Assembly: GCF_937425535.1 (NCBI RefSeq)
Contig: NZ_OW485601.1
Span: 239,001 to 303,000, forward strand
Direction of reading: 5' to 3'
DNA from: Rhodovastum atsumiense
GTDB lineage: Bacteria > Pseudomonadota > Alphaproteobacteria > Acetobacterales > Acetobacteraceae
DNA: 64,000 nt
The notes beneath the pieces are model-generated. The model searched no databases, had not been told where the DNA came from, and was given only the letters and a program-made list of their open reading frames with translations. Numbering within the stretch: position 1 is the first letter of the stretch; the number at the start of each line of letters is the position of its first letter. Below are positions 1 through 64,000 of the stretch, one piece after another. The translations under genes were made by a program, and so were the position numbers.

Positions 1-128
1 ACCAGGGCGGCGACCGCGAACCAGGCCAGGCCTGCGATGGCCAGCAACGGGACGGGCCGCGGCACGTCCACGATCAACACATCGACGTTCTGGTCGGAAG
101 CGGGACTGATACCCGCGGTTGCGCTCAT
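1..128 (-). CDS. ABC transporter permease, N-terminal part only
   Basis: The frame begins with ATG at 128 behind a GGAG ribosome site and runs off the left edge, leaving 42 residues. They form a short polar leader followed by the start of a hydrophobic helix (PLLAIAGLAWFAVAALV). The gene lies 13 bp behind the substrate-binding protein gene on the same strand. Gene order in nitrate/sulfonate/taurine transporters therefore suggests an inner-membrane permease. The diagnostic EAA loop is outside the window, so this rests on context and the first helix only. Confidence 0.55.
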   Translation of the reverse strand, partial: MSATAGISPASDQNVDVLIVDVPRPVPLLAIAGLAWFAVAAL

Positions 129-141
129 GTTCGTTCTCCTG

Positions 142-1215
142 TCAGGAAAGCAGATCGACCGTCACGCGTTCGGCGAAGCGTGCGGGGTCGGTCCCCGGCT
201 TGATCACCGCCACTTGCTTCAGTTCGCTGGCATAGAGGGCGATTTCGTGCCGCAGATCGGCGTTCAATGGGGCGTGGGCATGGGTTTGGCTGCGCAGCAT
301 CGCCGCCAGTTGCTCCGGCCGTGCCTTGGCATAGGGCGCGAACACGGCGGCTGCGGCGTCGGGATTGGCGACCACCCAGGCCTGCGCATCCAGCAGCGCC
401 TGCACCAGTGCCACCGCCGTCTCACGTTCCTGGCGGATCAGGCTGCCACGCACGCCCAGGATGCAGCAGACTCGATTCTGGTAAGCGCCGGAAAGATTGG
501 TGGCCAGTTCCACCAGCCCGTCCCGCTCACGGGCAAGCCAGCCGAGCGGATCCCCCAGGCTGAAGGCCTGGATCTCGTTCTTCTGCAAGGCCACCGGCAG
601 AATGTCGGCGGAGAATACGCGCCACTCCACCTCGCGCGCCGGATCGATACCGGCCTGCTGCAGCAGGATCGCGAAGAAGTTGCGATCCGGGGCGGTCAGA
701 TCGGAAACGCCGATGGTCTTGCCGCGAAGGTCGGCCAGGCGCGCGATCCCGTTGCCGGGACGGGTGAACAGGCGCAGGCACCCGCCGTGGATGCCGGAGG
801 CGATCTTCACGTCGAAGCCGCTCTCCAGCGGCTTGAGCCAGCGCAGGGCCATGCCGACGCCGGCATCGGCCTTGCCGGTGGCGATCGCCTCCAGCAATTG
901 ATCGGTGGAGCCGCCGAAATTGACCATTTCCACATCAAGGTTGTGCCGGGTGAAGAAGCCCTTCTCCCTGGCGACCGGCACGCCGACCGTGCAGATGGCG
1001 TTGGCATTCCAGGTCAGCTTCAGGGAGCGTGGCTGCGGCAGGACCACGGGCGCCGTGACGGCGGCGCGGCAGATATCCGGGTTGGGCAGACCGGATGGCA
1101 AGACCGGGTAACGGCTGCTCGCCAGAACGCGGCCACCGGGGACGACCATCGGAACTGCCGCGGCAGCCAGGGCGGCCCGTAACAAGGCACGGCGGCCGGA
1201 ATGACGGTGAGGCAT
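142..1215 (-). CDS. Tat-exported ABC substrate-binding protein (SsuA/TauA/NrtA-like)
   Basis: This 357-residue periplasmic binding protein should capture a small organic sulfur (or nitrogen) compound for the permease that follows it. The N-terminus carries a twin-arginine-like signal (GRRALLRAALAAAAVP). The mature part has the lobe motif LDVEMVNFGGSTDQLLEAI and a hinge segment LRGKTIGVSD typical of the NMT1/SsuA fold. I start it at ATG 1215, behind AAGAGGGG, rather than the TTG one codon upstream. It is clearly paralogous to the orphan binding protein at 38615-39733, sharing the FGGSTDQLLE, ALRWLKPLE/VLRWLKPLE and CCxLGxRGSLIRQ stretches. The ligand cannot be read from sequence; the mar neighbourhood suggests a sulfur compound. 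Confidence 0.85.
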   Translation of the reverse strand: MPHRHSGRRALLRAALAAAAVPMVVPGGRVLASSRYPVLPSGLPNPDICRAAVTAPVVLPQPRSLKLTWNANAICTVGVPVAREKGFFTRHNLDVEMVNFGGSTDQLLEAIATGKADAGVGMALRWLKPLESGFDVKIASGIHGGCLRLFTRPGNGIARLADLRGKTIGVSDLTAPDRNFFAILLQQAGIDPAREVEWRVFSADILPVALQKNEIQAFSLGDPLGWLARERDGLVELATNLSGAYQNRVCCILGVRGSLIRQERETAVALVQALLDAQAWVVANPDAAAAVFAPYAKARPEQLAAMLRSQTHAHAPLNADLRHEIALYASELKQVAVIKPGTDPARFAERVTVDLLS

Positions 1216-1617
1216 CAAACCCCTCTTGCTCGTTTATCGACGTCGGGAAAGCCGGCCGTGGCGAACGACCGGCCTGGGTGCGCAACCTGCCCGGGACACC
1301 GTGATGCCCAGGCCATGAATTGCTGTTGTGAAGGTGGGCCGGCGAATCGTCAGGGAGAGCGGTTCCGCCGACACTGACAGCAGATGGACACGCTGAGAGG
1401 CATGGCACCGCCACGCCCCGAATCCGGCACGGACGCGTTGGTGCGAATGGCGATTGCACGATACGGCATGAACCCGGGGTTCTCCGAACAGGCCTCGAAA
1501 CCGACTCAGCTACGGAAATGATTCCACGTACCGCTACTGTAAGTCAACGATTAAACTTGATTCCGTAGTGTCTTGGCTGGCCAGCCAAGGCTTTTTCCGC
1601 CTTCTGGCCAGACCGGC
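1216..1617. other. Intergenic region between transporter and mar1 operon
   Basis: No convincing gene was seen. The stretch around 1505-1570 is AT-rich compared with its surroundings and is the natural place for the promoter of the minus-strand transporter operon, but no clear -35/-10 pair stands out. It also contains an 18-base perfect palindrome, listed separately. Confidence 0.5.
1572..1589. repeat. 18-bp perfect palindrome CTTGGCTGGCCAGCCAAG
   Basis: The 18 bases read identically on both strands and are followed by a TTTTT run at 1592-1596. It could fold as a 7-bp stem with a GGCC loop. It may act as a second, plus-strand terminator, or as an operator for the transporter operon that starts at 1215. 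No plus-strand gene ends here. Confidence 0.5.
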
Positions 1618-1646
1618 AAAAAAAAAGGCGGAGCCGAAGCGCCGCC
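1618..1646 (-). terminator. Rho-independent terminator of the mar1 operon
   Basis: Read on the minus strand, GGCGGCGC-TTCG-GCTCCGCC forms a stem with one mismatch and a UUCG tetraloop, followed directly by nine T residues. It lies 21 bp after the small peptide ORF and closes the marH1-marD1-marK1-methyltransferase transcript. Confidence 0.9.
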
Positions 1647-1667
1647 AAGTTTTGAGAGAGGAAACGC

Positions 1668-1757
1668 TCAGTTACACCGCACCGGTGTGATCTTCGCCGT
1701 CACACCATAGGCAGCATCCACCCGCTTGGCAAGCAGATTATCTTTATGCACGTCCAT
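1668..1757 (-). CDS. Possible 29-residue peptide at the end of the mar1 operon
   Basis: A short frame starts with ATG at 1757, 29 bp after the methyltransferase stop, and ends just before the terminator. The peptide is basic and hydrophilic and has one cysteine near its end (ITPVRCN). The ribosome site is weak: GGTGG lies about 12-15 bases upstream. I do not recognise it. Its place between the last gene and the terminator is the only argument for it, and it could be untranslated spacer. Confidence 0.25.
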   Translation of the reverse strand: MDVHKDNLLAKRVDAAYGVTAKITPVRCN

Positions 1758-1786
1758 AATATGTATTTTTGCCACCGGCGCCCGGC

Positions 1787-2620
1787 TCAGGCCTGAGCCG
1801 GGGCGCCATCTGCGGACGGCGTGTGGGCAATGGCCACCACCCGGGCGCCCCCCAGCACGATTCCCTCGTCCGTACGCCCACGGTCGAGTTCCTCCACGAT
1901 GGCCTGCCTGGCCTGCTCGCGGATCTGCACGGGAAGATGCCCGAGGAAATTGCCGAACGAGCTGGCTTCGGAGAAACGCACCGCCGCATCGCCATCGGGA
2001 AGCAGATGCCGCGTCGGCACGATCTCCAGGCTGCGGATGATGAACCCCGCCTCCTGCAGCAGATCCCGCAATTCCGCTGCCGTGATGTGGTGCGGCACGC
2101 CATCCCGGGCCTGCGGATACTGGTTGAATGGCGGGCGGGCGAGCACCTCGGCCTTGATGGTCTGCAGAGCCCCTCGGTGTTCGCGAGAGCCGGTCGAGAT
2201 GCCCAGGCGCCCCCCCGGTGCCAGGACGCGGGCAAACCCGTGCAGCGGACCGCGCTTTTCCGGCAACCAATGGAAGACCGCGTTGAGCAGAACCACATCG
2301 AAGCTCGCCGAGGCGAAGGCACTCAGATCATTGGCGTCGCCAACCTCGAAACGGGCATTCGCCAGATTCTTCTGCCGCGCCAGGGCAATGCGCAGCGGCA
2401 AGGGGTCGATTCCGGTCACCGTGCCACCCGGCTGCACCAGCGTGGCAATATGCGCGGCCAGCAGGCCCGTGCCGCTGCCGACATCCAGCACGCGCTCTCC
2501 CGGCGCGATTCCAAGTGCCGCAACAAGTTCCGTACCAACCCTGAACTGGCGGTTGGCGCTGACCTCTTCGTAGTATTGAGCCAGGTCTTCGGTATCGAGG
2601 GCAAGGCTGAGCTGCGACAC
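1787..2620 (-). CDS. Class I SAM-dependent methyltransferase
   Basis: This 277-residue cytosolic protein has the Rossmann SAM-binding motif VLDVGSGTGLLAAHIA at about residues 44-59, an acidic loop (GIDPLPL), and the motif IV/V region SFDVVLLNAVFHWL. It resembles the UbiE/trans-aconitate/ArsM-like broad family. Translation starts at GTG 2620 behind AGGAGAAG. It is the last clear gene of the marHDK1 operon, 42 bp behind marK1. A sulfur- or thiol-directed methyl transfer, for instance detoxifying or recycling methanethiol, would fit the setting, but the substrate is unknown. Confidence 0.85.
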   Translation of the reverse strand: MSQLSLALDTEDLAQYYEEVSANRQFRVGTELVAALGIAPGERVLDVGSGTGLLAAHIATLVQPGGTVTGIDPLPLRIALARQKNLANARFEVGDANDLSAFASASFDVVLLNAVFHWLPEKRGPLHGFARVLAPGGRLGISTGSREHRGALQTIKAEVLARPPFNQYPQARDGVPHHITAAELRDLLQEAGFIIRSLEIVPTRHLLPDGDAAVRFSEASSFGNFLGHLPVQIREQARQAIVEELDRGRTDEGIVLGGARVVAIAHTPSADGAPAQA

Positions 2621-2662
2621 GTAGGTCTTCTCCTGATCCTGATGAATGCCGATGCAAGCGCG

Positions 2663-4039
2663 TCAGGCGTTGCGGCTGACGACGGTCGTGTAGATGCGTT
2701 CCAGCAGCGCGAGCCCCCCGCGATAGCCGGCATAGGACCGTGCCAGCACGACTTCGTAGGAGGTCGGGAAGGCGACCTCGACGAGGAAGCCTTTCAGGTC
2801 GCGGGCCAGATCACGTTCCCAACTCGATCCGAAGATCAGCGGCGGCTTGTGGCCGAAGGACGCCGTCCGGATACGCTCATGGATGAGATAGCTGTCCTCG
2901 ATGAACTCGATCTCGCCGGCGACATCGTGGTCAAGCACCTGGAAGGCGGCGCGTATCGCCTCCCGCAGTTCCTCGGGCGGATTGTCGGTGATGATCAGCC
3001 GCGCCGGCAACAGTCCCAACTGACGGACCGCGAACTTGCTGAGCGCCAGGGCGTAGGTGCTGTCGGCGGCAATGGCGAACCGCGCCGGCAATCCCCAGCG
3101 ATACTGCGAGTAAAACTCCGAGAAGGCTTCCAGGTAGGTGTAGTACCGGCGCTCCTCGGCGGCGATGAATGTCTCGGCGCTGCCTTCCACCCCGGCGAAG
3201 GCAGCGATCTCGCGCAGCACCTCGCCGGTCTCCTTCGCGCCGATCGGCAATACCGGAATATGCAGGAACGGCTGCCCGTACTTGCCTTCCAGATGCCGGG
3301 CGGTCTCCAGCCCCAGCCATGGCGACAGCACCAGGTTGAACTGGGCCTGGGGAATGGCCCGCCATTCGCCGACCCCCGCCGATTCCGGGCCGAACAGCAC
3401 GTTGACGCGCAGCCCGATGCCTTCCAGCAGCCGCTTGATTTCTTCCAGATCGCCGCGCCAGAACGTGTTCTGGTACGGCAACAGAGACCACAGGTTCACC
3501 CGCCCCTGCTCGCGCGGGCCCTTGTACGGACCGACGAGCTGGTCGATGATCGCCCGGATCACAACCTCGTGGCCGGTGAAATTGTTGCCGCGGAATCCGC
3601 CGGTCTCGGCATAGACCACCGGCACGCCACGGTTCTGGAAGCCGCGCACCACGGAGCCGACATCATCACCGACCAGGTCAGGAATGCAGCCGGTGACCAC
3701 CACGAACAGATCCGCATCCAGGATCTTCAGGCTGGCCTCGATCAGTTCCTCCAGCCGCTCGGTCCCGCCGAAGATCACCTCCCGCTGGCTGGCGTTGCTG
3801 CTGGGCGCGACGCCGGCGCCGCCCCAGCCACCACCCTGGTAGCCATTGGCGCCGCTCAGGGCGTTATGCTGCTTGTCGGCGCAACCGGGGCCGCAATGCG
3901 TGATCGGAATGGTCCGCGGAATCGCCGCCGCGGTCTGCATCGCCCCCAGCGCGCAGACATAGCGCGCCTGCTCGATCGCTCCCCCCTGGTCATTGGCCTC
4001 CGGCAACTGGCCAGCCCGGGGCTTCAACGCTGTGACCAT
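2663..4039 (-). CDS. marK: Nitrogenase-like beta subunit, MarK-type (copy 1)
   Basis: Predicted K subunit (458 residues) of a nitrogenase-like component 1. It pairs with MarD1 and supplies half of the P-cluster ligands. The expected cysteines are visible: C29 (RYVCALG), C53 in the HCGPGC motif (with C49 beside it) and C118 in TGCIPDLVGDD, corresponding to NifK C70, C95 and C153. It is shorter than NifK and lacks the NifK N-terminal extension, as in group IV homologues. It follows marD1 by 12 bp and has a GAGGGG ribosome site. MarK2 at 11064-12440 has exactly the same length. That this is methylthio-alkane reductase, rather than another nitrogenase-like enzyme, rests on the sulfur-gene neighbours. 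Confidence 0.85.
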   Translation of the reverse strand: MVTALKPRAGQLPEANDQGGAIEQARYVCALGAMQTAAAIPRTIPITHCGPGCADKQHNALSGANGYQGGGWGGAGVAPSSNASQREVIFGGTERLEELIEASLKILDADLFVVVTGCIPDLVGDDVGSVVRGFQNRGVPVVYAETGGFRGNNFTGHEVVIRAIIDQLVGPYKGPREQGRVNLWSLLPYQNTFWRGDLEEIKRLLEGIGLRVNVLFGPESAGVGEWRAIPQAQFNLVLSPWLGLETARHLEGKYGQPFLHIPVLPIGAKETGEVLREIAAFAGVEGSAETFIAAEERRYYTYLEAFSEFYSQYRWGLPARFAIAADSTYALALSKFAVRQLGLLPARLIITDNPPEELREAIRAAFQVLDHDVAGEIEFIEDSYLIHERIRTASFGHKPPLIFGSSWERDLARDLKGFLVEVAFPTSYEVVLARSYAGYRGGLALLERIYTTVVSRNA

Positions 4040-4051
4040 GACGCGCCCCCC

Positions 4052-5572
4052 TCAGCCGGCAACCGTGCGGGCGAGCGCGAAGGGATCGCTCTGTTCCAGC
4101 CAGGACCGGCGGTACGGCAGCGAGGTATGCGCCGCCAGATCCTCGTGGAACTTGCGCTGGCCCCGCACCGCCAGGATCTCGGCGCCGAGATTGATGATGC
4201 CCTGATAGCCGACCGGGAAGCTGGCATCGCCCAGTTGCAGCGAAGGCAGGCCGAGCCGCGCGGCGAGCGGCGACAACCCGCCATGGCGAATCACGACGAA
4301 GTCCGGGTGCACCCTTTGCAGCAGGTTATAGAATTGATAGTGCTGACGGATGCCGACGGTGAAGAGATTGACATCGCCGGTCGCATCCACCAGGTGCCCC
4401 AGCGTGTCGCGTTCGGGAGACCCGCTGTCATAGGTCGGGTCATGATGGAACACCAGGGTGCCGGGCACCTCGATGCCGAGCTCGCGCAACACCACGACCA
4501 CGCCATGGGCGAACGACGCCCCCATGGCCACGTAGCCGCGCAGGCCCTGGAGCTGCTCGCGCAGCTCCGCGACGATCGGCTTCACCCGCGCATGCTCGCG
4601 CGCGATATAGGCCTCGGTCACCTCCTCGCGGTTTGTGGCCTTGGCGATCGCCCGCAGCCAGGCATCGGTTCCGGCGAAGCCATAAGGCTGCGGTGCCTTC
4701 ACTTCGGGCACACCGAATTCCTGCTGCAGCGCCGCGGTGAAGTAGCTGGCCAGGGTGTAGCAGAAGCTGACCGATGCCGCCGCTTCCGACATCTCCTCCA
4801 GTTGCTCGACCGTGGCGAGGTTGACCACCAGATTGGCGCGCAGGCCCAGCTCCGCCAGCATCGGCGTATAGACGTCGGTGCCGGAGAGAATGACGATATT
4901 GACGAGATCCTCCTGCCGGCGCGTCGGATTCTTCCGGACGATCTGGCGCAGGATGCCGTGCTGGATGGCATCGAAGCCGGTGCTCCAGTGCTTTGACTTG
5001 AAGCCTTCGCAGAAGATCGGCACCACCGGAATGCCGATTTCCTCTTCGACCTCGCGCGCGGCGGTCTCCACGTCATCGCCGATGATCCCGGTGGCGCAGG
5101 AGGTGGCGATGAACACCGCCCGGGGATGATGCCGCTGATACGCGTCGCGGATGGTGGCCTGCAGCTTCTCGACCCCGCCATAGACCATGTCGCGCTCGGT
5201 CAGGTTGGTCGACAGCGCCGTGATGTTGCGCACCTGCATGCCGCGGCGCGCCAGGGTGTTGCGGAAATTGGTGTTGTTGGCGGCCTGGTTGGCGGCGCAG
5301 CCGATCGGTGAATGCTGGATCAGCACGGCGTCGAGAATGGATCCGGCCTGTCCCTGCACCACCTGCTCGCTGCAACTGCCGCCCTGGGTGAACGGGCTCT
5401 GCAGCTCGCAGATCCGGCTGCCCTTGGTGCCCGGGCCACAGCCCGTGCCACAGCCTCGCGAGAAATCGGACTGCTCGGCGAGGGCAGCGGCGCTGCCCTC
5501 GTCCCAGCCGATGATGGTGCCGAGACGCTGCTCGCGCGTCTCGACCGCCGCCGTACGAAGATTGATCGCCAT
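4052..5572 (-). CDS. marD: Nitrogenase-like alpha subunit, MarD-type (copy 1)
   Basis: Predicted catalytic D subunit, 506 residues, binding the active-site iron-sulfur cofactor. The P-cluster cysteines are C67 (GGSCSEQ), C92 (SPIGC) and C159 (ATSCATGIIGDD). C271 (SFCYTLASY) lines up with the NifD cofactor ligand C275. By eye, the position of NifD H442 is not a histidine (context LGDASFPVGYQG). The CEGF motif at 188-191 is kept. An extra cysteine pair, C41 and C45 (RGCGTGCGPG), is present here but not in copy 2. I start at ATG 5572 behind AAAGGGGG. Chlorophyll (BchN) and F430 (CfbD) enzymes are less likely because of length, the retained cofactor cysteine and the sulfur neighbours. Confidence 0.85.
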   Translation of the reverse strand: MAINLRTAAVETREQRLGTIIGWDEGSAAALAEQSDFSRGCGTGCGPGTKGSRICELQSPFTQGGSCSEQVVQGQAGSILDAVLIQHSPIGCAANQAANNTNFRNTLARRGMQVRNITALSTNLTERDMVYGGVEKLQATIRDAYQRHHPRAVFIATSCATGIIGDDVETAAREVEEEIGIPVVPIFCEGFKSKHWSTGFDAIQHGILRQIVRKNPTRRQEDLVNIVILSGTDVYTPMLAELGLRANLVVNLATVEQLEEMSEAAASVSFCYTLASYFTAALQQEFGVPEVKAPQPYGFAGTDAWLRAIAKATNREEVTEAYIAREHARVKPIVAELREQLQGLRGYVAMGASFAHGVVVVLRELGIEVPGTLVFHHDPTYDSGSPERDTLGHLVDATGDVNLFTVGIRQHYQFYNLLQRVHPDFVVIRHGGLSPLAARLGLPSLQLGDASFPVGYQGIINLGAEILAVRGQRKFHEDLAAHTSLPYRRSWLEQSDPFALARTVAG

Positions 5573-5588
5573 GACTGCCCCCTTTCCG

Positions 5589-6464
5589 TCAGGCCGGCAC
5601 GCGCGCGCGTTCGGCGGCGCGCTCGATTTCGACGAGCTGATCGGCCCAGCCGGACGACCATTCGCGCAGTTCGCGCGGATTGAGCGCGGTCGGCACCTTC
5701 GATTCGGTATGCGCGGCGATGCGGCGGGCAAGTTCGCGGTAGACATCGGCCTGCGGCGAATCCGGCGCGGCCTCGATGGTGGTCTTGCCCTTGAGCTCCG
5801 CCTGGGTGACGGTCAGCGAACGCGGGATGTACTGCACGATCTGCGTCTGCGTGCGCGCGGCGAAGTCGTCGATGATTTCGCGATGGAAATCGGTGTTCAT
5901 CGAGTTGGCGATGATGCCGCCGAGCAGGGCGCCACCGGAATTGGAGTATTTCTCGATGCCGCGGAACAGGTTGTTGGCGGCGTAGATCGCCATGAAGTCG
6001 GCCGAGGACACGGTGAAGACGTGTTCGGCGATGCCTTCGCGCACCGGCACGGCGAAGCCGCCGCACACCACGTCGCCGAGCACGTCGTAGATCACGAAGT
6101 CGAGATCAAGCTCCTCGAAGATCTGCTGCTGCTTGAGCAGTTCGACCGCGGTGATGATGCCGCGCCCGGCGCAGCCGACGCCGGGGGCCGGACCGCCGGC
6201 CTCGACGCAGTAGATACCCTTGAAGCCGAGGAAGATCGCCTCGTGCGCATCCACGCGGCGGCGTTCGGCCAGCAGGTCGAGCACCGAGGGGATGTATTCG
6301 CCGCCGCGCAGGGTGTTGGTCGAATCCGCCTTCGGGTCGCAGCCGAACTGCATCACCTTGTAGCCGGCTTCGACGAGGGCGGCGCTGATGTTCGAGGTGG
6401 TGGTGGATTTGCCGATCCCGCCTTTGCCGTAGATCGCGATCTGCTTCAGCTGCTTGCCGGACAT
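5589..6464 (-). CDS. marH: Nitrogenase-reductase-like iron protein, MarH-type (copy 1)
   Basis: ATP-dependent electron donor to MarDK, 291 residues. It has the P-loop GKGGIGKS at 13-20, the [4Fe-4S] ligands C98 (GCAGRG) and C134 (DVVCGGF), and R101, the arginine that DraT ADP-ribosylates in NifH. It starts at ATG 6464 behind a strong AAGGAGG and leads the operon marH1-marD1-marK1-methyltransferase, with 16 bp to marD1. It differs from MarH2 (30477-31352) at only 13 positions by my count. Whether it serves one or both DK pairs cannot be told from sequence. NifH-family membership is certain; the Mar assignment follows from the neighbours. Confidence 0.88.
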   Translation of the reverse strand: MSGKQLKQIAIYGKGGIGKSTTTSNISAALVEAGYKVMQFGCDPKADSTNTLRGGEYIPSVLDLLAERRRVDAHEAIFLGFKGIYCVEAGGPAPGVGCAGRGIITAVELLKQQQIFEELDLDFVIYDVLGDVVCGGFAVPVREGIAEHVFTVSSADFMAIYAANNLFRGIEKYSNSGGALLGGIIANSMNTDFHREIIDDFAARTQTQIVQYIPRSLTVTQAELKGKTTIEAAPDSPQADVYRELARRIAAHTESKVPTALNPRELREWSSGWADQLVEIERAAERARVPA

Positions 6465-6776
6465 GCTGCTTGCCTCCTTCCTTGCTGGACGTCGGGGCCG
6501 AACGGATCCATCGGAGGGCAGGCAAACCGGGGCCGGCGCCGATATCAGGCGGTGCCGATACAGCGATGCCCGCGGTGGTCGCTCTCCTTTCCGATGGGGC
6601 GGATGGCAAAGGGCCACGCCACCGGATCGCCGGGTGGTAACATACGATGATTCGACGTTGCTTGCAATATTCTAGCTTATTACGATGTTATTTATCCCGT
6701 TAAGGTCCCGATTCGCGCGTGGTATGATGCCGGCGGCACGGCGGCGGCGTCATGCCGGGCGGGCGCATCGGCCACC
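6465..6776. other. Divergent promoter region between mar1 and the MFS gene
   Basis: This 312-bp region contains no supported gene. An AT-rich core at 6638-6706 separates the minus-strand mar1 operon from the plus-strand transporter gene. The mar1 5-prime leader would be long, roughly 170 bases, if the promoter at 6639-6667 is right. Confidence 0.6.
6639..6667 (-). promoter_or_regulatory. Candidate sigma-70 promoter of the mar1 operon
   Basis: On the minus strand, TTGCAA (6662-6667) and TATGTT (6639-6644) are separated by 17 bases. Each matches the consensus at four of six positions. It points at marH1, about 170 bases downstream. The support is pattern matching only. Confidence 0.35.
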
Positions 6777-8054
6777 ATGCCGCATCGCCTTTGTCGCCCC
6801 CCCTTCCCTGATGCCGAGGAACACCGGACCTTGCACAACTGGCGGCCGCGACCCAGCATCGAGACCCGCACATCGTGGGTGGTGGCCTGTTCCGTTCTGG
6901 TGATCCTGATGATCAGCAGCGGCACGCCCTGGATCCTGGTGGTCGCCATGAAGCCGGTTGCCAGCGATCTCGGCGTGGCGCGCACGGGACCGGCTCTGGC
7001 GGGATCGTTGACGGTGCTCGGCGCCGGATTCGGCGCGATCGCGATGGGATGGCTCGCGAGCCGCATCGGCGTGCGGTGGGTGGTGGCGTTCGGCTCCGTC
7101 ATGATCTGCATCGGCCATGCGGTCGCCGCCTCGGGCGGCATCTGGTCGCTCTATATCGCCTATGCCCTTATTCTGGGCGCACTCGGCCATGCCTGCCTCA
7201 ATTCGCCATTGCAGGTGCATGTGAGCCACTGGTTCGACCGTTGCCGCGGCCGCGCCCTGGCCCTGGTCGCTTCCGGCCCCTATGTGGGTGGCATCATCTG
7301 GCCGGTGATCTTCGAACGGGGCCTGCAGGCCTGGGGCTGGCGCGGGACGATGCTGTTCTACGGCGTGCTGCAGCTCGTCCTGGTGCTGCCCCTGGCCGGG
7401 GTGCTGCTGCGACGCCTGCCGGCCTCGGCGCAGGGCCTGGCGCTGCAGGACGAGCCGATGCCGGGCGCCCGCGTGCTCGACATGCCGCCGCGCCTCGCGC
7501 TGGCATTGCTGGCGAGTGCCTCTTTCCTGTGCTGCATTCCGATGGCATTGCCGACCGTGCATCTGGTCTCGCTGTGCACCGATCTCGGCCTGTCGGCGGC
7601 ACAGGGCGTGGGCATCCTGTCGCTGCTGCAGATCTGCGCCTTCACCAGCCGCCAGTTCTGGGGCTGGCTGTCGGATCGCATCGGCGGGCTGCGCTCCATC
7701 CTGGCCGGATCGGTCTGCCAGGCGCTGGCCATCGCCGGCTTCCTGGCCAGCACCGACGAGACCGGGCTGGTCGCCGCCGCCGCCGGCTTCGGACTTGGCT
7801 TCGCCGGCATCATTCCGGCCTATGCATTGACCGTCAGGGAATTGTTTCCCGCGGCGGCGGCGGGATGGCAGGTTCCGATGGTGTCACTGGGCGGAACCCT
7901 GGGAATGGCCGGCGGCGGCTGGCTGGGCGCCACGCTCTATGAAGGCTTCGGCACCTATGCGACGGCCTTCGCCGTCGGCCTGGTCTTCAACCTCATGCAC
8001 CTGGTGCTGCTGAGCGTCCTGGTCGCACGCCGCGGCAGGGCCGTAGCTCCCTGA
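6777..8054 (+). CDS. Major facilitator superfamily transporter
   Basis: A 425-residue inner-membrane protein with about twelve hydrophobic segments and the MFS loop signature in the form GWLASRIGVRWVV near residue 90. A second-half copy follows at WGWLSDRIGG. It resembles the oxalate/formate-antiporter-like (OFA/MCT) type of MFS carrier. It is divergent from marH1 and precedes metY-marD2-marK2 by 156 bp. It could carry a substrate or by-product of the sulfur pathway. The start at 6777 gives a 34-residue cytoplasmic leader; a later TTG near 6830 is an alternative. Confidence 0.8.
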   Translation: MPHRLCRPPFPDAEEHRTLHNWRPRPSIETRTSWVVACSVLVILMISSGTPWILVVAMKPVASDLGVARTGPALAGSLTVLGAGFGAIAMGWLASRIGVRWVVAFGSVMICIGHAVAASGGIWSLYIAYALILGALGHACLNSPLQVHVSHWFDRCRGRALALVASGPYVGGIIWPVIFERGLQAWGWRGTMLFYGVLQLVLVLPLAGVLLRRLPASAQGLALQDEPMPGARVLDMPPRLALALLASASFLCCIPMALPTVHLVSLCTDLGLSAAQGVGILSLLQICAFTSRQFWGWLSDRIGGLRSILAGSVCQALAIAGFLASTDETGLVAAAAGFGLGFAGIIPAYALTVRELFPAAAAGWQVPMVSLGGTLGMAGGGWLGATLYEGFGTYATAFAVGLVFNLMHLVLLSVLVARRGRAVAP

Positions 8055-8081
8055 TGCGACAGCCACGACCTAACCCGGTAA

Positions 8082-8096
8082 GTTGTCATTGACAAC
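8082..8096. promoter_or_regulatory. Inverted-repeat operator candidate GTTGTCA-T-TGACAAC
   Basis: A perfect 7+1+7 inverted repeat lies 28 bp after the MFS stop and 115 bp before the start of metY1. The symmetry is of the kind bound by dimeric GntR- or LysR-type regulators. It would control the metY1-marD2-marK2-nifX operon. No regulator gene is in the window to pair with it. Confidence 0.5.
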
Positions 8097-8210
8097 GATT
8101 CTTCTGCGTGGAATAGTTCGTCCCCCTGTCTGAACCCATTCCCGATCGCAGCAGCGGAGCGCCCCGCATCGTCTCTCTTGAGTGCGGTCAAGCTGGCAAA
8201 GGACGCCCCG

Positions 8211-9506
8211 ATGGCCCTGACGACGAGCAATGTCGATACGCTGGTGTTGCATGGCGGCCCGTTTCGCGCCGATCCCGCGACCGGCGCCACCGTGGTGCCG
8301 ATCTACCAGAGCACATCCTTTGACCTGCAAACCACGGAACGTGCGGACCGGCTGGTCAATTTCGAGGAAATCGGCTTCGTCTACACCCGCATCGGCAATC
8401 CGACGCAGGATGTCCTCGAACACCGGCTCGCCGCGATCGAAGGCGGTGCGGCCGCGCTGGCGTTGGCTTCGGGGCAGGCGGCCACCGCCCTGGCGGTGCT
8501 GACGCTGGTGCAGGCGGGCGACAACATCGTCACCGGCACCGATCTCTATGGCGGGAGCTGGAACTTCTTCGCCAATCGGCTGAAGCAGTTCGGCGTCGAG
8601 GCACGCTTCGTCGATCCCGTCGATCCCGATGCCTTCGCCCGCGCCACCGATGCGCGCACCCGGCTTTATTTCGGCGAAACCCTGCCGAACCCGAAGCTGA
8701 ACGTCTTTCCCATCGCCGAGGTCGCCCGGATCGGCCGCGACCGCGGCGTTCCGCTGATCATCGACAACACCACCGCGCCGCTGCTGGCCAAACCGATCGC
8801 GCACGGCGCCGCGATCGTGGTGCATTCTGCGACCAAATACATCGGCGGCCATGGCACCACCATCGGCGGCGCCATCATCGACAGCGGCCGCTTCCCCTGG
8901 GAGGAATTCGCCGATCGCCATCCTCTGCTGACCGGCCCTGATCCTTCCTACAACGGCCGCCGATGGGTGGACATCGCCCGTCCGTTCGGACCGCTCGCCT
9001 ACATCTTCGCCGTGCGCGCCGGCCTGCTGCGCGATTTCGGCCCTGCCATCGCGCCGCAAAGCGCCTTCCAGCTCATCCAGGGCCTGGAAACGCTGCCGCT
9101 GCGCATCCGTCGCCACAGCGAGAATGCCGCGCGCGTGGCTGAATTCCTCGCCAGCCACCCCAAGGTGCAGCATGTCATCTTCCCCGGGCTGCAGACCGGC
9201 GAGGCGCGGCGCCGCGCCGACACCTATCTCAATGGCGGCCATGGCGGACTGGTCGGGTTCGAACTGACCGGCGGGGCCGAGGCCGGCCGGCGCTTCATCG
9301 ACGCGTTGCGCCTGCTGTTCCATGTTGCCAATATCGGCGACGCCCACAGCCTGGCGATCCATCCGGCCTCCACCACCCACGCCCAGCTCTCCGCCGAGGA
9401 ACAATTGGCCGCCGGTGTGACGCCGGGCTATGTGCGCCTGTCCGTCGGTATCGAAAATCCCGAGGACATCATTGCCGACATCGCCCAGGCGCTCGACCAG
9501 GCCTGA
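8211..9506 (+). CDS. metY: O-acetylhomoserine sulfhydrylase (MetY), copy 1
   Basis: PLP enzyme of the Cys/Met-metabolism fold (431 residues). It joins sulfide or methanethiol to O-acetyl-homoserine, giving homocysteine or methionine. The PLP lysine lies in HSATKYIGGHG, the cofactor-binding YTRIGNPTQ loop is near residue 60, and the C-terminal GVTPGYVRLSVGIE block is intact. I chose ATG 8211 (site AAAGGAC) because it gives the same length and N-terminus (NVDTLVLHGG) as the paralogue at 25032-26327. It heads an operon with marD2 and marK2, so its natural thiol is plausibly the methanethiol those proteins release. Confidence 0.92.
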   Translation: MALTTSNVDTLVLHGGPFRADPATGATVVPIYQSTSFDLQTTERADRLVNFEEIGFVYTRIGNPTQDVLEHRLAAIEGGAAALALASGQAATALAVLTLVQAGDNIVTGTDLYGGSWNFFANRLKQFGVEARFVDPVDPDAFARATDARTRLYFGETLPNPKLNVFPIAEVARIGRDRGVPLIIDNTTAPLLAKPIAHGAAIVVHSATKYIGGHGTTIGGAIIDSGRFPWEEFADRHPLLTGPDPSYNGRRWVDIARPFGPLAYIFAVRAGLLRDFGPAIAPQSAFQLIQGLETLPLRIRRHSENAARVAEFLASHPKVQHVIFPGLQTGEARRRADTYLNGGHGGLVGFELTGGAEAGRRFIDALRLLFHVANIGDAHSLAIHPASTTHAQLSAEEQLAAGVTPGYVRLSVGIENPEDIIADIAQALDQA

Positions 9507-9544
9507 CCACCCCTTTTCAGCGTTGCGCACGACCAGGACCGCTC

Positions 9545-11050
9545 ATGCCGCTCAACCTCAGGACGCCACAGGCCGAAACCCGCGAGCAGCGGCTCGGCAC
9601 GATCACCCAGTGGGAGGGCAGCGCGGCCCAGTTGGCGCGTGATTCCGCCTTCACCTATGGCTGCAGCAAAGGCCAGCCGAATGGCGGGCGGCGCCTGTGC
9701 GAACAGACCACGCCCTTCGCGCAGGCATCGATGTGCGCCGAGCACATCGCCGTCACCAACGCCACCATCATCCAGAACTCGGTGGTGATCCAGCATGCCC
9801 CGATCGGCTGCGCGGCCAGCCAGTCCTTCACCTGCCGCTACTACCGCGACCTCGCCGCCCGCCGGGGCTGGGAGCTTGAAGATCCCAAGGCCATGTGCAC
9901 CAACCTGACCGAGCAGGACATGGTGTTCGGCGGTGTCGGCAAGCTGGAGCAGACCATCCGCGACGCCTGGGCGCGCCATCACCCCAAGGTGATCTTCGTC
10001 GCCACCTCCTGCGCCACCGGCATCATCGGCGACGACGTCGACAGCGTCGCACGCAGCCTGGAGGCCGAGCTCGGCGTCATCATCGTCACCCTGCATTGCG
10101 AGGGCTTCCGCTCCCGGCACTGGAGCAGCGGCTGGGACGTGATCGAGCACGGCATCCTGCGCCGGCTGGTCACCCGTGACGCGACGCGGCAGGACGACCT
10201 GATCAACGTCATCCATCTCGGCGGCCCCGACGTGTTCAGCCCGCTGCTTGGCCAGCTCGGCCTGCGCGTCAACCTGGTGATGGGCGGCAGCACGCTGGAG
10301 CGGCTGGCGGAGATGTCCTCGGCCTCCGCCACGGTCACCATGTGCTTCGTGCTGTCCTATCTCGCGACCGGGCTCGAACAGGAATACGGCGTCCCCGAGG
10401 TGAAGGCCCCGCTGCCGTACGGGCTCGAGGCCACCGATAACTGGCTGCGGGAGATCGCGCGGGTCACCGGCCGCGAGGATCGCGTGGAAGCGGTGATCGC
10501 CCGCGAGCGCGCGCGCATCACCCCGGAGCTGGAGCGCCTGCGCCGGCGGCTGGCCGGGCGCAAGGGCTTCGTCGCCGCCGGCGCGGCCTTCGCGCACGGG
10601 CTGCTCGCCGACCTGCGCGAACTGGGGGTCGAGGTCGACAGCGCCTATTCCTTCCATCACGATCCCGCCGCCGACAGCGGCGATCCGCGCCAGGACAGCC
10701 TGGGCCATCTGGTCGAGACCTGGGGCGACATCCCCAACTTCACGGTCAGCCCCGACCAGCATTTCCAGGCCCATGCCGCGCTGGTGCGCGCGAGGCCCGA
10801 TTTCGTGATCTGCCGGCACAGCGGCACCATGGCGGCGCTGGCGGCCCGCATGGGCATCCCGGTGCTGCCGATCTTCTATTCCAATGACGGGCTCGGCTAT
10901 GATGGGCTGCTGACCATCGGCCGCGCCATCCTGCGCGTGTTGCCGCGCAAGCGCTTCTGCACCGATGTCGCCGCGCATTCGCGCTTCCCCTATCAGCGCT
11001 GGTGGTTGGAACAGACCGACCCCTACGCCCCCATCGCCGCGCCAGCCTGA
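9545..11050 (+). CDS. marD: Nitrogenase-like alpha subunit, MarD-type (copy 2)
   Basis: Catalytic D subunit, 501 residues, of the second nitrogenase-like pair. P-cluster cysteines are C64 (SMCAEH), C89 (APIGC) and C156 (ATSCATGIIGDD). The cofactor cysteine is C267 (TMCFVLSYL), and no histidine is seen at the NifD H442 position (IFYSNDGLGYDG). N- and C-termini match copy 1 closely (NLRT..ETREQRLGTI; FPYQRWWLEQTDPY), but large internal stretches differ, pointing to an old duplication or separate acquisition. It sits 38 bp behind metY1 and 13 bp before marK2. No H gene is in this operon, so electrons must come from marH1 or marH2. Confidence 0.85.
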   Translation: MPLNLRTPQAETREQRLGTITQWEGSAAQLARDSAFTYGCSKGQPNGGRRLCEQTTPFAQASMCAEHIAVTNATIIQNSVVIQHAPIGCAASQSFTCRYYRDLAARRGWELEDPKAMCTNLTEQDMVFGGVGKLEQTIRDAWARHHPKVIFVATSCATGIIGDDVDSVARSLEAELGVIIVTLHCEGFRSRHWSSGWDVIEHGILRRLVTRDATRQDDLINVIHLGGPDVFSPLLGQLGLRVNLVMGGSTLERLAEMSSASATVTMCFVLSYLATGLEQEYGVPEVKAPLPYGLEATDNWLREIARVTGREDRVEAVIARERARITPELERLRRRLAGRKGFVAAGAAFAHGLLADLRELGVEVDSAYSFHHDPAADSGDPRQDSLGHLVETWGDIPNFTVSPDQHFQAHAALVRARPDFVICRHSGTMAALAARMGIPVLPIFYSNDGLGYDGLLTIGRAILRVLPRKRFCTDVAAHSRFPYQRWWLEQTDPYAPIAAPA

Positions 11051-11063
11051 CCGGATCATCGCC

Positions 11064-12440
11064 ATGTCGCCGTTCGAACCCAGCGCCGCCCCCGCCCCGG
11101 ATCTCTGTCCCGCCTCCGGCACCATCGAGCAGGTCCGCTACGCCTGCAGCCTGGGCGCGCTGGCCAGTGTCATCGCCATTCCCGGTGCGATTCCGATCAC
11201 CCATTGCGGCCCGGGCTGCGCCACCAAGCAGTTCCACGCCCTGTCCGGCCTGCACGCCTACCAGGGCGGCGAGTTCCACGTGCCCAGCACCAACATGGGC
11301 AACCAGGAGGTCATCTTCGGCGGCACCGACCGGCTCGACGAACTGATCGCGGCCACGCTGCGGGTCATGGAGGCCGATCTGTTCGTGGTGCAGACCGGCT
11401 GCATCCCCGGCCTGATCGGCGATGACGTCGGCAACGTGGTCGGCAAGTACCAGCGCCGCGGCGTGCCGATCGTGTTCGCCGAGACCAGCGGCTATCGCGG
11501 CAACAACTTCACCGGCCACGAGATCGTGCTCCGCGCCATCATCGACCAGTTCCTCGGCGCCGATGACGGCCCGCGCGAAGCGGGGCTGGTGAACGTGTGG
11601 TCGCTGCTGCCCTACCAGAATCCGTTCTGGCGCGGCGACCTGACCGAGATCCGTCGTATCCTTGAAGGCATCGGCCTGCGCGTGAACATCCTGTTCGGCC
11701 CGGCCAGCGAGGGGATCGCCGAATGGCGCGCCATTCCACGCGCGCAGTTCAACCTCGTGCTCTCCCCCTGGCTCGGGCTGGAAACGGCGCGGCACCTGGA
11801 AAACAAGTACGGCCAGCCCTTCCTGCACGTCCCGGCCATTCCGATCGGCGCGAAACTGACCGGCGCCTTCCTGCGCCGCGTCGCCACGTTCGCCGGCCTG
11901 CCGCCCGAACCGGTCGAGGCCTTCATCGCCCGCGAGGAAAAGGAATACTACCACTACCTCCGGGATTTTTCGGCCTTCTATGCCGGTTGCACCAGCCAGT
12001 ACCAGTTGCCCTCGCAACTCGTCGTCATCAGTGAAAGCGCCTACAACCTCGCGGTGACAAAGTTCATGGTCGATCAGCTCGGCCTGCAGCCGGGCTGCCA
12101 GATCATCACCGAGAATCCGCCCGAGCCGGTCCGTGACCTGATCCGCGCGGAGTTCCGCGCCATCGCCGAGGATGAGCAGGCCGAAATCGCCTTCATCGAG
12201 GATGGCTGCCTCGCGCACCGGCTGGTGCACGGCACCGACTTCACCGGCCAATACCCGATCGTGTTCGGCTCCACCTGGGAAGCCGAGCTGGCGCAGCGGC
12301 TGCATGCCCCGCTGGTCGAGATCGGCTACCCCACCACGGACGAGGTCGTGTTGTCGCGCAGCTATGTCGGCTACCGCGGTGCCCTGGCGCTGATCGAACG
12401 CACCTACACCACGGTGGTACGGGCCAACACGATGGCCTGA
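11064..12440 (+). CDS. marK: Nitrogenase-like beta subunit, MarK-type (copy 2)
   Basis: K subunit partner of MarD2, 458 residues. P-cluster cysteines are C28 (RYACSLG), C52 in HCGPGC (with C48) and C113 (TGCIPGLIGDD). It shares with copy 1 the blocks NVWSLLPYQNPFWRGDL and LVLSPWLGLETARHLE, and the C-terminal SYVGYRGALALIERTYTTVV. I start at ATG 11064, not further upstream, because this reproduces the copy-1 length exactly and avoids overlap with marD2. The next gene, nifX-like, follows after 52 bp. Confidence 0.85.
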   Translation: MSPFEPSAAPAPDLCPASGTIEQVRYACSLGALASVIAIPGAIPITHCGPGCATKQFHALSGLHAYQGGEFHVPSTNMGNQEVIFGGTDRLDELIAATLRVMEADLFVVQTGCIPGLIGDDVGNVVGKYQRRGVPIVFAETSGYRGNNFTGHEIVLRAIIDQFLGADDGPREAGLVNVWSLLPYQNPFWRGDLTEIRRILEGIGLRVNILFGPASEGIAEWRAIPRAQFNLVLSPWLGLETARHLENKYGQPFLHVPAIPIGAKLTGAFLRRVATFAGLPPEPVEAFIAREEKEYYHYLRDFSAFYAGCTSQYQLPSQLVVISESAYNLAVTKFMVDQLGLQPGCQIITENPPEPVRDLIRAEFRAIAEDEQAEIAFIEDGCLAHRLVHGTDFTGQYPIVFGSTWEAELAQRLHAPLVEIGYPTTDEVVLSRSYVGYRGALALIERTYTTVVRANTMA

Positions 12441-12492
12441 CCGGCGCGGCCGCACCACCTTCTGGTCCTTTTCATCCAGCCACAGGAGCGAC

Positions 12493-12843
12493 ATGAAGAT
12501 CGCCATTGCCACCGGGGACGGGGTCTCGGTCAGGGAGCATTTCGGCACCGCCGCCCGGTTCCAGATCTGGGAGCTCGGCAGCGGGGCGCCACAACTGGTC
12601 GAGGAACGGCACAACGCCCCGGCCTGCGGCGCCGGCTGGGAACCGGGTGCTGCGGACCCGATGCAGCGCTCCGTCGATCTGGTGGCGGATTGCGGCGCCG
12701 TGGTGGTGGCACGCATCGGCGAATGCGCGGTCACCCGGCTCGACGAGCTCGGCATCCTCGCCTTCGAGACCGACGATCCGGTGGAGGTCGTGCTGCGCGA
12801 CCTCGGGGCGCACCCGGCGCTGCTGGCGAAGACACAAGGCTGA
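12493..12843 (+). CDS. NifX/NifB-C-terminal-domain-like cofactor carrier
   Basis: This 116-residue single-domain protein belongs to the dinitrogenase iron-molybdenum cofactor biosynthesis family. The family signature is visible: MKIAIATGDGVSVREHFGTAARFQIWEL at the start and a middle block DCGAVVVARIGECAVTRLDELGI. Relatives bind and hand over nitrogenase cofactor precursors. It has an AGGAG site and closes the metY1-marD2-marK2 operon. The NifB-like protein at 27439-28395 lacks this domain at its own C-terminus, so this protein may supply it in trans. That pairing is inference. Confidence 0.82.
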   Translation: MKIAIATGDGVSVREHFGTAARFQIWELGSGAPQLVEERHNAPACGAGWEPGAADPMQRSVDLVADCGAVVVARIGECAVTRLDELGILAFETDDPVEVVLRDLGAHPALLAKTQG

Positions 12844-12870
12844 TCCGTCGCACCAGCTCAGGGGTGCCCG

Positions 12871-13689
12871 TCAGATCGGCCGGTCGCCCCTGACCGTCAC
12901 ACGGAAGCCGGAGCGCACCTGCGGGAAGTAGTCCCAGATCGCCAGGTGCTGCACGAAGCGGTTGTCCCAGATCGCCACGGAATGCGGTTGCCAGCGCAGC
13001 CGAATCTGGAAGTCCGGACGTGTGGCGTGGCGGAACAGGAAGGCCAGCAGCGCCTCGCTTTCCGCTTCGGGCAGTTCATTGATCCCCTGGGTGAACACCT
13101 CGTTGACGAACAGCGCACGCCGTCCGTTGGCGGGATTGGTGCGGATCACGGGGTGGATCGCGCTGGGATAGGTCTTGCCCGTGTCGGGAATGCCCAGCTT
13201 GGCGTTGGTCGCGCGATAGGTCGGCCCGCCATCGTGCAGGGCCGTCAGCCCCTCGAGAAAAGTCTTCAGCCGCGACGACAACGCGTCATAGGCGGCGTAC
13301 TGGCTGGCGAACAGCGTGTCGCCGCCGACCGGGGGAACCGTGTGCAGATACAGGATGCTGGCGAAGGGCGGGTTGGGATCGCAGGAAACGTCGGAATGCC
13401 AGCGCTCCCCGGCCACGCGCCGGGAGGTCGCGTCGGCATGGATCGGCAGGATCTCGGGATAGCCTTCCGGTCCGGGCGTGTTGGGATGGATGTGCAATTC
13501 CCCGAAGACACGGCCCAGTGTCCTGGCACCTTCGTAATCGAGCGGCTGGTTACGGAAAACCAGCACCTGGTGCGCCACCAGCGCCTCCTGCAGCGCCACC
13601 GCCTCAAGGTTAGCGAGCGGCAGGCTCAGGTCGATGCCGTCTACTTCCGCCCCAAGATGTGGGGAGATCGGCGAGAGGCGAATGGCCAT
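12871..13689 (-). CDS. TauD/TfdA-family 2-oxoglutarate dioxygenase
   Basis: Fe(II)/2-oxoglutarate dioxygenase, 272 residues, of the taurine dioxygenase type. These enzymes oxidise the carbon next to a sulfonate or sulfate group and release sulfite plus an aldehyde. The metal triad is H98-x-D100 (WHSDVS) and H248 (FVQHLAIWDY), and R263 (SGFRV) should hold 2-oxoglutarate. It starts at ATG 13689 behind AGGAGGAG; an upstream GTG gives a poor leader. It is convergent with the nifX-like gene, 27 bp away, and divergent from an ABC transporter operon, which may import its substrate. Taurine, alkanesulfonates or sulfate esters are all possible. Confidence 0.85.
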   Translation of the reverse strand: MAIRLSPISPHLGAEVDGIDLSLPLANLEAVALQEALVAHQVLVFRNQPLDYEGARTLGRVFGELHIHPNTPGPEGYPEILPIHADATSRRVAGERWHSDVSCDPNPPFASILYLHTVPPVGGDTLFASQYAAYDALSSRLKTFLEGLTALHDGGPTYRATNAKLGIPDTGKTYPSAIHPVIRTNPANGRRALFVNEVFTQGINELPEAESEALLAFLFRHATRPDFQIRLRWQPHSVAIWDNRFVQHLAIWDYFPQVRSGFRVTVRGDRPI

Positions 13690-13745
13690 GGGACTCCTCC
13701 TGTCATGGGATCGCGGGGATCGGCTCAGACCCTGACGCTTCTTAT

Positions 13746-13774
13746 TTGACAAAGCAAGGGTGCATAATTTTAAT
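13746..13774 (+). promoter_or_regulatory. Sigma-70 promoter of the first sulfonate-type ABC operon
   Basis: A perfect -35 TTGACA (13746-13751) and a -10 TTTAAT (13769-13774) are spaced by 17 bases, about 70 bases before ATG 13843. A looser dyad, GTGCA (13760-13764) with TGCAC (13786-13790), flanks the -10 and could be an operator. Confidence 0.6.
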
Positions 13775-13842
13775 AACCACTGGTTTGCACAGTACGATTT
13801 TACGCCTCACCGGATCGGCATCCGCTCACGGAGAGAGGAATC

Positions 13843-14697
13843 ATGACACGCCGCGGCCGCCTTGACCTTGCCGGCGTCTCCAAGCGGTTTCGTGTGCGTG
13901 ACACGGACCTGCCGGTGCTGGCGGGCATCGACCTCACCGTCGATGCGGGCGAATTCGTCGCCGTGATCGGGGCCAGCGGCTGCGGCAAATCGACCTTGCT
14001 GCGCCTGATCGCCGGACTCGAGACATTTCATGCCGGCAGCATCACCTGTGACGGCCACCCGGTGGATGGGCCCAGCCTCGATCGCGGCATCGTGTTCCAG
14101 GAACCAAGGCTGTTTCCCTGGTGCACGGTGGCGGAGAACATCGCCCTCGGCCTGCTCAACGCCCCCGTCCCGGCCGCGGCGAAGCGGCGCATCGTCGCCG
14201 AACATATTGCCCTTGTCGGCCTCTCGGGTTTCGAGGACGCCTATCCGTATCAACTCTCCGGCGGCATGGCGCACCGGGCGGCGATCGCCCGGGGGTTGGT
14301 CGGGCGCCCGGGAGTGTTGCTGCTCGACGAGCCGTTCGGTGCGCTGGATGCGCTGACCCGTGGCCGCCTGCAGGGCGAACTGCAGCGCATCTGGACGCAG
14401 GAGCGGATCACCATGGTGCTGGTGACGCACGACGTCGAGGAAGCGGTGTATCTCGCCGACCGGGTGGTGGTGCTGACGCCGCGGCCGGGCCGGATTGCCC
14501 ATACCATCGCGGTAGAGCTGCCGCATCCGCGCCGGCGCGCCGACCCGCGGCTGACGCAGTTGCGCGCCGAGGTGCTCGCCCTGCTGGAAGAGAGCACCGA
14601 CCAGCCGGATGACCTCCCGGCCGCTGCGGCGGCGGTCCCCCCGGCCAAGGGACAATGGACGTCCCTTCCCCAGCCTTCCCCGGCCACACTCCCCTGA
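13843..14697 (+). CDS. ABC transporter ATPase (SsuB/TauB-like)
   Basis: Cytosolic ATP-binding subunit, 284 residues. Walker A GASGCGKST is at about 45-53, the Q-loop lies in IVFQEPRLFPW, the signature is YQLSGGMAHRAAIARG, and Walker B LLLDEPFGALDA is followed by the switch histidine in VTHDVEEA. The signature GGMAHR replaces the usual GGMRQR. It is first in an operon with a binding protein and two permeases. The C-terminal 40 residues are proline/alanine-rich and probably disordered. The substrate class (sulfonate, taurine or related) is inferred from family and neighbours. Confidence 0.9.
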   Translation: MTRRGRLDLAGVSKRFRVRDTDLPVLAGIDLTVDAGEFVAVIGASGCGKSTLLRLIAGLETFHAGSITCDGHPVDGPSLDRGIVFQEPRLFPWCTVAENIALGLLNAPVPAAAKRRIVAEHIALVGLSGFEDAYPYQLSGGMAHRAAIARGLVGRPGVLLLDEPFGALDALTRGRLQGELQRIWTQERITMVLVTHDVEEAVYLADRVVVLTPRPGRIAHTIAVELPHPRRRADPRLTQLRAEVLALLEESTDQPDDLPAAAAAVPPAKGQWTSLPQPSPATLP

Positions 14698-14710
14698 AGT
14701 GGAATTCCGC

Positions 14711-15802
14711 ATGTTTCCCCGCCCTGCCCCCCGCCTGACGCGCCGCGGTCTCGCGACCCTCGGCGCCGCCACGCTGCTGCCAGGCTTGCGCGCGCAGGCC
14801 GACACGCCGCTGACCGTTCGCATCGGCTTCGCCTCGATCGGCGTGGACAACCGCCCCTTTGCCGGGGGCAGCCCGGCCGGGGTGGCGCATGCCGAAGGCT
14901 ATCTGGAACGGGCCTTCGCCGATCGGCCGGGCCTGCGCCTGCAATGGTTCTTCTTCAAAGGGGCCGGCCCGGCGGTGAACGAGGCCTTCGCCAACGACCA
15001 GCTCGACATCGCCATCCAGGGCGACCTGCCCCAGGTGGTGGCGCGCGCCACCGGCCTGAAGACCACGATGCTGCTGGCCAACGGCGCCCATGCGCCGACC
15101 TATATCGGCGTCCCCCCGACCTCCACGCTGACCGGGGTGAAGGACCTCAAGGGCCGGCGGGTCGCGATCTTCCGTGGCACCAACAACCATCTTGCGATCA
15201 TCAAGGTGCTCGCCGCCAATGGCCTGTCCGAGCGCGACCTGAAGGTGATCAACATGGATGCCGCCACCTCCAGCGCCGCCCTGGTGGCCGGGGAGATCGA
15301 GGCGACGGTCGGCAATTACGACGTGCTGCAACTGGTCGCGAAGGGACTGGCGCGGATCCTCTACAGCACCAAGGGCGACAATCCGGCCTTCGAGCGCCAG
15401 GGAACGGTGATCGCCCGCGAGGCCTTCGTCACCGCCCAGCCGGAGGTGACGCAGCGCATCGTCACCGAGTTCGTCCGTGCCGCACACTGGTCCTCCCAGG
15501 AGGAAAACCGCGAGGCGTTGTTCGCGATCTGGGCAAGATCCGGTCGCTCTCCGGAGATCTTCCGCGAGGATCTGGCCGGGCAGACCCTGAAAAGCCGGCA
15601 TACGCCGCTGCTGGACCCCTTCCTGATCGAGCAGTACCGGGTGCAGGCGCAGCAGGCCTACGAGTTCGGGCTGATCCGCCGCCGCGTCGACATCACCGGC
15701 TGGTTCGACCAGCGTTTCATCACCGCCGCCCTGGCCGAGCTGGGGCTGCAGGACTTCTGGACGCCGCTCGGGATCGATGGCCAGCCGGTGGCGCGTGGCT
15801 GA
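14711..15802 (+). CDS. ABC substrate-binding protein (SsuA-like)
   Basis: Periplasmic binding protein, 363 residues. The Tat-like leader LTRRGLATLGAATLLPGLRAQA occupies roughly residues 8-30. The two-lobe SsuA/NMT1 fold is indicated by GVDNRPFAGG, a DQLDIAIQGDLPQ lobe motif and the hinge block LKGRRVAIFRGTNNH. I start at ATG 14711, 13 bp behind the ATPase gene; a longer frame upstream would overlap the ATPase. With the two permeases it completes a transporter likely to import an organosulfur compound. Confidence 0.88.
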   Translation: MFPRPAPRLTRRGLATLGAATLLPGLRAQADTPLTVRIGFASIGVDNRPFAGGSPAGVAHAEGYLERAFADRPGLRLQWFFFKGAGPAVNEAFANDQLDIAIQGDLPQVVARATGLKTTMLLANGAHAPTYIGVPPTSTLTGVKDLKGRRVAIFRGTNNHLAIIKVLAANGLSERDLKVINMDAATSSAALVAGEIEATVGNYDVLQLVAKGLARILYSTKGDNPAFERQGTVIAREAFVTAQPEVTQRIVTEFVRAAHWSSQEENREALFAIWARSGRSPEIFREDLAGQTLKSRHTPLLDPFLIEQYRVQAQQAYEFGLIRRRVDITGWFDQRFITAALAELGLQDFWTPLGIDGQPVARG

Positions 15803-15818
15803 GCCGGCGGCAGGCCGC

Positions 15819-16643
15819 ATGCGCATCGCCCTCTCCCCGGCGTTCGGGCCGGCGCCCTGGCGGATCCCACGCTTATCCTGGCATGGCACCGGGTTGCTGG
15901 TGCCGCTGGGCCTGCTGGTGATCTGGCAGGTCGCCTCCGCGCGGACCTGGCTGCCGCCGCAGATCCTGCCCAGCCCGCTCGAGGTCTGGCAAAGCGGGGT
16001 CGATCTCTGGCGCTCGGGCGATCTGGAACTGCATGTCCTCACCAGCCTGCAGCGGGTGCTGGTGGGCTTCACCATCGGGGCGGCCATCGGGTTGTCGCTT
16101 GGCCTCGCGATGGGGCTGTCGCGGCGGGTGGAAGCCTATCTGCGCCCCTTGTTCATCGCCATCTCGCAGGTACCGGCCCTCGGCTGGATTCCCTTTCTGA
16201 TGCTGATCGTCGGCATCGGCGAGCCGCTGAAGATCATCGTGATCGCCAAGGCGGCCTGCGTGCCAATGGTGCTGAACACCCATGCCGGCATCCGCAACAT
16301 CCCGCCCGCCTATCTCGAAGTCGCGCAGGCGCTGCGCTTCACCCGCTGGCAGTTGCTGCGCCGACTGGTACTGCCGGCCACGATCCCGCCGGTGTTCACG
16401 GGCGTGCGCTATGGCCTGACGCATGCCTGGATGGCCCTGGTCGCGGTGGAATTGCTGGCCTCCTCCGAAGGGCTCGGCTTCCTGCTGGTCTGGGGGCGGC
16501 AGATGTTCTGGTTCGATACCGTGGTCATGGCGATGGTGCTGATCGGGCTGGTCGGCTTCCTGCTCGACCTCGTGCTGACGCGGCTGGAGCGCCGCCTGCA
16601 GCGCTGGCGCATCGCCGACGGCACGGCCGGCGCGGTGCCATGA
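15819..16643 (+). CDS. ABC transporter permease (SsuC-like) A
   Basis: Inner-membrane permease of about 274 residues with six hydrophobic segments. The cytoplasmic coupling loop typical of the family is EVAQALRFTRWQLLRRLVLPATIPPVFTG. ATG 15819 is the simplest start, 16 bp behind the binding-protein stop; ATG 15777 would add 14 residues and overlap that gene. It is one of two adjacent, non-identical permeases, so the transporter probably uses a heterodimer. The stop overlaps the next start (ATGA). Confidence 0.87.
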   Translation: MRIALSPAFGPAPWRIPRLSWHGTGLLVPLGLLVIWQVASARTWLPPQILPSPLEVWQSGVDLWRSGDLELHVLTSLQRVLVGFTIGAAIGLSLGLAMGLSRRVEAYLRPLFIAISQVPALGWIPFLMLIVGIGEPLKIIVIAKAACVPMVLNTHAGIRNIPPAYLEVAQALRFTRWQLLRRLVLPATIPPVFTGVRYGLTHAWMALVAVELLASSEGLGFLLVWGRQMFWFDTVVMAMVLIGLVGFLLDLVLTRLERRLQRWRIADGTAGAVP

Positions 16644-17386
16644 AGGCGGTCGCCCGCGGCCTGGTGCTGCCGTTGCTGCTGCTCGGCACCTGGGAACTGG
16701 CCAGTCATGGCGGGCTGGTCGATGCCCGCATCCTGCCCTCGCCGGAGCATGTGCTGGCCACGGCGCTACGCGAACTGACCGAAGGCGACCTGCTGTATCA
16801 CCTGCTGGTCAGCCTGGGGCGGGATCTGGCCGGCTTCATCGTGGGATCCGCGCTGGGCATCGCCATCGGCACGCTGCTCGGCCTCTCGCCGCTAGCCGGG
16901 CGGTTGATCCTGCCAAGCTTCAACGGCCTCCGCCAGATCGCCATCCTGGCCTGGATCCCGCTGATCTCGCTGTGGTTCGGATTCGGCGACAGCGCCAAGA
17001 TCGCCTTCATCACGCTGGCCGCGCTGATTCCCGCGGTCCTCAACACCTACGAAGGAATCCAGAGCGCCCCGGCGCGGCTCGTCGAGGTCGCCACCGCCCT
17101 TTGCTTCACCCGGTGGCAGCGCATCACCCGGCTGTACTTGCCGAGCGCGATGCCCTCCATCGCGACGGGACTGCACCTCGCGCTGATCTATTCCTGGGTG
17201 GCCAGCGTGGGCGCGGAGTATTTCATGACGCTCGGTCCCGGCATCGGCGGCCTGATCATCGCCGGGCGCGAGCGCTTCCAGATGGACCTGGTGATCCTGG
17301 GAATGGTGGTGCTGGGACTGGTCGGCTTCCTGATCAACCAAAGCGCCCAAAGGGTGGAACGGCGGCTGCTGCGCTGGCGGGGCTGA
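16640..17386 (+). CDS. ABC transporter permease (SsuC-like) B
   Basis: The second permease of the operon, 248 residues, is translationally coupled to the first by an ATGA overlap at 16640. Hydrophobic segments are spaced as in SsuC, and the coupling loop reads EVATALCFTRWQRITRLYLPSAMPS. The C-terminus is the basic tail RVERRLLRWRG. The pair of different permeases resembles branched sulfonate or thiamine-precursor transporters. After this gene there is a 145-bp gap holding regulatory sites for the DUF1847 gene. Confidence 0.87.
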   Translation: MKAVARGLVLPLLLLGTWELASHGGLVDARILPSPEHVLATALRELTEGDLLYHLLVSLGRDLAGFIVGSALGIAIGTLLGLSPLAGRLILPSFNGLRQIAILAWIPLISLWFGFGDSAKIAFITLAALIPAVLNTYEGIQSAPARLVEVATALCFTRWQRITRLYLPSAMPSIATGLHLALIYSWVASVGAEYFMTLGPGIGGLIIAGRERFQMDLVILGMVVLGLVGFLINQSAQRVERRLLRWRG

Positions 17387-17435
17387 CCAGGGAAACGGGG
17401 CAGCCCCCCGAGGGGACCGTTCCATACAACTATCC

Positions 17436-17460
17436 TTTCTCGTTAATTTTACAATTTGAC
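17436..17460 (+). promoter_or_regulatory. Shared upstream motif TTTCTCGTTAA...TTAC...TTGAC (copy A)
   Basis: TTTCTCGTTAATTTTAC at 17436-17452 is followed by AATTTGAC. Nearly the same string occurs at 46536-46564 in front of the methionine aminotransferase-like gene. Elsewhere in this GC-rich window such AT-rich strings are rare, so this may be one regulator's binding site. Confidence 0.45.
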
Positions 17461-17469
17461 GCAGATCAA
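17456..17469 (+). promoter_or_regulatory. FNR/FixK-type box TTGACGCAGATCAA
   Basis: The 14-base site matches the TTGAT-N4-ATCAA consensus at nine of ten defined positions (TTGAC-GCAG-ATCAA). Its centre is about 70 bases before ATG 17532, leaving room for activation at -41.5 with a start site near 17504. It implies induction under low oxygen, as expected for an oxygen-sensitive nitrogenase-like pathway. Confidence 0.6.
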
Positions 17470-17531
17470 ATCCAGATCGCGCCACCTGCGGCAGCCTGTG
17501 GTGGTTCGCGTTACCGGCCGGAGCCGCCCCC

Positions 17532-18254
17532 ATGCCCTATGACGATCCCACCTGCGCCTATTGCCCCTCGACGGTCCGGGCCTGTCGCAGCGGGGAAGCG
17601 CAGACCCGTGGTCCTGGATTTTGCCCCAGCAAGGTTGATCCCGAGGTGCAGGCGAAAGCCCGGGCGCTGTACGACGATCCGGAAACGCACAAGCTTGCCT
17701 ACACCTCCGCCCTGGTGGAATCGGAGGGCTATTGCCGCTGGACGCGGGTGCAGGAAGTCGTCGAGTTTTCCAAGCGCATGGGCTGGAAGAAGATCGGCAT
17801 CGCCAACTGCATTGGCCTGATCGACCTGGCCAATACCCTGACCGCCATCCTGGAAAGCCATGGCTTCGAGGTGATTTCGGTCGCCTGCAAGAACGACAAT
17901 ATCCCCAAGGAAGAAATTGGCCTGAGTGACGCCCAGAAGATCAGGCCCGGCAATTTCGAGCCGGCCTGCAACCCGGTGGCGCAGGCCGAATTGTTGAATG
18001 CCCATGGCAGTGAGTTCAATGTGGTCATGGGCCTTTGCATTGGCCATGACAGCCTGTTCTTCAAATACGCCAAGGCCCCGACAACCGTGCTGGTCACCAA
18101 GGATCGTGTGCTCGGCCATAATCCGGTCGCGGCCCTGCAACTGGCCGACACGTACTATTCGCAGCTGTATGGCCCGCTGAAGCCGGCTCAGTCCACGAAG
18201 ACACCCCCGGCCAAGCGCCGGCGCAGCGCCGCGCCGACCGACAGCACCCCCTGA
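17532..18254 (+). CDS. DUF1847 cysteine-rich protein
   Basis: A 240-residue soluble protein recognised as DUF1847. It begins CAYCPSTVRACRSG followed by PGFCPSK, so C8, C11, C18 and C31 could bind a metal or iron-sulfur cluster. Further conserved-looking cysteines are in GYCRW, IANCIGL, SVACKND, EPACNP and MGLCIGHD. Family function is unknown to me; members occur mainly in anaerobes and near redox genes. It stands alone behind an FNR/FixK-type box and the shared TTTCTCGTTAA motif, so it is probably part of the oxygen-regulated sulfur programme. The last 30 residues are basic and proline-rich. Confidence 0.8.
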   Translation: MPYDDPTCAYCPSTVRACRSGEAQTRGPGFCPSKVDPEVQAKARALYDDPETHKLAYTSALVESEGYCRWTRVQEVVEFSKRMGWKKIGIANCIGLIDLANTLTAILESHGFEVISVACKNDNIPKEEIGLSDAQKIRPGNFEPACNPVAQAELLNAHGSEFNVVMGLCIGHDSLFFKYAKAPTTVLVTKDRVLGHNPVAALQLADTYYSQLYGPLKPAQSTKTPPAKRRRSAAPTDSTP

Positions 18255-18552
18255 CGCCAACGACCGGGCTGCTCCGCTGACCCGGAGCCGCAAGCGGATC
18301 ACTGCCCGGCGAGGCCGGTTTGCCGCCCGCACCGGCCGCGCCGGGATGCCCGATCATATTTCGTGCTTTGCGCCCCCGCCCTCCTTGCGCCCCCGCGGTG
18401 GACGGATATATCCGCCATTCACAACGCTGCGTAGAACTGGCGATATGGACAGTTTTGAGCGCTAATTGTATGATCTTTCACAACGTTCTTGTATCGCAAA
18501 AGATAATGCAGTCTCCGTTCGTGCCTTCCGGTATCCGCATGGTGCCGGGGCC
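18255..18552. other. Intergenic region before the second ABC operon
   Basis: No gene was seen. The last 130 bases are AT-rich (18433-18515), with TTTTGAGCGCTAATTG and repeated TTGTAT at 18466 and 18489. They presumably hold the promoter of the ATPase-permease-binding-protein operon, but no confident -35/-10 pair could be chosen. Confidence 0.5.
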
Positions 18553-19482
18553 ATGAGTTTTGTCGCCCCGGCTTCGCCGGCCACAACCGCGCCTGCCCCT
18601 GGCAGCACCAGTGCCGCGGTGTCGATCCGGCATCTCGGCAAGAGCTATCCCGCCCGCGCGGGGGATGCGCCATTCCTGGCCCTGCGCGACATCGACCTTG
18701 AGATTCATCGTGGCGAGTTCATCGTTCTGCTCGGGCCGAGCGGCTGCGGCAAGTCGACCTTGCTGCACGTCATCGGCGGGCTGGTGCCGGCCGAGGGCGA
18801 GGTGACAGTGATGGGCCGCGCCGTCGCCGGCCCCGGCTTCGACCGCGGCATCGTGTTTCAGGACTACGCCCTGTTTCCGTGGCGGACGGTGCTCGACAAC
18901 GTCGCCTTCGGACTGGAAATCAAGCGCGTGCCGCGCCGGCAGCGCGAGGAGATCGCGCAGGCGCGGCTGGCGAGCGTCGGCCTCGCCGGCTTCGAGGCGC
19001 ATTACCCGGCGCAGCTCTCGGGTGGGATGAAGCAGCGCGTGGCGATCGCGCGGGCGCTGGCCTACGACCCCGATGTGCTGTTGATGGACGAGCCCTTCGC
19101 CGCCCTCGACGCCCAGACCCGCGAGATCCTGCAAGGCGAGTTGCTGCGGATCTGGCGCAGCACCGGCAAGACCGTCATCTTCGTGACCCACAGCATCGAC
19201 GAGGCGATCTTCCTGGCCACGCGCGTGGTGGTGTTCACCGCCCAGCCCGGTACGATCAAGCGTATCGTGGACGTGGATCTGCCCGCAGCGCGCGACAGCG
19301 GCGACCTGCGCAGTTCCCCCGCCTTTGCCACGCTGCGGGGTCACCTTGCAGCCCTGCTGGCGGAAGAGGTCGGCAAGGCAGCCGAACGTGCCTATGGCCG
19401 CGCGGCTGCCGCGGCGGCACCTTCGCGCGGCAGCGCCCGACTGTGGTCGCGGCTGCGCAGCCTGATGGCGGGGGCAGGCTGA
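18553..19482 (+). CDS. ABC transporter ATPase (SsuB/TauB-like)
   Basis: ATP-binding subunit, 309 residues. Walker A GPSGCGKST, Q-loop IVFQDYALFPW, signature QLSGGMKQRVAIARAL, Walker B LLMDEPFAALDA and switch VTHSIDEA are all intact. The C-terminus carries about 55 extra alanine-rich residues beyond the core. I start at ATG 18553; an in-frame start 87 bases upstream would add an unrelated leader. It leads a compact operon, with the permease one base behind its stop. As with the other ABC systems here, sulfonate or related organosulfur uptake is inferred from family and neighbours. Confidence 0.9.
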   Translation: MSFVAPASPATTAPAPGSTSAAVSIRHLGKSYPARAGDAPFLALRDIDLEIHRGEFIVLLGPSGCGKSTLLHVIGGLVPAEGEVTVMGRAVAGPGFDRGIVFQDYALFPWRTVLDNVAFGLEIKRVPRRQREEIAQARLASVGLAGFEAHYPAQLSGGMKQRVAIARALAYDPDVLLMDEPFAALDAQTREILQGELLRIWRSTGKTVIFVTHSIDEAIFLATRVVVFTAQPGTIKRIVDVDLPAARDSGDLRSSPAFATLRGHLAALLAEEVGKAAERAYGRAAAAAAPSRGSARLWSRLRSLMAGAG

Positions 19483-19483
19483 G

Positions 19484-20239
19484 ATGCAGGGACGGATTCT
19501 GCAGGTCGGGGTCATCCTCGGCATCCTGGCCTTGTGGGAGGGGCTGCCGCAAAGCGGCGTCATCAACCCCAACTTCCTCACCCCGCTGTCCGATGTCGTG
19601 GCCACCTTGTGGCAACTGGTGGTATCGGGCCAGTTGGCACAGCACGCGGCGATCAGCCTGCAGCGCATCGCCTATGGGCTCGGTGTCTCCATCCTGATCG
19701 GTGTGCCGCTCGGGCTGGGCATGGGCTGGTGGCGCACGCTCGAACAGGCTTTCGACGGACCGCTGCAGGCAGGCCGGCAGATCTCGGCCTTCGCACTGTT
19801 CCCCGTGTTCATCCTGTTCTTCGGCATCGGCGAGGTGTCGAAGGTGGTGATCGTGTTCTGGGCTTCGGTCTGGCCGATCATCCTCAACACCACGGCCGGG
19901 GTCAAAGGCGTGGACGCGGTGCTGGTGCGCGCGGCGCGCTCGATGAACGCGAATGGCTGGACGCTGTTGCGCAAGGTGGTGATCCCGGCCGCGGCACCGT
20001 CGATCTTCACCGGCATCCGCCTCGGCGGCGCCTACGCCTTCATGGTGCTGGTAGCCGCCGAGATGATCGGTGCCAATGCCGGGCTCGGCTTCCTGGTGCT
20101 GAATTCACAGGAAGTGTTCCGCATCCCGCAGATGTACGCCGCGATCGTGGCGCTGGTGATCTTCGGCCTGGCGCTCAACCGCCTGCTGCTCGGCATCGAG
20201 CGGAGCGCGACATCCTGGCGGCAGGAAGCCGGCGCATGA
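19484..20239 (+). CDS. ABC transporter permease (SsuC-like)
   Basis: A 251-residue inner-membrane protein with about six helices. The coupling loop is VRAARSMNANGWTLLRKVVIPAAAPSIFTGIR, the family EAA-type motif. It starts one base after the ATPase stop and ends 41 bp before the binding-protein start. Only one permease is present in this operon, so a homodimer is expected, unlike the operons at 13843 and 31419, which each have two. Confidence 0.9.
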   Translation: MQGRILQVGVILGILALWEGLPQSGVINPNFLTPLSDVVATLWQLVVSGQLAQHAAISLQRIAYGLGVSILIGVPLGLGMGWWRTLEQAFDGPLQAGRQISAFALFPVFILFFGIGEVSKVVIVFWASVWPIILNTTAGVKGVDAVLVRAARSMNANGWTLLRKVVIPAAAPSIFTGIRLGGAYAFMVLVAAEMIGANAGLGFLVLNSQEVFRIPQMYAAIVALVIFGLALNRLLLGIERSATSWRQEAGA

Positions 20240-20280
20240 GCGCGGCCGCAGGCCGCGTCCAAAAGGAGACTGAAGGCAAG

Positions 20281-21246
20281 ATGAAGCTCTGGAAGATCGC
20301 GGCGCCGCTCGCCCTGGTGGTGGCGCTGCTGGCCGCCCCGGCAGCACGGGCCGCGGGCCCGGCGAAGCCGGATGTGATCCGCTACGCCAACATTCCCTGG
20401 TTCGACCCGGTCTACGTCGCCGACGAGAAGGGCTGGTTCGCCGAGGAAGGGCTGAAGATCGAGTGGGTCGGCGAAATCTCCGCCTCCCAGTTGGTTCCCG
20501 CGGTCGCCGCCCGCAGCATCGACATCTCCAACCGGATGACGCCGCTGATCCTGACCGCGCGCGCCGGGGGTGCGAAGCTGCGGATCATCGCCGCCGGGGC
20601 GCAGACCACGCCCGAGCTGCCGCACATGAAATACCTGGTGTCGCCGCAGAGCCCGATCCGCAGCATCGAGGACCTGCGCGGCAAGAAGGTGGGCATCAAC
20701 AGCTTCGGCGCCTGCTCGGAATATGTCCTCAAGGAGTACCTGCGCCGCAATGGCCTGGACAAGACCATCAACTTCGTGGTCGTCCCGGACGCGAACCAGG
20801 AGCAGGCACTGGCCCAGGGGCTGATCGATGTCGGCGTGCTGCATTCGCCCTATTACGAGAAGGTGGTGAAGACCGGAGCGGCGCGCGAGATCTTCACCGA
20901 CTACGCGGTCGATGACGGCGTGCCCGGCATGCTGCCCTATTTCACGCACGAAGACATCATCCGCACCCGCCCCGACGTGCTGCGCCGCTTCGTCAAGGTG
21001 CTGGTGCGCGCCTCCGACTGGACCAACAAAAATCACGAGGAAGCAGGCCAGATCTTCGCCCGGCGCCGCGGCCTCGACCTGCGCTATGCGGGGAGCTGGA
21101 GCTACTACGAGCACGGGCTGGTGCCGAACGACAAGCCGGTGCAGTGGTGGATCGATTACCTCGTCGGCGAAGGGCAATTGCCGGCGGGCAAGGAAAAGGC
21201 CCGCAACGTCTACACCAATGAGTTCAACCCTTATTACAAATCCTAG
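20281..21246 (+). CDS. ABC substrate-binding protein (SsuA/TauA-like)
   Basis: A 321-residue periplasmic protein with a Sec-type signal (MKLWKIAAPLALVVALLAAP ending ARA). The NMT1/SsuA fold is shown by YANIPWFDPVYVADEKGWF and the hinge block LRGKKVGINSFGACSEY. ATG 20281 is chosen because the signal peptide begins there and AAGGAG and GAAGG lie upstream; an in-frame ATG at 20236 would bury the signal. Its last 29 bases overlap the start of the propeller gene, so the two may be translationally linked. Confidence 0.9.
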   Translation: MKLWKIAAPLALVVALLAAPAARAAGPAKPDVIRYANIPWFDPVYVADEKGWFAEEGLKIEWVGEISASQLVPAVAARSIDISNRMTPLILTARAGGAKLRIIAAGAQTTPELPHMKYLVSPQSPIRSIEDLRGKKVGINSFGACSEYVLKEYLRRNGLDKTINFVVVPDANQEQALAQGLIDVGVLHSPYYEKVVKTGAAREIFTDYAVDDGVPGMLPYFTHEDIIRTRPDVLRRFVKVLVRASDWTNKNHEEAGQIFARRRGLDLRYAGSWSYYEHGLVPNDKPVQWWIDYLVGEGQLPAGKEKARNVYTNEFNPYYKS

Positions 21247-22381
21247 CAGAAGCCACGGCCGCCGAGACCTGCTGGCCCTGGCGGCCGCGGAGTTGCTGGC
21301 CCTGGCCGGACCAGCCGCGCCCGCCCGCGGCGCGGGGCCCGGTTCGGCCGGCTTCGGCGAAGTGGCACGACTGGTCTTTGTGCCGCAGGCGAGGTCACAA
21401 CGGGTCGAGGTCCTCGATGCCGACAGCGACCAGCGCATCGGCGGGCTTTCGCTCGGGCTGACACCGCATCAGGTCGAGGTCTCGGCCGGCGTGGCCCGGC
21501 TGGTCGCCATCGACGGCAGCTCACCGGACCTGCTGCTGCTTGATCTGGTCACCACCACATCCCGGCGGATCCCGCTCTCCGTGGCGGCCCGCCGCCTCGT
21601 GCTCAGCCCCGACGGAATGACCGCGGCGGTGGCGGATTCCGAAGCCGGAAGCGTGGCCTTCGTCGACCTGCTGTTCGGGCGCGAGAGCGGCGTCGTGCGC
21701 GACCTGCCGCCGCTGCGCGACATCATCTTCGCCGGCCGCCAGCCCATGTTTGTCTACGCGCCCGCCGGCCGGCACGAACTCGGCCTGATCGATGCGGTCA
21801 CCACCCTTCCCGCCGGGCCGATCGCGACCCCTCAGCCGGTGACCGAGCTGCGCCGCGCCCCGAACGGCAGGCGCCTGTTCGCCCATGGCGAAGGCGGTGG
21901 GCCGGTCAGCGTGATCGACCTAGAGGCGGAGCGTGTCATCAACGACATCCCCGCCGGGGCCGGCAGCCTCGTTCTTCCCTCGGCCACGGGGGCAAGGCTG
22001 CTGCTGCTCGAACCGCAGGCGGCCCGCGTCTCGGTGCTGGACGCCGATGGCAGCGGGCGCGTGGCACTGGCGGGTGCGGGGGGGCTCGATGCGGCCTATC
22101 CCGCCTGGCTCGACAGCGTGGCCTTCGTGCCAAGCGCCACGGAACGATGCCTGCTCGTCTACGACCTGGATGAGCCCCGGCTTGCCGGCCGGATTGCCCT
22201 CGGCGGCCTGCCCCTGCGCGGCAGCGTAACGCCCGATGGGCAGAAGCTTTTTCTCCCGCTCGGCGGCACGCGGGAGGTGCTGGTGATCGATGCCAGACGC
22301 CGGGCCGTGCTGCGCCGGGTGCGGCTGGACGACGAGCCACAGGCAGCGCTTATTGCCGGAGGCTACGGAATTTGTCACTGA
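21218..22381 (+). CDS. Tat-exported YVTN-type beta-propeller protein
   Basis: A 387-residue protein with a twin-arginine leader (SHGRRDLLALAAAELLALAG) followed by repeated short beta blades: RVEVLDADSDQRIGG, LVLSPDGMTAAVADS, PVSVIDLEAERVIND and LVIDARRRAVLRRVR. These suggest a six- or seven-bladed propeller of the YVTN/lactonase-like superfamily. Such proteins often assist periplasmic redox or binding systems; no catalytic residues can be named. The start at ATG 21218 lies inside the end of the binding-protein gene, a close coupling that suggests joint function in the periplasm. Confidence 0.75.
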   Translation: MSSTLITNPSRSHGRRDLLALAAAELLALAGPAAPARGAGPGSAGFGEVARLVFVPQARSQRVEVLDADSDQRIGGLSLGLTPHQVEVSAGVARLVAIDGSSPDLLLLDLVTTTSRRIPLSVAARRLVLSPDGMTAAVADSEAGSVAFVDLLFGRESGVVRDLPPLRDIIFAGRQPMFVYAPAGRHELGLIDAVTTLPAGPIATPQPVTELRRAPNGRRLFAHGEGGGPVSVIDLEAERVINDIPAGAGSLVLPSATGARLLLLEPQAARVSVLDADGSGRVALAGAGGLDAAYPAWLDSVAFVPSATERCLLVYDLDEPRLAGRIALGGLPLRGSVTPDGQKLFLPLGGTREVLVIDARRRAVLRRVRLDDEPQAALIAGGYGICH

Positions 22382-22460
22382 CCCCCCGCAGGCCCGGCAT
22401 CGCCTGGTCCTGGCTGCGGGGCGGGCAGGATACGTCGCAGTGTTGGAACAGGACGAAACC

Positions 22461-23348
22461 ATGGATGCCGTCGTGACGCGCCCGCGGGCGCAGCGGGTTG
22501 CAAAGGGCAAGCCGGCCGCCCGCCGGATCACCCGTGACGAGGTGATCGCGGAGGCACGCCGACTCGGCGCGAGCATCGTCGGCTTCGCGCCGGTCGCGCG
22601 CTGGGCCGAGCATGGCGAGATCCCGCCCGCGTACCACCCGGAAGCGTTGTGGCCGCAGGCCCGCACCGTCATCGCCTTCGGCGTACCGATGCTGCTGCCG
22701 GTGATCGAAACGACACCGTCGATCAACTATCAGGAGCATTACGATACCTCCAACCGGCTGCTCGACGAGATCAGCTTCCGCCTCGCCGTCTGGCTGAACG
22801 AGGCCGGGCACCCGGCGATGTCGCTGCCGCGCGACGGCTATGGCAGCCTGGAGATCCTGCTGGCCAATCCCTTCGCCTCGTTCAGCCACACCTACGCAGC
22901 GAAATATGCCGGACTCGGCACGGTCGGCATGTCGCGCAACCTGCTGGTGCCGCAATACGGCCCGCGGGTGCGCCTGAACTCGGTGTTCACGGCGACGGAA
23001 TTCGACGGCGACCCGGAACTTGCGGAAGAGCTGTGCACCAAATGCCGCATCTGCGAGCGGACCTGCCCGACCGGCGCCATCCGGGCCCGCGACGACGGCA
23101 TCCTCGGTGATCTCGACAAGGACGCCTGCACCCGTCACCATATCGCGCTTCGCGACGAGAAGCGCTGGCCCTGCGGCATTTGCGTCAAGGTCTGCTCGAT
23201 CGGCGAGGACCGGCATCTCTACGGCAACCGCAGCATGAAGCGATACCTGGACGAGCGGCCGGCGCTGGAGAAGAACCCGGACGACCTGCGCTACCGCCCG
23301 CTGGTGCATGTCCGCCGCCATGGCTCCGGCGGCAGCCGCATCGCCTGA
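22461..23348 (+). CDS. QueG-like double [4Fe-4S] protein
   Basis: A 295-residue cytosolic iron-sulfur protein. Two clusters are indicated by CTKCRICERTCP at about residues 195-206 and CGICVKVC near 241-248, the bipartite pattern of epoxyqueuosine reductase and reductive-dehalogenase-like proteins. Upstream, FASFSHTYAAKYAGLGTVG is the family's typical middle block. QueG proper is longer and has a conserved catalytic region that I cannot confirm, and a tRNA-modification role makes little sense here. It sits directly before a methyltransferase and a DMSP-lyase-like gene, so an electron-transfer or corrinoid-linked role in C1/sulfur chemistry is possible. GTG 22440 is an alternative start. Confidence 0.72.
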   Translation: MDAVVTRPRAQRVAKGKPAARRITRDEVIAEARRLGASIVGFAPVARWAEHGEIPPAYHPEALWPQARTVIAFGVPMLLPVIETTPSINYQEHYDTSNRLLDEISFRLAVWLNEAGHPAMSLPRDGYGSLEILLANPFASFSHTYAAKYAGLGTVGMSRNLLVPQYGPRVRLNSVFTATEFDGDPELAEELCTKCRICERTCPTGAIRARDDGILGDLDKDACTRHHIALRDEKRWPCGICVKVCSIGEDRHLYGNRSMKRYLDERPALEKNPDDLRYRPLVHVRRHGSGGSRIA

Positions 23349-23388
23349 CGCCCACGCCGCCCCGTCCGCCAACATCAGGCTGTCCCGC

Positions 23389-24363
23389 ATGCAGGTTGCC
23401 GCCGCCCCCTTCCTCGCCATCACCGCGCCGGAGCGGATCCGCTCCACGCTGGACCTGCTGGTGACCGACCATTGCTACGAGCCGCGACCGGATGATCCGC
23501 TCGCCGATTGGGTGGCCACCGTGGCAGTTCCGGCCTTCAAGGCGTTGCGTGCCCTGGCCGGACCGGCCGCCGCCTGTGCCTCGATCGGCACCGGCTCGGG
23601 CCTGGACATGCTGGCCGCCATCGAGATCCTGGGCGCGCGGCGGGTGGGCATCACCGACCTGCACGAGGATGTCGTCGCCGCAGCCGCGGCCAACATCGCC
23701 GGCAATCTCGCCCCCGGCCATGCGGTCACCATCGAGGCCGGGACCGGGGACCTGCTCGCGCCGCTGCGACCGCAGGGCGGCTACGACATGATCTACGAGA
23801 ACCTGCCGAACACCCCGTTGCGCGGCAGCTCGACTCTCGAGACGGACCGGACCAGTTCCAAGCATCTGGCGCCGCGCCCGGAGCAACTGCCCCCGCTGGT
23901 GGAAACGCAGTTGCTGGCGCTGCACTACCTGGCGCTTCGCCAGGTAGTGCCGGTGCTCGCACCCGGCGGATCGGTGCTTTCCACCATCGGCGCGCGGGTG
24001 CCGCTCGGCGTGCTGCTGGAAATGGCCGCCCTCGCCGGCCATGCCGCCGAGGTGCTGATCTATACCTGGAAGCACCAGGCCGATCCCGAGGAGATGATCG
24101 GCGGCTACGCCGCCTGGCAGCAGGACGGGCTCGGCCCGTTCCATTTCTATCCCGCTGCCGTGCTGCGCGAAGCCTTCGCCGACGATCCCCCGGCAGCGGC
24201 GGGTGCACGGGCCCTGGATCTGGAAGCGCAGTTGGCACCGCATCGTCTGGATGCTCCGGCCGCGCTTGCGGCGCTGCGGGCCGGGGAGACGCTTGCCCAT
24301 ACCGTTGCCGTGCTGCGGTCCCGCCCGCTACCGGGCGCCACCGCCGCGGGTGACGCGCCATGA
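23389..24363 (+). CDS. SAM-dependent methyltransferase-like protein
   Basis: About 324 residues with a class I SAM-binding motif (CASIGTGSGLDMLAAIEILG) and the acidic second-strand motif VGITDLHEDVV. The catalytic-region motif DMIYENLPNTPL resembles the NPPY/NLPY signature of methyltransferases acting on nitrogen or other planar groups. ATG 23389 avoids overlap with the preceding gene; ATG 23308 would add 27 residues of low-complexity alanine-rich sequence. Its stop overlaps the next start (ATGA), so it is tightly coupled to the DMSP-lyase-like cupin. The substrate is unknown, and a methylated sulfur compound is a reasonable guess. Confidence 0.72.
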   Translation: MQVAAAPFLAITAPERIRSTLDLLVTDHCYEPRPDDPLADWVATVAVPAFKALRALAGPAAACASIGTGSGLDMLAAIEILGARRVGITDLHEDVVAAAAANIAGNLAPGHAVTIEAGTGDLLAPLRPQGGYDMIYENLPNTPLRGSSTLETDRTSSKHLAPRPEQLPPLVETQLLALHYLALRQVVPVLAPGGSVLSTIGARVPLGVLLEMAALAGHAAEVLIYTWKHQADPEEMIGGYAAWQQDGLGPFHFYPAAVLREAFADDPPAAAGARALDLEAQLAPHRLDAPAALAALRAGETLAHTVAVLRSRPLPGATAAGDAP

Positions 24364-24977
24364 GCATTCCCGAACAGATCGCCACACTGGTCACGCTGCT
24401 ACGGCAGCGACTGGCGCTGCGACGAAACCTGCCGGATGCCATCGGGCGGGAAGTGGCACGCGCGGTCACCGCCCTGGAGGCGGTCAACGGCACGGCCAGC
24501 GGGCTGGCCCTGTCCTTCCATCCGGTGCTGCGCCATTTGCCGGCCTGCCTGCAGGCGACGGACAAGGGGCTTGCCGAGGCCCTCGCCCCGCTGGCCGATC
24601 ACCTTCCCTGGCATTACGGCTACCCGCCGCGCCGCGACGCCCCGGACCTTGGGCGCGACATCGCCTTCGCCGAACTGGTCGGGCCCGCGGCGCCGCTGCA
24701 CAGCGACGAGGTCTGCCTTGGATTGACGCTGATCGGGCCGCACAGCTTCTACCCGCTGCATGCCCATCCGGCGGCCGAGCTCTACTGGGTGCTCTCGGGG
24801 GCGGCCGCCTGGACAGCGGGGCAGGTCACGCAGGTGCATCCGCCCGGATCATACATCCTGCATCCCCCGAACCTGCCACACGCCATGCGCACCGGCGCCG
24901 TGCCGCTGCTCGCGGCCTATACCTGGACCGGCGAGGTGGCGATTTCCTCCGTCTATGTCGAGGCGCCGCCGGCCTGA
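24360..24977 (+). CDS. DMSP lyase-family cupin (DddL/DddQ/DddW-like)
   Basis: A 205-residue single-domain cupin. The metal site expected for cupin DMSP lyases is present: H134 and H136 (LHAHPAAELYW), E140, Y142, and H174 in LPHAMRT. The flanking blocks VLSGAAAWTAG, PPGSYILHPPNLPHAM and PLLAAYTWTGEV match the family pattern by eye. Characterised members split dimethylsulfoniopropionate into dimethyl sulfide and acrylate, but some relatives do not. The gene overlaps the methyltransferase stop by four bases. Dimethyl sulfide is a known substrate of R. rubrum Mar, so the gene may feed the reductase encoded nearby. Family assignment is fairly secure; activity is inference. Confidence 0.68.
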   Translation: MSIPEQIATLVTLLRQRLALRRNLPDAIGREVARAVTALEAVNGTASGLALSFHPVLRHLPACLQATDKGLAEALAPLADHLPWHYGYPPRRDAPDLGRDIAFAELVGPAAPLHSDEVCLGLTLIGPHSFYPLHAHPAAELYWVLSGAAAWTAGQVTQVHPPGSYILHPPNLPHAMRTGAVPLLAAYTWTGEVAISSVYVEAPPA

Positions 24978-24978
24978 C

Positions 24979-25010
24979 GGCGCCCGATGCGAACTCCGGC
25001 ATCGGGCGCC
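24979..25010. terminator. Bidirectional hairpin between convergent operons
   Basis: A perfect 12-bp stem (GGCGCCCGATGC / GCATCGGGCGCC) has an 8-base loop. It lies one base after the cupin stop and 21 bp from the end of metY2 on the other strand. There is no T-run, so it may act as a transcription barrier or as an mRNA end protector for both transcripts. Confidence 0.75.
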
Positions 25011-25031
25011 CGATAGGCACGTGCCCGATCG

Positions 25032-26327
25032 TCAGGCGGCGTCGAGGGCCTGGGCCAGATCGGCGATGATGTCATCCGGGTGCTCGATGCCGACCGCGAG
25101 GCGCACATAGCCCGGCGTCACGCCGGTCCGCAGCTGGTCGTCGCCGGTGAGCTGGGAATGCGTGGTGGTAGCCGGATGGATCGCCAGCGAGCGCGCATCG
25201 CCGATATTGGCGACGTGATAGAACAACTGCAGCGCCTCGATGAAGCGGCGGCCGGCCTCGGCCCCGCCGCTCAGCTCGAAGCCCACCAGCGCCCCGTAGC
25301 CGCCGCGCAGATAGGCATCGGCCCGGCGCCTTGCCTCGCCGGTCTGCAGGCCGGGGAAGATGACGCGCTCCACCTTCGGATGCTTCGCCAGGAAGTCGGC
25401 GACGACGATGGCGTTGGCATTGTGCTGTCGCAGTCGCAGCGGCAGCGTCTCCAGCCCCTGGATGAACTGGAAGGCACTGAACGGGGCGATCGCCGCACCG
25501 ATGTCGCGCAGCAGCTTGGCGCGGATGCGCAGCACATAGGCGATCGGGCCAAGCGCCTTCGCCGCCTCGGTCCAGACCAGCCCGTGATAGCTTTCATCGG
25601 GCTGGGTCAGCAACGGGAAGCGATCGGCGTGCTCCTCCCACGGGAAAGTGCCGCCGTCGATGATGACGCCGCCGATCGTGGTGCCATGGCCGCCGATATA
25701 CTTCGTGGTCGAATAGAGCACCGCCGCCGCGCCGTGCTCGATCGGGCGGGCGATCAACGGTGCCGCCGTGTTGTCCACCACCAGCGGCACCCCGAGCGAG
25801 CGGCCGATATCGGCGACCTCGCGGATCGGGAACACGTTCAGCTTCGGATTGGGCAGTGTCTCCGCATAATAAAGCTTGGTGCGGGCATCGGTGGCGCGGC
25901 GGAAATTCTCCGGATCGGAGGGATCGACGAAGCGCGCCTCGATGCCGAGATGGCGCAGCGTCGAGGCGAACAGCGCCCAGGTGCCGCCGTAGAGATCGGT
26001 TGAGGTGACGAAGTTGTCGCCCGCTTCGGCGACGTTCAGCACCGCATAGGCCGAGGCCGCCTGCCCGGAGGCCAGCGCCAGTGCCGCCGCGCCGCCTTCC
26101 AGCGCCGCGATCCGCTGCTCGAAGGCATCCTGCGTCGGGTTGGAAACGCGGGTGTAGATGTGGCCGAGCTCGGAAAGGGCGAACAGCTCCTTGGCGTGGC
26201 TGGTGTCGCGGAACTGATAGGACGTGGTCTGGTAGATCGGTACGGCGACCGCGCCGGTCTCCGGGTCAGAGCGGTAGGTGCCGCCGTGCAGCACGAGAGT
26301 TTCAGCGTTCTTGATCGACAGAGGCAT
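25032..26327 (-). CDS. metY: O-acetylhomoserine sulfhydrylase (MetY), copy 2
   Basis: 431 residues, the same length as copy 1 at 8211-9506. PLP lysine is in YSTTKYIGGHGTTIGG, the cofactor loop is YTRVSNPTQDAFE, and the C-terminus is GVTPGYVRLAVGIEHPDDIIAD. It should make methionine or homocysteine from O-acetylhomoserine and methanethiol or sulfide. It is last in the minus-strand run GMC oxidoreductase, peptide, NifB-like, oxygenase, metY2. Having one MetY in each of two operons associated with cofactor or reductase genes suggests dedicated handling of methanethiol under different conditions. Confidence 0.92.
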   Translation of the reverse strand: MPLSIKNAETLVLHGGTYRSDPETGAVAVPIYQTTSYQFRDTSHAKELFALSELGHIYTRVSNPTQDAFEQRIAALEGGAAALALASGQAASAYAVLNVAEAGDNFVTSTDLYGGTWALFASTLRHLGIEARFVDPSDPENFRRATDARTKLYYAETLPNPKLNVFPIREVADIGRSLGVPLVVDNTAAPLIARPIEHGAAAVLYSTTKYIGGHGTTIGGVIIDGGTFPWEEHADRFPLLTQPDESYHGLVWTEAAKALGPIAYVLRIRAKLLRDIGAAIAPFSAFQFIQGLETLPLRLRQHNANAIVVADFLAKHPKVERVIFPGLQTGEARRRADAYLRGGYGALVGFELSGGAEAGRRFIEALQLFYHVANIGDARSLAIHPATTTHSQLTGDDQLRTGVTPGYVRLAVGIEHPDDIIADLAQALDAA

Positions 26328-26369
26328 GATGCAATCCTGAATGCAAGGACGTCAGGTCAGGGCGGGAAT

Positions 26370-27431
26370 TCAGCCGGCGGACGCAGCCACGAGGGTGCCG
26401 TCCTCGGTGAAGGCGGCGAGGAGATCGGCGTGATGGCGCCGGGCGACATCGGGATGCGAGCGCAGCCGGCCCTTCAGGTGGTTGCGGCCGACATCGTGGA
26501 AGATCGGGTTGCCTGGATCGCGGGTGACACCGCGTGCCGCCGCGGCGAGCGCGGGCGGCAACGACAGCACCGGCACCACCGCATCGAGCCGCGCACCGAG
26601 GAAGAACGCCACCGACAGCCGGTCGGTGCCGGACGGGGGCGACACCACCCGATGCACGTTCGCCCGCAGGTAGCCACCGGAAGCGAGTTCGAGCAACTCG
26701 CCGACATTGATGATGAAGCTGCCGGGCCGGGGCGGTGCGTCGATCCAGCCGGCATCGGTCTCGACCTGCAGGCCGGCGACGCTGTCCTGCAGCAGCACGG
26801 TGACGAAGCCGCCATCCTTGTGCGCGCCCACGCCCTGGTCCCCGCCCGGATCCGCGCCGGCGTCGCGGCCGGGATAGCGTATGATCTTGAGCAACTGGTT
26901 GGGCGAATCCCGGTAGATCGGTGCGAACACGTCGTCCGGCTGGCCGAGCGCGGCGGCAAAGGCGCGGACCATGCGGATGGCGAGCGCGGTCGCCTCGGCC
27001 TGCCATTGCAGCAGCACCGGCCGCAGCGAGGGCAGCGCGGCAGGCCACTGGTTGGGCCCCTGCAGCCGCGTCCAGGCGGGGGCATCGGAGGTACGCGGCA
27101 GCGCCTCGCGCTCGGCGCCGACATCGAGCTGCTCGCGCCAGTCCGGCCGGCCGCGGGTCAGCTCCTGCCCGGCGCGGTTGTAGCCGCGGAAATGCGGCGA
27201 GTTGACCATGGCAATCGCCAGCTTGTCGGCCTCGGGCAGGGCGAAGAAGCGGCGCGCCTCGGCCAGCACGCCGGCCACCAGCGCATCGGGGATGCCATGG
27301 CCGGTGACGTAGAAGAACCCGAAATCGCGCGCGACCCCGCGCAAATGGTCGAGGAACGCCGTCCGTTCCTCGACTCCGCCGTCGAGATGGCGCAGGTCGA
27401 GCAGCGGCAGGGACGACGCGGGCAATGTCAT
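26370..27431 (-). CDS. Isopenicillin N synthase-like Fe(II)/2OG oxygenase
   Basis: A 353-residue oxygenase with an N-terminal DIOX_N region (GFFYVTGHGIP) and the double-stranded helix core. The metal ligands are H and D in VGAHKDGGF and H in ANVHRVV; the 2-oxoglutarate clamp is RLSVAFF. This family hydroxylates or desaturates many small molecules, so the substrate is open. An oxidised thioether, sulfone or sulfonate would suit the neighbours. It starts at ATG 27431 behind GAGGA and lies 7 bp after the NifB-like gene, 42 bp before metY2. Confidence 0.82.
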   Translation of the reverse strand: MTLPASSLPLLDLRHLDGGVEERTAFLDHLRGVARDFGFFYVTGHGIPDALVAGVLAEARRFFALPEADKLAIAMVNSPHFRGYNRAGQELTRGRPDWREQLDVGAEREALPRTSDAPAWTRLQGPNQWPAALPSLRPVLLQWQAEATALAIRMVRAFAAALGQPDDVFAPIYRDSPNQLLKIIRYPGRDAGADPGGDQGVGAHKDGGFVTVLLQDSVAGLQVETDAGWIDAPPRPGSFIINVGELLELASGGYLRANVHRVVSPPSGTDRLSVAFFLGARLDAVVPVLSLPPALAAAARGVTRDPGNPIFHDVGRNHLKGRLRSHPDVARRHHADLLAAFTEDGTLVAASAG

Positions 27432-27438
27432 GGGGTCC

Positions 27439-28395
27439 TCATCCGTGCGAGAAAGTTGGCTCGGCAACGCGATTGTCGCCGTAGAGCTCGGCAGTGAAGT
27501 CACTGACCCCCGGCACGCCGCAGGCATCGGCCCGGCAGCGCTGGCAATGCGTGAAGACGCGCAGATGGCGCCGCGCCGCCTGGCGGGCCCGATGCACCTC
27601 CCCGGCGGTCGGCCTGGGCAGATGCGCGAAACGATGCTGCGGGATCAGCGGAATGACGTTGATCAGCTCCGCCCCGGCGGCGGCGACGCTGCGTGCCACC
27701 TCCTCCACATGCGCATCGTTCACCCCGGGCACGAGCACGGTATTGACCTTCACCGTGATGCCGCGTGCCTTCATGGCGGCGATGCCGTCAAGCTGGTTGC
27801 GGATCAGCCGCTCCGCCGCCGCCACGCCTTCCAGGCGCCGCTGGTGCCAGGCGATCACCGGGCTGATCACCGCCTGGATCGCCGGGTCCACCGCATTCAC
27901 CGTCACCGTCACCGTGCGCACGCCGACCTCGCCGATCGCATCGGCCCGCTCGGGCAGCAGCAGCCCGTTGGTGGACAGGCAGAGCAGCAGTTCGGGCCAG
28001 GCGGCATGCACCAGGGTGAAGGTCCGCAGCGCGTGCCGCGTGAACAGCGGATCGCCCGGCCCGGCAATGCCGACGACCGACAGGGTCGGGCAGAGCAGCA
28101 GGGCGCGCCGGACCACGTCGACCGCCTGCTCCGGCGTCAGCAACCGGGTGGCAACACCGGGCCGGTGCTCGACGTCGTTGAAATCGCGCCGACAGAACCG
28201 GCAGGTGATGTTGCAGCCCGGGCTCACGGGAAGATGCAGCCGGGCGGCGCGGCTGTGCCCCTCGGCGGTCGCGCTGAAGCAGGGATGGCGCCCTTCAAGC
28301 GCGGGAAAGGCCGGCGCGGTGCTGGCCTGGCGCATGCTCTGGATGGCGCAGGCCGGTGCCTGGGGGTCATCCGCTCCGGGCGAGCGCACCGTCAC
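27439..28395 (-). CDS. NifB-like radical SAM protein, short form (MarB candidate)
   Basis: A 318-residue radical SAM enzyme. NifB fuses two [4Fe-4S] units into the 8Fe core used by nitrogenase cofactors. Here the radical SAM cysteines are C61, C65 and C68 (GCNITCRFC). NifB hallmarks are HPCFS (H38, C39), VVGIAGPGDPL, LCLSTNGL and the C-terminal HCQRCRADACG. Two departures stand out: NifB's K[YF]DC cysteine just after the CxxxCxxC motif is missing (DFNDVEHRPG), and there is no C-terminal NifX domain. Start is GTG 28395, overlapping the peptide stop (GTGA). It probably builds the cofactor for MarDK and may correspond to MarB of R. rubrum, which I cannot verify. Confidence 0.82.
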   Translation of the reverse strand: MTVRSPGADDPQAPACAIQSMRQASTAPAFPALEGRHPCFSATAEGHSRAARLHLPVSPGCNITCRFCRRDFNDVEHRPGVATRLLTPEQAVDVVRRALLLCPTLSVVGIAGPGDPLFTRHALRTFTLVHAAWPELLLCLSTNGLLLPERADAIGEVGVRTVTVTVNAVDPAIQAVISPVIAWHQRRLEGVAAAERLIRNQLDGIAAMKARGITVKVNTVLVPGVNDAHVEEVARSVAAAGAELINVIPLIPQHRFAHLPRPTAGEVHRARQAARRHLRVFTHCQRCRADACGVPGVSDFTAELYGDNRVAEPTFSHG

Positions 28396-28472
28396 GTCCG
28401 TGGCCCCTCGGTCGCCGCGAAGCCGGGTTGATTGATCAGCACTCCGCCCCCGTTGGCGATGACGAATTTCAT
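28392..28472 (-). CDS. 26-residue peptide coupled to the NifB-like gene
   Basis: ATG 28472 has AAGGA at a suitable distance upstream, and the stop overlaps the NifB-like GTG start by four bases (GTGA). The peptide begins MKFVIANGGGVLINQPGF and ends TEGPRT. It has no cysteine. It could be a small functional peptide, a leader that controls NifB translation, or a substrate of the radical SAM enzyme. No family was recognised. Its site and spacing make it a better candidate than most short frames here. Confidence 0.45.
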   Translation of the reverse strand: MKFVIANGGGVLINQPGFAATEGPRT

Positions 28473-28540
28473 CGGTCCGTTCCTTCGCTGCTTACCGGCC
28501 GCGGCGGGCGTGGCCCCGCCCCGACAAGCCACGAAACACT

Positions 28541-28594
28541 GCATTTGCACGTTAAATATTATATTATACGGCAATCAACATTAAAATAGTCTCC
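28541..28594 (-). promoter_or_regulatory. AT-rich promoter region of the NifB-like operon
   Basis: This is the only strongly AT-rich stretch between the GMC gene and the peptide. On the minus strand it contains a perfect TATAAT (28563-28568) without a convincing -35, and a TTTAACG (28549-28555, CGTTAAA on the plus strand) resembling the core of the shared motif. An activator-dependent promoter is likely. If so, peptide-nifB-oxygenase-metY2 form their own transcript. Confidence 0.4.
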
Positions 28595-30163
28595 CTAAGG
28601 CGCGGCAGGCGGATCGGCAAGCCAGACAGGTTCGGGCCGCCGCCGCGGCGCGGTCGCGGCGGCGGCGTCCTGCAGAATCCACCCGGCGGCGCGCCCGGCG
28701 ATCATGCGCACCGACAGATGGGGATCGCCGGAAATCAGCGCCGGCATCACCGATGCATCGACGACGCGCAATCCCACGAGGCCATGCACCCGAAGGGTGG
28801 CATCGACGACACCGGCACGGTCGGAGCCGATGCGACAGGTCCCGACCGGATGCCGCAGAGGCATGCCGGCTTCGCGTACATAGGCAAGCAACGTCGCGTC
28901 ATCCGTCACCGCTGCGCCGGGGCCAAGTTCCTCGCCCTGGAGCCCGGCGATGGCAGGCCGCGCCAGCAGGTCCCGTGCCCGCCGCACCCCCGCCAGCACG
29001 ATGTGTTGGTCGACCGGCGCATCGAGGTGGCGAAACCGGATGTGGGGCGGCGTACGTCCGTCGGCCGAGGTGATCAGCACGCTGCCATGGCTGGCCGGCC
29101 GCAACTGGCAGACAGCGCAGGTCAGTCCCGGCCAGGATGCCAATTCCCCGCTTCCGGGCTCCACGGCCACCGGCAGGAAATAAAGCTGCAGATCCGGACG
29201 AAGAGTTGCCGGATCGTCGTGCAGGAAGGCATTGACGCGCGCGGCGCTGAGGGGCGGTGGACCGTGCCGTCCTGCAGCCGCCCGCGGCAGCGCGCAGATC
29301 CGGCGCCAGACGCGCCTCAGCATGCCGCCCCTGGGAGCCCTGTGCAGGCGATGCGTGACGCCCACGAGGAAATGATCGCGCAAATGGCCCCCTGTTGCGG
29401 GCAGGTCCGCGATCACCTCGATGCCGAGGTCACGCAGATACGCGGCCGGTCCGACACCGGAGCGCTGCAGCAGTTGCGGCGAGGCGATGGTGCCGGCGCA
29501 CAGGATCACCTCATGCCCGACATGGGCGAACAGGTCGCGGCCATGATGGCGATAGCGCACCGCCACCGCCCGGTGCCCGGCGAAGACGATCGCCTGCGCG
29601 TACGCATGCAGGCGCAGTTGCAGGTTGGGGCGCCGGCGAGCGGAGGCAAGCATCGCCGCCACGGAACTGCCCTGCGAGCCCTGGGGACGATTCAGCGGAA
29701 CCCGGGCAACGCCCTCTGTGAACGCAGCGGCACTGTCATCATTGTACGGCAGGCCCGCCTGTCGGGTGGCGGCGACAAAGGCATCGATCAACGCATCGCG
29801 TTCCGCGCAACCGCAGGCGCCGGGCGTCGCGCCGGAGTCACGCCTGTCCCCCCCGTCTTCCAGCATGCGGAGGCCTGGCAACACGTCATGCCATCCCCAG
29901 CCGGTATTTCCGGCTGCCGCCCATTCCTCGTAATCCTGGGGCGCGCCATGGACCGGCAACAGCGACCTGATCATCGGCCGATCGCATGACCGTGTGCGGG
30001 CCCCATGCCAGACGCTGCCAGCCGGACCGGGCGAAGGACAGGAACCGGCTTCGCCACCTGCCTCCAGCAGCAGCACGCTGTATCGTCCTTCGGCCGTCAG
30101 CCGATCGGCAAGCGCGCATCCCGCGCTGCCGGCGCCAACGATGACAAAGTCGTAACGGCTCAT
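28595..30163 (-). CDS. GMC-family FAD alcohol oxidoreductase
   Basis: A 522-residue flavoprotein of the choline-dehydrogenase/glucose-oxidase family. The N-terminal FAD motif is FVIVGAGSAGCALADRL. The second signature, GTIASPQLLQRSGVG, is present, and the C-terminal domain has MPLRHPVGTCRIGSD with the family histidine and VDASVMPALISGDPHLSVRMIA. It oxidises a primary alcohol. In this setting 2-(methylthio)ethanol, choline or another alcohol could be the substrate, none provable here. ATG 30163 starts the FAD fold directly. It is divergent from marH2. Confidence 0.85.
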   Translation of the reverse strand: MSRYDFVIVGAGSAGCALADRLTAEGRYSVLLLEAGGEAGSCPSPGPAGSVWHGARTRSCDRPMIRSLLPVHGAPQDYEEWAAAGNTGWGWHDVLPGLRMLEDGGDRRDSGATPGACGCAERDALIDAFVAATRQAGLPYNDDSAAAFTEGVARVPLNRPQGSQGSSVAAMLASARRRPNLQLRLHAYAQAIVFAGHRAVAVRYRHHGRDLFAHVGHEVILCAGTIASPQLLQRSGVGPAAYLRDLGIEVIADLPATGGHLRDHFLVGVTHRLHRAPRGGMLRRVWRRICALPRAAAGRHGPPPLSAARVNAFLHDDPATLRPDLQLYFLPVAVEPGSGELASWPGLTCAVCQLRPASHGSVLITSADGRTPPHIRFRHLDAPVDQHIVLAGVRRARDLLARPAIAGLQGEELGPGAAVTDDATLLAYVREAGMPLRHPVGTCRIGSDRAGVVDATLRVHGLVGLRVVDASVMPALISGDPHLSVRMIAGRAAGWILQDAAAATAPRRRPEPVWLADPPAAP

Positions 30164-30476
30164 CTCGGCCTGTCTTGGCGGATCGACGGCGAGCGCACCG
30201 GAAAGTGGCAAAGCACCGTATTATTCCACATCATCTCCTGGAAAAATGTGCGAATCAACAAAACACTCTGATTGACGGTATGATCAGCATGCGGCAACCT
30301 GCATGGCCTCGCTTTCCATCCGGATGCCGCCAGATTGATGCCATGTCTCACGCAGCCCGGCGCGAGCACCTGCCTGGAGGCAGGCGTCGCAGCCGTGGGA
30401 CGGCCTGCCGGACGGTCCCCCTCTTCCCGCCTCCGCCGGAACCGGGCGGCCATGGCATGCAAGGAGATCCAGCATC
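30164..30476. other. Divergent promoter region between GMC gene and marH2
   Basis: This 313-bp region holds no confident gene. The AT-rich part is 30215-30290. A 24-codon frame on the minus strand overlaps the GMC start by ATGA but has its ATG pressed against an AGGAG, so I do not call it. marH2 has its own strong ribosome site (AAGGAG) at about 30464. Confidence 0.5.
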
Positions 30477-31352
30477 ATGTCTGAAAAGAAACTGAAGCAG
30501 ATCGCGATCTACGGCAAAGGCGGGATCGGCAAATCCACCACCACCTCGAACATCAGCGCCGCCCTCGTCGAAGCCGGCTACAAGGTGATGCAGTTCGGCT
30601 GTGACCCGAAGGCGGATTCGACCAACACCCTGCGCGGCGGCGAATACATCCCCTCGGTGCTCGACCTGCTGGCCGAACGCCGCCGCGTGGATGCGCACGA
30701 GGCGATCTTCCAGGGCTTCGGCGGCATCTACTGCGTCGAGGCCGGCGGCCCGGCCCCCGGCGTCGGCTGCGCCGGGCGCGGTATCATCACCGCGGTCGAA
30801 CTGCTCAAGCAGCAGCAGATCTTCGAGGAGCTTGATCTCGACTTCGTGATCTACGACGTGCTCGGCGACGTGGTGTGCGGCGGCTTCGCCGTGCCGGTGC
30901 GCGAAGGCATCGCCGAACACGTCTTCACCGTGTCCTCGGCCGACTTCATGGCGATCTACGCCGCCAACAACCTGTTCCGCGGCATCGAGAAATACTCCAA
31001 TTCCGGCGGCGCCCTGCTCGGCGGCATCATCGCCAACTCGATGAACACCGACTTCCAGCGCGCCATCATCGACGATTTCGCCGAACGCACGCAGACGCAG
31101 ATCGTGCAGTACGTGCCGCGCTCGATCACGGTCACCCAGGCGGAACTCAAGGGCAAGACCACCATCGAGGCCGCGCCGGATTCGCCGCAGGCCGATGTCT
31201 ACCGCGAACTTGCCCGCCGCATCGCCGCGCATACCGAATCGAAGGTGCCGACGGCGCTCAATCCGCGCGAACTGCGCGAATGGTCGGCCGGCTGGGCGGA
31301 CCAACTGGTGGAAATCGAACGGGCCGCCGAGCATGCCCGCGCCGCGGCCTGA
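30477..31352 (+). CDS. marH: Nitrogenase-reductase-like iron protein, MarH-type (copy 2)
   Basis: 291 residues, with the same P-loop GKGGIGKS (13-20), cluster ligands C98 and C134, and R101 as copy 1. I count 13 differences from MarH1, most near residues 211-233 and at the extreme C-terminus. The two genes are also very close at DNA level, which suggests recent duplication or gene conversion. Unlike copy 1, it is not followed by D and K genes but by an ABC transporter operon, 66 bp downstream. It may supply electrons to MarD2K2, which lacks its own H. Confidence 0.88.
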   Translation: MSEKKLKQIAIYGKGGIGKSTTTSNISAALVEAGYKVMQFGCDPKADSTNTLRGGEYIPSVLDLLAERRRVDAHEAIFQGFGGIYCVEAGGPAPGVGCAGRGIITAVELLKQQQIFEELDLDFVIYDVLGDVVCGGFAVPVREGIAEHVFTVSSADFMAIYAANNLFRGIEKYSNSGGALLGGIIANSMNTDFQRAIIDDFAERTQTQIVQYVPRSITVTQAELKGKTTIEAAPDSPQADVYRELARRIAAHTESKVPTALNPRELREWSAGWADQLVEIERAAEHARAAA

Positions 31353-31418
31353 ACCACCGGCGGCATCCCCCGGCGATCCGGCCGGTTGAACGGAGCCCCC
31401 GTCAGAGGAGGTGCCCCC

Positions 31419-32207
31419 TTGTCTGCTACGGTGTCTGCCACGGCCCCTCTCCGGCTGCTGCTGAGCACCCTGGCCGTGATCATCGCCCTGGGCAGTTGGC
31501 AGGCGCTCACCGCCGGCGGGCTGGTCGGACCCGAGCTGCTGGCGAGTCCGGCCCAGGTGGTCGCCGCCGCGGGGGAAATCCTGCGCGACGGCTATCGTGG
31601 CACCACCCTGGCGCAGAACCTGGCGGCGACGCTGGGACGTTGCCTGGCGGGCTTCGCCCTGGCGGTGCTCATCGGGGTGCCTCTGGGCCTGCTGATGGGC
31701 CTGCAGCCACGTATCGCGGCCGTGCTGGGCGATCTGCTGCAGTTCCTGCGCCCCCTGCCGCCGCTGTCCTACATGATCCTGCTGATCCTGTGGTTCGGTA
31801 CCGGTGACGGCTCGAAGGTCGCGCTGCTGTTCCTGACCGCGCTGCCGATCATCACCAGCGCCACCATGGCCGGCGTCCGGCTGGTGCCGCATGCGCGCAT
31901 CCTCGCCGCCCGCAGCCTCGGGGCCGGGTTCGGGCAGGTGATCCGGCACGTGGTCCTGCCGTCATCTCTCCCCTCGATCTTCACCGGCCTGCGCATCGCC
32001 CTGGCTGCCGCGTTCTCCACCGTGGTGGCGGCCGAGTTGCTGGCGGCAACCGACGGGCTGGGCTGGATGGTGCTCTCGGCCAGCCGCTTCCTGCGCAGCG
32101 ACGTCATTCTGTTGGGCATCCTGCTGCTCGGCCTGTCGGGCATGGCGCTCAGCCATGCCCTGCGCCTGCTCGAACGACGCCTGGTCCACTGGCATGGCCA
32201 TGTCTGA
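31419..32207 (+). CDS. ABC transporter permease (SsuC/TauC-like) A
   Basis: A 262-residue inner-membrane permease with six predicted helices. The coupling loop is AARSLGAGFGQVIRHVVLPSSLPSIFTGLR. I choose TTG 31419 because a near-perfect AGAGGAGGTG site ends six bases before it; no ATG is available nearby. It is the first transporter gene after marH2 and is coupled to a second, different permease. The operon order is permease, permease, binding protein, ATPase. Confidence 0.85.
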   Translation: MSATVSATAPLRLLLSTLAVIIALGSWQALTAGGLVGPELLASPAQVVAAAGEILRDGYRGTTLAQNLAATLGRCLAGFALAVLIGVPLGLLMGLQPRIAAVLGDLLQFLRPLPPLSYMILLILWFGTGDGSKVALLFLTALPIITSATMAGVRLVPHARILAARSLGAGFGQVIRHVVLPSSLPSIFTGLRIALAAAFSTVVAAELLAATDGLGWMVLSASRFLRSDVILLGILLLGLSGMALSHALRLLERRLVHWHGHV

Positions 32208-32997
32208 CGCGGCATCAGAGCCGGCCAGGGCTGCCCCCCTGCAGCCATGGCGCTGGCGCCTGGGGAGCCTCGCGGTGCTGCTGGCGCTCTGGATCGCGGC
32301 AACCGGCAGCGGCATGGTCTCCGGCGTGTTCCTCCCCACGCCCGCGGACCTCTGGGACGCCGGGCTCGAACTGGTCCGCGACGGCTACAAGGACCGCCCG
32401 CTGCTCGATCACATCGGGCTGTCGCTGCTGCGGGTGCTCGGTGGCTTCGGGCTTGGCGCCCTGGCCGGAACCGCGCTCGGGCTGCTCATGGGCTGGCGCG
32501 GCTGGATCGACGCCCTGTTCACGCCGTTCATCGAGTTTCTGCGTCCCCTGCCGCAGCTTGCCTATCTGGTGCTGCTGATCATCTGGCTGGGCATCGGTGA
32601 GACGCCGAAGATCGTGTTGCTGTTCCTCGCGGCCTTGCCGGTCGCCGCCGTCGCCGCGCGTGACGGGGTGCGCCGGGTCCAGTTCGTGCGCGTCGCGGCC
32701 GCCCGCAGCCTGGGGGCGAGCGAGTGGCAGATCTTCCGCCACGTGGTGCTGCCCTCCGCCCTACCAGACATCGTCATCGGTGCGCGGCTGGCGCTCGGCA
32801 TCGTCTACGGCACGCTGATCGCCGCCGAGATCATCGCCGGCAGCTCCGGGATCGGCTGGATGATCCTGGATGCCGGGCGGTTCCTGCGCTCCGACCAGGT
32901 GTTCGTCGGCGTGCTAGTGATCGGCCTGATGGGCGTGGCGCTGGACCGGCTGCTGGTCCTGGTGGAGCACCGGATCGTGCATTGGGCCGGACGCTGA
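32194..32997 (+). CDS. ABC transporter permease (SsuC/TauC-like) B
   Basis: The second permease, about 267 residues, overlaps the first by 14 bases. Its coupling loop is AARSLGASEWQIFRHVVLPSALPDIVIG. Both permeases share the block EFLRPLPQLAYLVLLIIW / QFLRPLPPLSYMILLILW, so they arose by duplication and probably form a heterodimer. ATG 32200, two codons later, is an equally good start. Confidence 0.87.
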   Translation: MAMSDAASEPARAAPLQPWRWRLGSLAVLLALWIAATGSGMVSGVFLPTPADLWDAGLELVRDGYKDRPLLDHIGLSLLRVLGGFGLGALAGTALGLLMGWRGWIDALFTPFIEFLRPLPQLAYLVLLIIWLGIGETPKIVLLFLAALPVAAVAARDGVRRVQFVRVAAARSLGASEWQIFRHVVLPSALPDIVIGARLALGIVYGTLIAAEIIAGSSGIGWMILDAGRFLRSDQVFVGVLVIGLMGVALDRLLVLVEHRIVHWAGR

Positions 32998-33029
32998 CAT
33001 GCCCGGCCGGTATCGCAAGGGAGACAAGG

Positions 33030-34055
33030 ATGACGTTTGACCCGTCCCGCCGCGCCGTGCTCGGCACGGCGCTTGGCCTCGCGACGGCGGTGCTGGCCCG
33101 GCCATGGGTCGCCCGGGCGGCGAAGCCCCCCATCAACATCGGCTTCTTCACCGAGACCAAGCCGACCAATCTCGTCCGGTCGCAGGGCCTGCTGGAGAAA
33201 GCCACCGGCCAGACCGTCAACTGGACCGAATACGGCAGCGGCGCGGAGATCAATGCGGCGATCGCCGCCGGCGGCGCCGATATCGGCTTCGGCAGCGGTT
33301 CGGTCCCGGTGGCCGCGGCGATCAGCCAGGGACTGCCGGTGCAGTTAGTGGGGCTGGTGGACAATATCGGGCCGGCCGAGGAACTGACCGTGCGCACCGC
33401 CGCCAATATCCGGACGGTGGCCGATCTCAAGGGCCGCAAGGTGGCGGCGCCGTTCGGCTCGACCTCGCATTTCCGCCTGCTCGGCCTGCTGAAGCTGAAC
33501 GGGCTGACCCAGCGCGATGTCACCGTGCTCGATCTGCGCGGCGATGCCATCGTCGCGGCCTGGACCCGCGGCGATATCGACGCCGCCTATATCTGGGCGC
33601 CGGCCAAATCGAAGCTGCTGGCCAATGGCGGCACCCCGTTCCGTACCTGGGACAAGCTGGACGCCGCCGGCTATGTGATCGCCGACACCATCCTGGCCCG
33701 CACCGGATTCGCCGAGCAGCAGCCGCAGGCGGTCACCGCCCTGCTGAAGGCCAGTGGCCAGACGCTGGACTATTATCGCGCCCAGCCGCAGCAGGCGACG
33801 GCGGAGATCGCCAGAACAGCAGGCGTTTCGCCGGAGGTCGCCGCCGCCGACCTGAAGGAATACGAATTCCTGTCGCTGTCCGAGCAACTGAAGCCCGAGT
33901 GGCTCGGCCCGCCCGGCAAGCCCGGCCGCTTCGCCGAAGTGCTGCGCCATACCGCGGAATTCCTGGTCGAGCAGAAATCCATCCGCAGCGCCGCCCCGCT
34001 CGCGACCTACCAGAAGGCGATTCACACCGAATACCTGAAACAGGCGCTCGCTTGA
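33030..34055 (+). CDS. ABC substrate-binding protein (TauA-like)
   Basis: A 341-residue periplasmic protein with a Tat-like leader (PSRRAVLGTALGLATAVLARP). TauA/SsuA fold features are INIGFFTETKPTN, the GADIGFGSGSVPVAAA lobe motif, and the hinge block LKGRKVAAPFGSTSHF. This last block, with its GSTSHF, is typical of taurine-binding proteins. It starts at ATG 33030 behind AAGGGAG. Taurine or another sulfonate is the most likely ligand, but a methylthio compound cannot be excluded because marH2 lies at the head of the gene run. Confidence 0.87.
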   Translation: MTFDPSRRAVLGTALGLATAVLARPWVARAAKPPINIGFFTETKPTNLVRSQGLLEKATGQTVNWTEYGSGAEINAAIAAGGADIGFGSGSVPVAAAISQGLPVQLVGLVDNIGPAEELTVRTAANIRTVADLKGRKVAAPFGSTSHFRLLGLLKLNGLTQRDVTVLDLRGDAIVAAWTRGDIDAAYIWAPAKSKLLANGGTPFRTWDKLDAAGYVIADTILARTGFAEQQPQAVTALLKASGQTLDYYRAQPQQATAEIARTAGVSPEVAAADLKEYEFLSLSEQLKPEWLGPPGKPGRFAEVLRHTAEFLVEQKSIRSAAPLATYQKAIHTEYLKQALA

Positions 34056-34834
34056 GCGCCCGGTCCTATGTGGCGTTCACCGATGTCTCGGTGACGTTCG
34101 GACAGGGAAAGGACACGGTCCAGGCACTGGATCGTGTCTCCCTCGGCTTCGGCCGGGGAAGCTTCATCAGCGTGGTGGGGCCGTCGGGCTGCGGCAAGAC
34201 CACGCTGCTGCACGTGCTGGCCGGCTTCCAGAAGCCCAGTTCCGGCCGCGTCACCGTGGGTGGAACGGAGATTCGCGGCACCGGTGCGGATCGGGGCGTG
34301 GTGTTCCAGCAGGGCGCCCTGTTCCCCTGGATGACCGTCGCCGGCAACGCGGCCTTCGGACCACGCATGCGCGGAGCCAGCCGGCGCGAGCGTGAGGAGC
34401 GTGCCGGGCACTGGCTGCGTGTCGTCGGCCTGTGGGACTTCCGCGACCGCTATCCGTACGAATTGTCGGGCGGCATGCAGCAGCGCCTCGCCATTGCCCG
34501 GGCCCTGGCCAACGATCCGGCGATGCTGCTGATGGACGAGCCGTTCGGTGCCCTGGACGCGCTGACCCGCGAACGCATGCAGGAGGAACTGCAGGCGGTG
34601 TGGCGCAGCAGCGGCATGACCTTGCTGTTCATCACCCACAGCGTCGAGGAAGCGGTGTTCCTGGGAACCGACGTGGTGGTGATGTCACCGCGTCCGGGAC
34701 GGATCGTGGGACGGTTCCCCAGCCCCTTCGCCCAGGACGCCGCGACGCGCGGAACCCGGACGGTGAAGTCGGACCAGGCCTTCGTTGCCCTGCGCGAGCA
34801 GGTACTTGGCCTCATCCTGGAAGGCGCCGCCTGA
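34052..34834 (+). CDS. ABC transporter ATPase (TauB-like)
   Basis: ATP-binding subunit, about 260 residues. Walker A GPSGCGKTT, Q-loop VVFQQGALFPW, signature ELSGGMQQRLAIARAL, Walker B LLMDEPFGALDA and switch ITHSVEEA are complete. The most economical start is TTG 34052, which overlaps the binding-protein stop (TTGA); GTG 34070 is an alternative. It is the last gene of the marH2-transporter run and is followed at once by a terminator hairpin. Confidence 0.87.
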   Translation: MSARSYVAFTDVSVTFGQGKDTVQALDRVSLGFGRGSFISVVGPSGCGKTTLLHVLAGFQKPSSGRVTVGGTEIRGTGADRGVVFQQGALFPWMTVAGNAAFGPRMRGASRREREERAGHWLRVVGLWDFRDRYPYELSGGMQQRLAIARALANDPAMLLMDEPFGALDALTRERMQEELQAVWRSSGMTLLFITHSVEEAVFLGTDVVVMSPRPGRIVGRFPSPFAQDAATRGTRTVKSDQAFVALREQVLGLILEGAA

Positions 34835-34856
34835 GGGGGCCCGATCAGGCCCCCTC
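34833..34856 (+). terminator. Hairpin after the marH2-transporter run
   Basis: A 9-bp perfect stem GAGGGGGCC / GGCCCCCTC with loop CGATCA begins within the ATPase stop codon. There is no T-run, so termination may need Rho, or the hairpin may protect the transcript end from the convergent aminotransferase gene. Confidence 0.65.
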
Positions 34857-34876
34857 GGCATGGTCGGATTTCGGGT

Positions 34877-36118
34877 CTACGCCCCACCCGCCGGGCCATG
34901 GACGATATTGGCCTGACGGGACGGAATGCCGGTCTGCTCGGCGCAGACACGGGCAAAGGCGGCGACGCCGTCACGGATATCCTGATGCGACGGCAGCGCG
35001 AAACACAGGCGCAGCCAGCCACTGGCCGCCTCCGGATCGACCGCCCATTCCGGGCCGGGATTGAAGGCGATGCCTGCCGCCGCGGCCGGGGCGACGAGCC
35101 GGCGAACGTCGATGCCATCGGACAGCTTCAGCCACAGGAAGATGCCGCCATCGGGTCGATGGAACTCGACGGCGGTGCCGAATTCGCGCGCCAGCGCATC
35201 CACCAGGGTGTCGAGCTTTTCCGCCAGCGCACCGGTGAGGGTGCGGACATGGCTGTCGAAATGGCGGGAGAAATACTCGGCCACGACCAGTTGCTCAAGC
35301 GCCCCGGTCGAATCGGTCCGCCCGGCCACCAGACGGCCCAGGACTTCCCAGGGCGCGATGACGTAGCCAAGGCGCAAGGCCGGCGCGAGTGATTTGCTGA
35401 ACGAGCCGATATGGATGACGATCCCGGGATCGAGTGCGTACAGCGCCGGTGGTGCGGCGGCGGCCCAGACCAGATCGGCGTAGCATTCATCCTCGAACAC
35501 CGGCACGCCATGGGTCCGGGCCAGGGCCAGCAATGCCTGGCGGCGGTCGAGCGGCAGGATGCTGCCGGTCGGGTTCTGGATGGTGGGAATGGTGTAGATG
35601 TATTTCGGCCGCACCCCGCGTGCGGCAAGGTCACGCAGGATCTCCGCCAGCTTGCCGATATCCAGCCCATGCTGATCCAGCGGCGCGGGGATGATGGTCG
35701 CCCCCAGCTTGCGCAGCTTGCCGATGGCGCCGGCGAAGGAAAATTCCTCCACGATCACGGTGTCGCCCGGCTGAACCAGCAGGCGATTCACCAGATCGAT
35801 GCCCTGCATGGAGCCGGTGGTGATCAGCACATCATCGGCGGTGGCGGCGATGCCCCGATGCGAGGCCGATTTGCGTGCGATGAAGGTGCGCAGCCCCAGA
35901 TGCCCAAGGGGCCCCTGACCCAGCCCGTACGTGGCGAGGCTGGCCCCTTCGCGCGCCAGCGCCGCGGCGGCGGCCTCGGCAAGCCCGGCGAGGGGGATCT
36001 GGTCGGGGTCGTTGTGGCCACCGACAAAATTGTAACGCGGAAAGCCGCCCCAGCGTGAGGCCGGCGGCGGAGCATCGCTCGCCAGCACCGCCGTGTAGTC
36101 GAAGCTGGCGCTGTTCAT
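34877..36118 (-). CDS. PLP aminotransferase, fold type I (LysN/AAT-like)
   Basis: A 413-residue aminotransferase of the 2-aminoadipate/multiple-substrate type. The segments ITTGSMQGIDL, YTIPTIQNPTG, EDECYADLVW and the PLP lysine in GSFSKSLAPALRLGY are in the expected order, and GWLRLCFA near the end holds the carboxylate-binding arginine. No DNA-binding domain is fused, so it is not a MocR regulator. It stands between the marH2 transporter and groESL. It could serve methionine or its keto acid, but this is only suggested by position. Confidence 0.82.
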   Translation of the reverse strand: MNSASFDYTAVLASDAPPPASRWGGFPRYNFVGGHNDPDQIPLAGLAEAAAAALAREGASLATYGLGQGPLGHLGLRTFIARKSASHRGIAATADDVLITTGSMQGIDLVNRLLVQPGDTVIVEEFSFAGAIGKLRKLGATIIPAPLDQHGLDIGKLAEILRDLAARGVRPKYIYTIPTIQNPTGSILPLDRRQALLALARTHGVPVFEDECYADLVWAAAAPPALYALDPGIVIHIGSFSKSLAPALRLGYVIAPWEVLGRLVAGRTDSTGALEQLVVAEYFSRHFDSHVRTLTGALAEKLDTLVDALAREFGTAVEFHRPDGGIFLWLKLSDGIDVRRLVAPAAAAGIAFNPGPEWAVDPEAASGWLRLCFALPSHQDIRDGVAAFARVCAEQTGIPSRQANIVHGPAGGA

Positions 36119-36174
36119 GTCGAACCCTTGTGGAGAGAAGATTGCGGCCGGCCCTGTCGCGCGCCGGCCGCATT

Positions 36175-36199
36175 GGTCCAGGGGCATTGCCCCTGGACC
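36175..36199 (-). terminator. Hairpin after groL
   Basis: A perfect 11-bp stem (GGTCCAGGGGC / GCCCCTGGACC) with an ATT loop lies just past the groL stop. A second GC hairpin at 36144-36171 (9-bp stem) follows. Neither has a T-run; together they plausibly end the groESL transcript. Confidence 0.65.
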
Positions 36200-36206
36200 C
36201 GCCGGC

Positions 36207-37868
<1,662 letters not shown>

Positions 37869-38189
37869 TCAGGCGGCCTTGCGGGAGCCCTTGGCCGAGC
37901 CTTCGATGATGCCGAACAGGTCGGATTCCTTGACGATCAACAGGTCCTCGCCATCGATCTTGACCTCGGTGCCGGACCACTTGCCGAACAGCACGCGATC
38001 ACCGGCCTGCACCGACAGCGGCACCAACTGACCGCTCTCGTCACGCGCGCCCGGACCAACCGCGACCACCTCGCCTTCGCTCGGCTTCTCCTGGGCGGTG
38101 TCGGGAATGATGATGCCACCCGCGGTCTTTTCCTCGGCGGTGAGGCGGCGGAGCACGACACGGTCGTGCAGCGGCCGGAAATTGGCCAT
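37869..38189 (-). CDS. groS: Co-chaperonin GroES (Hsp10)
   Basis: The 106-residue co-chaperonin caps GroEL. The mobile-loop region [21 protein letters not shown] and the roof [19 protein letters not shown] are intact. The C-terminus has a basic extension ([10 protein letters not shown]) about ten residues longer than standard GroES. It starts at ATG 38189 and precedes groL in the usual order. No complete CIRCE inverted repeat was found upstream. Confidence 0.97.
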
Positions 38190-38260
38190 GGGATGCTCCT
38201 TCGTCCTGCTGGTCATTGACGGCCGGCATTGCCAGCACTCGGGCTGGCCGGCTGCCAGGA

Positions 38261-38289
38261 ATATGGCTATCACGCCCATGCGGTGTCAA
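38261..38289 (-). promoter_or_regulatory. Promoter of groESL
   Basis: On the minus strand, a perfect TTGACA (38284-38289), a 17-base spacer and CCATAT (38261-38266) lie about 72 bases before the groS start. The -10 in the form CCATATT resembles alphaproteobacterial heat-shock (sigma-32) promoters, and the -35 fits sigma-70 as well. Confidence 0.6.
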
Positions 38290-38614
38290 TTGGGTTTTCA
38301 TACGATTTTTTGCGTGTGATTGGCGGGGCCGGCGGCCAGCCCCGGACTCCGGCCGATCGAAGAACGAACACAGAATCCCTATTCATAGTCGGAAAATATG
38401 ACAGGCACCGGGCGCGTTACACGAATATGCATCGGCCATATATTGACCAACGGCATTTAATGGTGAATCCATATTGCTCGCGCCGCTGTGCATGGCGCGA
38501 CCCGGCATCGAATAAGGACAAGCGAATGCCGAACACCCTGAACAGGCTATCGGTTGGCGTGCGGCTCACGGCGAGACCCTCCCAGGACCACGGCCCTGGC
38601 CAGGGAGGCAGACG
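38290..38614. other. Intergenic region between groESL promoter and binding protein
   Basis: No gene is supported. The region 38375-38475 is AT-rich with several short direct repeats and presumably contains the promoter of the plus-strand binding-protein gene. A strong ribosome site AGGGAGG lies just before ATG 38615. Confidence 0.5.
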
Positions 38615-39733
38615 ATGAACAGGCCGCCTTTTCCGTCAAAGTCCCTGTCACGCCGCCGGGTGCTCGGCACGGCGGCCCTGGCCGGTGCCGCGGTCCCATT
38701 GGGCCTGCCGGTGATGCGCGCCCTCGCCAGCCCGGTGCAGCCGGCCATCGATCCCACCAGCATCTGCCACGCCGGCGGCGTGTGGCAGGCCGCCGCGCCC
38801 GGGCCGCTGGCGGCACCGGCGATCGGCAGCGGCCGCAAGAAGCTCACCGTGTCGTGGAACCAGAACGCACTCTGCGTCTCCTTCGTCCCGGTGGCGGTGC
38901 ATGGCGGCTTTTTCGAACGCCATGGCCTGGACATCGACCTGGTGAATTTCGGCGGCTCCACCGACCAGTTGCTGGAAGGGGTCGCCACCGGCAAGTCGGA
39001 CGTGGCCGAGGGCATGGTGCTGCGCTGGCTCAAGCCGCTGGAAGGCGGCTTCGACGTCAAGCTGGTCGCCGGCCTGCATGGCGGCTGTTCCTACCTGGTG
39101 GCGTCGCGCGCGGCGGGAATCGTCGATTTCCAGACCCTGCGCGGCAAGACCATCGGCGTCTCGGATTTCGCCAGCCCCGACAAGAACCTCTATTCCATCG
39201 TGCTGCGGCGCAAGGGCATCGACCCGGATCGCGACGTGGAATGGAAGCAGTTTCCCACCGACATGATGCCGGTCGCCGTGCAGAAGGGCGAGATCCAGGC
39301 CTATGTCGCCGGTGACCCGCTGGTCTACCTGCAGGTGGAGAACAGCCAGGGCAAGCTGTTCCGGCTGGCGTCCAATGCCACCGGCGATTTCGCCGAGCGC
39401 ACCTGCTGCGTGCTCGGCCTGCGCGGCAGCCTGATCCGCCAGGACCCGGAAGCGGCGCGCGCGGTCACGCTCGCGTTGCTGGAAGCCTGCCACGATGTCC
39501 ACCAGAACCCCGACCGGGCCGTCGAGTATTTCTCCCGCTACACGCCGCCCAGCGTGCCGACGAAGGCGCTGAGCGAGATGCTGAAGAGCTATCCCTTCGG
39601 CGACCAGCCGGTCGGCAGTGATTTCCGCCGGCAAATCGTGCTGTACGCCCAGGAGTTGAAGCAGGCCGGCGTGCTGAAGCCCGGCACCGATCCGGAACGC
39701 TACGCCCAGCGCATCACCGCCAACGTGGTGTAA
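38615..39733 (+). CDS. Orphan Tat-exported ABC substrate-binding protein
   Basis: A 372-residue periplasmic protein with a clear Tat signal (SRRRVLGTAALAGAAV). It is a close paralogue of the binding protein at 142-1215. Shared blocks include LVNFGGSTDQLLEG, LRWLKPLEGGFDVKL, TLRGKTIGVSDFAS, TCCVLGLRGSLIRQ and YAQELKQAGVLKPGTDP. No permease or ATPase gene adjoins it, and it has its own terminator. It may be an alternative receptor for the transporter at the left edge, broadening or tuning its substrate range. Confidence 0.85.
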   Translation: MNRPPFPSKSLSRRRVLGTAALAGAAVPLGLPVMRALASPVQPAIDPTSICHAGGVWQAAAPGPLAAPAIGSGRKKLTVSWNQNALCVSFVPVAVHGGFFERHGLDIDLVNFGGSTDQLLEGVATGKSDVAEGMVLRWLKPLEGGFDVKLVAGLHGGCSYLVASRAAGIVDFQTLRGKTIGVSDFASPDKNLYSIVLRRKGIDPDRDVEWKQFPTDMMPVAVQKGEIQAYVAGDPLVYLQVENSQGKLFRLASNATGDFAERTCCVLGLRGSLIRQDPEAARAVTLALLEACHDVHQNPDRAVEYFSRYTPPSVPTKALSEMLKSYPFGDQPVGSDFRRQIVLYAQELKQAGVLKPGTDPERYAQRITANVV

Positions 39734-39742
39734 GTCCGGCAT

Positions 39743-39771
39743 CCCGGCCTCCGCGATGGCGGAGCGCCGGG
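39743..39771 (+). terminator. Terminator-like hairpin after the orphan binding protein
   Basis: CCCGGCCTCCGC-gatg-GCGGAG-C-GCCGGG forms a 12-bp stem with one bulged base, 10 bp after the stop. A second perfect 9-bp hairpin (CACCCGTGC / GCACGGGTG) is at 39815-39836. The remaining bases to 40031 include an AT-rich stretch, 39921-39968, that should hold the promoter of the amino-acid transporter. Confidence 0.65.
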
Positions 39772-40031
39772 AGAGCATGGGCGCATGACGACGATCATCC
39801 GCATCCCCCTGGAGCACCCGTGCAGCCGCACGGGTGTCCTATGCTGCCTTTGCCGGTCGGGCCGTCCGCCGCGGGCGGCCCCCGCACCGTTCCGAGCAGC
39901 ACGGCGAAATTGACGACCCTGCATTGTTGTTTGTATATTGAACATCATTTTATCGCCAATTAAGAGTCTACCCTCCGAAACGAGCCGGCGACACGCCAGT
40001 CACCCAGAAACGGAGGCTTATCGGACCAACC

Positions 40032-41069
40032 ATGACCCTGCTTCAAACCGTCCGGCGCCTTGCCGCAACCGGAGCGCTTGCCCTGCTTGCCGGCACGCTG
40101 CTCCAGGCCCCGGCCCAGGCCGGCACCACGCTCGACGCCATCAAGGCGCGCGGCGTCATCAAGGTCGGCGTCGGCACCTCACCTGGCTTCTTCGCCCCCG
40201 ACAGCAACGGCCGCTGGCAAGGCTTCTTCGTCGATTTCGGGCGGGCGCTGGCGATCACGGTGTTCAACGACCCGGAGAAGGTGGAATTCATCTCCTCCTC
40301 GCCGCAGCAGCGCCTGTCGGCGCTGCAGGCGGGGGAGTTCGACATCCTGCTCTCCGGCGTGACCCAGACCATCACCCGCGCCACCAAGCTTGGCTTCCAT
40401 TTCGGCCCGGTGGTGTTCTATGACGGCCAGGGCCTGCTGGTGCCGAAATCGCTCGGCGTCACCAAGGGCAGCCAGCTCAACGGCGCCACGGTGTGCGTGC
40501 AGACCGGCACCACTGGCGAACTCAACATCGCCGATTTCTTCCGCCAGCAGAAGCATACCTTCAAGCCGGTGGTGATTGAGGACAGCGCCGAGTTCCGCAA
40601 GGCCTTCGCCGCCGGCCGCTGCGACGTGCTGACCCAGGATGCCTCCGATCTCGCCATCCAGCGCACCCAGTTGCCCAAGCCCGATGACTACGTGTTGCTG
40701 CCGGAGCGCATCTCCAAGGAACCGCTGGCACCGGCCCTGCGCTACGGCGACGACCAGTGGCTGGAGATCGTCAACTGGACGGTCTATGCTACCATCCAGG
40801 CTGAGGAATTCGGCATCACCAAGGCCAATGTCGACAGCTTCCTGACCAGCACCGATCCGACCATCCGCCGCTTCCTCGGCGTCGATACCAGCCTGGGCGA
40901 GGCCACCCGGCTGGATCCGAAATTCATCTATACGATCATCAAGACGCTGGGCAATTACGGCGAGATCTTCGAGCGCAATGTCGGCCGCACCACCAAGGTC
41001 GGCTTCGAACGCGGCTACAACCAGCTATGGACCAAGGGAGGGCTGCTCTATTCGCCGCCGTTCCGTTGA
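40032..41069 (+). CDS. aapJ: General amino-acid ABC transporter binding protein (AapJ-like)
   Basis: A 345-residue periplasmic protein with a Sec signal ending AQAG. TLDAIKARGVIKVGVGT is the typical start of the mature domain, with FDILLSGVTQTITRATKLGFHFGPVVFYDGQG and VCVQTGTTGELNIADFF further on. AapJ/BztA proteins bind a broad range of polar amino acids. It leads an operon with two permeases. In this setting it could import methionine or sulfur-containing amino acids, but the family is broad. Confidence 0.9.
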   Translation: MTLLQTVRRLAATGALALLAGTLLQAPAQAGTTLDAIKARGVIKVGVGTSPGFFAPDSNGRWQGFFVDFGRALAITVFNDPEKVEFISSSPQQRLSALQAGEFDILLSGVTQTITRATKLGFHFGPVVFYDGQGLLVPKSLGVTKGSQLNGATVCVQTGTTGELNIADFFRQQKHTFKPVVIEDSAEFRKAFAAGRCDVLTQDASDLAIQRTQLPKPDDYVLLPERISKEPLAPALRYGDDQWLEIVNWTVYATIQAEEFGITKANVDSFLTSTDPTIRRFLGVDTSLGEATRLDPKFIYTIIKTLGNYGEIFERNVGRTTKVGFERGYNQLWTKGGLLYSPPFR

Positions 41070-41076
41070 ACCGCAG

Positions 41077-42249
41077 GTGAGTGCCACCACGACATCCACG
41101 CCGGGCCCCCGTGGGCCCGGCCTTCGTCGCCTGATCGGCCAATGGATCGGCGAACACCCGACCGGCCAGGTGCTGCTGTTCGGTGGCGTGCTGCTGCTTT
41201 GCGGCTGGGTGGGGAGCAACACGGTGCAGAACATGCACCGCTTCGGGCTCACGCCCGGCTTTGCCTTCCTCAACCAACCGGCCAATTTCGAGATCGGCCA
41301 GGCGCTCATTCCCTTCTCCTCCGGCGCCAGCTACGCCCGGGCGATCCTGGTCGGCCTGCTCAACACGATCGAGGTGGCGACCATCGGCTGCCTGCTGGCC
41401 ACCTTGCTCGGCCTGCTGCTGGGCATCGCCCGCCTGTCCGGCAACCCGCTGCTCGGTGGCATGGTGCAGGCCTATGTCGAGCTGATCCGCAACACCCCCC
41501 TGCTGCTGCAGTTGTTCTTCTGGAGCGCCACCGTGCACGCGCTGCCGCCGCCCCGCCGGGCGCTGGAACCGTTCGCCGGCTGGTTCCTCAGCAACCGCGG
41601 CGTGTTCCTGCCGGTGCCGGTGCTCGACAATCCGCCCGACTGGCTGGGTCCGGCCCTGTTGGCCGGGCTTTCCCTCGCCATTGCCGCGATCCTGCTGCGC
41701 CGGTGCCTGCCGCGGCCCATCGGCGCCCTGGTCGCGATCGGCGCCCTGGGCAGCCCGTTGCTTGCCGCCATCGCCGGAGGCATGTGGCTGCATTTCGACG
41801 TGCCGGCATTGGAAGGCTTCAACTTCAACGGCGGCGTCACGCTCGCCCCCGAATTCGCCGCGTTGCTGGTCGGCCTGGTGATCAACTCCGCCGCCGGTAT
41901 CAGCGAAATCGTCCGTGCCAGCATCGTCGCGGTGTCACGCGGCCAATGGGATGCGGGACGGGCGCTCGGCTTCTCCTTTTGGCGTACCCTGCGCCTGGTG
42001 GTGCTGCCACAGGCGCTGCGGACCGCCCTGCCGCTGCTCACCTCGACTTATCTCAGCCTGACCAAAAGCTCCAGCCTTGCGGTGGCGATCGGCTTCCCCG
42101 ACCTCACCAGCGTGATTGGCACCAGCGCCAACCAGACCGGCCAGGTGCTTGAGACCATGCTGATCCTGGCCGGCGTGTACCTCACCCTCAGCCTGGCGAC
42201 ATCGGTGGTGATGAATCTTGTCAATACCCGCCTGGCACTGCGGGGCTAG
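41077..42249 (+). CDS. aapQ: Amino-acid ABC transporter permease (AapQ-like)
   Basis: About 390 residues, long for a permease because AapQ/BztB proteins carry extra helices between the first and last transmembrane groups. The EAA loop is IVAVSRGQWDAGRALGFSFWRTLRLVVLPQALRTALP. GTG 41077, eight bases past the previous stop, is the only sensible start; the ribosome site is weak, suggesting coupling. It pairs with AapM. Confidence 0.88.
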   Translation: MSATTTSTPGPRGPGLRRLIGQWIGEHPTGQVLLFGGVLLLCGWVGSNTVQNMHRFGLTPGFAFLNQPANFEIGQALIPFSSGASYARAILVGLLNTIEVATIGCLLATLLGLLLGIARLSGNPLLGGMVQAYVELIRNTPLLLQLFFWSATVHALPPPRRALEPFAGWFLSNRGVFLPVPVLDNPPDWLGPALLAGLSLAIAAILLRRCLPRPIGALVAIGALGSPLLAAIAGGMWLHFDVPALEGFNFNGGVTLAPEFAALLVGLVINSAAGISEIVRASIVAVSRGQWDAGRALGFSFWRTLRLVVLPQALRTALPLLTSTYLSLTKSSSLAVAIGFPDLTSVIGTSANQTGQVLETMLILAGVYLTLSLATSVVMNLVNTRLALRG

Positions 42250-42257
42250 GCCGGGCC

Positions 42258-43349
42258 ATGTCCGACCTTGCCGCCGCGCCCCGTGCCTGGCTGCAGCCCC
42301 TGCTCAGCGGCGTCAACAGCCTTGGCGGCAGTTGGCGCCGGGCCCTGTTCGGCACCCCCCTCAACACCGCGCTGACCCTCGGCTGCCTGGCCCTCCTGGC
42401 CTGGGCGGTGCCACCGCTGCTGCGCTGGACGATCCTCGACGCTACCTGGGCCGGCAACGCCGAGGCCTGCGCCGCCCGGGGAGGCGCCTGCTGGGCCTTC
42501 ATCGTCGAGAAGCTGCGCTTCATCACCTTCGGCCCCTACCCCGCCGGGCAGCGCTGGCAGGCCGCGATGGCGACGATCCTGCTGCTCGCCCTGGTGGTTG
42601 CCAGTTGCGTGCCCCGCCTGTGGCATCGCCTGCTGCCCCCGGCCTGGGTCGCGGTGATCGCGCTGGCGGTCGTGCTGATGACCGGCTCGCTCACCGGGCC
42701 GGTGGTGGCGAGCGACAAATGGGGCGGCATGCCGCTGACGATCCTGCTCTGCGTGGTCGGGCTGGCCGGTGCCTTCCCCCTCGCCGTGCTGCTGGCGATC
42801 GGGCGGCGCTCCAACATGCGCGTGGTCCGGCTGCTCGCCACCGCCTGCATCGAGGTGGTGCGCGGCCTGCCCCTGATCGCGGTGCTCTATATCGCCACCC
42901 TGCTGGTGCCGCTGATGCTGCCGCCTGGCCTGGTGCTCGACAAGCTGCTGCGCACCCAGGCAGGAATCATCCTGTTCGCGGCTGCCTACATGGCCGAGAT
43001 CATCCGGGCGGGATTGCAGGGCGTGCCCGTCGGACAGTACGAAGCGGCGCGGGCGCTCGGGCTCGGCTTCTGGCCGATGATGCGGCTGGTGGTGCTGCCA
43101 CAGGCCCTGCGCACCGTCATTCCCGCCTTCGTCACGCTCGGCATCGGCATCCTGCAGGATACCACGCTGGTGGTGACGATCGGGCTGTTCGATTTCCTCA
43201 ACGCCGCCCGCACCGCCGCGAGCGACCAGGACTGGCTCGGCTTCTACGATGAAGCGTTCAGCTTCGCGGCGGTGGTCTATTTCGTGCTGTGCTTCATCGC
43301 CTCGCGCTACAGCCTGTGGCTGGAACGGCGCCTGCGGCCGGGAGGGTAA
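42258..43349 (+). CDS. aapM: Amino-acid ABC transporter permease (AapM-like)
   Basis: A 363-residue inner-membrane protein; the EAA loop is LQGVPVGQYEAARALGLGFWPMMRLVVLPQALRTVIP. The ECIEVVRGLPLIAVLYIATLLVPLMLP block is typical of AapM. The operon normally continues with the ATPase AapP, but the next gene here is a FAD dehydrogenase. The ATPase must come from elsewhere in the genome, or the transporter is not functional. Confidence 0.9.
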   Translation: MSDLAAAPRAWLQPLLSGVNSLGGSWRRALFGTPLNTALTLGCLALLAWAVPPLLRWTILDATWAGNAEACAARGGACWAFIVEKLRFITFGPYPAGQRWQAAMATILLLALVVASCVPRLWHRLLPPAWVAVIALAVVLMTGSLTGPVVASDKWGGMPLTILLCVVGLAGAFPLAVLLAIGRRSNMRVVRLLATACIEVVRGLPLIAVLYIATLLVPLMLPPGLVLDKLLRTQAGIILFAAAYMAEIIRAGLQGVPVGQYEAARALGLGFWPMMRLVVLPQALRTVIPAFVTLGIGILQDTTLVVTIGLFDFLNAARTAASDQDWLGFYDEAFSFAAVVYFVLCFIASRYSLWLERRLRPGG

Positions 43350-43427
43350 CGCCGCCCCCCGCGCGTCGCAGCCGCCGCATGAAACCTGTTTCCCTCGCCG
43401 CCCTGCCATAGAAAAGGCCCCTCCTTC

Positions 43428-44876
43428 ATGACCGCACATGCCTTCCTGCCCGCCCTTGCCGCCGAGAAGCTACGTGCCGAGTTGCGCGGCATCCTCGGTG
43501 CATCGCATGTGCTGACCGATGCTGACGCCCTGCCCTTCCTCACCGACCAGCGTGGCCAGTTGACCGGCCGCGCAGTTGCCGTGGTGCGCCCGGCCAACAC
43601 CGCGGAGGTCGCACAGGTGGTGGCGCTGTGTGCGCGGCATGGGACGCCCATCGTGCCGCAGGGTGGCAATACCGGCCTGTGCGGCGGCGCCACCCCGGAC
43701 GACAGCGGCCGGGCCGTGCTGCTTTCGCTTGCGCGCCTGAACCGTATCCGCAGCATCGATACCGAGAATGACAGCCTGGTGGCGGAAGCCGGCTGCGTGC
43801 TCGCCGCGGTGCAGGCGGCCGCGAACGAAGCCGGCCGGCTGTTCCCGCTCAGCCTGGGTTCGGAAGGCAGTTGCACGATCGGTGGCAATCTCGGCACCAA
43901 TGCCGGCGGCACCCAGGTCCTGCGCTATGGCAATGCCCGGCAACTGACGCTGGGCCTGGAGGTGGTCACGCCGTCCGGCGAGATCTGGGACGGGCTGAAG
44001 GGATTGCGCAAGGACAATACCGGGTACGACCTGCGCGACCTCTATATCGGCAGCGAGGGCACGCTCGGCATCATCACCGCGGCGACGTTGCGTCTTTTCC
44101 CACAGCCGGCGGCCGAACGCACCGCCTTTGTCGCCTTCCCGTCCCTACCCGCCGCGGTGGAGTTCCTCGCCGTGGCCCGTATCGGCCTCGGCGAGTCCTT
44201 GACGGCCTTCGAGGTCATCAGCTCGACCTGTCTCGATCTGGTCCGCCGCCATATCCCGCAGGCATCCTTTCCCGGAGACGCGGAAGAGCGCTCTGCCCCG
44301 TGGCACGCCCTGGTGGAAATCGGCGGCAGCGACGACGAATCCGCAACAGCCCAGAGGCTCGAGCGGGTGCTGGCCAACGCGCTGGAACGCGGCCTGCTGC
44401 GCAACGCGGTAATCGCCTCCAGCATCGCGCAGAGCCAGGCCCTGTGGCATCTGCGCGACGCCCTGCTCGGCGAGGCTTTGCGACGGGCGGGCGGCGCGAC
44501 CAGCCACGACATCTCGGTGCCGGTATCACGCATTCCTGCCTTCATCGTGGAAGCCGAGGCCAGGTTGCAGCGCCTGGTGCCTGGGGTACAGATCTACGCC
44601 TTCGGCCATCTCGGCGACGGTAACCTGCATTACAACGCGCTGCCGCCGGCGGAATTGCGCTCCCCGCAGACACATGAACAGCTTCGCCGCCTGGTGCATG
44701 ACGCCGCAGTCGCGCAGGGAGGCTCCATCAGCGCCGAGCATGGGCTCGGGCAGGTCAAGAACAAGGAATTGGCGCGCTACAAGAGCACCGTGGAACTGCA
44801 ACTGATGCGGGCGATCAAGGCCGCACTCGACCCGCAGGGGCTGATGAACCCCGGCAAGGTGCTGCCGCCCGGGTGA
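43428..44876 (+). CDS. FAD-linked D-2-hydroxyacid dehydrogenase (GlcD/D2HGDH-like)
   Basis: A 482-residue VAO-family flavoprotein. The FAD region is PQGGNTGLCGGATPDDSG with GSEGSCTIGGNLGTNAGG, and the C-terminal FAD_oxidase domain has YAFGHLGDGNLHYN and SAEHGLGQVKNKEL. The family oxidises D-lactate, D-2-hydroxyglutarate and similar acids. Beside methionine-related genes, D-2-hydroxy-4-methylthiobutanoate is an attractive substrate because its keto acid feeds methionine, but this is inference. It follows aapM by 78 bp. Confidence 0.85.
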   Translation: MTAHAFLPALAAEKLRAELRGILGASHVLTDADALPFLTDQRGQLTGRAVAVVRPANTAEVAQVVALCARHGTPIVPQGGNTGLCGGATPDDSGRAVLLSLARLNRIRSIDTENDSLVAEAGCVLAAVQAAANEAGRLFPLSLGSEGSCTIGGNLGTNAGGTQVLRYGNARQLTLGLEVVTPSGEIWDGLKGLRKDNTGYDLRDLYIGSEGTLGIITAATLRLFPQPAAERTAFVAFPSLPAAVEFLAVARIGLGESLTAFEVISSTCLDLVRRHIPQASFPGDAEERSAPWHALVEIGGSDDESATAQRLERVLANALERGLLRNAVIASSIAQSQALWHLRDALLGEALRRAGGATSHDISVPVSRIPAFIVEAEARLQRLVPGVQIYAFGHLGDGNLHYNALPPAELRSPQTHEQLRRLVHDAAVAQGGSISAEHGLGQVKNKELARYKSTVELQLMRAIKAALDPQGLMNPGKVLPPG

Positions 44877-45100
44877 TTGTCCGGACTTCCTCCCTGTGCC
44901 TGTCCGGAAAAGGTCGTCTCCTGGCCGTCCACCTCCTGGGCAGGCACCTGTTTCCGTGACGAGCGGGGGGGGGAGTGCCAGACTCCATCTCCTTGGGGCA
45001 GAAGACGGGCAATATCCGTGGCAAACGTGGAATGCGACCATGCCCGGTTCCAGGGCCGGACCGCCCTGCCCCCTGCGTTCCCGGGGACAGTGAACCGGCC

Positions 45101-46480
45101 ATGACGCCGCAACGCGCCGCCATGGAATACGCAGATGGCCTGCCCGCGCCGCAACGCCGGCGTGCGATGCTGACCATCGCGATCGCCCTCGCCATGGCAG
45201 TGGTCGGCAGCGCGATCGCCAATGTTGCCCTGCCCGCGATGGCACATGATCTCGGGGCGCGGCCGGCCGAGGCGGTGTGGGTGGTCAATGCCTACCAGAT
45301 CGCCGTGCTGATGACCCTGCTGCCCTTTGCCTCGCTGGGGGATATCCATGGCCTGGCACGGGTCTTTGGCATCGGGCTCGCCGTGTTCACCGCTGCCTCG
45401 CTGGCCTGCGCCATGGCACCGAGCATGGGCGCGCTGATCGCCGCGCGCGTGGTGCAGGGGCTTGGCGCCGCGGGGATGATGAGCGTCAACGTGGCGCTGG
45501 TGCGGGCCACGTTTCCGGCACGGATGTTCGGGCGCGGGCTTGGGATGAATTCGCTGATCGTCGCCGCCTCGTTGGCGGCGGGTCCGTCGGTGGCGGCGGC
45601 GGTGCTGGCTGTCGCCGACTGGCCCTGGCTGTTCGCGCTCAACCTGCCCTTCGGGCTGACCGCGCTGGCCATGTTGCGAAGCCTGCCGCAAAGCCCGGCC
45701 TCCGGACACGGCTTCGATCTGCCGAGCGCGGTCATGAGCGCGGCCACGTTCGGCCTGTTCACGACCGGACTCAACGGGCTGAGCCATGGCGAGGCGGCGC
45801 CGCTGGTGGTGCTGCAATTCGTCGCCACGTTCGGGCTGGGGGGCATGTTCGTTCGCCGCCAACTGATGCTGGCCCAGCCGATGCTCCCCATCCAGATGTT
45901 CCGGCGGCCGGTCTTTGCCCTTTCCGTGGCAACCTCGGTTTGCTCGTTCCTGGCGCAGACTCTTGCCTCGGTCGCATTGCCGTTCGGGTTCATCGTCATG
46001 ATGGGGCGCTCGCAGGCCGAAGCCGGGCTGATGATGACCGCCTGGCCGGTTGCGGTGGCCGTGGTGGCACCGTTGTCGGGATGGTTGTCCGATCGGGCCT
46101 CGGCGGGGTTGCTGGGTGGGATCGGCCTGATGGTGATGACGCTGGGCCTGGCGCTGTTGGCGACGATGCCGGCCGATGCCTCGCTGGCGGCGGTGACATG
46201 GCGGATGGCGCTGGCAGGCGTGGGCACCGCGCTGTTCCAGTCCCCCAATAACCGGCAAATGCTGAGTGCAATCCCTCGCGAACAGAGCGGCGCCGGCAGC
46301 GGTATCCTGGCCACCGCCCGGCTGCTGGGGCAGACGGGTGGTGCGGCCCTGGTCAGCCTGGTGTTCGCGTTGACCGAGGCGGCCGGGGTCGGCCGCGGCG
46401 TACTGGCGGCTCTGATGCTGGCGGTTGGCTTCGGCGCGCTGGGGGCCGTGCTGAGTTCATTGCGCCTGATGCGGCGTTGA
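45101..46480 (+). CDS. MFS drug-efflux-type transporter (DHA2/EmrB-like)
   Basis: A 459-residue membrane protein with about 14 hydrophobic segments. The DHA2 motif A region is LGDIHGLARVFGIG, and motif C is GPSVAAAVLAVADWPWLFALNLPFG. Such proteins export hydrophobic toxic compounds by proton antiport. ATG 45101 is chosen; ATG 45122 is also possible. The 224 bp between it and the previous gene hold no other frame. It might export thiols or other by-products, but nothing in the sequence shows this. Confidence 0.85.
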   Translation: MTPQRAAMEYADGLPAPQRRRAMLTIAIALAMAVVGSAIANVALPAMAHDLGARPAEAVWVVNAYQIAVLMTLLPFASLGDIHGLARVFGIGLAVFTAASLACAMAPSMGALIAARVVQGLGAAGMMSVNVALVRATFPARMFGRGLGMNSLIVAASLAAGPSVAAAVLAVADWPWLFALNLPFGLTALAMLRSLPQSPASGHGFDLPSAVMSAATFGLFTTGLNGLSHGEAAPLVVLQFVATFGLGGMFVRRQLMLAQPMLPIQMFRRPVFALSVATSVCSFLAQTLASVALPFGFIVMMGRSQAEAGLMMTAWPVAVAVVAPLSGWLSDRASAGLLGGIGLMVMTLGLALLATMPADASLAAVTWRMALAGVGTALFQSPNNRQMLSAIPREQSGAGSGILATARLLGQTGGAALVSLVFALTEAAGVGRGVLAALMLAVGFGALGAVLSSLRLMRR

Positions 46481-46535
46481 GCGACGGAACCGGCCCTCCC
46501 TGACAGGTGGCCCGATGCGCAAAATTTAACAGTTA

Positions 46536-46564
46536 TTTCTCGTTAAAATTACTAATTACTTGAC
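46536..46564 (+). promoter_or_regulatory. Shared upstream motif TTTCTCGTTAA...TTAC...TTGAC (copy B)
   Basis: TTTCTCGTTAAAATTAC at 46536-46552 is followed by TAATTACTTGAC. It matches the motif in front of the DUF1847 gene (17436-17460) in the first eleven bases, then in TTAC, AATT and TTGAC in the same order. It lies about 150-180 bp before ATG 46717. TTGACA at 46560-46565 could also be a -35. Confidence 0.45.
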
Positions 46565-46716
46565 ATGGATGGATACCAGACCAAATCTCCAGCCGGCTGG
46601 GCGGTCGGTCCGGCAGACCCTGCAATGGACCCTCCTGCGATGTTGTGCCCGTCGTTGGCCCACCAAACGCCTGCGTCCCCGTCCTTCACAGCCGATCGAC
46701 CGGGCACGATCCTGCC

Positions 46717-47883
46717 ATGGTGAATCCGGTCTTCGCCGATGGCCGCACCTCGGCCTTCGAGGCGATGTCGCGGCTGGCCATCGAACTCGGTGCCATCAAT
46801 CTTGGCCAGGGCTTTCCGGAAGCACTGGAACCGCCCGAGCTGATCGAAGTCGCCGCCGCGGCCCTGCACAGCGGCCCGCACCAATATCCGCCGATGCTCG
46901 GCCTGCCCACCCTGCGCCAGGCCGTCGCCGAGGCCAATCTGCGCTTCCAGGGCATCCACACGGACTGGGCCACCGAGGTGCTGGTCACGTCCGGCGCCAC
47001 CGAAGCTCTGGCGTCCTCCTTCCTGGGGCTGCTGGAGACGGGCGACGAGGTGATCGTCTTCCAGCCGGCCTATGACAGCTATGGCAGCATGATCCGGCGG
47101 GCCGGCGGCGTTCCCGTGCCGGTGCGCCTCGATCCGCCCGACTGGACGCTGCCGCGGGAACGGATCATCGCCGCGATCACCCCGCGCACCCGTGCAGTGG
47201 TGATCAACACGCCGATGAATCCCTGCGGCAAGATCTTCGATGACGCCGAACTGGCCTTCCTGGCCGGGCTGCTGGAACGCCACGATCTGGTCGCCATCTG
47301 CGACGAGGTCTACGAGCACCTGACATTCGACGGCCGCCGCCACCGCTCGCTGATGACGCTGCCGGAGGCCCGCGGGCGCTGCCTGCGCATCGGCTCGGCC
47401 GGCAAGAGCTTCTCGGTGACGGGATGGAAGGTCGGCTATCTGACCGCAGCGCCGGCGCTGCTCGGGCCGGTGGCGCGGGCGCACCATTACCTGACCTTCA
47501 CCGTGCCGCCGGCCTTGCAGGTCGCGGTGGCCGCGGGGCTGCGCCTCGGCGACGCCTATTTCGACGGCCTGCGCACCACGCTGCAGGAACGGCGGGAGCG
47601 GCTGGCGAGCGGTCTGCGCGCGGCCGGGTTCACGGTGCTTGATTGTCCAGCCACGTATTTCCTCTGCGTCGATATCAGTGCGCAGGCGGCCACGGAGGAT
47701 GATGTCGCGTTCTGCGACCAACTGCTGCGTGAATCCGGCGTCGCGGCGATTCCGGTCAGTACCTTCTATGCCGAGCGCGACATGCACCGCCTGATCCGGT
47801 TCTGTTTCGCCAAACGGGCTGAGACGTTGAACGAAGCGGCGTCACGCCTGCGCGCCTGGGGCAATCACCGCGCTGCCGCCTGA
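46717..47883 (+). CDS. Methionine aminotransferase-like PLP enzyme (YbdL/KAT-like)
   Basis: A 388-residue class I aminotransferase. Key blocks are INLGQGFPEALEPP, VTSGATEALASSFLG, NTPMNPCGKIF, CDEVYEHLTFDG and the PLP lysine in GSAGKSFSVTGWKVGY. This is the YbdL/kynurenine aminotransferase branch, whose bacterial members transaminate methionine and aromatic amino acids. The next gene is a methionine gamma-lyase-like enzyme 90 bp away, which supports a methionine role. The start at 46717 matches the family N-terminus; ATG 46645 adds an unlikely leader. Confidence 0.85.
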   Translation: MVNPVFADGRTSAFEAMSRLAIELGAINLGQGFPEALEPPELIEVAAAALHSGPHQYPPMLGLPTLRQAVAEANLRFQGIHTDWATEVLVTSGATEALASSFLGLLETGDEVIVFQPAYDSYGSMIRRAGGVPVPVRLDPPDWTLPRERIIAAITPRTRAVVINTPMNPCGKIFDDAELAFLAGLLERHDLVAICDEVYEHLTFDGRRHRSLMTLPEARGRCLRIGSAGKSFSVTGWKVGYLTAAPALLGPVARAHHYLTFTVPPALQVAVAAGLRLGDAYFDGLRTTLQERRERLASGLRAAGFTVLDCPATYFLCVDISAQAATEDDVAFCDQLLRESGVAAIPVSTFYAERDMHRLIRFCFAKRAETLNEAASRLRAWGNHRAAA

Positions 47884-47973
47884 TCCAGGCAGGTCCGCAT
47901 CGACACGCAACATGCAGGCTGTCAGGCCGGATTCCGGCAGCAGCCACGGCACCGGCATGAAAGTAATCCCGGC

Positions 47974-49188
47974 ATGACCACGTCCGATTCCAACCGCCGA
48001 CCTCATGGCTTCGCCACCCGCGCCATCCATGTCGGATACGATCCCGCCAGCGCCCATGGCGCGCTGACGCCACCGGTGTTCATGACGTCGACCTATGCCT
48101 TCGAGACGGTCGAGGACGGGCTGGCGATCTCCTCCGGCGAAAAGCCCGGCTATGTCTATGGTCGGACACGGAACCCGACCCAGACGATCCTGGAAACACG
48201 CATCGCCGACCTCGAGGGCGCAGAGGCGGGACTTGCCCTGGCCTCCGGCATGGCCGCGATCTCGGCCACGCTGTGGACGCTGCTCGGCGCCGGGGACCGG
48301 GTGGTGATCGACCAGACGCTCTATGGCAACAGCTACGTCTTCTTCACCCGTGGCCTGACCCGCTTCGGCGTATCCGTGACGGTCGCCGACCTGACCGACC
48401 CGGACGACTTTGCACAGGCGCTGCGCACCCGGCCGAAGCTGGTCTATTTCGAGACGCCCGCCAATCCCAATCTGCGCGTGATCGACATCGCCGCAGTGGC
48501 CGCGCAGGCGCACGCGGCGGGGGCGCGGGTCATCGTCGACAACACGTTTGCGACCCCGGTGCTGCAGCGCCCGATCGAGCTGGGCGCTGACCTGGTGGTG
48601 CATTCAGCCACCAAGTTCCTCGGCGGCCATGGCGATCTGCTCGGCGGCGTCGTGGTCGGCAGCCAGACCGACATCGCCCAGATCCGCGGCCACGGCCTGC
48701 GCTATCTCACCGGCGCGACGATGGCACCGCTGACGGCCTTCCTGCTGCTGCGCGGGCTGAAGACGCTGGAGCTGCGGGTGCAGCGCCATTCCGCCTCGGC
48801 CATGGCGGTCGCCGCCACGCTCGCGGCACATCCGGCGGTGCGGCAAGTCTTCTATCCCGGCCTGCTGGCGAGCCCGTTCCATCCCATCGCTGCGCGGCAG
48901 ATGCGCGCCTTTGGCGGCCTGCTCGCCTGTGAGCTTTCAGGCGGCATTGAGGCAGGTCGCCATTTCATGAACCAACTGACCCTGGCCCACCGGGCGGTGA
49001 GCCTGGGAGATGCCGAAACCCTGGTGCAGCATCCGGCCAGCATGACCCATGCCGCCTATCCGCCCGAGGAACGGCACCGGCACGGCATCTCGGACGGGCT
49101 GATCCGGCTCTCGATCGGCCTCGAGACCCCGGAGGACATCATCGAGGACATCCTGCAGGCGCTCGAGGCCAGCCAGCAACGCGGCTGA
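47974..49188 (+). CDS. Methionine gamma-lyase-like PLP enzyme
   Basis: A 404-residue Cys/Met-metabolism enzyme. The cofactor loop is VYGRTRNPTQ, and the PLP lysine is in VHSATKFLGGHGD. The C-terminal half (AVSLGDAETLVQHPASMTHAAYPPEER, HGISDGLIRLSIGLE) closely follows methionine gamma-lyases, which split methionine to methanethiol, ammonia and 2-oxobutanoate. The active-site cysteine of typical lyases (LYGCT) is asparagine here (LYGNS), so substrate preference may differ; O-succinylhomoserine sulfhydrylase or cystathionine gamma-synthase activity is the alternative. It follows the aminotransferase gene and precedes the convergent polysaccharide cluster. Confidence 0.8.
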   Translation: MTTSDSNRRPHGFATRAIHVGYDPASAHGALTPPVFMTSTYAFETVEDGLAISSGEKPGYVYGRTRNPTQTILETRIADLEGAEAGLALASGMAAISATLWTLLGAGDRVVIDQTLYGNSYVFFTRGLTRFGVSVTVADLTDPDDFAQALRTRPKLVYFETPANPNLRVIDIAAVAAQAHAAGARVIVDNTFATPVLQRPIELGADLVVHSATKFLGGHGDLLGGVVVGSQTDIAQIRGHGLRYLTGATMAPLTAFLLLRGLKTLELRVQRHSASAMAVAATLAAHPAVRQVFYPGLLASPFHPIAARQMRAFGGLLACELSGGIEAGRHFMNQLTLAHRAVSLGDAETLVQHPASMTHAAYPPEERHRHGISDGLIRLSIGLETPEDIIEDILQALEASQQRG

Positions 49189-49225
49189 CCTCGACAGGCT
49201 GAGGTGGCCCCCGATCTCCGGTCAC

Positions 49226-50935
49226 TCAGAGATCATTGCGAATACCGACGGTGACAATGTTCGTTACGCCCTTCGAGAGTCCCGTTGGCTCGTTGGAGTA
49301 GCTGTACTGCAGCCGCAGGCGTGTCGCGTCGCTCAGCGCGTAGGTCACTGAGACCGAGCCGACGAACAGATTGGTATCCCCGGCCTTGGTGGAATTGGTG
49401 CCACTGCGCGTGCCGTACTCCAAAAAGGTGTTGAGGCGCAGGTTGGAATTTACGTCGTGCTCCCAGCGGATCGAGCCGAGCAAATCCCTCCCGGGCGCGA
49501 AATTGAAGCGTGGGCCCGAATTCGGAGCAAAGCCGATCGGCTTTTGTCGCCGGTAGGTGCCCGTCAGCGCGATGGTATCGCGATCGAACAGCAGCGCCGC
49601 ACTGACCGAACCATTCGTCGTCCGGTAGAGCACGTTGTTCAATTGCGAGCCAAAGAAGTTATTACTTAACAGCAGCGGCGCGCCGGTCACCGGATCAACG
49701 GGGTTACCAAACGGATCAAGAATCGAGGAATTGACTGCATCCTGCAGGTCCTGCAGCGCGGAAGTCACGTCCTCGCTATATCGCGCATAGAAGCGGAGAC
49801 GCTCTGTCACAGCGTAGCTTGAGTCCAGGCGCAGCGCGGTGACGCCGTACTGCCGGCCGTAGGTTACGATCACTGAACTGTCGGGCTTGGGCGCCCAGCG
49901 GAATCCCCCCCGCCAGACGCCCTCGTTCACTCGGTAAGGAGGCACGGTGTGGTAGGCAATGTCCTCGTAGCCCGTCGTGGCAAGCACGGTAAAGCTGCGT
50001 GTTATGCCGTAGCCAAGATCAAGCAGGATGGTATTGCGGTGAGCGTTTTGTGACACACCGGTGCCGTCCATCTGCGTTGCCGAGGCGGTGAGCGCCGCCG
50101 ATGTGCGCCCGAAAGCAGGCCCCAGTGCCAAGACCATGAACTCACGCAGAGAGTTCATGTACTCATAGGAATTGCTGCTCGCCGCGGTCGTCGACAGGGT
50201 TTTGCTGAGGGGATCCTGAGAAGTGTAGCTGAGCCTCGTGCCGATTTCGGCCGTCAGTATGTCGCCAAACTGTTCGCGCAGGTATGGCGTTGCTGCAAAG
50301 CTGTATGTTTGGTTGGCCGACTGGCGGTTCAGTATCGTCGTGCCGCTCGGACCAACCCCGCCCAGCGTGGACTGCACCACACCAAAACCTTGCAGATCAA
50401 TGAAGGCATGCTCCGGCCACAGGATGAGGTGAGCGTTCGCATCAAAGTTGTTATCGAACCCGTTCTGGCCTGAGACATTCGTGTAGTACTGCAGCGTCGG
50501 GGCCAGGTTGATGGTGCCCCGGATGCGGTCCGCGTTAGCGTTCACAAGGAGTGTGGGCTCGAAGACGCCAATCCAACTGTCGCGAGCCTTGCCGCCTCCC
50601 GCCGGCGCCGCGTCGGTCCAGGCGCCGGCAAGGCCTATGGACGGCGAGATCTGCCAGGCCGGCGCTATCTTCTTCTCTGCCTCGCCCTCTTCGTCAGGGG
50701 CATTCCCCTCAGTGAGGGCGCTCTCGTCCGCCGGTGCCTTGAACAGCCCCTCCACCTGCTGCCGCAGCCCTGCGCGCCCCGCGCCGATGCCCGTTTGCGC
50801 CGACCCCATGGGCTGCAGCACCCCTGGCTGCATCATGTCCTGTTGTAATCCCATAGGCTGCGCAAGCCCCACCGCCGGCCAACTGAGCGCTGCCAGCAGC
50901 ACGCCTCGCAGGGGACACCAAATGACCTGCGGCAT
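49226..50935 (-). CDS. Outer-membrane beta-barrel protein of an exopolysaccharide system
   Basis: A 569-residue protein with a signal peptide ending GLAQ, a disordered acidic linker (residues 60-90) and a long region of alternating residues ending in ...IVTVGIRNDL, typical of beta-barrels. It resembles the large barrel proteins encoded with Wzz and the tyrosine-kinase-like ATPase in PEP-CTERM/EPS export clusters. It should form or assist the outer-membrane exit for polysaccharide. It is last in the minus-strand cluster, six bp behind the ATPase gene. Confidence 0.72.
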   Translation of the reverse strand: MPQVIWCPLRGVLLAALSWPAVGLAQPMGLQQDMMQPGVLQPMGSAQTGIGAGRAGLRQQVEGLFKAPADESALTEGNAPDEEGEAEKKIAPAWQISPSIGLAGAWTDAAPAGGGKARDSWIGVFEPTLLVNANADRIRGTINLAPTLQYYTNVSGQNGFDNNFDANAHLILWPEHAFIDLQGFGVVQSTLGGVGPSGTTILNRQSANQTYSFAATPYLREQFGDILTAEIGTRLSYTSQDPLSKTLSTTAASSNSYEYMNSLREFMVLALGPAFGRTSAALTASATQMDGTGVSQNAHRNTILLDLGYGITRSFTVLATTGYEDIAYHTVPPYRVNEGVWRGGFRWAPKPDSSVIVTYGRQYGVTALRLDSSYAVTERLRFYARYSEDVTSALQDLQDAVNSSILDPFGNPVDPVTGAPLLLSNNFFGSQLNNVLYRTTNGSVSAALLFDRDTIALTGTYRRQKPIGFAPNSGPRFNFAPGRDLLGSIRWEHDVNSNLRLNTFLEYGTRSGTNSTKAGDTNLFVGSVSVTYALSDATRLRLQYSYSNEPTGLSKGVTNIVTVGIRNDL

Positions 50936-50941
50936 CCGGCG

Positions 50942-51832
50942 CTATGACTCACTGCCGTGATAATAGGCGCCGAATGTCGCGGTCGTGGTAAAGCGAACCT
51001 TGTTCAGCACCAGGCTGATGTTCCGGCACGACCGGATCAGTTCCAGCGATATGTCGATCTCGCTGCGCTGGGTTCTCCCGGCCTCAATGACCATGATCAC
51101 TTCAGCAGCAAGCGGAGCGAAGGCGACAGCGTCGCTGCTCGACAGGCAGGGGGCACAGTCGAGAACGATGATGTGGCCTGGCAGTTCGCGCGAGATCCGC
51201 TCGATCGCCGTTCCTATCGGCCGGACGACGCTGCCGTCCTCGGCCGTCGCATTGGAGGCTCCGATCGGCAGAAAATGCAGGCCCGCCACGCCGGTTTGAA
51301 ACACGAGATCGCCGAGCGACAGATTGTCGTCCGCCGCATAGTTCAGCAGTCCGGCCGCTGTGCCGACGTCGAGCAGGCTGCTCAATGAGCCCAGCTTCGT
51401 GTCGGTATCCACCAGCAACACATCGCCCAGCCAGTTGCCCGCGATGCTGGCCGCCAGATTGAAGGCGGTAAACGTCTTGCCTTCGCCCGGAATGGCAGAG
51501 GTGACCAATATCACGTTGGGCAGCGCCTCCGGCGCACGTCCTTCCCGGAGGTAGTGCAGAGCGCGCACGACAGTGACACGAAATTCCTCGGCAATGCGCG
51601 AGCGCGCCTTACCGGCCGTCGCGAGACCGCCTTTTAGCATGGCCGGCAAATCGATCCGGCGACTGCTTGGTGGGAACGGGACCGCAGTCATCGGCAGTTG
51701 CCGGTGCGTGGCGCCCTTCTCCCGTGCCAGCACCTCGTCCTGCGGCACCCCGTCGGGATCGCGGGAGGCAGCCACGTCCTCGTCAAGACGTGGCAACACA
51801 GACAGTCTCAAATTCGGAGGCTGTTTGTTCAC
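50942..51832 (-). CDS. CpsD/CapB-type tyrosine-kinase-like ATPase
   Basis: A 296-residue cytosolic protein. Walker A is SAIPGEGKTFTAFNLA, followed by Walker A-prime VLLVDTDTKLGSLSSLL and Walker B HIIVLDCAP. Such BY-kinases act with Wzz to control polysaccharide length. The C-terminus (FGAYYHGSES) has two adjacent tyrosines but no longer tyrosine cluster. It starts at GTG 51832 behind GAGGTG, one base past the wzz stop, so translation is coupled. Confidence 0.82.
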   Translation of the reverse strand: MNKQPPNLRLSVLPRLDEDVAASRDPDGVPQDEVLAREKGATHRQLPMTAVPFPPSSRRIDLPAMLKGGLATAGKARSRIAEEFRVTVVRALHYLREGRAPEALPNVILVTSAIPGEGKTFTAFNLAASIAGNWLGDVLLVDTDTKLGSLSSLLDVGTAAGLLNYAADDNLSLGDLVFQTGVAGLHFLPIGASNATAEDGSVVRPIGTAIERISRELPGHIIVLDCAPCLSSSDAVAFAPLAAEVIMVIEAGRTQRSEIDISLELIRSCRNISLVLNKVRFTTTATFGAYYHGSES

Positions 51833-51833
51833 G

Positions 51834-53351
51834 TCACACCTCGAAAACCCGTAAGATCAGCACAAAATTCGTCGCCACCAGGGCCAGCAGAGCGAAGGAA
51901 AGGGCAGAGACATCCACTGCCCGCCAGAGCAGCGGCCTCGGCTTGTTGATAGCCGATATGCCGCCGGCGATCGGAAGGCCGAGATCCTCAAGCTCCATCA
52001 ACGAGTGGAAGGAACGATCGAACTGCTTGAGCACCAGCGGCAGACCGATCCCAACGCAGAGCCCCAGTGCCAATGCGGCGGTGGCCAGCATCTGGCGCCT
52101 GGGGAAAATCGGATTCAACGGCACGACGGGAGGATCAACGATCTTGACCTTGGACTTGTCACCGCCGGAATCCGCGGCCTCGGTCAGACGCATCGCTTCA
52201 TACCGCCGCAACAGCTCGGCATGGCCGTTATAGGCCTCCTCGTACTCGCGCTTGATGGTGACGTAGTCGTTCAGCACGTTCGGCTTTTCGCGGCTCATGG
52301 CCTGGAGGCGATCGCGCTCCTGCGTCATTGCGGCCAGGCGTTGTGTCAACAAGGCAGCGGCGAGTTCCGCTTCAACGATGTCGTTCTTCACACGCTCATA
52401 GGTAGGATTGGGGATCACGCGTGCGGCCGTATCGACAGCGTTTACGCCAAGACCGCTGGCTCGCAGGCGAGCAACCAACTCGCGCGCGCGCACAACATCA
52501 GGATTCTGCTCGGTGTAGCGTAGCCGCAGCGCTTCAAGATTCAGTTCGGCCCGCGTCAGGTCCGGACTGGCGGCAACCGTGGGACCAGGACGCGCGCGCG
52601 CCCCATCCGGCGCCACGCTGAGGGCGGAGGGCGTGTTCATAAGTTCCTTTTTCAAAACGACAAGCTTCAACCGATTATCGGCGAGCTGCGTCTTCAGCGA
52701 CGCCACCTGCGCGATGGCAGTGTCAAGATGCGACAGACCGCCTGCCGGATCCGGCAGCAGATCCGCATAGCTGTCGTAGAACTCTTTCTTACGTACTTCC
52801 GCCTTCTTCAACTTCTCTGCGTAAATATCGATTTGCTCGGAGAGAAAGCGCCGGGCGCCATCGATATCGTTGCGGCTCGACGCCGACCTGCTCTCAATGA
52901 AGATGGCAAGCAGGCTGTTGACCACCTCGTAGGTCCGCACCGGATCACTGTCGCTGTAAGTCACCGAGAAGAGGTTCTTGGCAGGTGTTACCACCTTCAC
53001 CTCGTTGGCCAACCGATAGGCCAACATCTGCATCGCCGCCGGACTGGCGACACTCGACTTAAGGCTCGTGCGCGCGATCAGTGTCTCGATGTTCGGGCGA
53101 CTCAGCAACGTACGGTGCAGCATGTCGATCTGGTTCGCAGGCGCGCTTTCCAGCCCGATGCCTTTCAGCAGCGGGGTCAGCACCACGTCTGAATCGATGT
53201 AGAGACGCGCGCTCACCTCATATTTGCTGGGGATCAGCATGATCGCGCCCCAGCAGAGCACACAGATCAACCATGCCAGCACGACCGACCACCAGCGGTG
53301 GCGCCATGCCATCGTCAGGTAGGGGTAACAGAGCGCGCGGATGTTGGACAT
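51834..53351 (-). CDS. Polysaccharide chain-length determinant (Wzz/GumC-like)
   Basis: 505 residues with two membrane helices, near 20-40 (WWSVVLAWLICVLCWGAIML) and near 430-450, and a third at the very C-terminus. The periplasmic part has long coiled-coil segments (150-210 and 330-400). The Wzz signature YEVSARLYIDSDVVLTPLLKG and the PxxPxxP-type motif VPLNPIFPRRQ lie beside the first and second helix. It sets polymer length with the ATPase encoded next. Base composition of this and the following genes is less GC-rich than the mar region. Confidence 0.85.
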   Translation of the reverse strand: MSNIRALCYPYLTMAWRHRWWSVVLAWLICVLCWGAIMLIPSKYEVSARLYIDSDVVLTPLLKGIGLESAPANQIDMLHRTLLSRPNIETLIARTSLKSSVASPAAMQMLAYRLANEVKVVTPAKNLFSVTYSDSDPVRTYEVVNSLLAIFIESRSASSRNDIDGARRFLSEQIDIYAEKLKKAEVRKKEFYDSYADLLPDPAGGLSHLDTAIAQVASLKTQLADNRLKLVVLKKELMNTPSALSVAPDGARARPGPTVAASPDLTRAELNLEALRLRYTEQNPDVVRARELVARLRASGLGVNAVDTAARVIPNPTYERVKNDIVEAELAAALLTQRLAAMTQERDRLQAMSREKPNVLNDYVTIKREYEEAYNGHAELLRRYEAMRLTEAADSGGDKSKVKIVDPPVVPLNPIFPRRQMLATAALALGLCVGIGLPLVLKQFDRSFHSLMELEDLGLPIAGGISAINKPRPLLWRAVDVSALSFALLALVATNFVLILRVFEV

Positions 53352-53358
53352 GTCTTCC

Positions 53359-53882
53359 TTAGAACCGACCCTGTGGAATAACCAGGATGCCGTTGGGCTC
53401 CACCTCCATGTTCTGACTGACGTCACCGTGCTTCAGCAGGTCAGCGCCCCGCACCAGGAAGGCACCATTGTCCGTGGCGCAGTCGGTCATGCGCCTGACC
53501 ATGATCATGACGTCAAGGGCGGCAATGTGGTCACGACAGGCGATCGCCGGTGGCTGTGTGACCTCATTGATGACGAACACCCGCCTGTTGAATGGCCTCT
53601 CGAACGTCCCGCCAATGACAGGGACCTTCGGCTCCTTGGCATATGCCGCCGGCCGCCCGGCCATGTCGGCCGCTGGCGCGCCCGGCGCTTTACCAACCGC
53701 AGACATCCCGGAAACGAGCGGAGGGCGATACAGCCTTCCGGACGCACCGGCACCTCGGTGCTGAGCTGCGGCGTGTCGCGGACGACGATCTGTCGCTGGC
53801 GCCAGACATCGATCGCGTATGCATCGGGCTGAACCGCTGCCTTCGCGACGGCAATGCCCTTATCTCCGTGAGCAGTCAGCAC
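53359..53882 (-). pseudogene. Broken polysaccharide export protein (Wza/PEP-CTERM type)
   Basis: Two minus-strand frames together resemble an export lipoprotein. The upstream part (53882 to about 53700) has the poly-export start AYAIDVWRQRQIVVRDTPQLSTEVPV. The downstream part (53706-53359), in another frame, has the SLBB-like VFVINEVTQPPAIACR and the terminal GDVSQNMEVEPNGILVIPQGRF. The middle is missing or out of frame and the signal peptide is gone. Located directly before wzz, it is the expected wza position. The loss probably inactivates export. Confidence 0.65.
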
Positions 53883-54046
53883 GAAGCATCATCCAAAGCA
53901 GGATTTTCGCCACAACTGGCAAACACTATCAAGATCACAACAGATATATTTGGAAAAAAAGTCATCATTGTTTGCAAGAATCGTGATACCGCGTTCTCGA
54001 ATGAATAGTATTGCTATTATTTTATCTAAATCGTTTCGGTTGACTG
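53883..54046. other. AT-rich spacer beside the broken export gene
   Basis: This 164-bp stretch is unusually AT-rich, with TTTATCTAAATC and runs of A and T. No gene or clear promoter was identified. It may contain the former promoter of the export-wzz operon. Confidence 0.4.
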
Positions 54047-55789
54047 CTATTCATACGCCGCGCGACCGCCAGGCCTGGAGGTGGCGACGCGCTGCGTATT
54101 ACACTCGAGCAGGGCTCGCATCTTGGGCGCCTGTGCCAGGGGTTGCAGGTAACTTGCCTTGGCACCCCAACTGCCATAGCGGGTGCCCTGCTGGCTGACG
54201 CTCGAATAGGCGCAAAACAGCCGGCAGCCGATCTCCTGGTGCAGGCGCAGATCCTCCACGTAAAGGTCATACATGCCGGGATTGACCTGAGCGGCAGCAA
54301 GCGCAGGGTTGTAGGGCAGCTCTTCCTGATTGGCTGGCTGCAGATGCTGACCACCTTCGTAGACAGCGTAGCCGAGGCCGTATACCTGCGCGATGCCAGC
54401 CTGAGCGCGCGTCCATGGCATCGTGTCGCGCTTCAAGACGCGGCGCATATCGGCTATCACGTCATCGGCACTCAGCTTCGCACCCTTGGCGGCCCAGGCG
54501 GCATACTCGACCTCGCCTGGCCCGAAATAGCCGCCCGGGGCAAGCACGTCGGCTCCCCCGTTCCGGGCGCACCATTCAGCAGTGCGTCGCGCCGCGTCGA
54601 TGTAAGCGTGCTGCACGGTGCAGGCTCGCACCAGCCTTGCCCGATCGCGTCCGGTCCACTCGCGCTCCCAGATTGCGAAGGCCCGCCGGAACAGTGCGCC
54701 GATACGCTCCGGATGCGCCGTGCCGGCGCGGGTGCCCTCGTCTTCCCAGGGCTGTACGCCCTTCGCCTTGACCATGTCGCCAGCAAGCGTCGAGCGTAGC
54801 ATCCAATGGCTCTGGATGAATCCCCAGTTCCAAAGCTCATTGGAATATTCGAGGTAGATCGGCAGGCGCGGGTCGAGTTTGGCTCGGGTGAGGCGCGCGT
54901 ATTCGGCGATATACTCGTCGCTTGCCCGGTGGGGGATGCACAACCACGGCGCCACTCCCAGCATGTTGGCCAACTCGAGCATCACTTCGATGGCAACCCC
55001 CCCCGAGAAGCGATAGTCGAATGCGCTCGGCGGCGGCCCCCACGTCCCGTCGGGATCGCCGCTTATGCCCACCATGGTGTAGAAGTCCGGGCGTTTGCGG
55101 CGGCCCCACTCCTCCTCCAGGGAGCCGTTGGTCACCGCCCAGTCCATGAAGCGCAAACAGTGGAAGGAACGGCAGAAGTCGAGGAACTCCGGCAGGAACG
55201 GATTGGCAGCGAGATCGGCTTTCTCGTCCTCGATCGCCACGATGCGGATGTTGCGCACATGATCACCCCGCTTGGAGCGGGTGATCACGATGCCTTCCAG
55301 AAGGGTGGGATTGTGCTTCATGTCAAGCAACACACGCCCGGGCTGCGCGCTCAGCACCGTTGTGTTCATGACACCGGCGAAGCTGCCCGTGCCTTCATGC
55401 AGAAGCACGTAGCGTCCCGGACGTCGCACGTTCGGCAGCACCGTGAACGGAACCTGCCATTCGGAGGATGCCGGCACGCGGATAGGTGCTTCAAGGGGAT
55501 AGCCGTTTGCGTCCAGCTCGAAATGTGCAATCTGCTCGGTATCCCAAGGACCGCAGCATTCAAGGTTCGTGGTGAGCCAGGGCCGCGCCCCCCACATCAG
55601 ATTACGAAATGGAAAGCCGGGATCATAATCGGCGATGCCTGAGAGGTTCATGCCGATCGGCAAGCGAGGTAGCGGCTTTCGCTGCTCATTCGCGGTTGCG
55701 CCCTTGGCGCGCCCAAGGCCGCCTGCAACGCCAGCGGTCGCCAGGATGCCTGTCGTGGTGATCACGTGCCGTCGCGTCGGTGCCACCAT
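54047..55789 (-). CDS. Tat-secreted glycoside-hydrolase-like protein
   Basis: A 580-residue protein with a Tat leader (TRRHVITTTGILATAGVAGG). It has the block IYLEYSNELWNWGF, in which the NE pair looks like the acid/base residue of clan-A glycosidases, plus HCLRFMDWAVTNG and a later YEGGQHL whose glutamate could be the nucleophile. Proteins of this type are found near cellulose or exopolysaccharide genes. It probably trims polysaccharide in the periplasm or outside. It lies in the minus-strand EPS region but is separated from the broken export gene by AT-rich DNA. Confidence 0.62.
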   Translation of the reverse strand: MVAPTRRHVITTTGILATAGVAGGLGRAKGATANEQRKPLPRLPIGMNLSGIADYDPGFPFRNLMWGARPWLTTNLECCGPWDTEQIAHFELDANGYPLEAPIRVPASSEWQVPFTVLPNVRRPGRYVLLHEGTGSFAGVMNTTVLSAQPGRVLLDMKHNPTLLEGIVITRSKRGDHVRNIRIVAIEDEKADLAANPFLPEFLDFCRSFHCLRFMDWAVTNGSLEEEWGRRKRPDFYTMVGISGDPDGTWGPPPSAFDYRFSGGVAIEVMLELANMLGVAPWLCIPHRASDEYIAEYARLTRAKLDPRLPIYLEYSNELWNWGFIQSHWMLRSTLAGDMVKAKGVQPWEDEGTRAGTAHPERIGALFRRAFAIWEREWTGRDRARLVRACTVQHAYIDAARRTAEWCARNGGADVLAPGGYFGPGEVEYAAWAAKGAKLSADDVIADMRRVLKRDTMPWTRAQAGIAQVYGLGYAVYEGGQHLQPANQEELPYNPALAAAQVNPGMYDLYVEDLRLHQEIGCRLFCAYSSVSQQGTRYGSWGAKASYLQPLAQAPKMRALLECNTQRVATSRPGGRAAYE

Positions 55790-55795
55790 CCCTGC

Positions 55796-56353
55796 CTACC
55801 GGACGATCTTCAGGTTGATCATCGCTCTTTCACCCATGGTGGATGACCCTGCGCTGCCGCAGCTGCCGGGTCGGTGCAACAGGCGCGATAAGATCGAGCG
55901 CAATAGCAATGTGCAAGGCCAAGAGAATATCACCGCCTGGACCCTGGAGAGTACGCCGAACCGGCTCAGTGCGGCGCACGGTACCACAACGTCGAACACG
56001 CGCCCAGCACCTGTTGCCATGGCGAGCACGCGACCGTCTGGCACGGCGATCATCTTGAATTCACCCCACCCTGTTGCCGCTAATTCGGACAGGGACGACT
56101 TCGCGAGCACCAAGGCGATCGTATCAATGAGCAGGTGTCCGTCGTTATGGGCAAGGATACCAACCGTCACCAGCAGGCCCCCTCCCCTGCCATTGAGACG
56201 GATGGCGACGTCCCTGATCCGGCAGCAACCTTGCTGAGGCCCGAGGCCAGCGCAAACGAAAAGTATGAGGAGATGTGCATCGTCAGAGCGTGCAGCGATT
56301 ACAGCCACGGCTCGGGCAAATGCCGAGCCTCGCGCAACATTATGGAACCGCAA
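55796..56353 (-). pseudogene. Possible glycosyltransferase family 2 remnant
   Basis: The frame contains LLVTVGILAHNDGHLLIDTIALVLA and FKMIAVPDGRV, which resemble the first two strands of a GT-A glycosyltransferase (IxAHNExxxL and VxVVxNGxxD). The DXD region and the rest of the domain are absent, and flanking sequence is not family-like. I take it as a decayed fragment of a sugar-chain synthesis gene, with low certainty; it may be a chance frame. Confidence 0.3.
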
Positions 56354-56752
56354 TCTGGCAGCAAGTCGCTGAACACACTTACCATGCCTGGTGTGCCTCG
56401 TGCGGGAACCGCTCCGGTGACGGGCAGCAAAGCATCAGAAACAAATGACCCGAGCAGAGCCACCAGATCGAGACAGTAATTCGCATGGATTGAGCTATCC
56501 GTCGCCTTCCCGCTCATCATGGTCATACCCAGGCGGTCGGCGTCCATATGCGCCAAGGGGACAGATCTGGTTCATCGGGGGTACACCGTATGCGCTCATT
56601 GTCCGTCCCTATGCGCATGCTTGCCTGATGTGCTTCTGTATAATATTGCCTTGCAATGGATTGATCGCCTACGTGCGGGAGGCTTTCGCGGAGCGTGATG
56701 TGCTTCGTCCGGCTTACGAGGGAGCTATGCTGGAAATTGGGTGACGGCCCGA
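56354..56752. other. Gene-poor stretch before the insertion-sequence nest
   Basis: Nothing convincing is coded in these 399 bases. Short frames on both strands lack ribosome sites and recognisable motifs. It is probably debris left by insertion and deletion. Confidence 0.4.
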
Positions 56753-57042
56753 TCAGGCGGCGGTCTGCACTGGGGCCTCGATGACCTCAAGGCCGTTGCG
56801 GAATCTGACACCTCGGACGACCTTCGGCAACTGGTTCTCACCCTTCAGGCGGCGCCATGTCTTGGCAGCCATCATCACCAGTTTGAAAACCATGAGGCGG
56901 GCAGTGTCCTGCGAGAGCGCGCCCTTGGTCCGCACCGTGCGTAGGCGAACGGTGGCGAACACGCTTTCAATCGGGTTCGATGTGCGCAGATGATCCCAGT
57001 GCTCGGCTGGGAAGTCGTAGAAGGTCAGCAGTGCGTCACGGT
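56753..57042 (-). pseudogene. IS256-family transposase, C-terminal remnant
   Basis: About 96 residues of an IS256 (mutator-type) transposase C-terminus remain: LLTFYDFPAEHWDHLRTSNP, IESVFATVRLRTVRTKGALS, then MVFKLVMMAAKTWRRLKG. The frame is cut at 57042-57043 exactly where an IS3 element begins (TGAACCGCCCCGG), so the IS3 insertion disrupted it. The N-terminal part is not found on the far side. Confidence 0.85.
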
Positions 57043-57093
57043 CTGAACCGCCCCGGGATTGCCGGAGGCTCCAATCCTTGAGAGGATGGAGCG

Positions 57094-57426
57094 ATGGAGA
57101 AGCGCAAGACATCGACGCGGTATTCGGCGGAGGTTCGTGCCCGCGCGGTGCGGATGGTGCTGGAGCATACCGACGAGCACGGCCCACAGTGGAAGGCGAT
57201 AGCCTCGATTGCGGCCAAGATCGGCTGTACGGGGGAAACGCTGCGAGGCTGGGTACGGCAGGCGGAGCGGGACCAAGGGCTGAAGCCAGGTGCAACCACG
57301 GAGGAGCGCGAGCGGATCAAGGCTCTGGAGCGCGAAGTTCGTGAACTGCGGCAGGCGAACGAGATTCTGCGTAAAGCATCTGCATATTTTGCCCTGGCGG
57401 AGCTCGACCGCCGGTCCAGGACATGA
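57094..57426 (+). CDS. IS3-family transposase OrfA
   Basis: A 110-residue DNA-binding subunit with a helix-turn-helix (SIAAKIGCTGETLRGWVRQAE) and a C-terminal leucine-zipper-like helix (ALEREVRELRQANEILRKAS). The ATG 57094 frame overlaps orfB by four bases (ATGA). It is intact, but its partner is truncated. Confidence 0.92.
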   Translation: MEKRKTSTRYSAEVRARAVRMVLEHTDEHGPQWKAIASIAAKIGCTGETLRGWVRQAERDQGLKPGATTEERERIKALEREVRELRQANEILRKASAYFALAELDRRSRT

Positions 57427-58028
57427 TCGCGTTTATCGACGATCACCGTGACGCCTATGGGGTCGAGCCGATCTGCAGGGTTCTGCCGATCGCCCCATCG
57501 ACGTATCATGAGCATGCTGCGCGACGCGCCGATCCCGGCCGCGCACCAGTTCGTGTTCGCCAGGACGTGTTTCTGCGTGTGCAGATCCGCCGTGTGTTTG
57601 ACGAGAACTTCAAAATCTACGGGGTGCGCAAGGTCTGGCGGCAGCTGCAACGAGAAGGGATCGATGTCGCCCGCTGTGCGGTGGCGCGCCTGATGCGTGA
57701 GATGGGCCTGCAGGGCGCGGTGCGAGGAAAAACGATCAAGACCACGACACGTGATGCAGCGACGCCATGCCCAGCCGATCGGGTGAACCGGCAGTTCGGG
57801 GCACCACGACCAAATGCCCTGTGGCTCTCCGACTTTACCTATGTGGCAACTTGGCAAGGCTTCATCTACGTTGCCTTTGTGATCGATGCGTTTGCCCGTC
57901 GTATCGTCGGTTGGCGAGTTTCCCGCACCGCGCGTGCGGATTTCGTTCTCGATGCACTCGAGCAGGCTCTGCACGATCGTCGTCCGGTCCCGAACGGCGG
58001 CCTGATCCACCACAGCGACCGTGGCGTC
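57423..58028 (+). pseudogene. IS3-family transposase OrfB, truncated
   Basis: The HTH_21 region (YGVRKVWRQLQREGIDVAR) and the first part of the rve integrase domain (LWLSDFTYVATWQGFIYVAF, first catalytic D) are present. So is the second D in LIHHSDRGVQ. The frame then leaves the family at about 58029 and never reaches the catalytic glutamate. The reading frame stays open to 58139 but codes for IS30-end sequence. Confidence 0.9.
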
Positions 58029-58038
58029 CAGCTTGGGT

Positions 58039-59445
58039 TCAAGTGGTCGTCGCAACACCCGTGTGCGCCGATCTCAGCAGTTCGTCAAATGCCTCGGCAG
58101 GCGTTCTCCATCCAAGTGTCTTGCGCGGCCGGCTGTTGAGCGTCGCGGCCACTGCGGCGAGAGCTGCCGCGCTGTGAGTGCTCAGGTCCGTGCCCTTCGG
58201 GAAATGCTGCCTCAGCAGCCCATTGGTGTTCTCGTTCGTTCCGCGCTGCCAGGGGCTGTGCGGATCGCAGAAATAAACCTGCACGCCAGTGTCGATCCGC
58301 AGCTGCGCATGCTGGCTCAGCTCGGTGCCCCTGATCCCAGGTCAAGGATCGCCGCAATTGCTGAGGCAAGCTCGCGATCGTGCGTGTAATGGCGCTGCGT
58401 ACCGCCTCGGCTCCATGACCGGCGAGCGCAGGCCCGTTCTTCACGCGATCGCCGTCTCCGTGGCCCGGCATGCGAGGCAGGTGAAGCAAGATGGTGAACC
58501 GTGTCGTGCGCTCGACCAGCGTACCAATCGCCGAGCTGCCCAGTCCCAGGATAGGTCCCCCTCCCAGTGTCCCGGCACCGCCCGGTCGGCCACCTCTGCC
58601 GGACGTTTGCTGATCATGATCTCGGGGGTGACGTGCGACTGGCCCCGTCCGCGGCTGCGCGCCCGTGGCACGCGGAGCGCCCGCCCCGTTCGCAGGCAAG
58701 CGGTCAGCTCGCGCCGCAACGCGCCGCGGCCTTGCACGTAGAGCGCCTGGTAGATGGCCTCGTGGCTGATGCGCATTGTCTCGTCACCAGGAAAGTCGAG
58801 CCGCAGCCGTTGGGAAATCTGCTCGGGGCTCCACGCTCTTGCCCAACGGCGGTGCTGCCTGGGCCCGTGCCGACGCCCCTTCCAGGGCACGACCGGCCCG
58901 CAAAACGCGGCCCCGACCGGGCCAGCAACTTCGCCTGCCAATCGGTCCTGAACATATTTCCGCAGGACCGGGTTCGCCACCAGCTTCGCACGCTTCGGAC
59001 GGCGCGCAGCCCGCTCGGCATGCCACTGCGCCGTCGTGGCCCGATACTCCAGACCACCGCCGCGCGTCGCGGCATTGCGGCGCAGTTCACGCGAGATCGT
59101 CGATGCATTTCGCCCCAGTCGCCGGGCAGTCTCCCGCACCCCACAGCCCTGAGTCCGCAACAGCGCAATCTCCTCGCGTTCCGCAAATGACAGGTACCGC
59201 TCCGACAGCGGCTTCGATGATGGTGCAAGTATTTTCGGTGCCATGCCACCCGCCTCTCGGAACCAGCGGGCACCCACCGCCTGCGACACGCCGACCTCTA
59301 TCGCCGCTGCCTCACTCGGCCGCCCCAATGCGATCGCCGCCCAGAACCGCCTCCGGTTCTCGCGCTGCGCCACACCCGGCCGGCCAGGTGACCGCTTCAA
59401 TACGGCACGTAGTGCCCGATCCGAGCGTCGGCGCCTACTCCTCAT
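58039..59445 (-). pseudogene. IS30-family transposase with two frameshifts
   Basis: From ATG 59445 the frame has an HTH (RETARRLGRNASTISRELRR) and the start of the catalytic domain (VPGHWEGDL). A missing base near 58553 shifts it to a second frame (LGLGSSAIGTLVERTTRFTI), and an extra G near 58327-58331 shifts it to a third ([20 protein letters not shown] to the stop at 58039). The two changes are one base each and of opposite sign. The element interrupts the IS3 orfB on its right end, and the IS630 element abuts its left end. Confidence 0.88.
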
Positions 59446-59459
59446 CGCACCCCCCCCTT

Positions 59460-60629
59460 ATACCAATGCCCACGGGTCAGAACCGATGTGCCCAGTCGCG
59501 TAGTCCGATGGACATGATCCGCCAAGGCTGATCCATGAGCCTGTTCCACGCGTCGCAGCAGTGTTCGACGATAGCCTCGTAGGAGCGGAACACTAGGTTC
59601 GAGAGCCAGTTGTCACGTAGGAATTGCCATATATTCTCGGTGGGGTTGAGCTCAGGGCATTTCGGCGGCAGCGGCACCAAGGTGATGTTGGACGGCACCA
59701 CGAGGCGCGCTGAGGTATGCCATCCCGCCTGATCGAGCAGCAGCACGGCATGTGCACCAGGCGCCACGGCGGCGGCGATCTCGACCAGATGCAGATTCAT
59801 CGCATCGAGATTGCATCGGGGCAGAACCAGCGCTGCCCCCTTGCCCTCCCGAGGGCAGATGGCGCCGAAGATGTAGGTGGACGCCGTGCGCTGGTCCTGG
59901 GGTGCAGAGGGTCGAGTACCCCGTCGGGCCCAGCGGCGGGTGAGCTTGTTTTTCTGGCCAACCCGGGCTTCGTCAGCAAACCAGACCTCTATTCGCTCAG
60001 GGGCGATACCCGTCTCGGCGGCGATTTCCTCCAGACGGGCCGGGAAACTTTTTTAAAATGTTCGATTGCTCCTTCGGCCTGGGCATGATGGCGCGGCCGA
60101 ACCGACAGCTTGCGAAAGCCCATCGCCCGCAATTCCCGGCTTATCGTTTGCCGCGACACCGATATCTGGAATTCTTCCCACACCCACTGACACAGATCGA
60201 TTTGCCGCCAGCGCACCACACCGTGCACCGCCGGGATCGGCCCGCTATCGATGACCGCCGCCAATGCCGCACGCTGCTCGGCAGTCAGCAGAGGCGCTGG
60301 CCCCGGCCGCTTGGGATCGATCAGCCCCGCCGGACCAGCCGCGTTGAACTTCACCACCCAGTCTCGAACGATCTGCGGCGTCACCCCGCCGATCTTCGCC
60401 GCCTCCGTTCGGCTCGACCCCTCGTAGATCGCCGCCAGTGCCAACAGACGTCGGGCTTGTCCCCCGTCCTTCGCGGCCCGGGCCGCCGCACGGACCGACA
60501 TCGCGTCAAAATCACCTCGCAAGAGCAGGGGGCGTGTCATGGCGAACCTCCTTCGTTCGCCATCTTGAATCCGATCTCACCCGCGTCGGGCAACCCCCAA
60601 ACGAGTTGTCATCCACGGGCATTGGTATA
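59460..60629 (-). mobile_element. IS630-family insertion sequence with TA ends
   Basis: Terminal inverted repeats TTATACCAATGCCC (59458-59471) and GGGCATTGGTATAA (60617-60630) bound the element, with TA at each end as expected for IS630 target duplication. It is about 1.17 kb and structurally complete. It lies between the broken IS30 gene and an IS66 fragment. Confidence 0.9.
59477..60540 (-). CDS. IS630 transposase made by a -1 frameshift
   Basis: Two overlapping frames. The first, 60540-59989, gives 183 residues with paired HTH domains (GGVTPQIVRDWVVKFNAAG; ISVSRQTISRELRAMGFRK). The second begins in the -1 frame around 60050 and holds the DDE domain: FADEARVG, LLLDQAGWH and LPPKCPELNPTENIWQFL, ending at 59477. 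The switch point is the run TTTTAAAAAAG, after EHFKK. Programmed -1 frameshifting is common in IS630, so the transposase may be active. A simple inactivating indel is the alternative. Confidence 0.8.
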
Positions 60630-60630
60630 A

Positions 60631-61220
60631 CAGGCCCTAGCCAGTTCAACGTCGGCCAGCACGCCCTGTGTTGGATCCATGCCGAGCGGCTGGTGCACAA
60701 GCTGGAGACGTTCACCGACCAACAGCGCGCCGCCCAGCAGATCGTCCGCAGTCTGATCTGGTGATACTATGCCGATCTGAAGGCCTACCGCCGCGATCCA
60801 ACCCCACGCCGGCGCAGCGAGCTACGAGCCCGCTTCGATCGTATCTTCCTGCGCACCACCGGCTTTGCCACGCTCGATCGCCTGCTGCAGCGGCTGCACG
60901 CCAACAAGGCCGAGTTGCTGATGGTGCTCGATCACCCCGAGATCCCGCTCCACACCAACGGGTCGGAGAACGACATCCGCTGCCAGGTGACCAAGCGCCA
61001 GGTCAGCGGCGGCACCAAGACCGACACCGGGCGCAACTGCCGCGACGCCTTCCTCGGGCTCGGAAAGACCTGCAAGAAGCTCTGCGTCTCCTTCTGGGAC
61101 TATCTCGGCGCCAGGCTCGGCGTGCCCAACGCGCCAGTCATTCCCCCCCTCGCTGACCTCATCCGCTGCCGCGGTCAGCCTGCCTGATCAGCCTGCTACC
61201 CGCGGTTTTGCCCCGGTTAC
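60631..61220 (+). pseudogene. IS66-family transposase fragment with internal stop
   Basis: The fragment starts at the IS630 right end and codes for FNVGQHALCWIHAERLVHKL, then a stop at 60762-60764 in the same frame, then YYADLKAYRRDPTPRRR through RLHANKAELLMVLDHPEIPL, NGSENDIRCQVTKRQVSGGT and a stop at 61187. It is the C-terminal half of a transposase. The element end is likely TTTTGCCCCGGTTAC, finishing at 61220, where the next IS66 copy begins. Confidence 0.82.
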
Positions 61221-62459
61221 CCAGGCTGAGCGGAACCCGTTGGTGACCTTGCGGAACACCACGGAGGGCCGGATTTCCTGCTCGCTAATGTTGTTGGTCG
61301 GCGGAACGCGCCGGTCATGCAGGAAGACGAAGAACTTGTTTCGCCAGGCTTTGATCTGCCGCTGCAATTCGCGTCCGGCCGGATGAGCGGCCGGTATGCC
61401 GAGCAGGCGATCCAGGCGCCGCTCGGCCTGGCCGGCGTAGACGGCGAGCGTGCTGTCCTTGAGGGATGGTCGACGCTTGCCGATCCGGATCGCCCAGCGC
61501 AGATGGTCGCGGATCTTCGGAGCGCACACCGTGTCGCCGCAGTCGATGGCGTATTGCACGTCACGCAGGACGTGGGCGAGGCAGACCTGATGGGTCTGGC
61601 CCAGTTCCTGCTGCCCGGCGTAGCGATCTGAAACCCATACCTCGGGCCGGTGGCCATCGAGCACCGCCTCGGCCACGGCGCGTCCCCGCCCTGGCGCGAT
61701 CTCGTGCAGGATCGCCTGCTCGGAGACGAACACCCACTGCCAATGGGTGACGCCGTCGATGCGGGTGGTGGTCTCGTCCGAGGCGATGACGCGGGCCTGC
61801 AGCAGCTTCGCCTTGATGGCCGCGCAAGCCGTGTCGAGCTTGCCTGCCATCCGGCGGAAGGCATTGGCGATCGCCCCTTCCGAGATGGAAAGCCCGAACA
61901 GCTCCTGGCACATCCGCGACAGGCGCTCGAAGCCGACGTGATGGCTGTGGTGCAGGTAGGCCAGCAGGGCGTGGATCCCCGGTCCGAACGGCGTGCCCGG
62001 TGGCATGCCCGCCGGCGTCGGGGCGCGATAGCGCCGGCCGCAACCGCGACACCGTCCGCCGAACACCTCGACCCGCGTCACCTCCGGGCGCACGGCGGGA
62101 AGGTCGACGTGGTCGTAGCGCTCGCGGCACTGCTGCGCCGTCTCGGCCACGGCCGCCCCGCAATGCGGGCAGGCCTCGACCAGGCAGCGTTCCGTCTGAT
62201 CGGGCGTGTCCGCCAGCGGCCGCGCCGCCCCAGGTCGCGAGGGGCGGGGTTTGCGCGACCGCTTCCGCTCCCGGTTCTTGTGCCCCGGGCCATCCTGGGA
62301 CGGCGGAAGGCTGGAATTCGACGACGTCTTCCGCGGTTTGCCGACCAGCGCTTCCAACTCGGCGATCCGTGCCGCCATGCGCTCAATCAGCGCCGCCTGC
62401 TCCAACAGCAGCGCGTCCTTTTCAGCCTCAGTCAGCCGGATGCGAGGAGGGGTCGGCAT
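61188..62459 (-). CDS. IS66-family transposase, C-terminally truncated
   Basis: A 423-residue transposase (TnpC type) with an N-terminal leucine-zipper helix, a zinc finger (CPHCGAAV with CRGCGRRYRAP) and the DDE region (VIASDETTTRI, VWVSDRYAGQQ, NNISEQEIRPSVVFRKVTNG). The last 30-45 family residues are replaced after FRSAW by sequence from the neighbouring element, at about 61220-61228. It is not the same lineage as the fragment beside it. Confidence 0.85.
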   Translation of the reverse strand: MPTPPRIRLTEAEKDALLLEQAALIERMAARIAELEALVGKPRKTSSNSSLPPSQDGPGHKNRERKRSRKPRPSRPGAARPLADTPDQTERCLVEACPHCGAAVAETAQQCRERYDHVDLPAVRPEVTRVEVFGGRCRGCGRRYRAPTPAGMPPGTPFGPGIHALLAYLHHSHHVGFERLSRMCQELFGLSISEGAIANAFRRMAGKLDTACAAIKAKLLQARVIASDETTTRIDGVTHWQWVFVSEQAILHEIAPGRGRAVAEAVLDGHRPEVWVSDRYAGQQELGQTHQVCLAHVLRDVQYAIDCGDTVCAPKIRDHLRWAIRIGKRRPSLKDSTLAVYAGQAERRLDRLLGIPAAHPAGRELQRQIKAWRNKFFVFLHDRRVPPTNNISEQEIRPSVVFRKVTNGFRSAWVTGAKPRVAG

Positions 62460-62575
62460 CCAGATTTTGATTCATATCTCCGGCATTATGGAGCTGCCGC
62501 CACGAGCGAAATCAGCCTTGTACTCCTGCCGGGCTTCTGGCAGGAAAGGGTTGGGATCATTGCAGGTGGCTGGCC
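62460..62575. other. Junction with IS1595 left end
   Basis: The 116 bases contain GGGCTTCTGGCAGG at 62531-62544, which looks like an IS1595-type terminal repeat. No matching right end was found within the window. Confidence 0.5.
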
Positions 62576-63472
62576 ATGGCGCAACATTTCCTGCTTTCCG
62601 CGGCGGCACGCTCGCTCAGTACGGCGAAGGTCATGCGCATGTCGGATAGCGGCGTGGTGAACGTGTTCGTGCGCCTCCGCTGGCCTGAAACCGACGGCAA
62701 GCCGGTCTGCCCTGGCTGCGGCTGCATGATCTGCTACGCCTGCCCGAGATCACCGGACCGGCCGCGCTGGCGTTGCAAAGCGTGCCGCGGCGATTTCTCC
62801 ATTACTTCGGGGACGCTGTTTGCGCACCACAAGCTGCCGTTGCGCACCTATCTGCTGGCCGTCGTCGCGTTCTGCAACGAGGTCAAGGGCCACAGCATGC
62901 TCGCGCTCTCCCGTGAGCTCGATGTCCAGCATAAGACGGCATTCGTCCTGGCGCACAAAATGCGCGAGGCAATGGCGTCCAGCACGAAGGCGTTGCGCAT
63001 CGGCGGTGCAGGACGTGAGGTCGAGCTCGACGGCGCCTATTTCGGCGGCCATGTCCGGCCAGCCAATCTAGCGGCGAACCGGGTCGACCGGCGACTCGCC
63101 GAGAACCAGTCGGGCAAGCGCCAGGTCGTCGTGGTGATGCGCGAACGCCGCGGCCCCACGCTGGTGCAGGTGGTGCCGGCCGAGGAAGCTGTGCTGCCGA
63201 TCATTTCCCAGCGGATCGCCCAAGCCACCGAGCTGCATGCCGACGAGAGCCCGGCCTGGAACAGGCTGCATGCCCACTTTCCGATGCGGCGTGTCAACCA
63301 CCAGGAGGGCTATAGCATCGGGGGCGCCTGCACCAACGGCGCGGAGTCCTATTTTTCCCGTCTGCGCCGCAGCGAGCTGGGGCACCACCACCACATCGCC
63401 GGGCCGTATCTCCTCCGCTATGCCCAGGAAGCCGCCTGGCGGGAAGACGCGCGGCGGTGCGTGTCAACGTAG
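62576..63472 (+). CDS. IS1595-family (ISXO2-like) transposase, altered C-terminus
   Basis: A 298-residue transposase. It has an N-terminal zinc ribbon (CPGCGC with WRCKACRGDFSI), then the DDE domain of the ISXO2 type: EVELDGAYFGGHVRP, LHADESPAWNRL and the downstream EGYSIGGACTNGAESYFSRLR. The final segment (AWREDARRCVST) is shorter than in relatives, where about 40 more residues follow, so the end is probably frameshifted or truncated. Confidence 0.82.
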   Translation: MAQHFLLSAAARSLSTAKVMRMSDSGVVNVFVRLRWPETDGKPVCPGCGCMICYACPRSPDRPRWRCKACRGDFSITSGTLFAHHKLPLRTYLLAVVAFCNEVKGHSMLALSRELDVQHKTAFVLAHKMREAMASSTKALRIGGAGREVELDGAYFGGHVRPANLAANRVDRRLAENQSGKRQVVVVMRERRGPTLVQVVPAEEAVLPIISQRIAQATELHADESPAWNRLHAHFPMRRVNHQEGYSIGGACTNGAESYFSRLRRSELGHHHHIAGPYLLRYAQEAAWREDARRCVST

Positions 63473-64000
63473 TTGCCGCTTGTCTCTCGTAACGAATATT
63501 CCCCTATCCCGACTGTGCTGACGGTGCGTGGTTCGGATGTGGCTCACCTCCAACCAGGGCTGAGCCTGGCCACGGGGCTCGCTGCGGGGAAGGTCCGGTG
63601 CTCGCCGTTCTCGCCATGCTCGCAGTGCTGCGCGTGGCTCCGAGCGGCTCTGCTCCTCTCTTCCCCTTCGCTGCGCGCCGTGGCCGGGGCACTGCCAGGT
63701 CGGGACGGGAAAGCAGGTGCACCGATCGAACCGGAAAGCGGGATTTTTGAGACGGCGAGCTGGATGGCCGTGTCGCGCTCCGGGTTCAGCGTGACTGCGC
63801 CGATCGGGGTCCAGTTGCGGGTGTGCCGGCTCCAGCGCCGGGGGTTGCGTTCGCGCGCCGCCTGATAGGGACTGCGTATTCCGACGAAAACAGCCGGCGA
63901 TTCCGATCGAAGCCAGCCACCTGTTCCGGGCTCTCCCGCACTTTGTGTGGAGTGGTGGTGAAGGTGGGGCCGGATCCCCATTTATGAGGCTGGCTGTAAC
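63473..64000. other. Insertion-sequence debris at the right edge
   Basis: Most of these 528 bases show no coding signal that I trust. The exception is a minus-strand stretch near 63745-63870, listed separately. Overlapping frames on both strands look like chance. Confidence 0.4.
63745..63870 (-). pseudogene. IS3-family integrase, C-terminal scrap
   Basis: The minus strand encodes PYQAARERNPRRWSRHTRNW followed by TPIGAVTLNPERD. This resembles the conserved tail of IS3-family OrfB integrases, where RNPxRWS and LNPE motifs close the protein. Nothing of the catalytic domain is present within the window. Confidence 0.45.

Follow-up and report, generated by a model that had tools for sequence, protein, structure and literature searches.

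In Rhodovastum atsumiense the gene for a DMSP-lyase-family cupin overlaps, by 4 bases at its start, the 3′ end of a gene for an MmtN-like methyltransferase, and we find that this pair recurs in other genomes, often near MetY, MetNIQ-type or Ssu-type genes. This conserved unit of a dimethyl sulfide-releaser-like gene and an S-methylating-like gene, near genes for the recycling of methylated sulfur, suggests, from sequence and predicted models, that the two proteins may jointly cut sulfur out of organic compounds. The pair lies in the window (the whole stretch of 64,000 nucleotides analysed, from contig NZ_OW485601.1) whose features are collected in Table 1. An earlier, sequence-only reading of the window had placed the cupin in a methylthio-alkane reductase (Mar) locus and suggested a possible route from DMSP to methionine; it made no mention of the overlapping methyltransferase gene.

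Table 1. Features of the window around the methyltransferase-cupin pair.
Feature	Position	Strand	Basis
MarK1	2663..4039	-	708.9 bits to 9d9u_C
MarD1, His429 equivalent kept	4052..5572	-	759.4 bits to 9fmg_A
MarH1	5589..6464	-	
MetY1	8178..9506	+	73% to MetY2 over 262 residues
MarD2, divergent, His429 equivalent kept	9545..11050	+	599.8 bits to 9fmg_A
MarK2, divergent	11064..12440	+	
ABC ATPase, beside permease	18619..19482	+	position and sequence
ABC permease, beside SsuA-like protein	19484..20239	+	position and sequence
SsuA-family substrate-binding protein	20236..21246	+	below family cut-off
Beta-propeller-like protein	21218..22381	+	same gene run as pair
QueG / reductive-dehalogenase-like 4Fe-4S protein	22353..23348	+	same gene run as pair
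MmtN-like class I SAM methyltransferase, 324 aa	23389..24363	+	start from alignment with relatives; ORF reaches up to 23308
Candidate sulfonium lyase, DMSP-lyase-family cupin, 205 aa, ATG start	24360..24977	+	Pfam, model, residues
MetY2, O-acetylhomoserine sulfhydrylase family, convergent with cupin	25032..26327	-	TIGR01326 581.8 bits, cut-off 495.1
NifB-like radical SAM protein	27439..28395	-	271.6 bits, NifB model 11-277 of 441
Second MarH-like Fe protein	30477..31352	+	

The family membership claimed for the cupin is borne out: Pfam PF16867 (DMSP_lyase) is its best Pfam family (103.7 bits, E 1.1e-29, cut-off 27), with no non-lyase cupin family scoring better, and it is the sole PF16867 match (E 0.001) in a search of the whole genome; an NCBIfam search returned no matching model. 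Its predicted model (pLDDT 94.9) follows solved DddQ structures (4la2, 4la3, 5jsp, 5cu1; RnDddQII 4b29) over nearly the whole chain, with Z 22.7-23.6 over 184-192 residues and DddY next at 16.3. The catalytic and metal residues of DddQ are reported as Tyr120, His123, His125, Glu129, Tyr131 and His163 (PMC4437653), and all six are matched in the cupin, with the same HxHx3ExY spacing, by Y131 (the equivalent of Tyr120), H134, H136, E140, Y142 and H174, which are invariant in 18/18 alignment rows including the window. The ligands named by the earlier reading thus stand at the positions it gave, and Y131 adds to them. By fold and residues the protein is a candidate lyase of sulfonium compounds.

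The cupin nevertheless differs from DddQ in its sequence (21-25% identity), in its methyltransferase partner and in carrying the residues D93 (18/18 rows) and R91 (at least 90%) of its group, both missing from the DddQ chains compared. In each of two trees the three DddQ chains form a clade of their own (support 100/97 and 100/98; deeper branches weak) with the window cupin outside it. The first tree left out L018, L019 and the DddL of L089, which lack the HxHx3(E/D)xY pattern; DddL and L019 were added in the second, with L018 still out, and both are without L009 (no ORF), L020-L030, the Acidisoma cupin (L048/L086), DddW and DddK. The DddL annotated on plasmid pSC52_2 is a cupin of the same DMSP-lyase family and joins the branch of the window cupin loosely (87/79, on a long branch and with its place unsure), but its E-x-Y lies one residue further on (HxHx4ExY), and the TetR and oxidoreductase genes that precede dddL on this plasmid are both missing beside the window cupin; the gene order acuR-acuI-dddL is reported in PMC3017554.

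These differences bear on the reading that the cupin is a plain lyase of externally supplied DMSP, or of DMSOP, which is reported to be cleaved likewise by cupin DMSP lyases (PMC10686828), and that the methyltransferase has some other job. We consider this rather unlikely, even though the Pfam score, the DddQ fold, the complete catalytic residues and the presence of Mar and MetY all agree with it: the cupin falls outside the DddQ clade, a genome-wide search found no BCCT transporter, the scanned neighbours of the cupin include no recognised acuR/acuI, DMSP transporter or acrylate gene, unlike the annotated DddL locus, and the conserved methyltransferase partner is left unaccounted for. The genome does hold an AcuI/YhdH-family acrylyl-CoA reductase gene, far from the cupin at C1:4856550 (434.9 bits, cut-off 297.25; the family exceeded its cut-off in 2/14 control genomes), which left the odds unmoved because it fits the plain lyase and one form of our preferred explanation alike. 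Of the chain proposed earlier, from DMSP through dimethyl sulfide and Mar to methionine, the cupin fold and residues, Mar, MetY and an AcuI-family gene are supported, and external DMSP as the substrate is not.

The methyltransferase model (pLDDT 90.6) has MmtN (7vvv/7vvw/7vvx; PMC9135737) as its closest solved fold: it was the best solved neighbour in Foldseek (E 2.6e-12; next family 5.5e-8) and gave Z 21.0, 20.7 and 20.4 in VIA-align over 233-243 aligned residues (next family 16.9). The 'LPN' of the window protein corresponds to 'LPQ' of MmtN, and a GAR motif is common to the C-terminal halves. The sequences are, however, only 23% identical, and MmtN was the top match of the methyltransferase profile against the PDB at a weak E of 0.0019. 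The methionine site of MmtN is reported to comprise Glu127, Arg132 and Glu250 (PMC9135737); the weak profile alignment sets Glu127 and Arg132 against unlike residues and does not reach Glu250, and the loop of the Glu127/Arg132 region has low pLDDT in our model. The substrate is likely to be other than that of MmtN. Methionine itself was set aside, since it would make a futile loop and the methionine-site residues of MmtN are not evident.

The methyltransferase model is also similar to the folds of N6AMT1 (Z 16.9) and HemK/PrmC (Z 15.7). This would suit a lyase or isomerase of some unrelated substrate, working with a carboxylate, O or N methyltransferase in a specialised pathway to which the sulfur context is incidental, and PF16867 does have function-unassigned branches in the host's own bacterial family. 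We think such a pathway unlikely, as the pair repeatedly has MetQNI-type, Ssu-type, MetY and Mar genes nearby in different lineages.

Scanning genome contigs for relatives carrying either of two short peptide patterns of the cupin, we found the methyltransferase adjoining the cupin in 12/18 loci; the patterns limit the scan to their carriers, so this ratio is no census. Among the 18, L080, L086 and L087 belong to the query set of the scan itself and are without the methyltransferase. Wherever the pair occurs (13/13, including the window) the methyltransferase is directly upstream on the same strand, with gaps of -4 to +17 bases (gene starts in the fetched loci being those of our own gene-calling script). 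A moderately supported clade of 15 rows (88/83, or 84/81 with DddL added) takes in all 13 pair cupins, and at L082 a 35-aa remnant of a methyltransferase C-terminus stands just 5′ of the cupin. As a control, 29 loci around other PF16867 matches (L002-L030; 19 over the family cut-off and 10 below, with 1.5 kb flanks, some of them cut) gave no methyltransferase match, nor was the methyltransferase found at loci around further PF16867 members (L047-L051, L066-L069). Adjacency within the cupin clade is not universal: the L075 genome has both genes apart, with no methyltransferase within 330 bases before the cupin and no cupin within 575 bases after the methyltransferase, which is itself preceded by a MetY-like gene. 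The R. atsumiense genome also carries a second methyltransferase copy with no cupin beside it.

A single-sequence search with the methyltransferase (E 0.001) matched 14/385 alphaproteobacterial genomes, all at less than 25 bits except R. atsumiense itself with its two copies; a profile search (E 1e-10) among 398 Pseudomonadota matched R. atsumiense only, and a search of plasmids found none. Often only five candidates per genome, taken from a first look, were scored in these searches, so that misses are possible. The methyltransferase-cupin pair was not described in the open-access literature that we searched. A 2018 paper is said to have treated the DMSP-lyase-like cupin family.

Mar and MetY are both present in the window, as had been proposed. 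MarD1 and MarK1 are closest to the solved R. rubrum MarDK (next nitrogenase matches 127.6 and 71.8 bits), and so is MarD2 (next match 137.1 bits), which is 52% identical to MarD1. His429 is reported as a ligand of the Mar [Fe8S9C] cluster (PMC12552129), and both MarD1 and MarD2 have an RH motif at this position, as counted along the alignments. The window is like R. rubrum MarHDK (9FMG; PMC12552129) in having MarH1, MarD1 and MarK1 in one run; it differs in its extra, divergent DK pair, grouped with MetY1 and a NifX-like gene, and in that the cupin lies outside the mar operon. The earlier reading put the cupin inside the Mar locus, and the neighbourhood is real, but the cupin shares no operon with any mar gene: the nearest, MarH-like, is 5.5 kb away, and from the end of the closest DK pair to the cupin downstream of it there are 11.9 kb. 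The NifB-like protein of the window is without the C-terminal NifX part and scores below the NifB cut-off. Rfam gave only an ALIL pseudoknot on the window, and a tRNA search of it found none.

Neither is the pair linked exclusively to Mar in other genomes. MarD at more than 50% identity occurs in 5/12 pair-bearing genomes and was not found in the other seven, of which six are MAGs by title, so that absence is weakly established there (L078, from the same genome as L080, was not entered separately). Mar genes lie inside the fetched locus at L077, L079, L081 (H only) and L082. Rhodopseudomonas rhenobacensis and Magnetospirillum fulvum are among the relatives that carry Mar. A route dedicated to passing dimethyl sulfide to Mar is weakened by the pair genomes without detected Mar. 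MetQ-type binding proteins occur at L083 and L070, in whose proteins that family was tested; L084 and L085 have a like layout by gene size.

A MetY-family gene stands no more than one gene from the pair in 6/12 loci (L071, L072, L073, L074, L076 and L079). The genes of L073 and L076 pass the TIGR01326 cut-off, and the cupin-touching genes of L074 (from Rhodoblastus acidophilus DSM 137) and L079 score below it (L071 and L072 being outside that scan). Four of the six are in Azoarcus MAGs without detected Mar, and a fifth related MAG has a MetY-like gene 5′ of its methyltransferase. This suggests another possibility: that the methyltransferase methylates a thiol, R-SH, from which the cupin eliminates methanethiol for MetY, with Mar uninvolved; other S-methyltransferases are reported to use sulfide and methanethiol (PMC13352529). 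We judge this, too, to be unlikely, since on chemical grounds a methylated thiol is the worse leaving group and methylation would not help the elimination; also, the closest fold is that of a thioether methylase, and elsewhere the pair stands with Mar.

A further reading makes the cupin the 1-methylthioxylulose-5-phosphate methylsulfurylase of the MTA-isoprenoid shunt, a role that we disfavour and regard as highly improbable. R. rubrum Rru_A2000 (3jzv), which we take to be that methylsulfurylase, ranked 50th against the cupin model at Z 12.0, as against 22.7-23.6 for DddQ. The shunt does employ a cupin and end in an O-acetylhomoserine sulfhydrylase, according to PMC5893883, but elsewhere in the R. 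atsumiense genome (L064, C1 5.38 Mb) a RuBisCO-family gene has beside it genes for a separate Cupin_2 protein of 153 aa and for a protein with a MetY part, a group which we infer to be the shunt; no RuBisCO-like neighbour was found beside the window cupin.

We propose instead, with a confidence a little short of even and from sequences and predicted models, that the methyltransferase makes a sulfonium from a methylthio-carboxylate, that the cupin then splits off a methyl thioether, dimethyl sulfide or another, and that Mar, where present, yields methanethiol for MetY. A thioether carboxylate (R-S-CH3) would be imported via Ssu- or MetNIQ-type systems, and the MmtN-like methyltransferase would methylate its sulfur. 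In the cupin, as its fold and residues suggest, H136, E140 and H174 would hold a metal and Y142 or Y131 would act as the base, taking the carboxylate-activated proton to eliminate dimethyl sulfide (or another methyl thioether). In R. rubrum, Mar splits dimethyl sulfide reductively into methanethiol and methane, and enzymes of the MetY family join methanethiol to O-acetylhomoserine to give methionine; in genomes with Mar, as here, these reactions would complete the path. Candidate substrates are 3-methylthiopropionate, S-methylcysteine and 4-methylthio-2-oxobutyrate; were it the first of these, the methyltransferase product would already be DMSP, and the acrylate released could pass to the AcuI-family enzyme. 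Where Mar is lacking, the methyl thioether would have to be handled in some other way, such as by flavin monooxygenases. More tentatively, the whole may be an undescribed thioether desulfurisation, in which a SAM-made sulfonium undergoes metal-cupin elimination of dimethyl sulfide and Mar-bearing anaerobes gain methanethiol and methane, the former for methionine.

Several observations speak against this proposed scheme: in four cases the pair adjoins MetY in Mar-negative genomes, and the substrate that MetY requires is methanethiol or sulfide rather than dimethyl sulfide; the sequence link between the methyltransferase and MmtN is weak; the second methyltransferase copy of R. atsumiense is without a cupin, and the genes of L075 are apart. 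The scheme also does not account for the roles of the 4Fe-4S and beta-propeller-like genes of the window, neither of which was seen near the pair in other loci; among the matches that a search of 372 alphaproteobacterial genomes gave for the 4Fe-4S protein, none exceeded 33% identity.

Cupin DMSP lyases have been studied mainly in marine bacteria, which meet DMSP ready-made. A unit that acts on a self-made sulfonium would explain the role of part of the uncharacterised DMSP-lyase-like cupins and, were 3-methylthiopropionate the substrate, would mean that purple bacteria and their relatives encode DMSP synthase and DMSP lyase together in a single operon. If our proposal is right, these bacteria would hold an added source of dimethyl sulfide and, where Mar is present, the pair would be tied to biological methane formation; as a two-protein reaction, it is directly testable.

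The cupin, assigned to the DMSP-lyase family by the sequence-only reading, is an open reading frame of 205 aa. Against the Pfam DMSP_lyase model, with its cut-off of 27, it scores 103.7 bits (E 1.1e-29), and it is the sole PF16867 match of the genome at E 0.001; no NCBIfam model matched it. Its residues Y131, H134, H136, E140, Y142 and H174, among them all five ligands claimed earlier, are the equivalents of DddQ Tyr120, His123, His125, Glu129, Tyr131 and His163, described as essential in PMC4437653, and are invariant in all 18 rows of our cupin alignment, the window's included. The structural model (pLDDT 94.9) is nearest to four DddQ entries and 4b29 (RnDddQII), at Z 22.7-23.6, and next resembles DddY (Z 16.3), then DddK (Z about 14). 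All structural evidence likens the cupin to DMSP lyases, yet it falls outside the DddQ clade. As far as tested, it is also distinct from the methionine-salvage cupin, a look-alike of which is encoded elsewhere in the genome. A run in L064, another locus of this genome, joins a RuBisCO-family protein and a small cupin to a protein of 607 aa that includes a MetY part, and is perhaps an MTA-isoprenoid shunt with a fused MetY.

The cupin ends a run of genes separate from the Mar genes, directly after a methyltransferase gene. A methyltransferase homologue (48-65% identity) lies directly upstream, on the same strand, in 12 of 18 loci (L070, L071, L072, L073, L074, L076, L077, L079, L081, L083, L084 and L085) from a genome_contigs scan; the query was an alignment of four cupins to which L080, L086 and L087, also counted in the 18, themselves belong. 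The gap is -4 to +17 bases in all 13 pairs, the window counted. Only cupin sequence went into the scan patterns, so the presence of the methyltransferase is not an effect of how the loci were chosen. The 13 pair cupins fall inside one 15-row clade with moderate support (88/83; 84/81 once DddL is added). One clade row lacking an intact pair, L082 (Rhodopseudomonas sp. AAP120), still has, just before an intact cupin and adjoining marHDK, 35 aa left of the methyltransferase C-terminus (51% identity), and its genome has a distant homologue elsewhere (94 bits). The other such row is L075, from Zoogloeaceae MAG Im510, which has both genes apart, on different contigs (L075 and L092), with the methyltransferase after a MetY-like gene; neither a cupin in the 575 bases that follow the methyltransferase nor a methyltransferase in the 330 bases that precede the cupin was found. 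The two contigs share short repeats of 36-78 bases that are 73-92% alike. The cupin also stands without a methyltransferase before it in L078, L080, L086 and L087, and 29 loci around other PF16867 matches within the bacterial family (L002-L030; 19 over cut-off), taken with flanks of 1.5 kb that contig ends shorten in some cases, gave no methyltransferase match. The methyltransferase is rare: a search of 398 Pseudomonadota genomes (E 1e-10) found two copies, both in its own genome. A paralogue there (L046, 53%) overlaps an EamA-family transporter gene, with no cupin in the 20 kb fetched. We found no description of the pair in the open-access literature, mostly titles and abstracts.

Pfam says little about the methyltransferase (weak PrmA in 9 of 14 members). 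With a 13-member profile the top PDB match was MmtN (E 0.0019), over 170 positions that extend into the C-terminal half, in which both have a GAR motif; with 14 members MmtN came second (E 0.0026) to an L11 methylase (E 0.002). The model (pLDDT 90.6) ranks the relatives more clearly than the profile does: Foldseek placed nine MmtN chains on top (E 2.6e-12 to 9.5e-11; next 5.5e-8), and VIA-align put three MmtN entries first (Z 21.0, 20.7 and 20.4; next 16.9), with 233-243 residues aligned at rmsd 3.0-3.6. The product of MmtN is reported to be S-methylmethionine (PMC9135737). In the E 0.0019 alignment MmtN Glu127 and Arg132 do not line up with similar residues of the methyltransferase, which may speak against methionine as its substrate, although the loop concerned is poorly modelled.

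Features of the window and of fetched loci (L numbers)
Feature	Position	Strand	Remark
MarK1	2663-4039	-	708.9 bits to 9FMG/9D9U set, far over next nitrogenases
MarD1	4052-5572	-	759.4 bits to 9FMG/9D9U set, far over next nitrogenases
Second D/K pair	9545-12440	+	more divergent; MarD2 599.8 bits, 52% identical to MarD1
Second D/K pair with NifX-like gene after	9545-12843		preceded by MetY1
DUF1847 protein	17532-18254		near pair
ABC ATPase	18619	+	first of cupin run
Permease	19484	+	cupin run
SsuA-like binding protein	20236	+	cupin run
Propeller	21218	+	cupin run
QueG/reductive-dehalogenase-like Fe-S protein	22353-23348	+	cupin run
Methyltransferase	23389	+	cupin run
Cupin	24360-24977	+	end of run
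NifB-like radical SAM protein	27439-28395		no NifX domain
FAD-linked GlcD-like dehydrogenase, methionine-aminotransferase-like and methionine-gamma-lyase-like genes	43428-49188		
Transposase-like ORFs	57036-63472		
ALIL frameshift pseudoknot	57381-57497		among transposase-like ORFs
Methyltransferase paralogue	L046:10320-12310	-	
RuBisCO-family/cupin/MetY-part run	L064:5676-9115	-	
MAG Im510 cupin	L075:331-1002		
DUF1847 protein	L079:8164-8829		near pair
Methyltransferase remnant	L082:9861-9965		
NtaA/DmoA-family monooxygenase	L086:10724-12124		about 0.3 kb after cupin
MAG Im510 methyltransferase	L092:576-2906	-	after MetY-like gene

Mar and MetY, as claimed, are both real: MarD1 and MarK1 match the 9FMG/9D9U set (9FMG being the R. 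rubrum Mar complex; PMC12552129), and the window holds two MetY and two MarH genes, a shortened NifB-like protein and a NifX-like protein. At the position of MarD His429, a cluster ligand according to the same source, both window D proteins have a histidine, counted along printed alignments. The second D/K pair may act on a substrate different from Mar's; MarD2 shares 79% identity over 185 residues with a fragment in L082. Like the NifB-like protein of the window, L081 and L082 have similar NifX and NifB-like neighbours. None of the matches to the Fe-S protein from 372 alphaproteobacterial genomes exceeds 33% identity. Dehydrogenase and aminotransferase genes related to those of the window lie near the pair in L083, L084 and L085.

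The earlier proposal of a route from DMSP through dimethyl sulfide to methionine is partly supported, with the lyase-like structure, Mar and MetY in its favour; against it stand the cupin's place outside the DddQ clade and its surroundings, where no adjoining DMSP genes were found. In the open-access literature, methylthio-alkane reductase and DMSP were not found treated together. For an elimination of the DddQ type, a good leaving group has to sit beta to an acidic C-H, and methylation of a thioether provides just such a group. The methyltransferase would methylate a thioether sulfur and pass its product to the cupin, where dimethyl sulfide or another methyl thioether would leave. Candidate substrates are 3-methylthiopropionate, S-methylcysteine and 4-methylthio-2-oxobutyrate; the first would give dimethyl sulfide and acrylate, and an AcuI-family gene is above cut-off in the genome, far from the cupin. 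Mar, reported in PMC12552129 to turn dimethyl sulfide into methane and methanethiol, could do so here, and MetY would fix the methanethiol.

Of the 17 genomes tested, six carry MarD at more than 50% identity (L070, L074, L077, L079, L081 and L082). Five of the six are among the 12 with an intact pair, whose other seven (L071, L072, L073, L076, L083, L084 and L085) gave no such match; since six of these seven are MAGs by title, absence is no proof. A MetY-family gene lies at most one gene from the pair in 6 of the 12 loci; by family models those of L073 and L076 exceed the OAH sulfhydrylase cut-off, and the genes that directly adjoin the cupin in L074 and L079 score under it. Some genomes without detected Mar carry MetY beside the pair, which counts against the dimethyl sulfide scheme; direct release of methanethiol by the pair would fit better there, but methylation of a thiol would not supply a good leaving group. 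A MetQ-type binding protein adjoins the pair in L083 and L070, and in L076 a single run goes from binding protein, permease and ATPase through MetY to methyltransferase and cupin.

Sister-branch cupins without the methyltransferase have flavin monooxygenase genes nearby: Acidisoma silvae (L086) has one of the NtaA/DmoA family (442.1 bits, cut-off 279.7), and L078 and L080 have SsuD-like ones that stay under cut-off. DmoA is reported to oxidise dimethyl sulfide (PMC13352529), though the NtaA/DmoA family is broad. The reading that fits more of the evidence, to which we give a little under an even chance, is broader than the DMSP route: a methylate-then-cleave pair, whose product could feed Mar and MetY.
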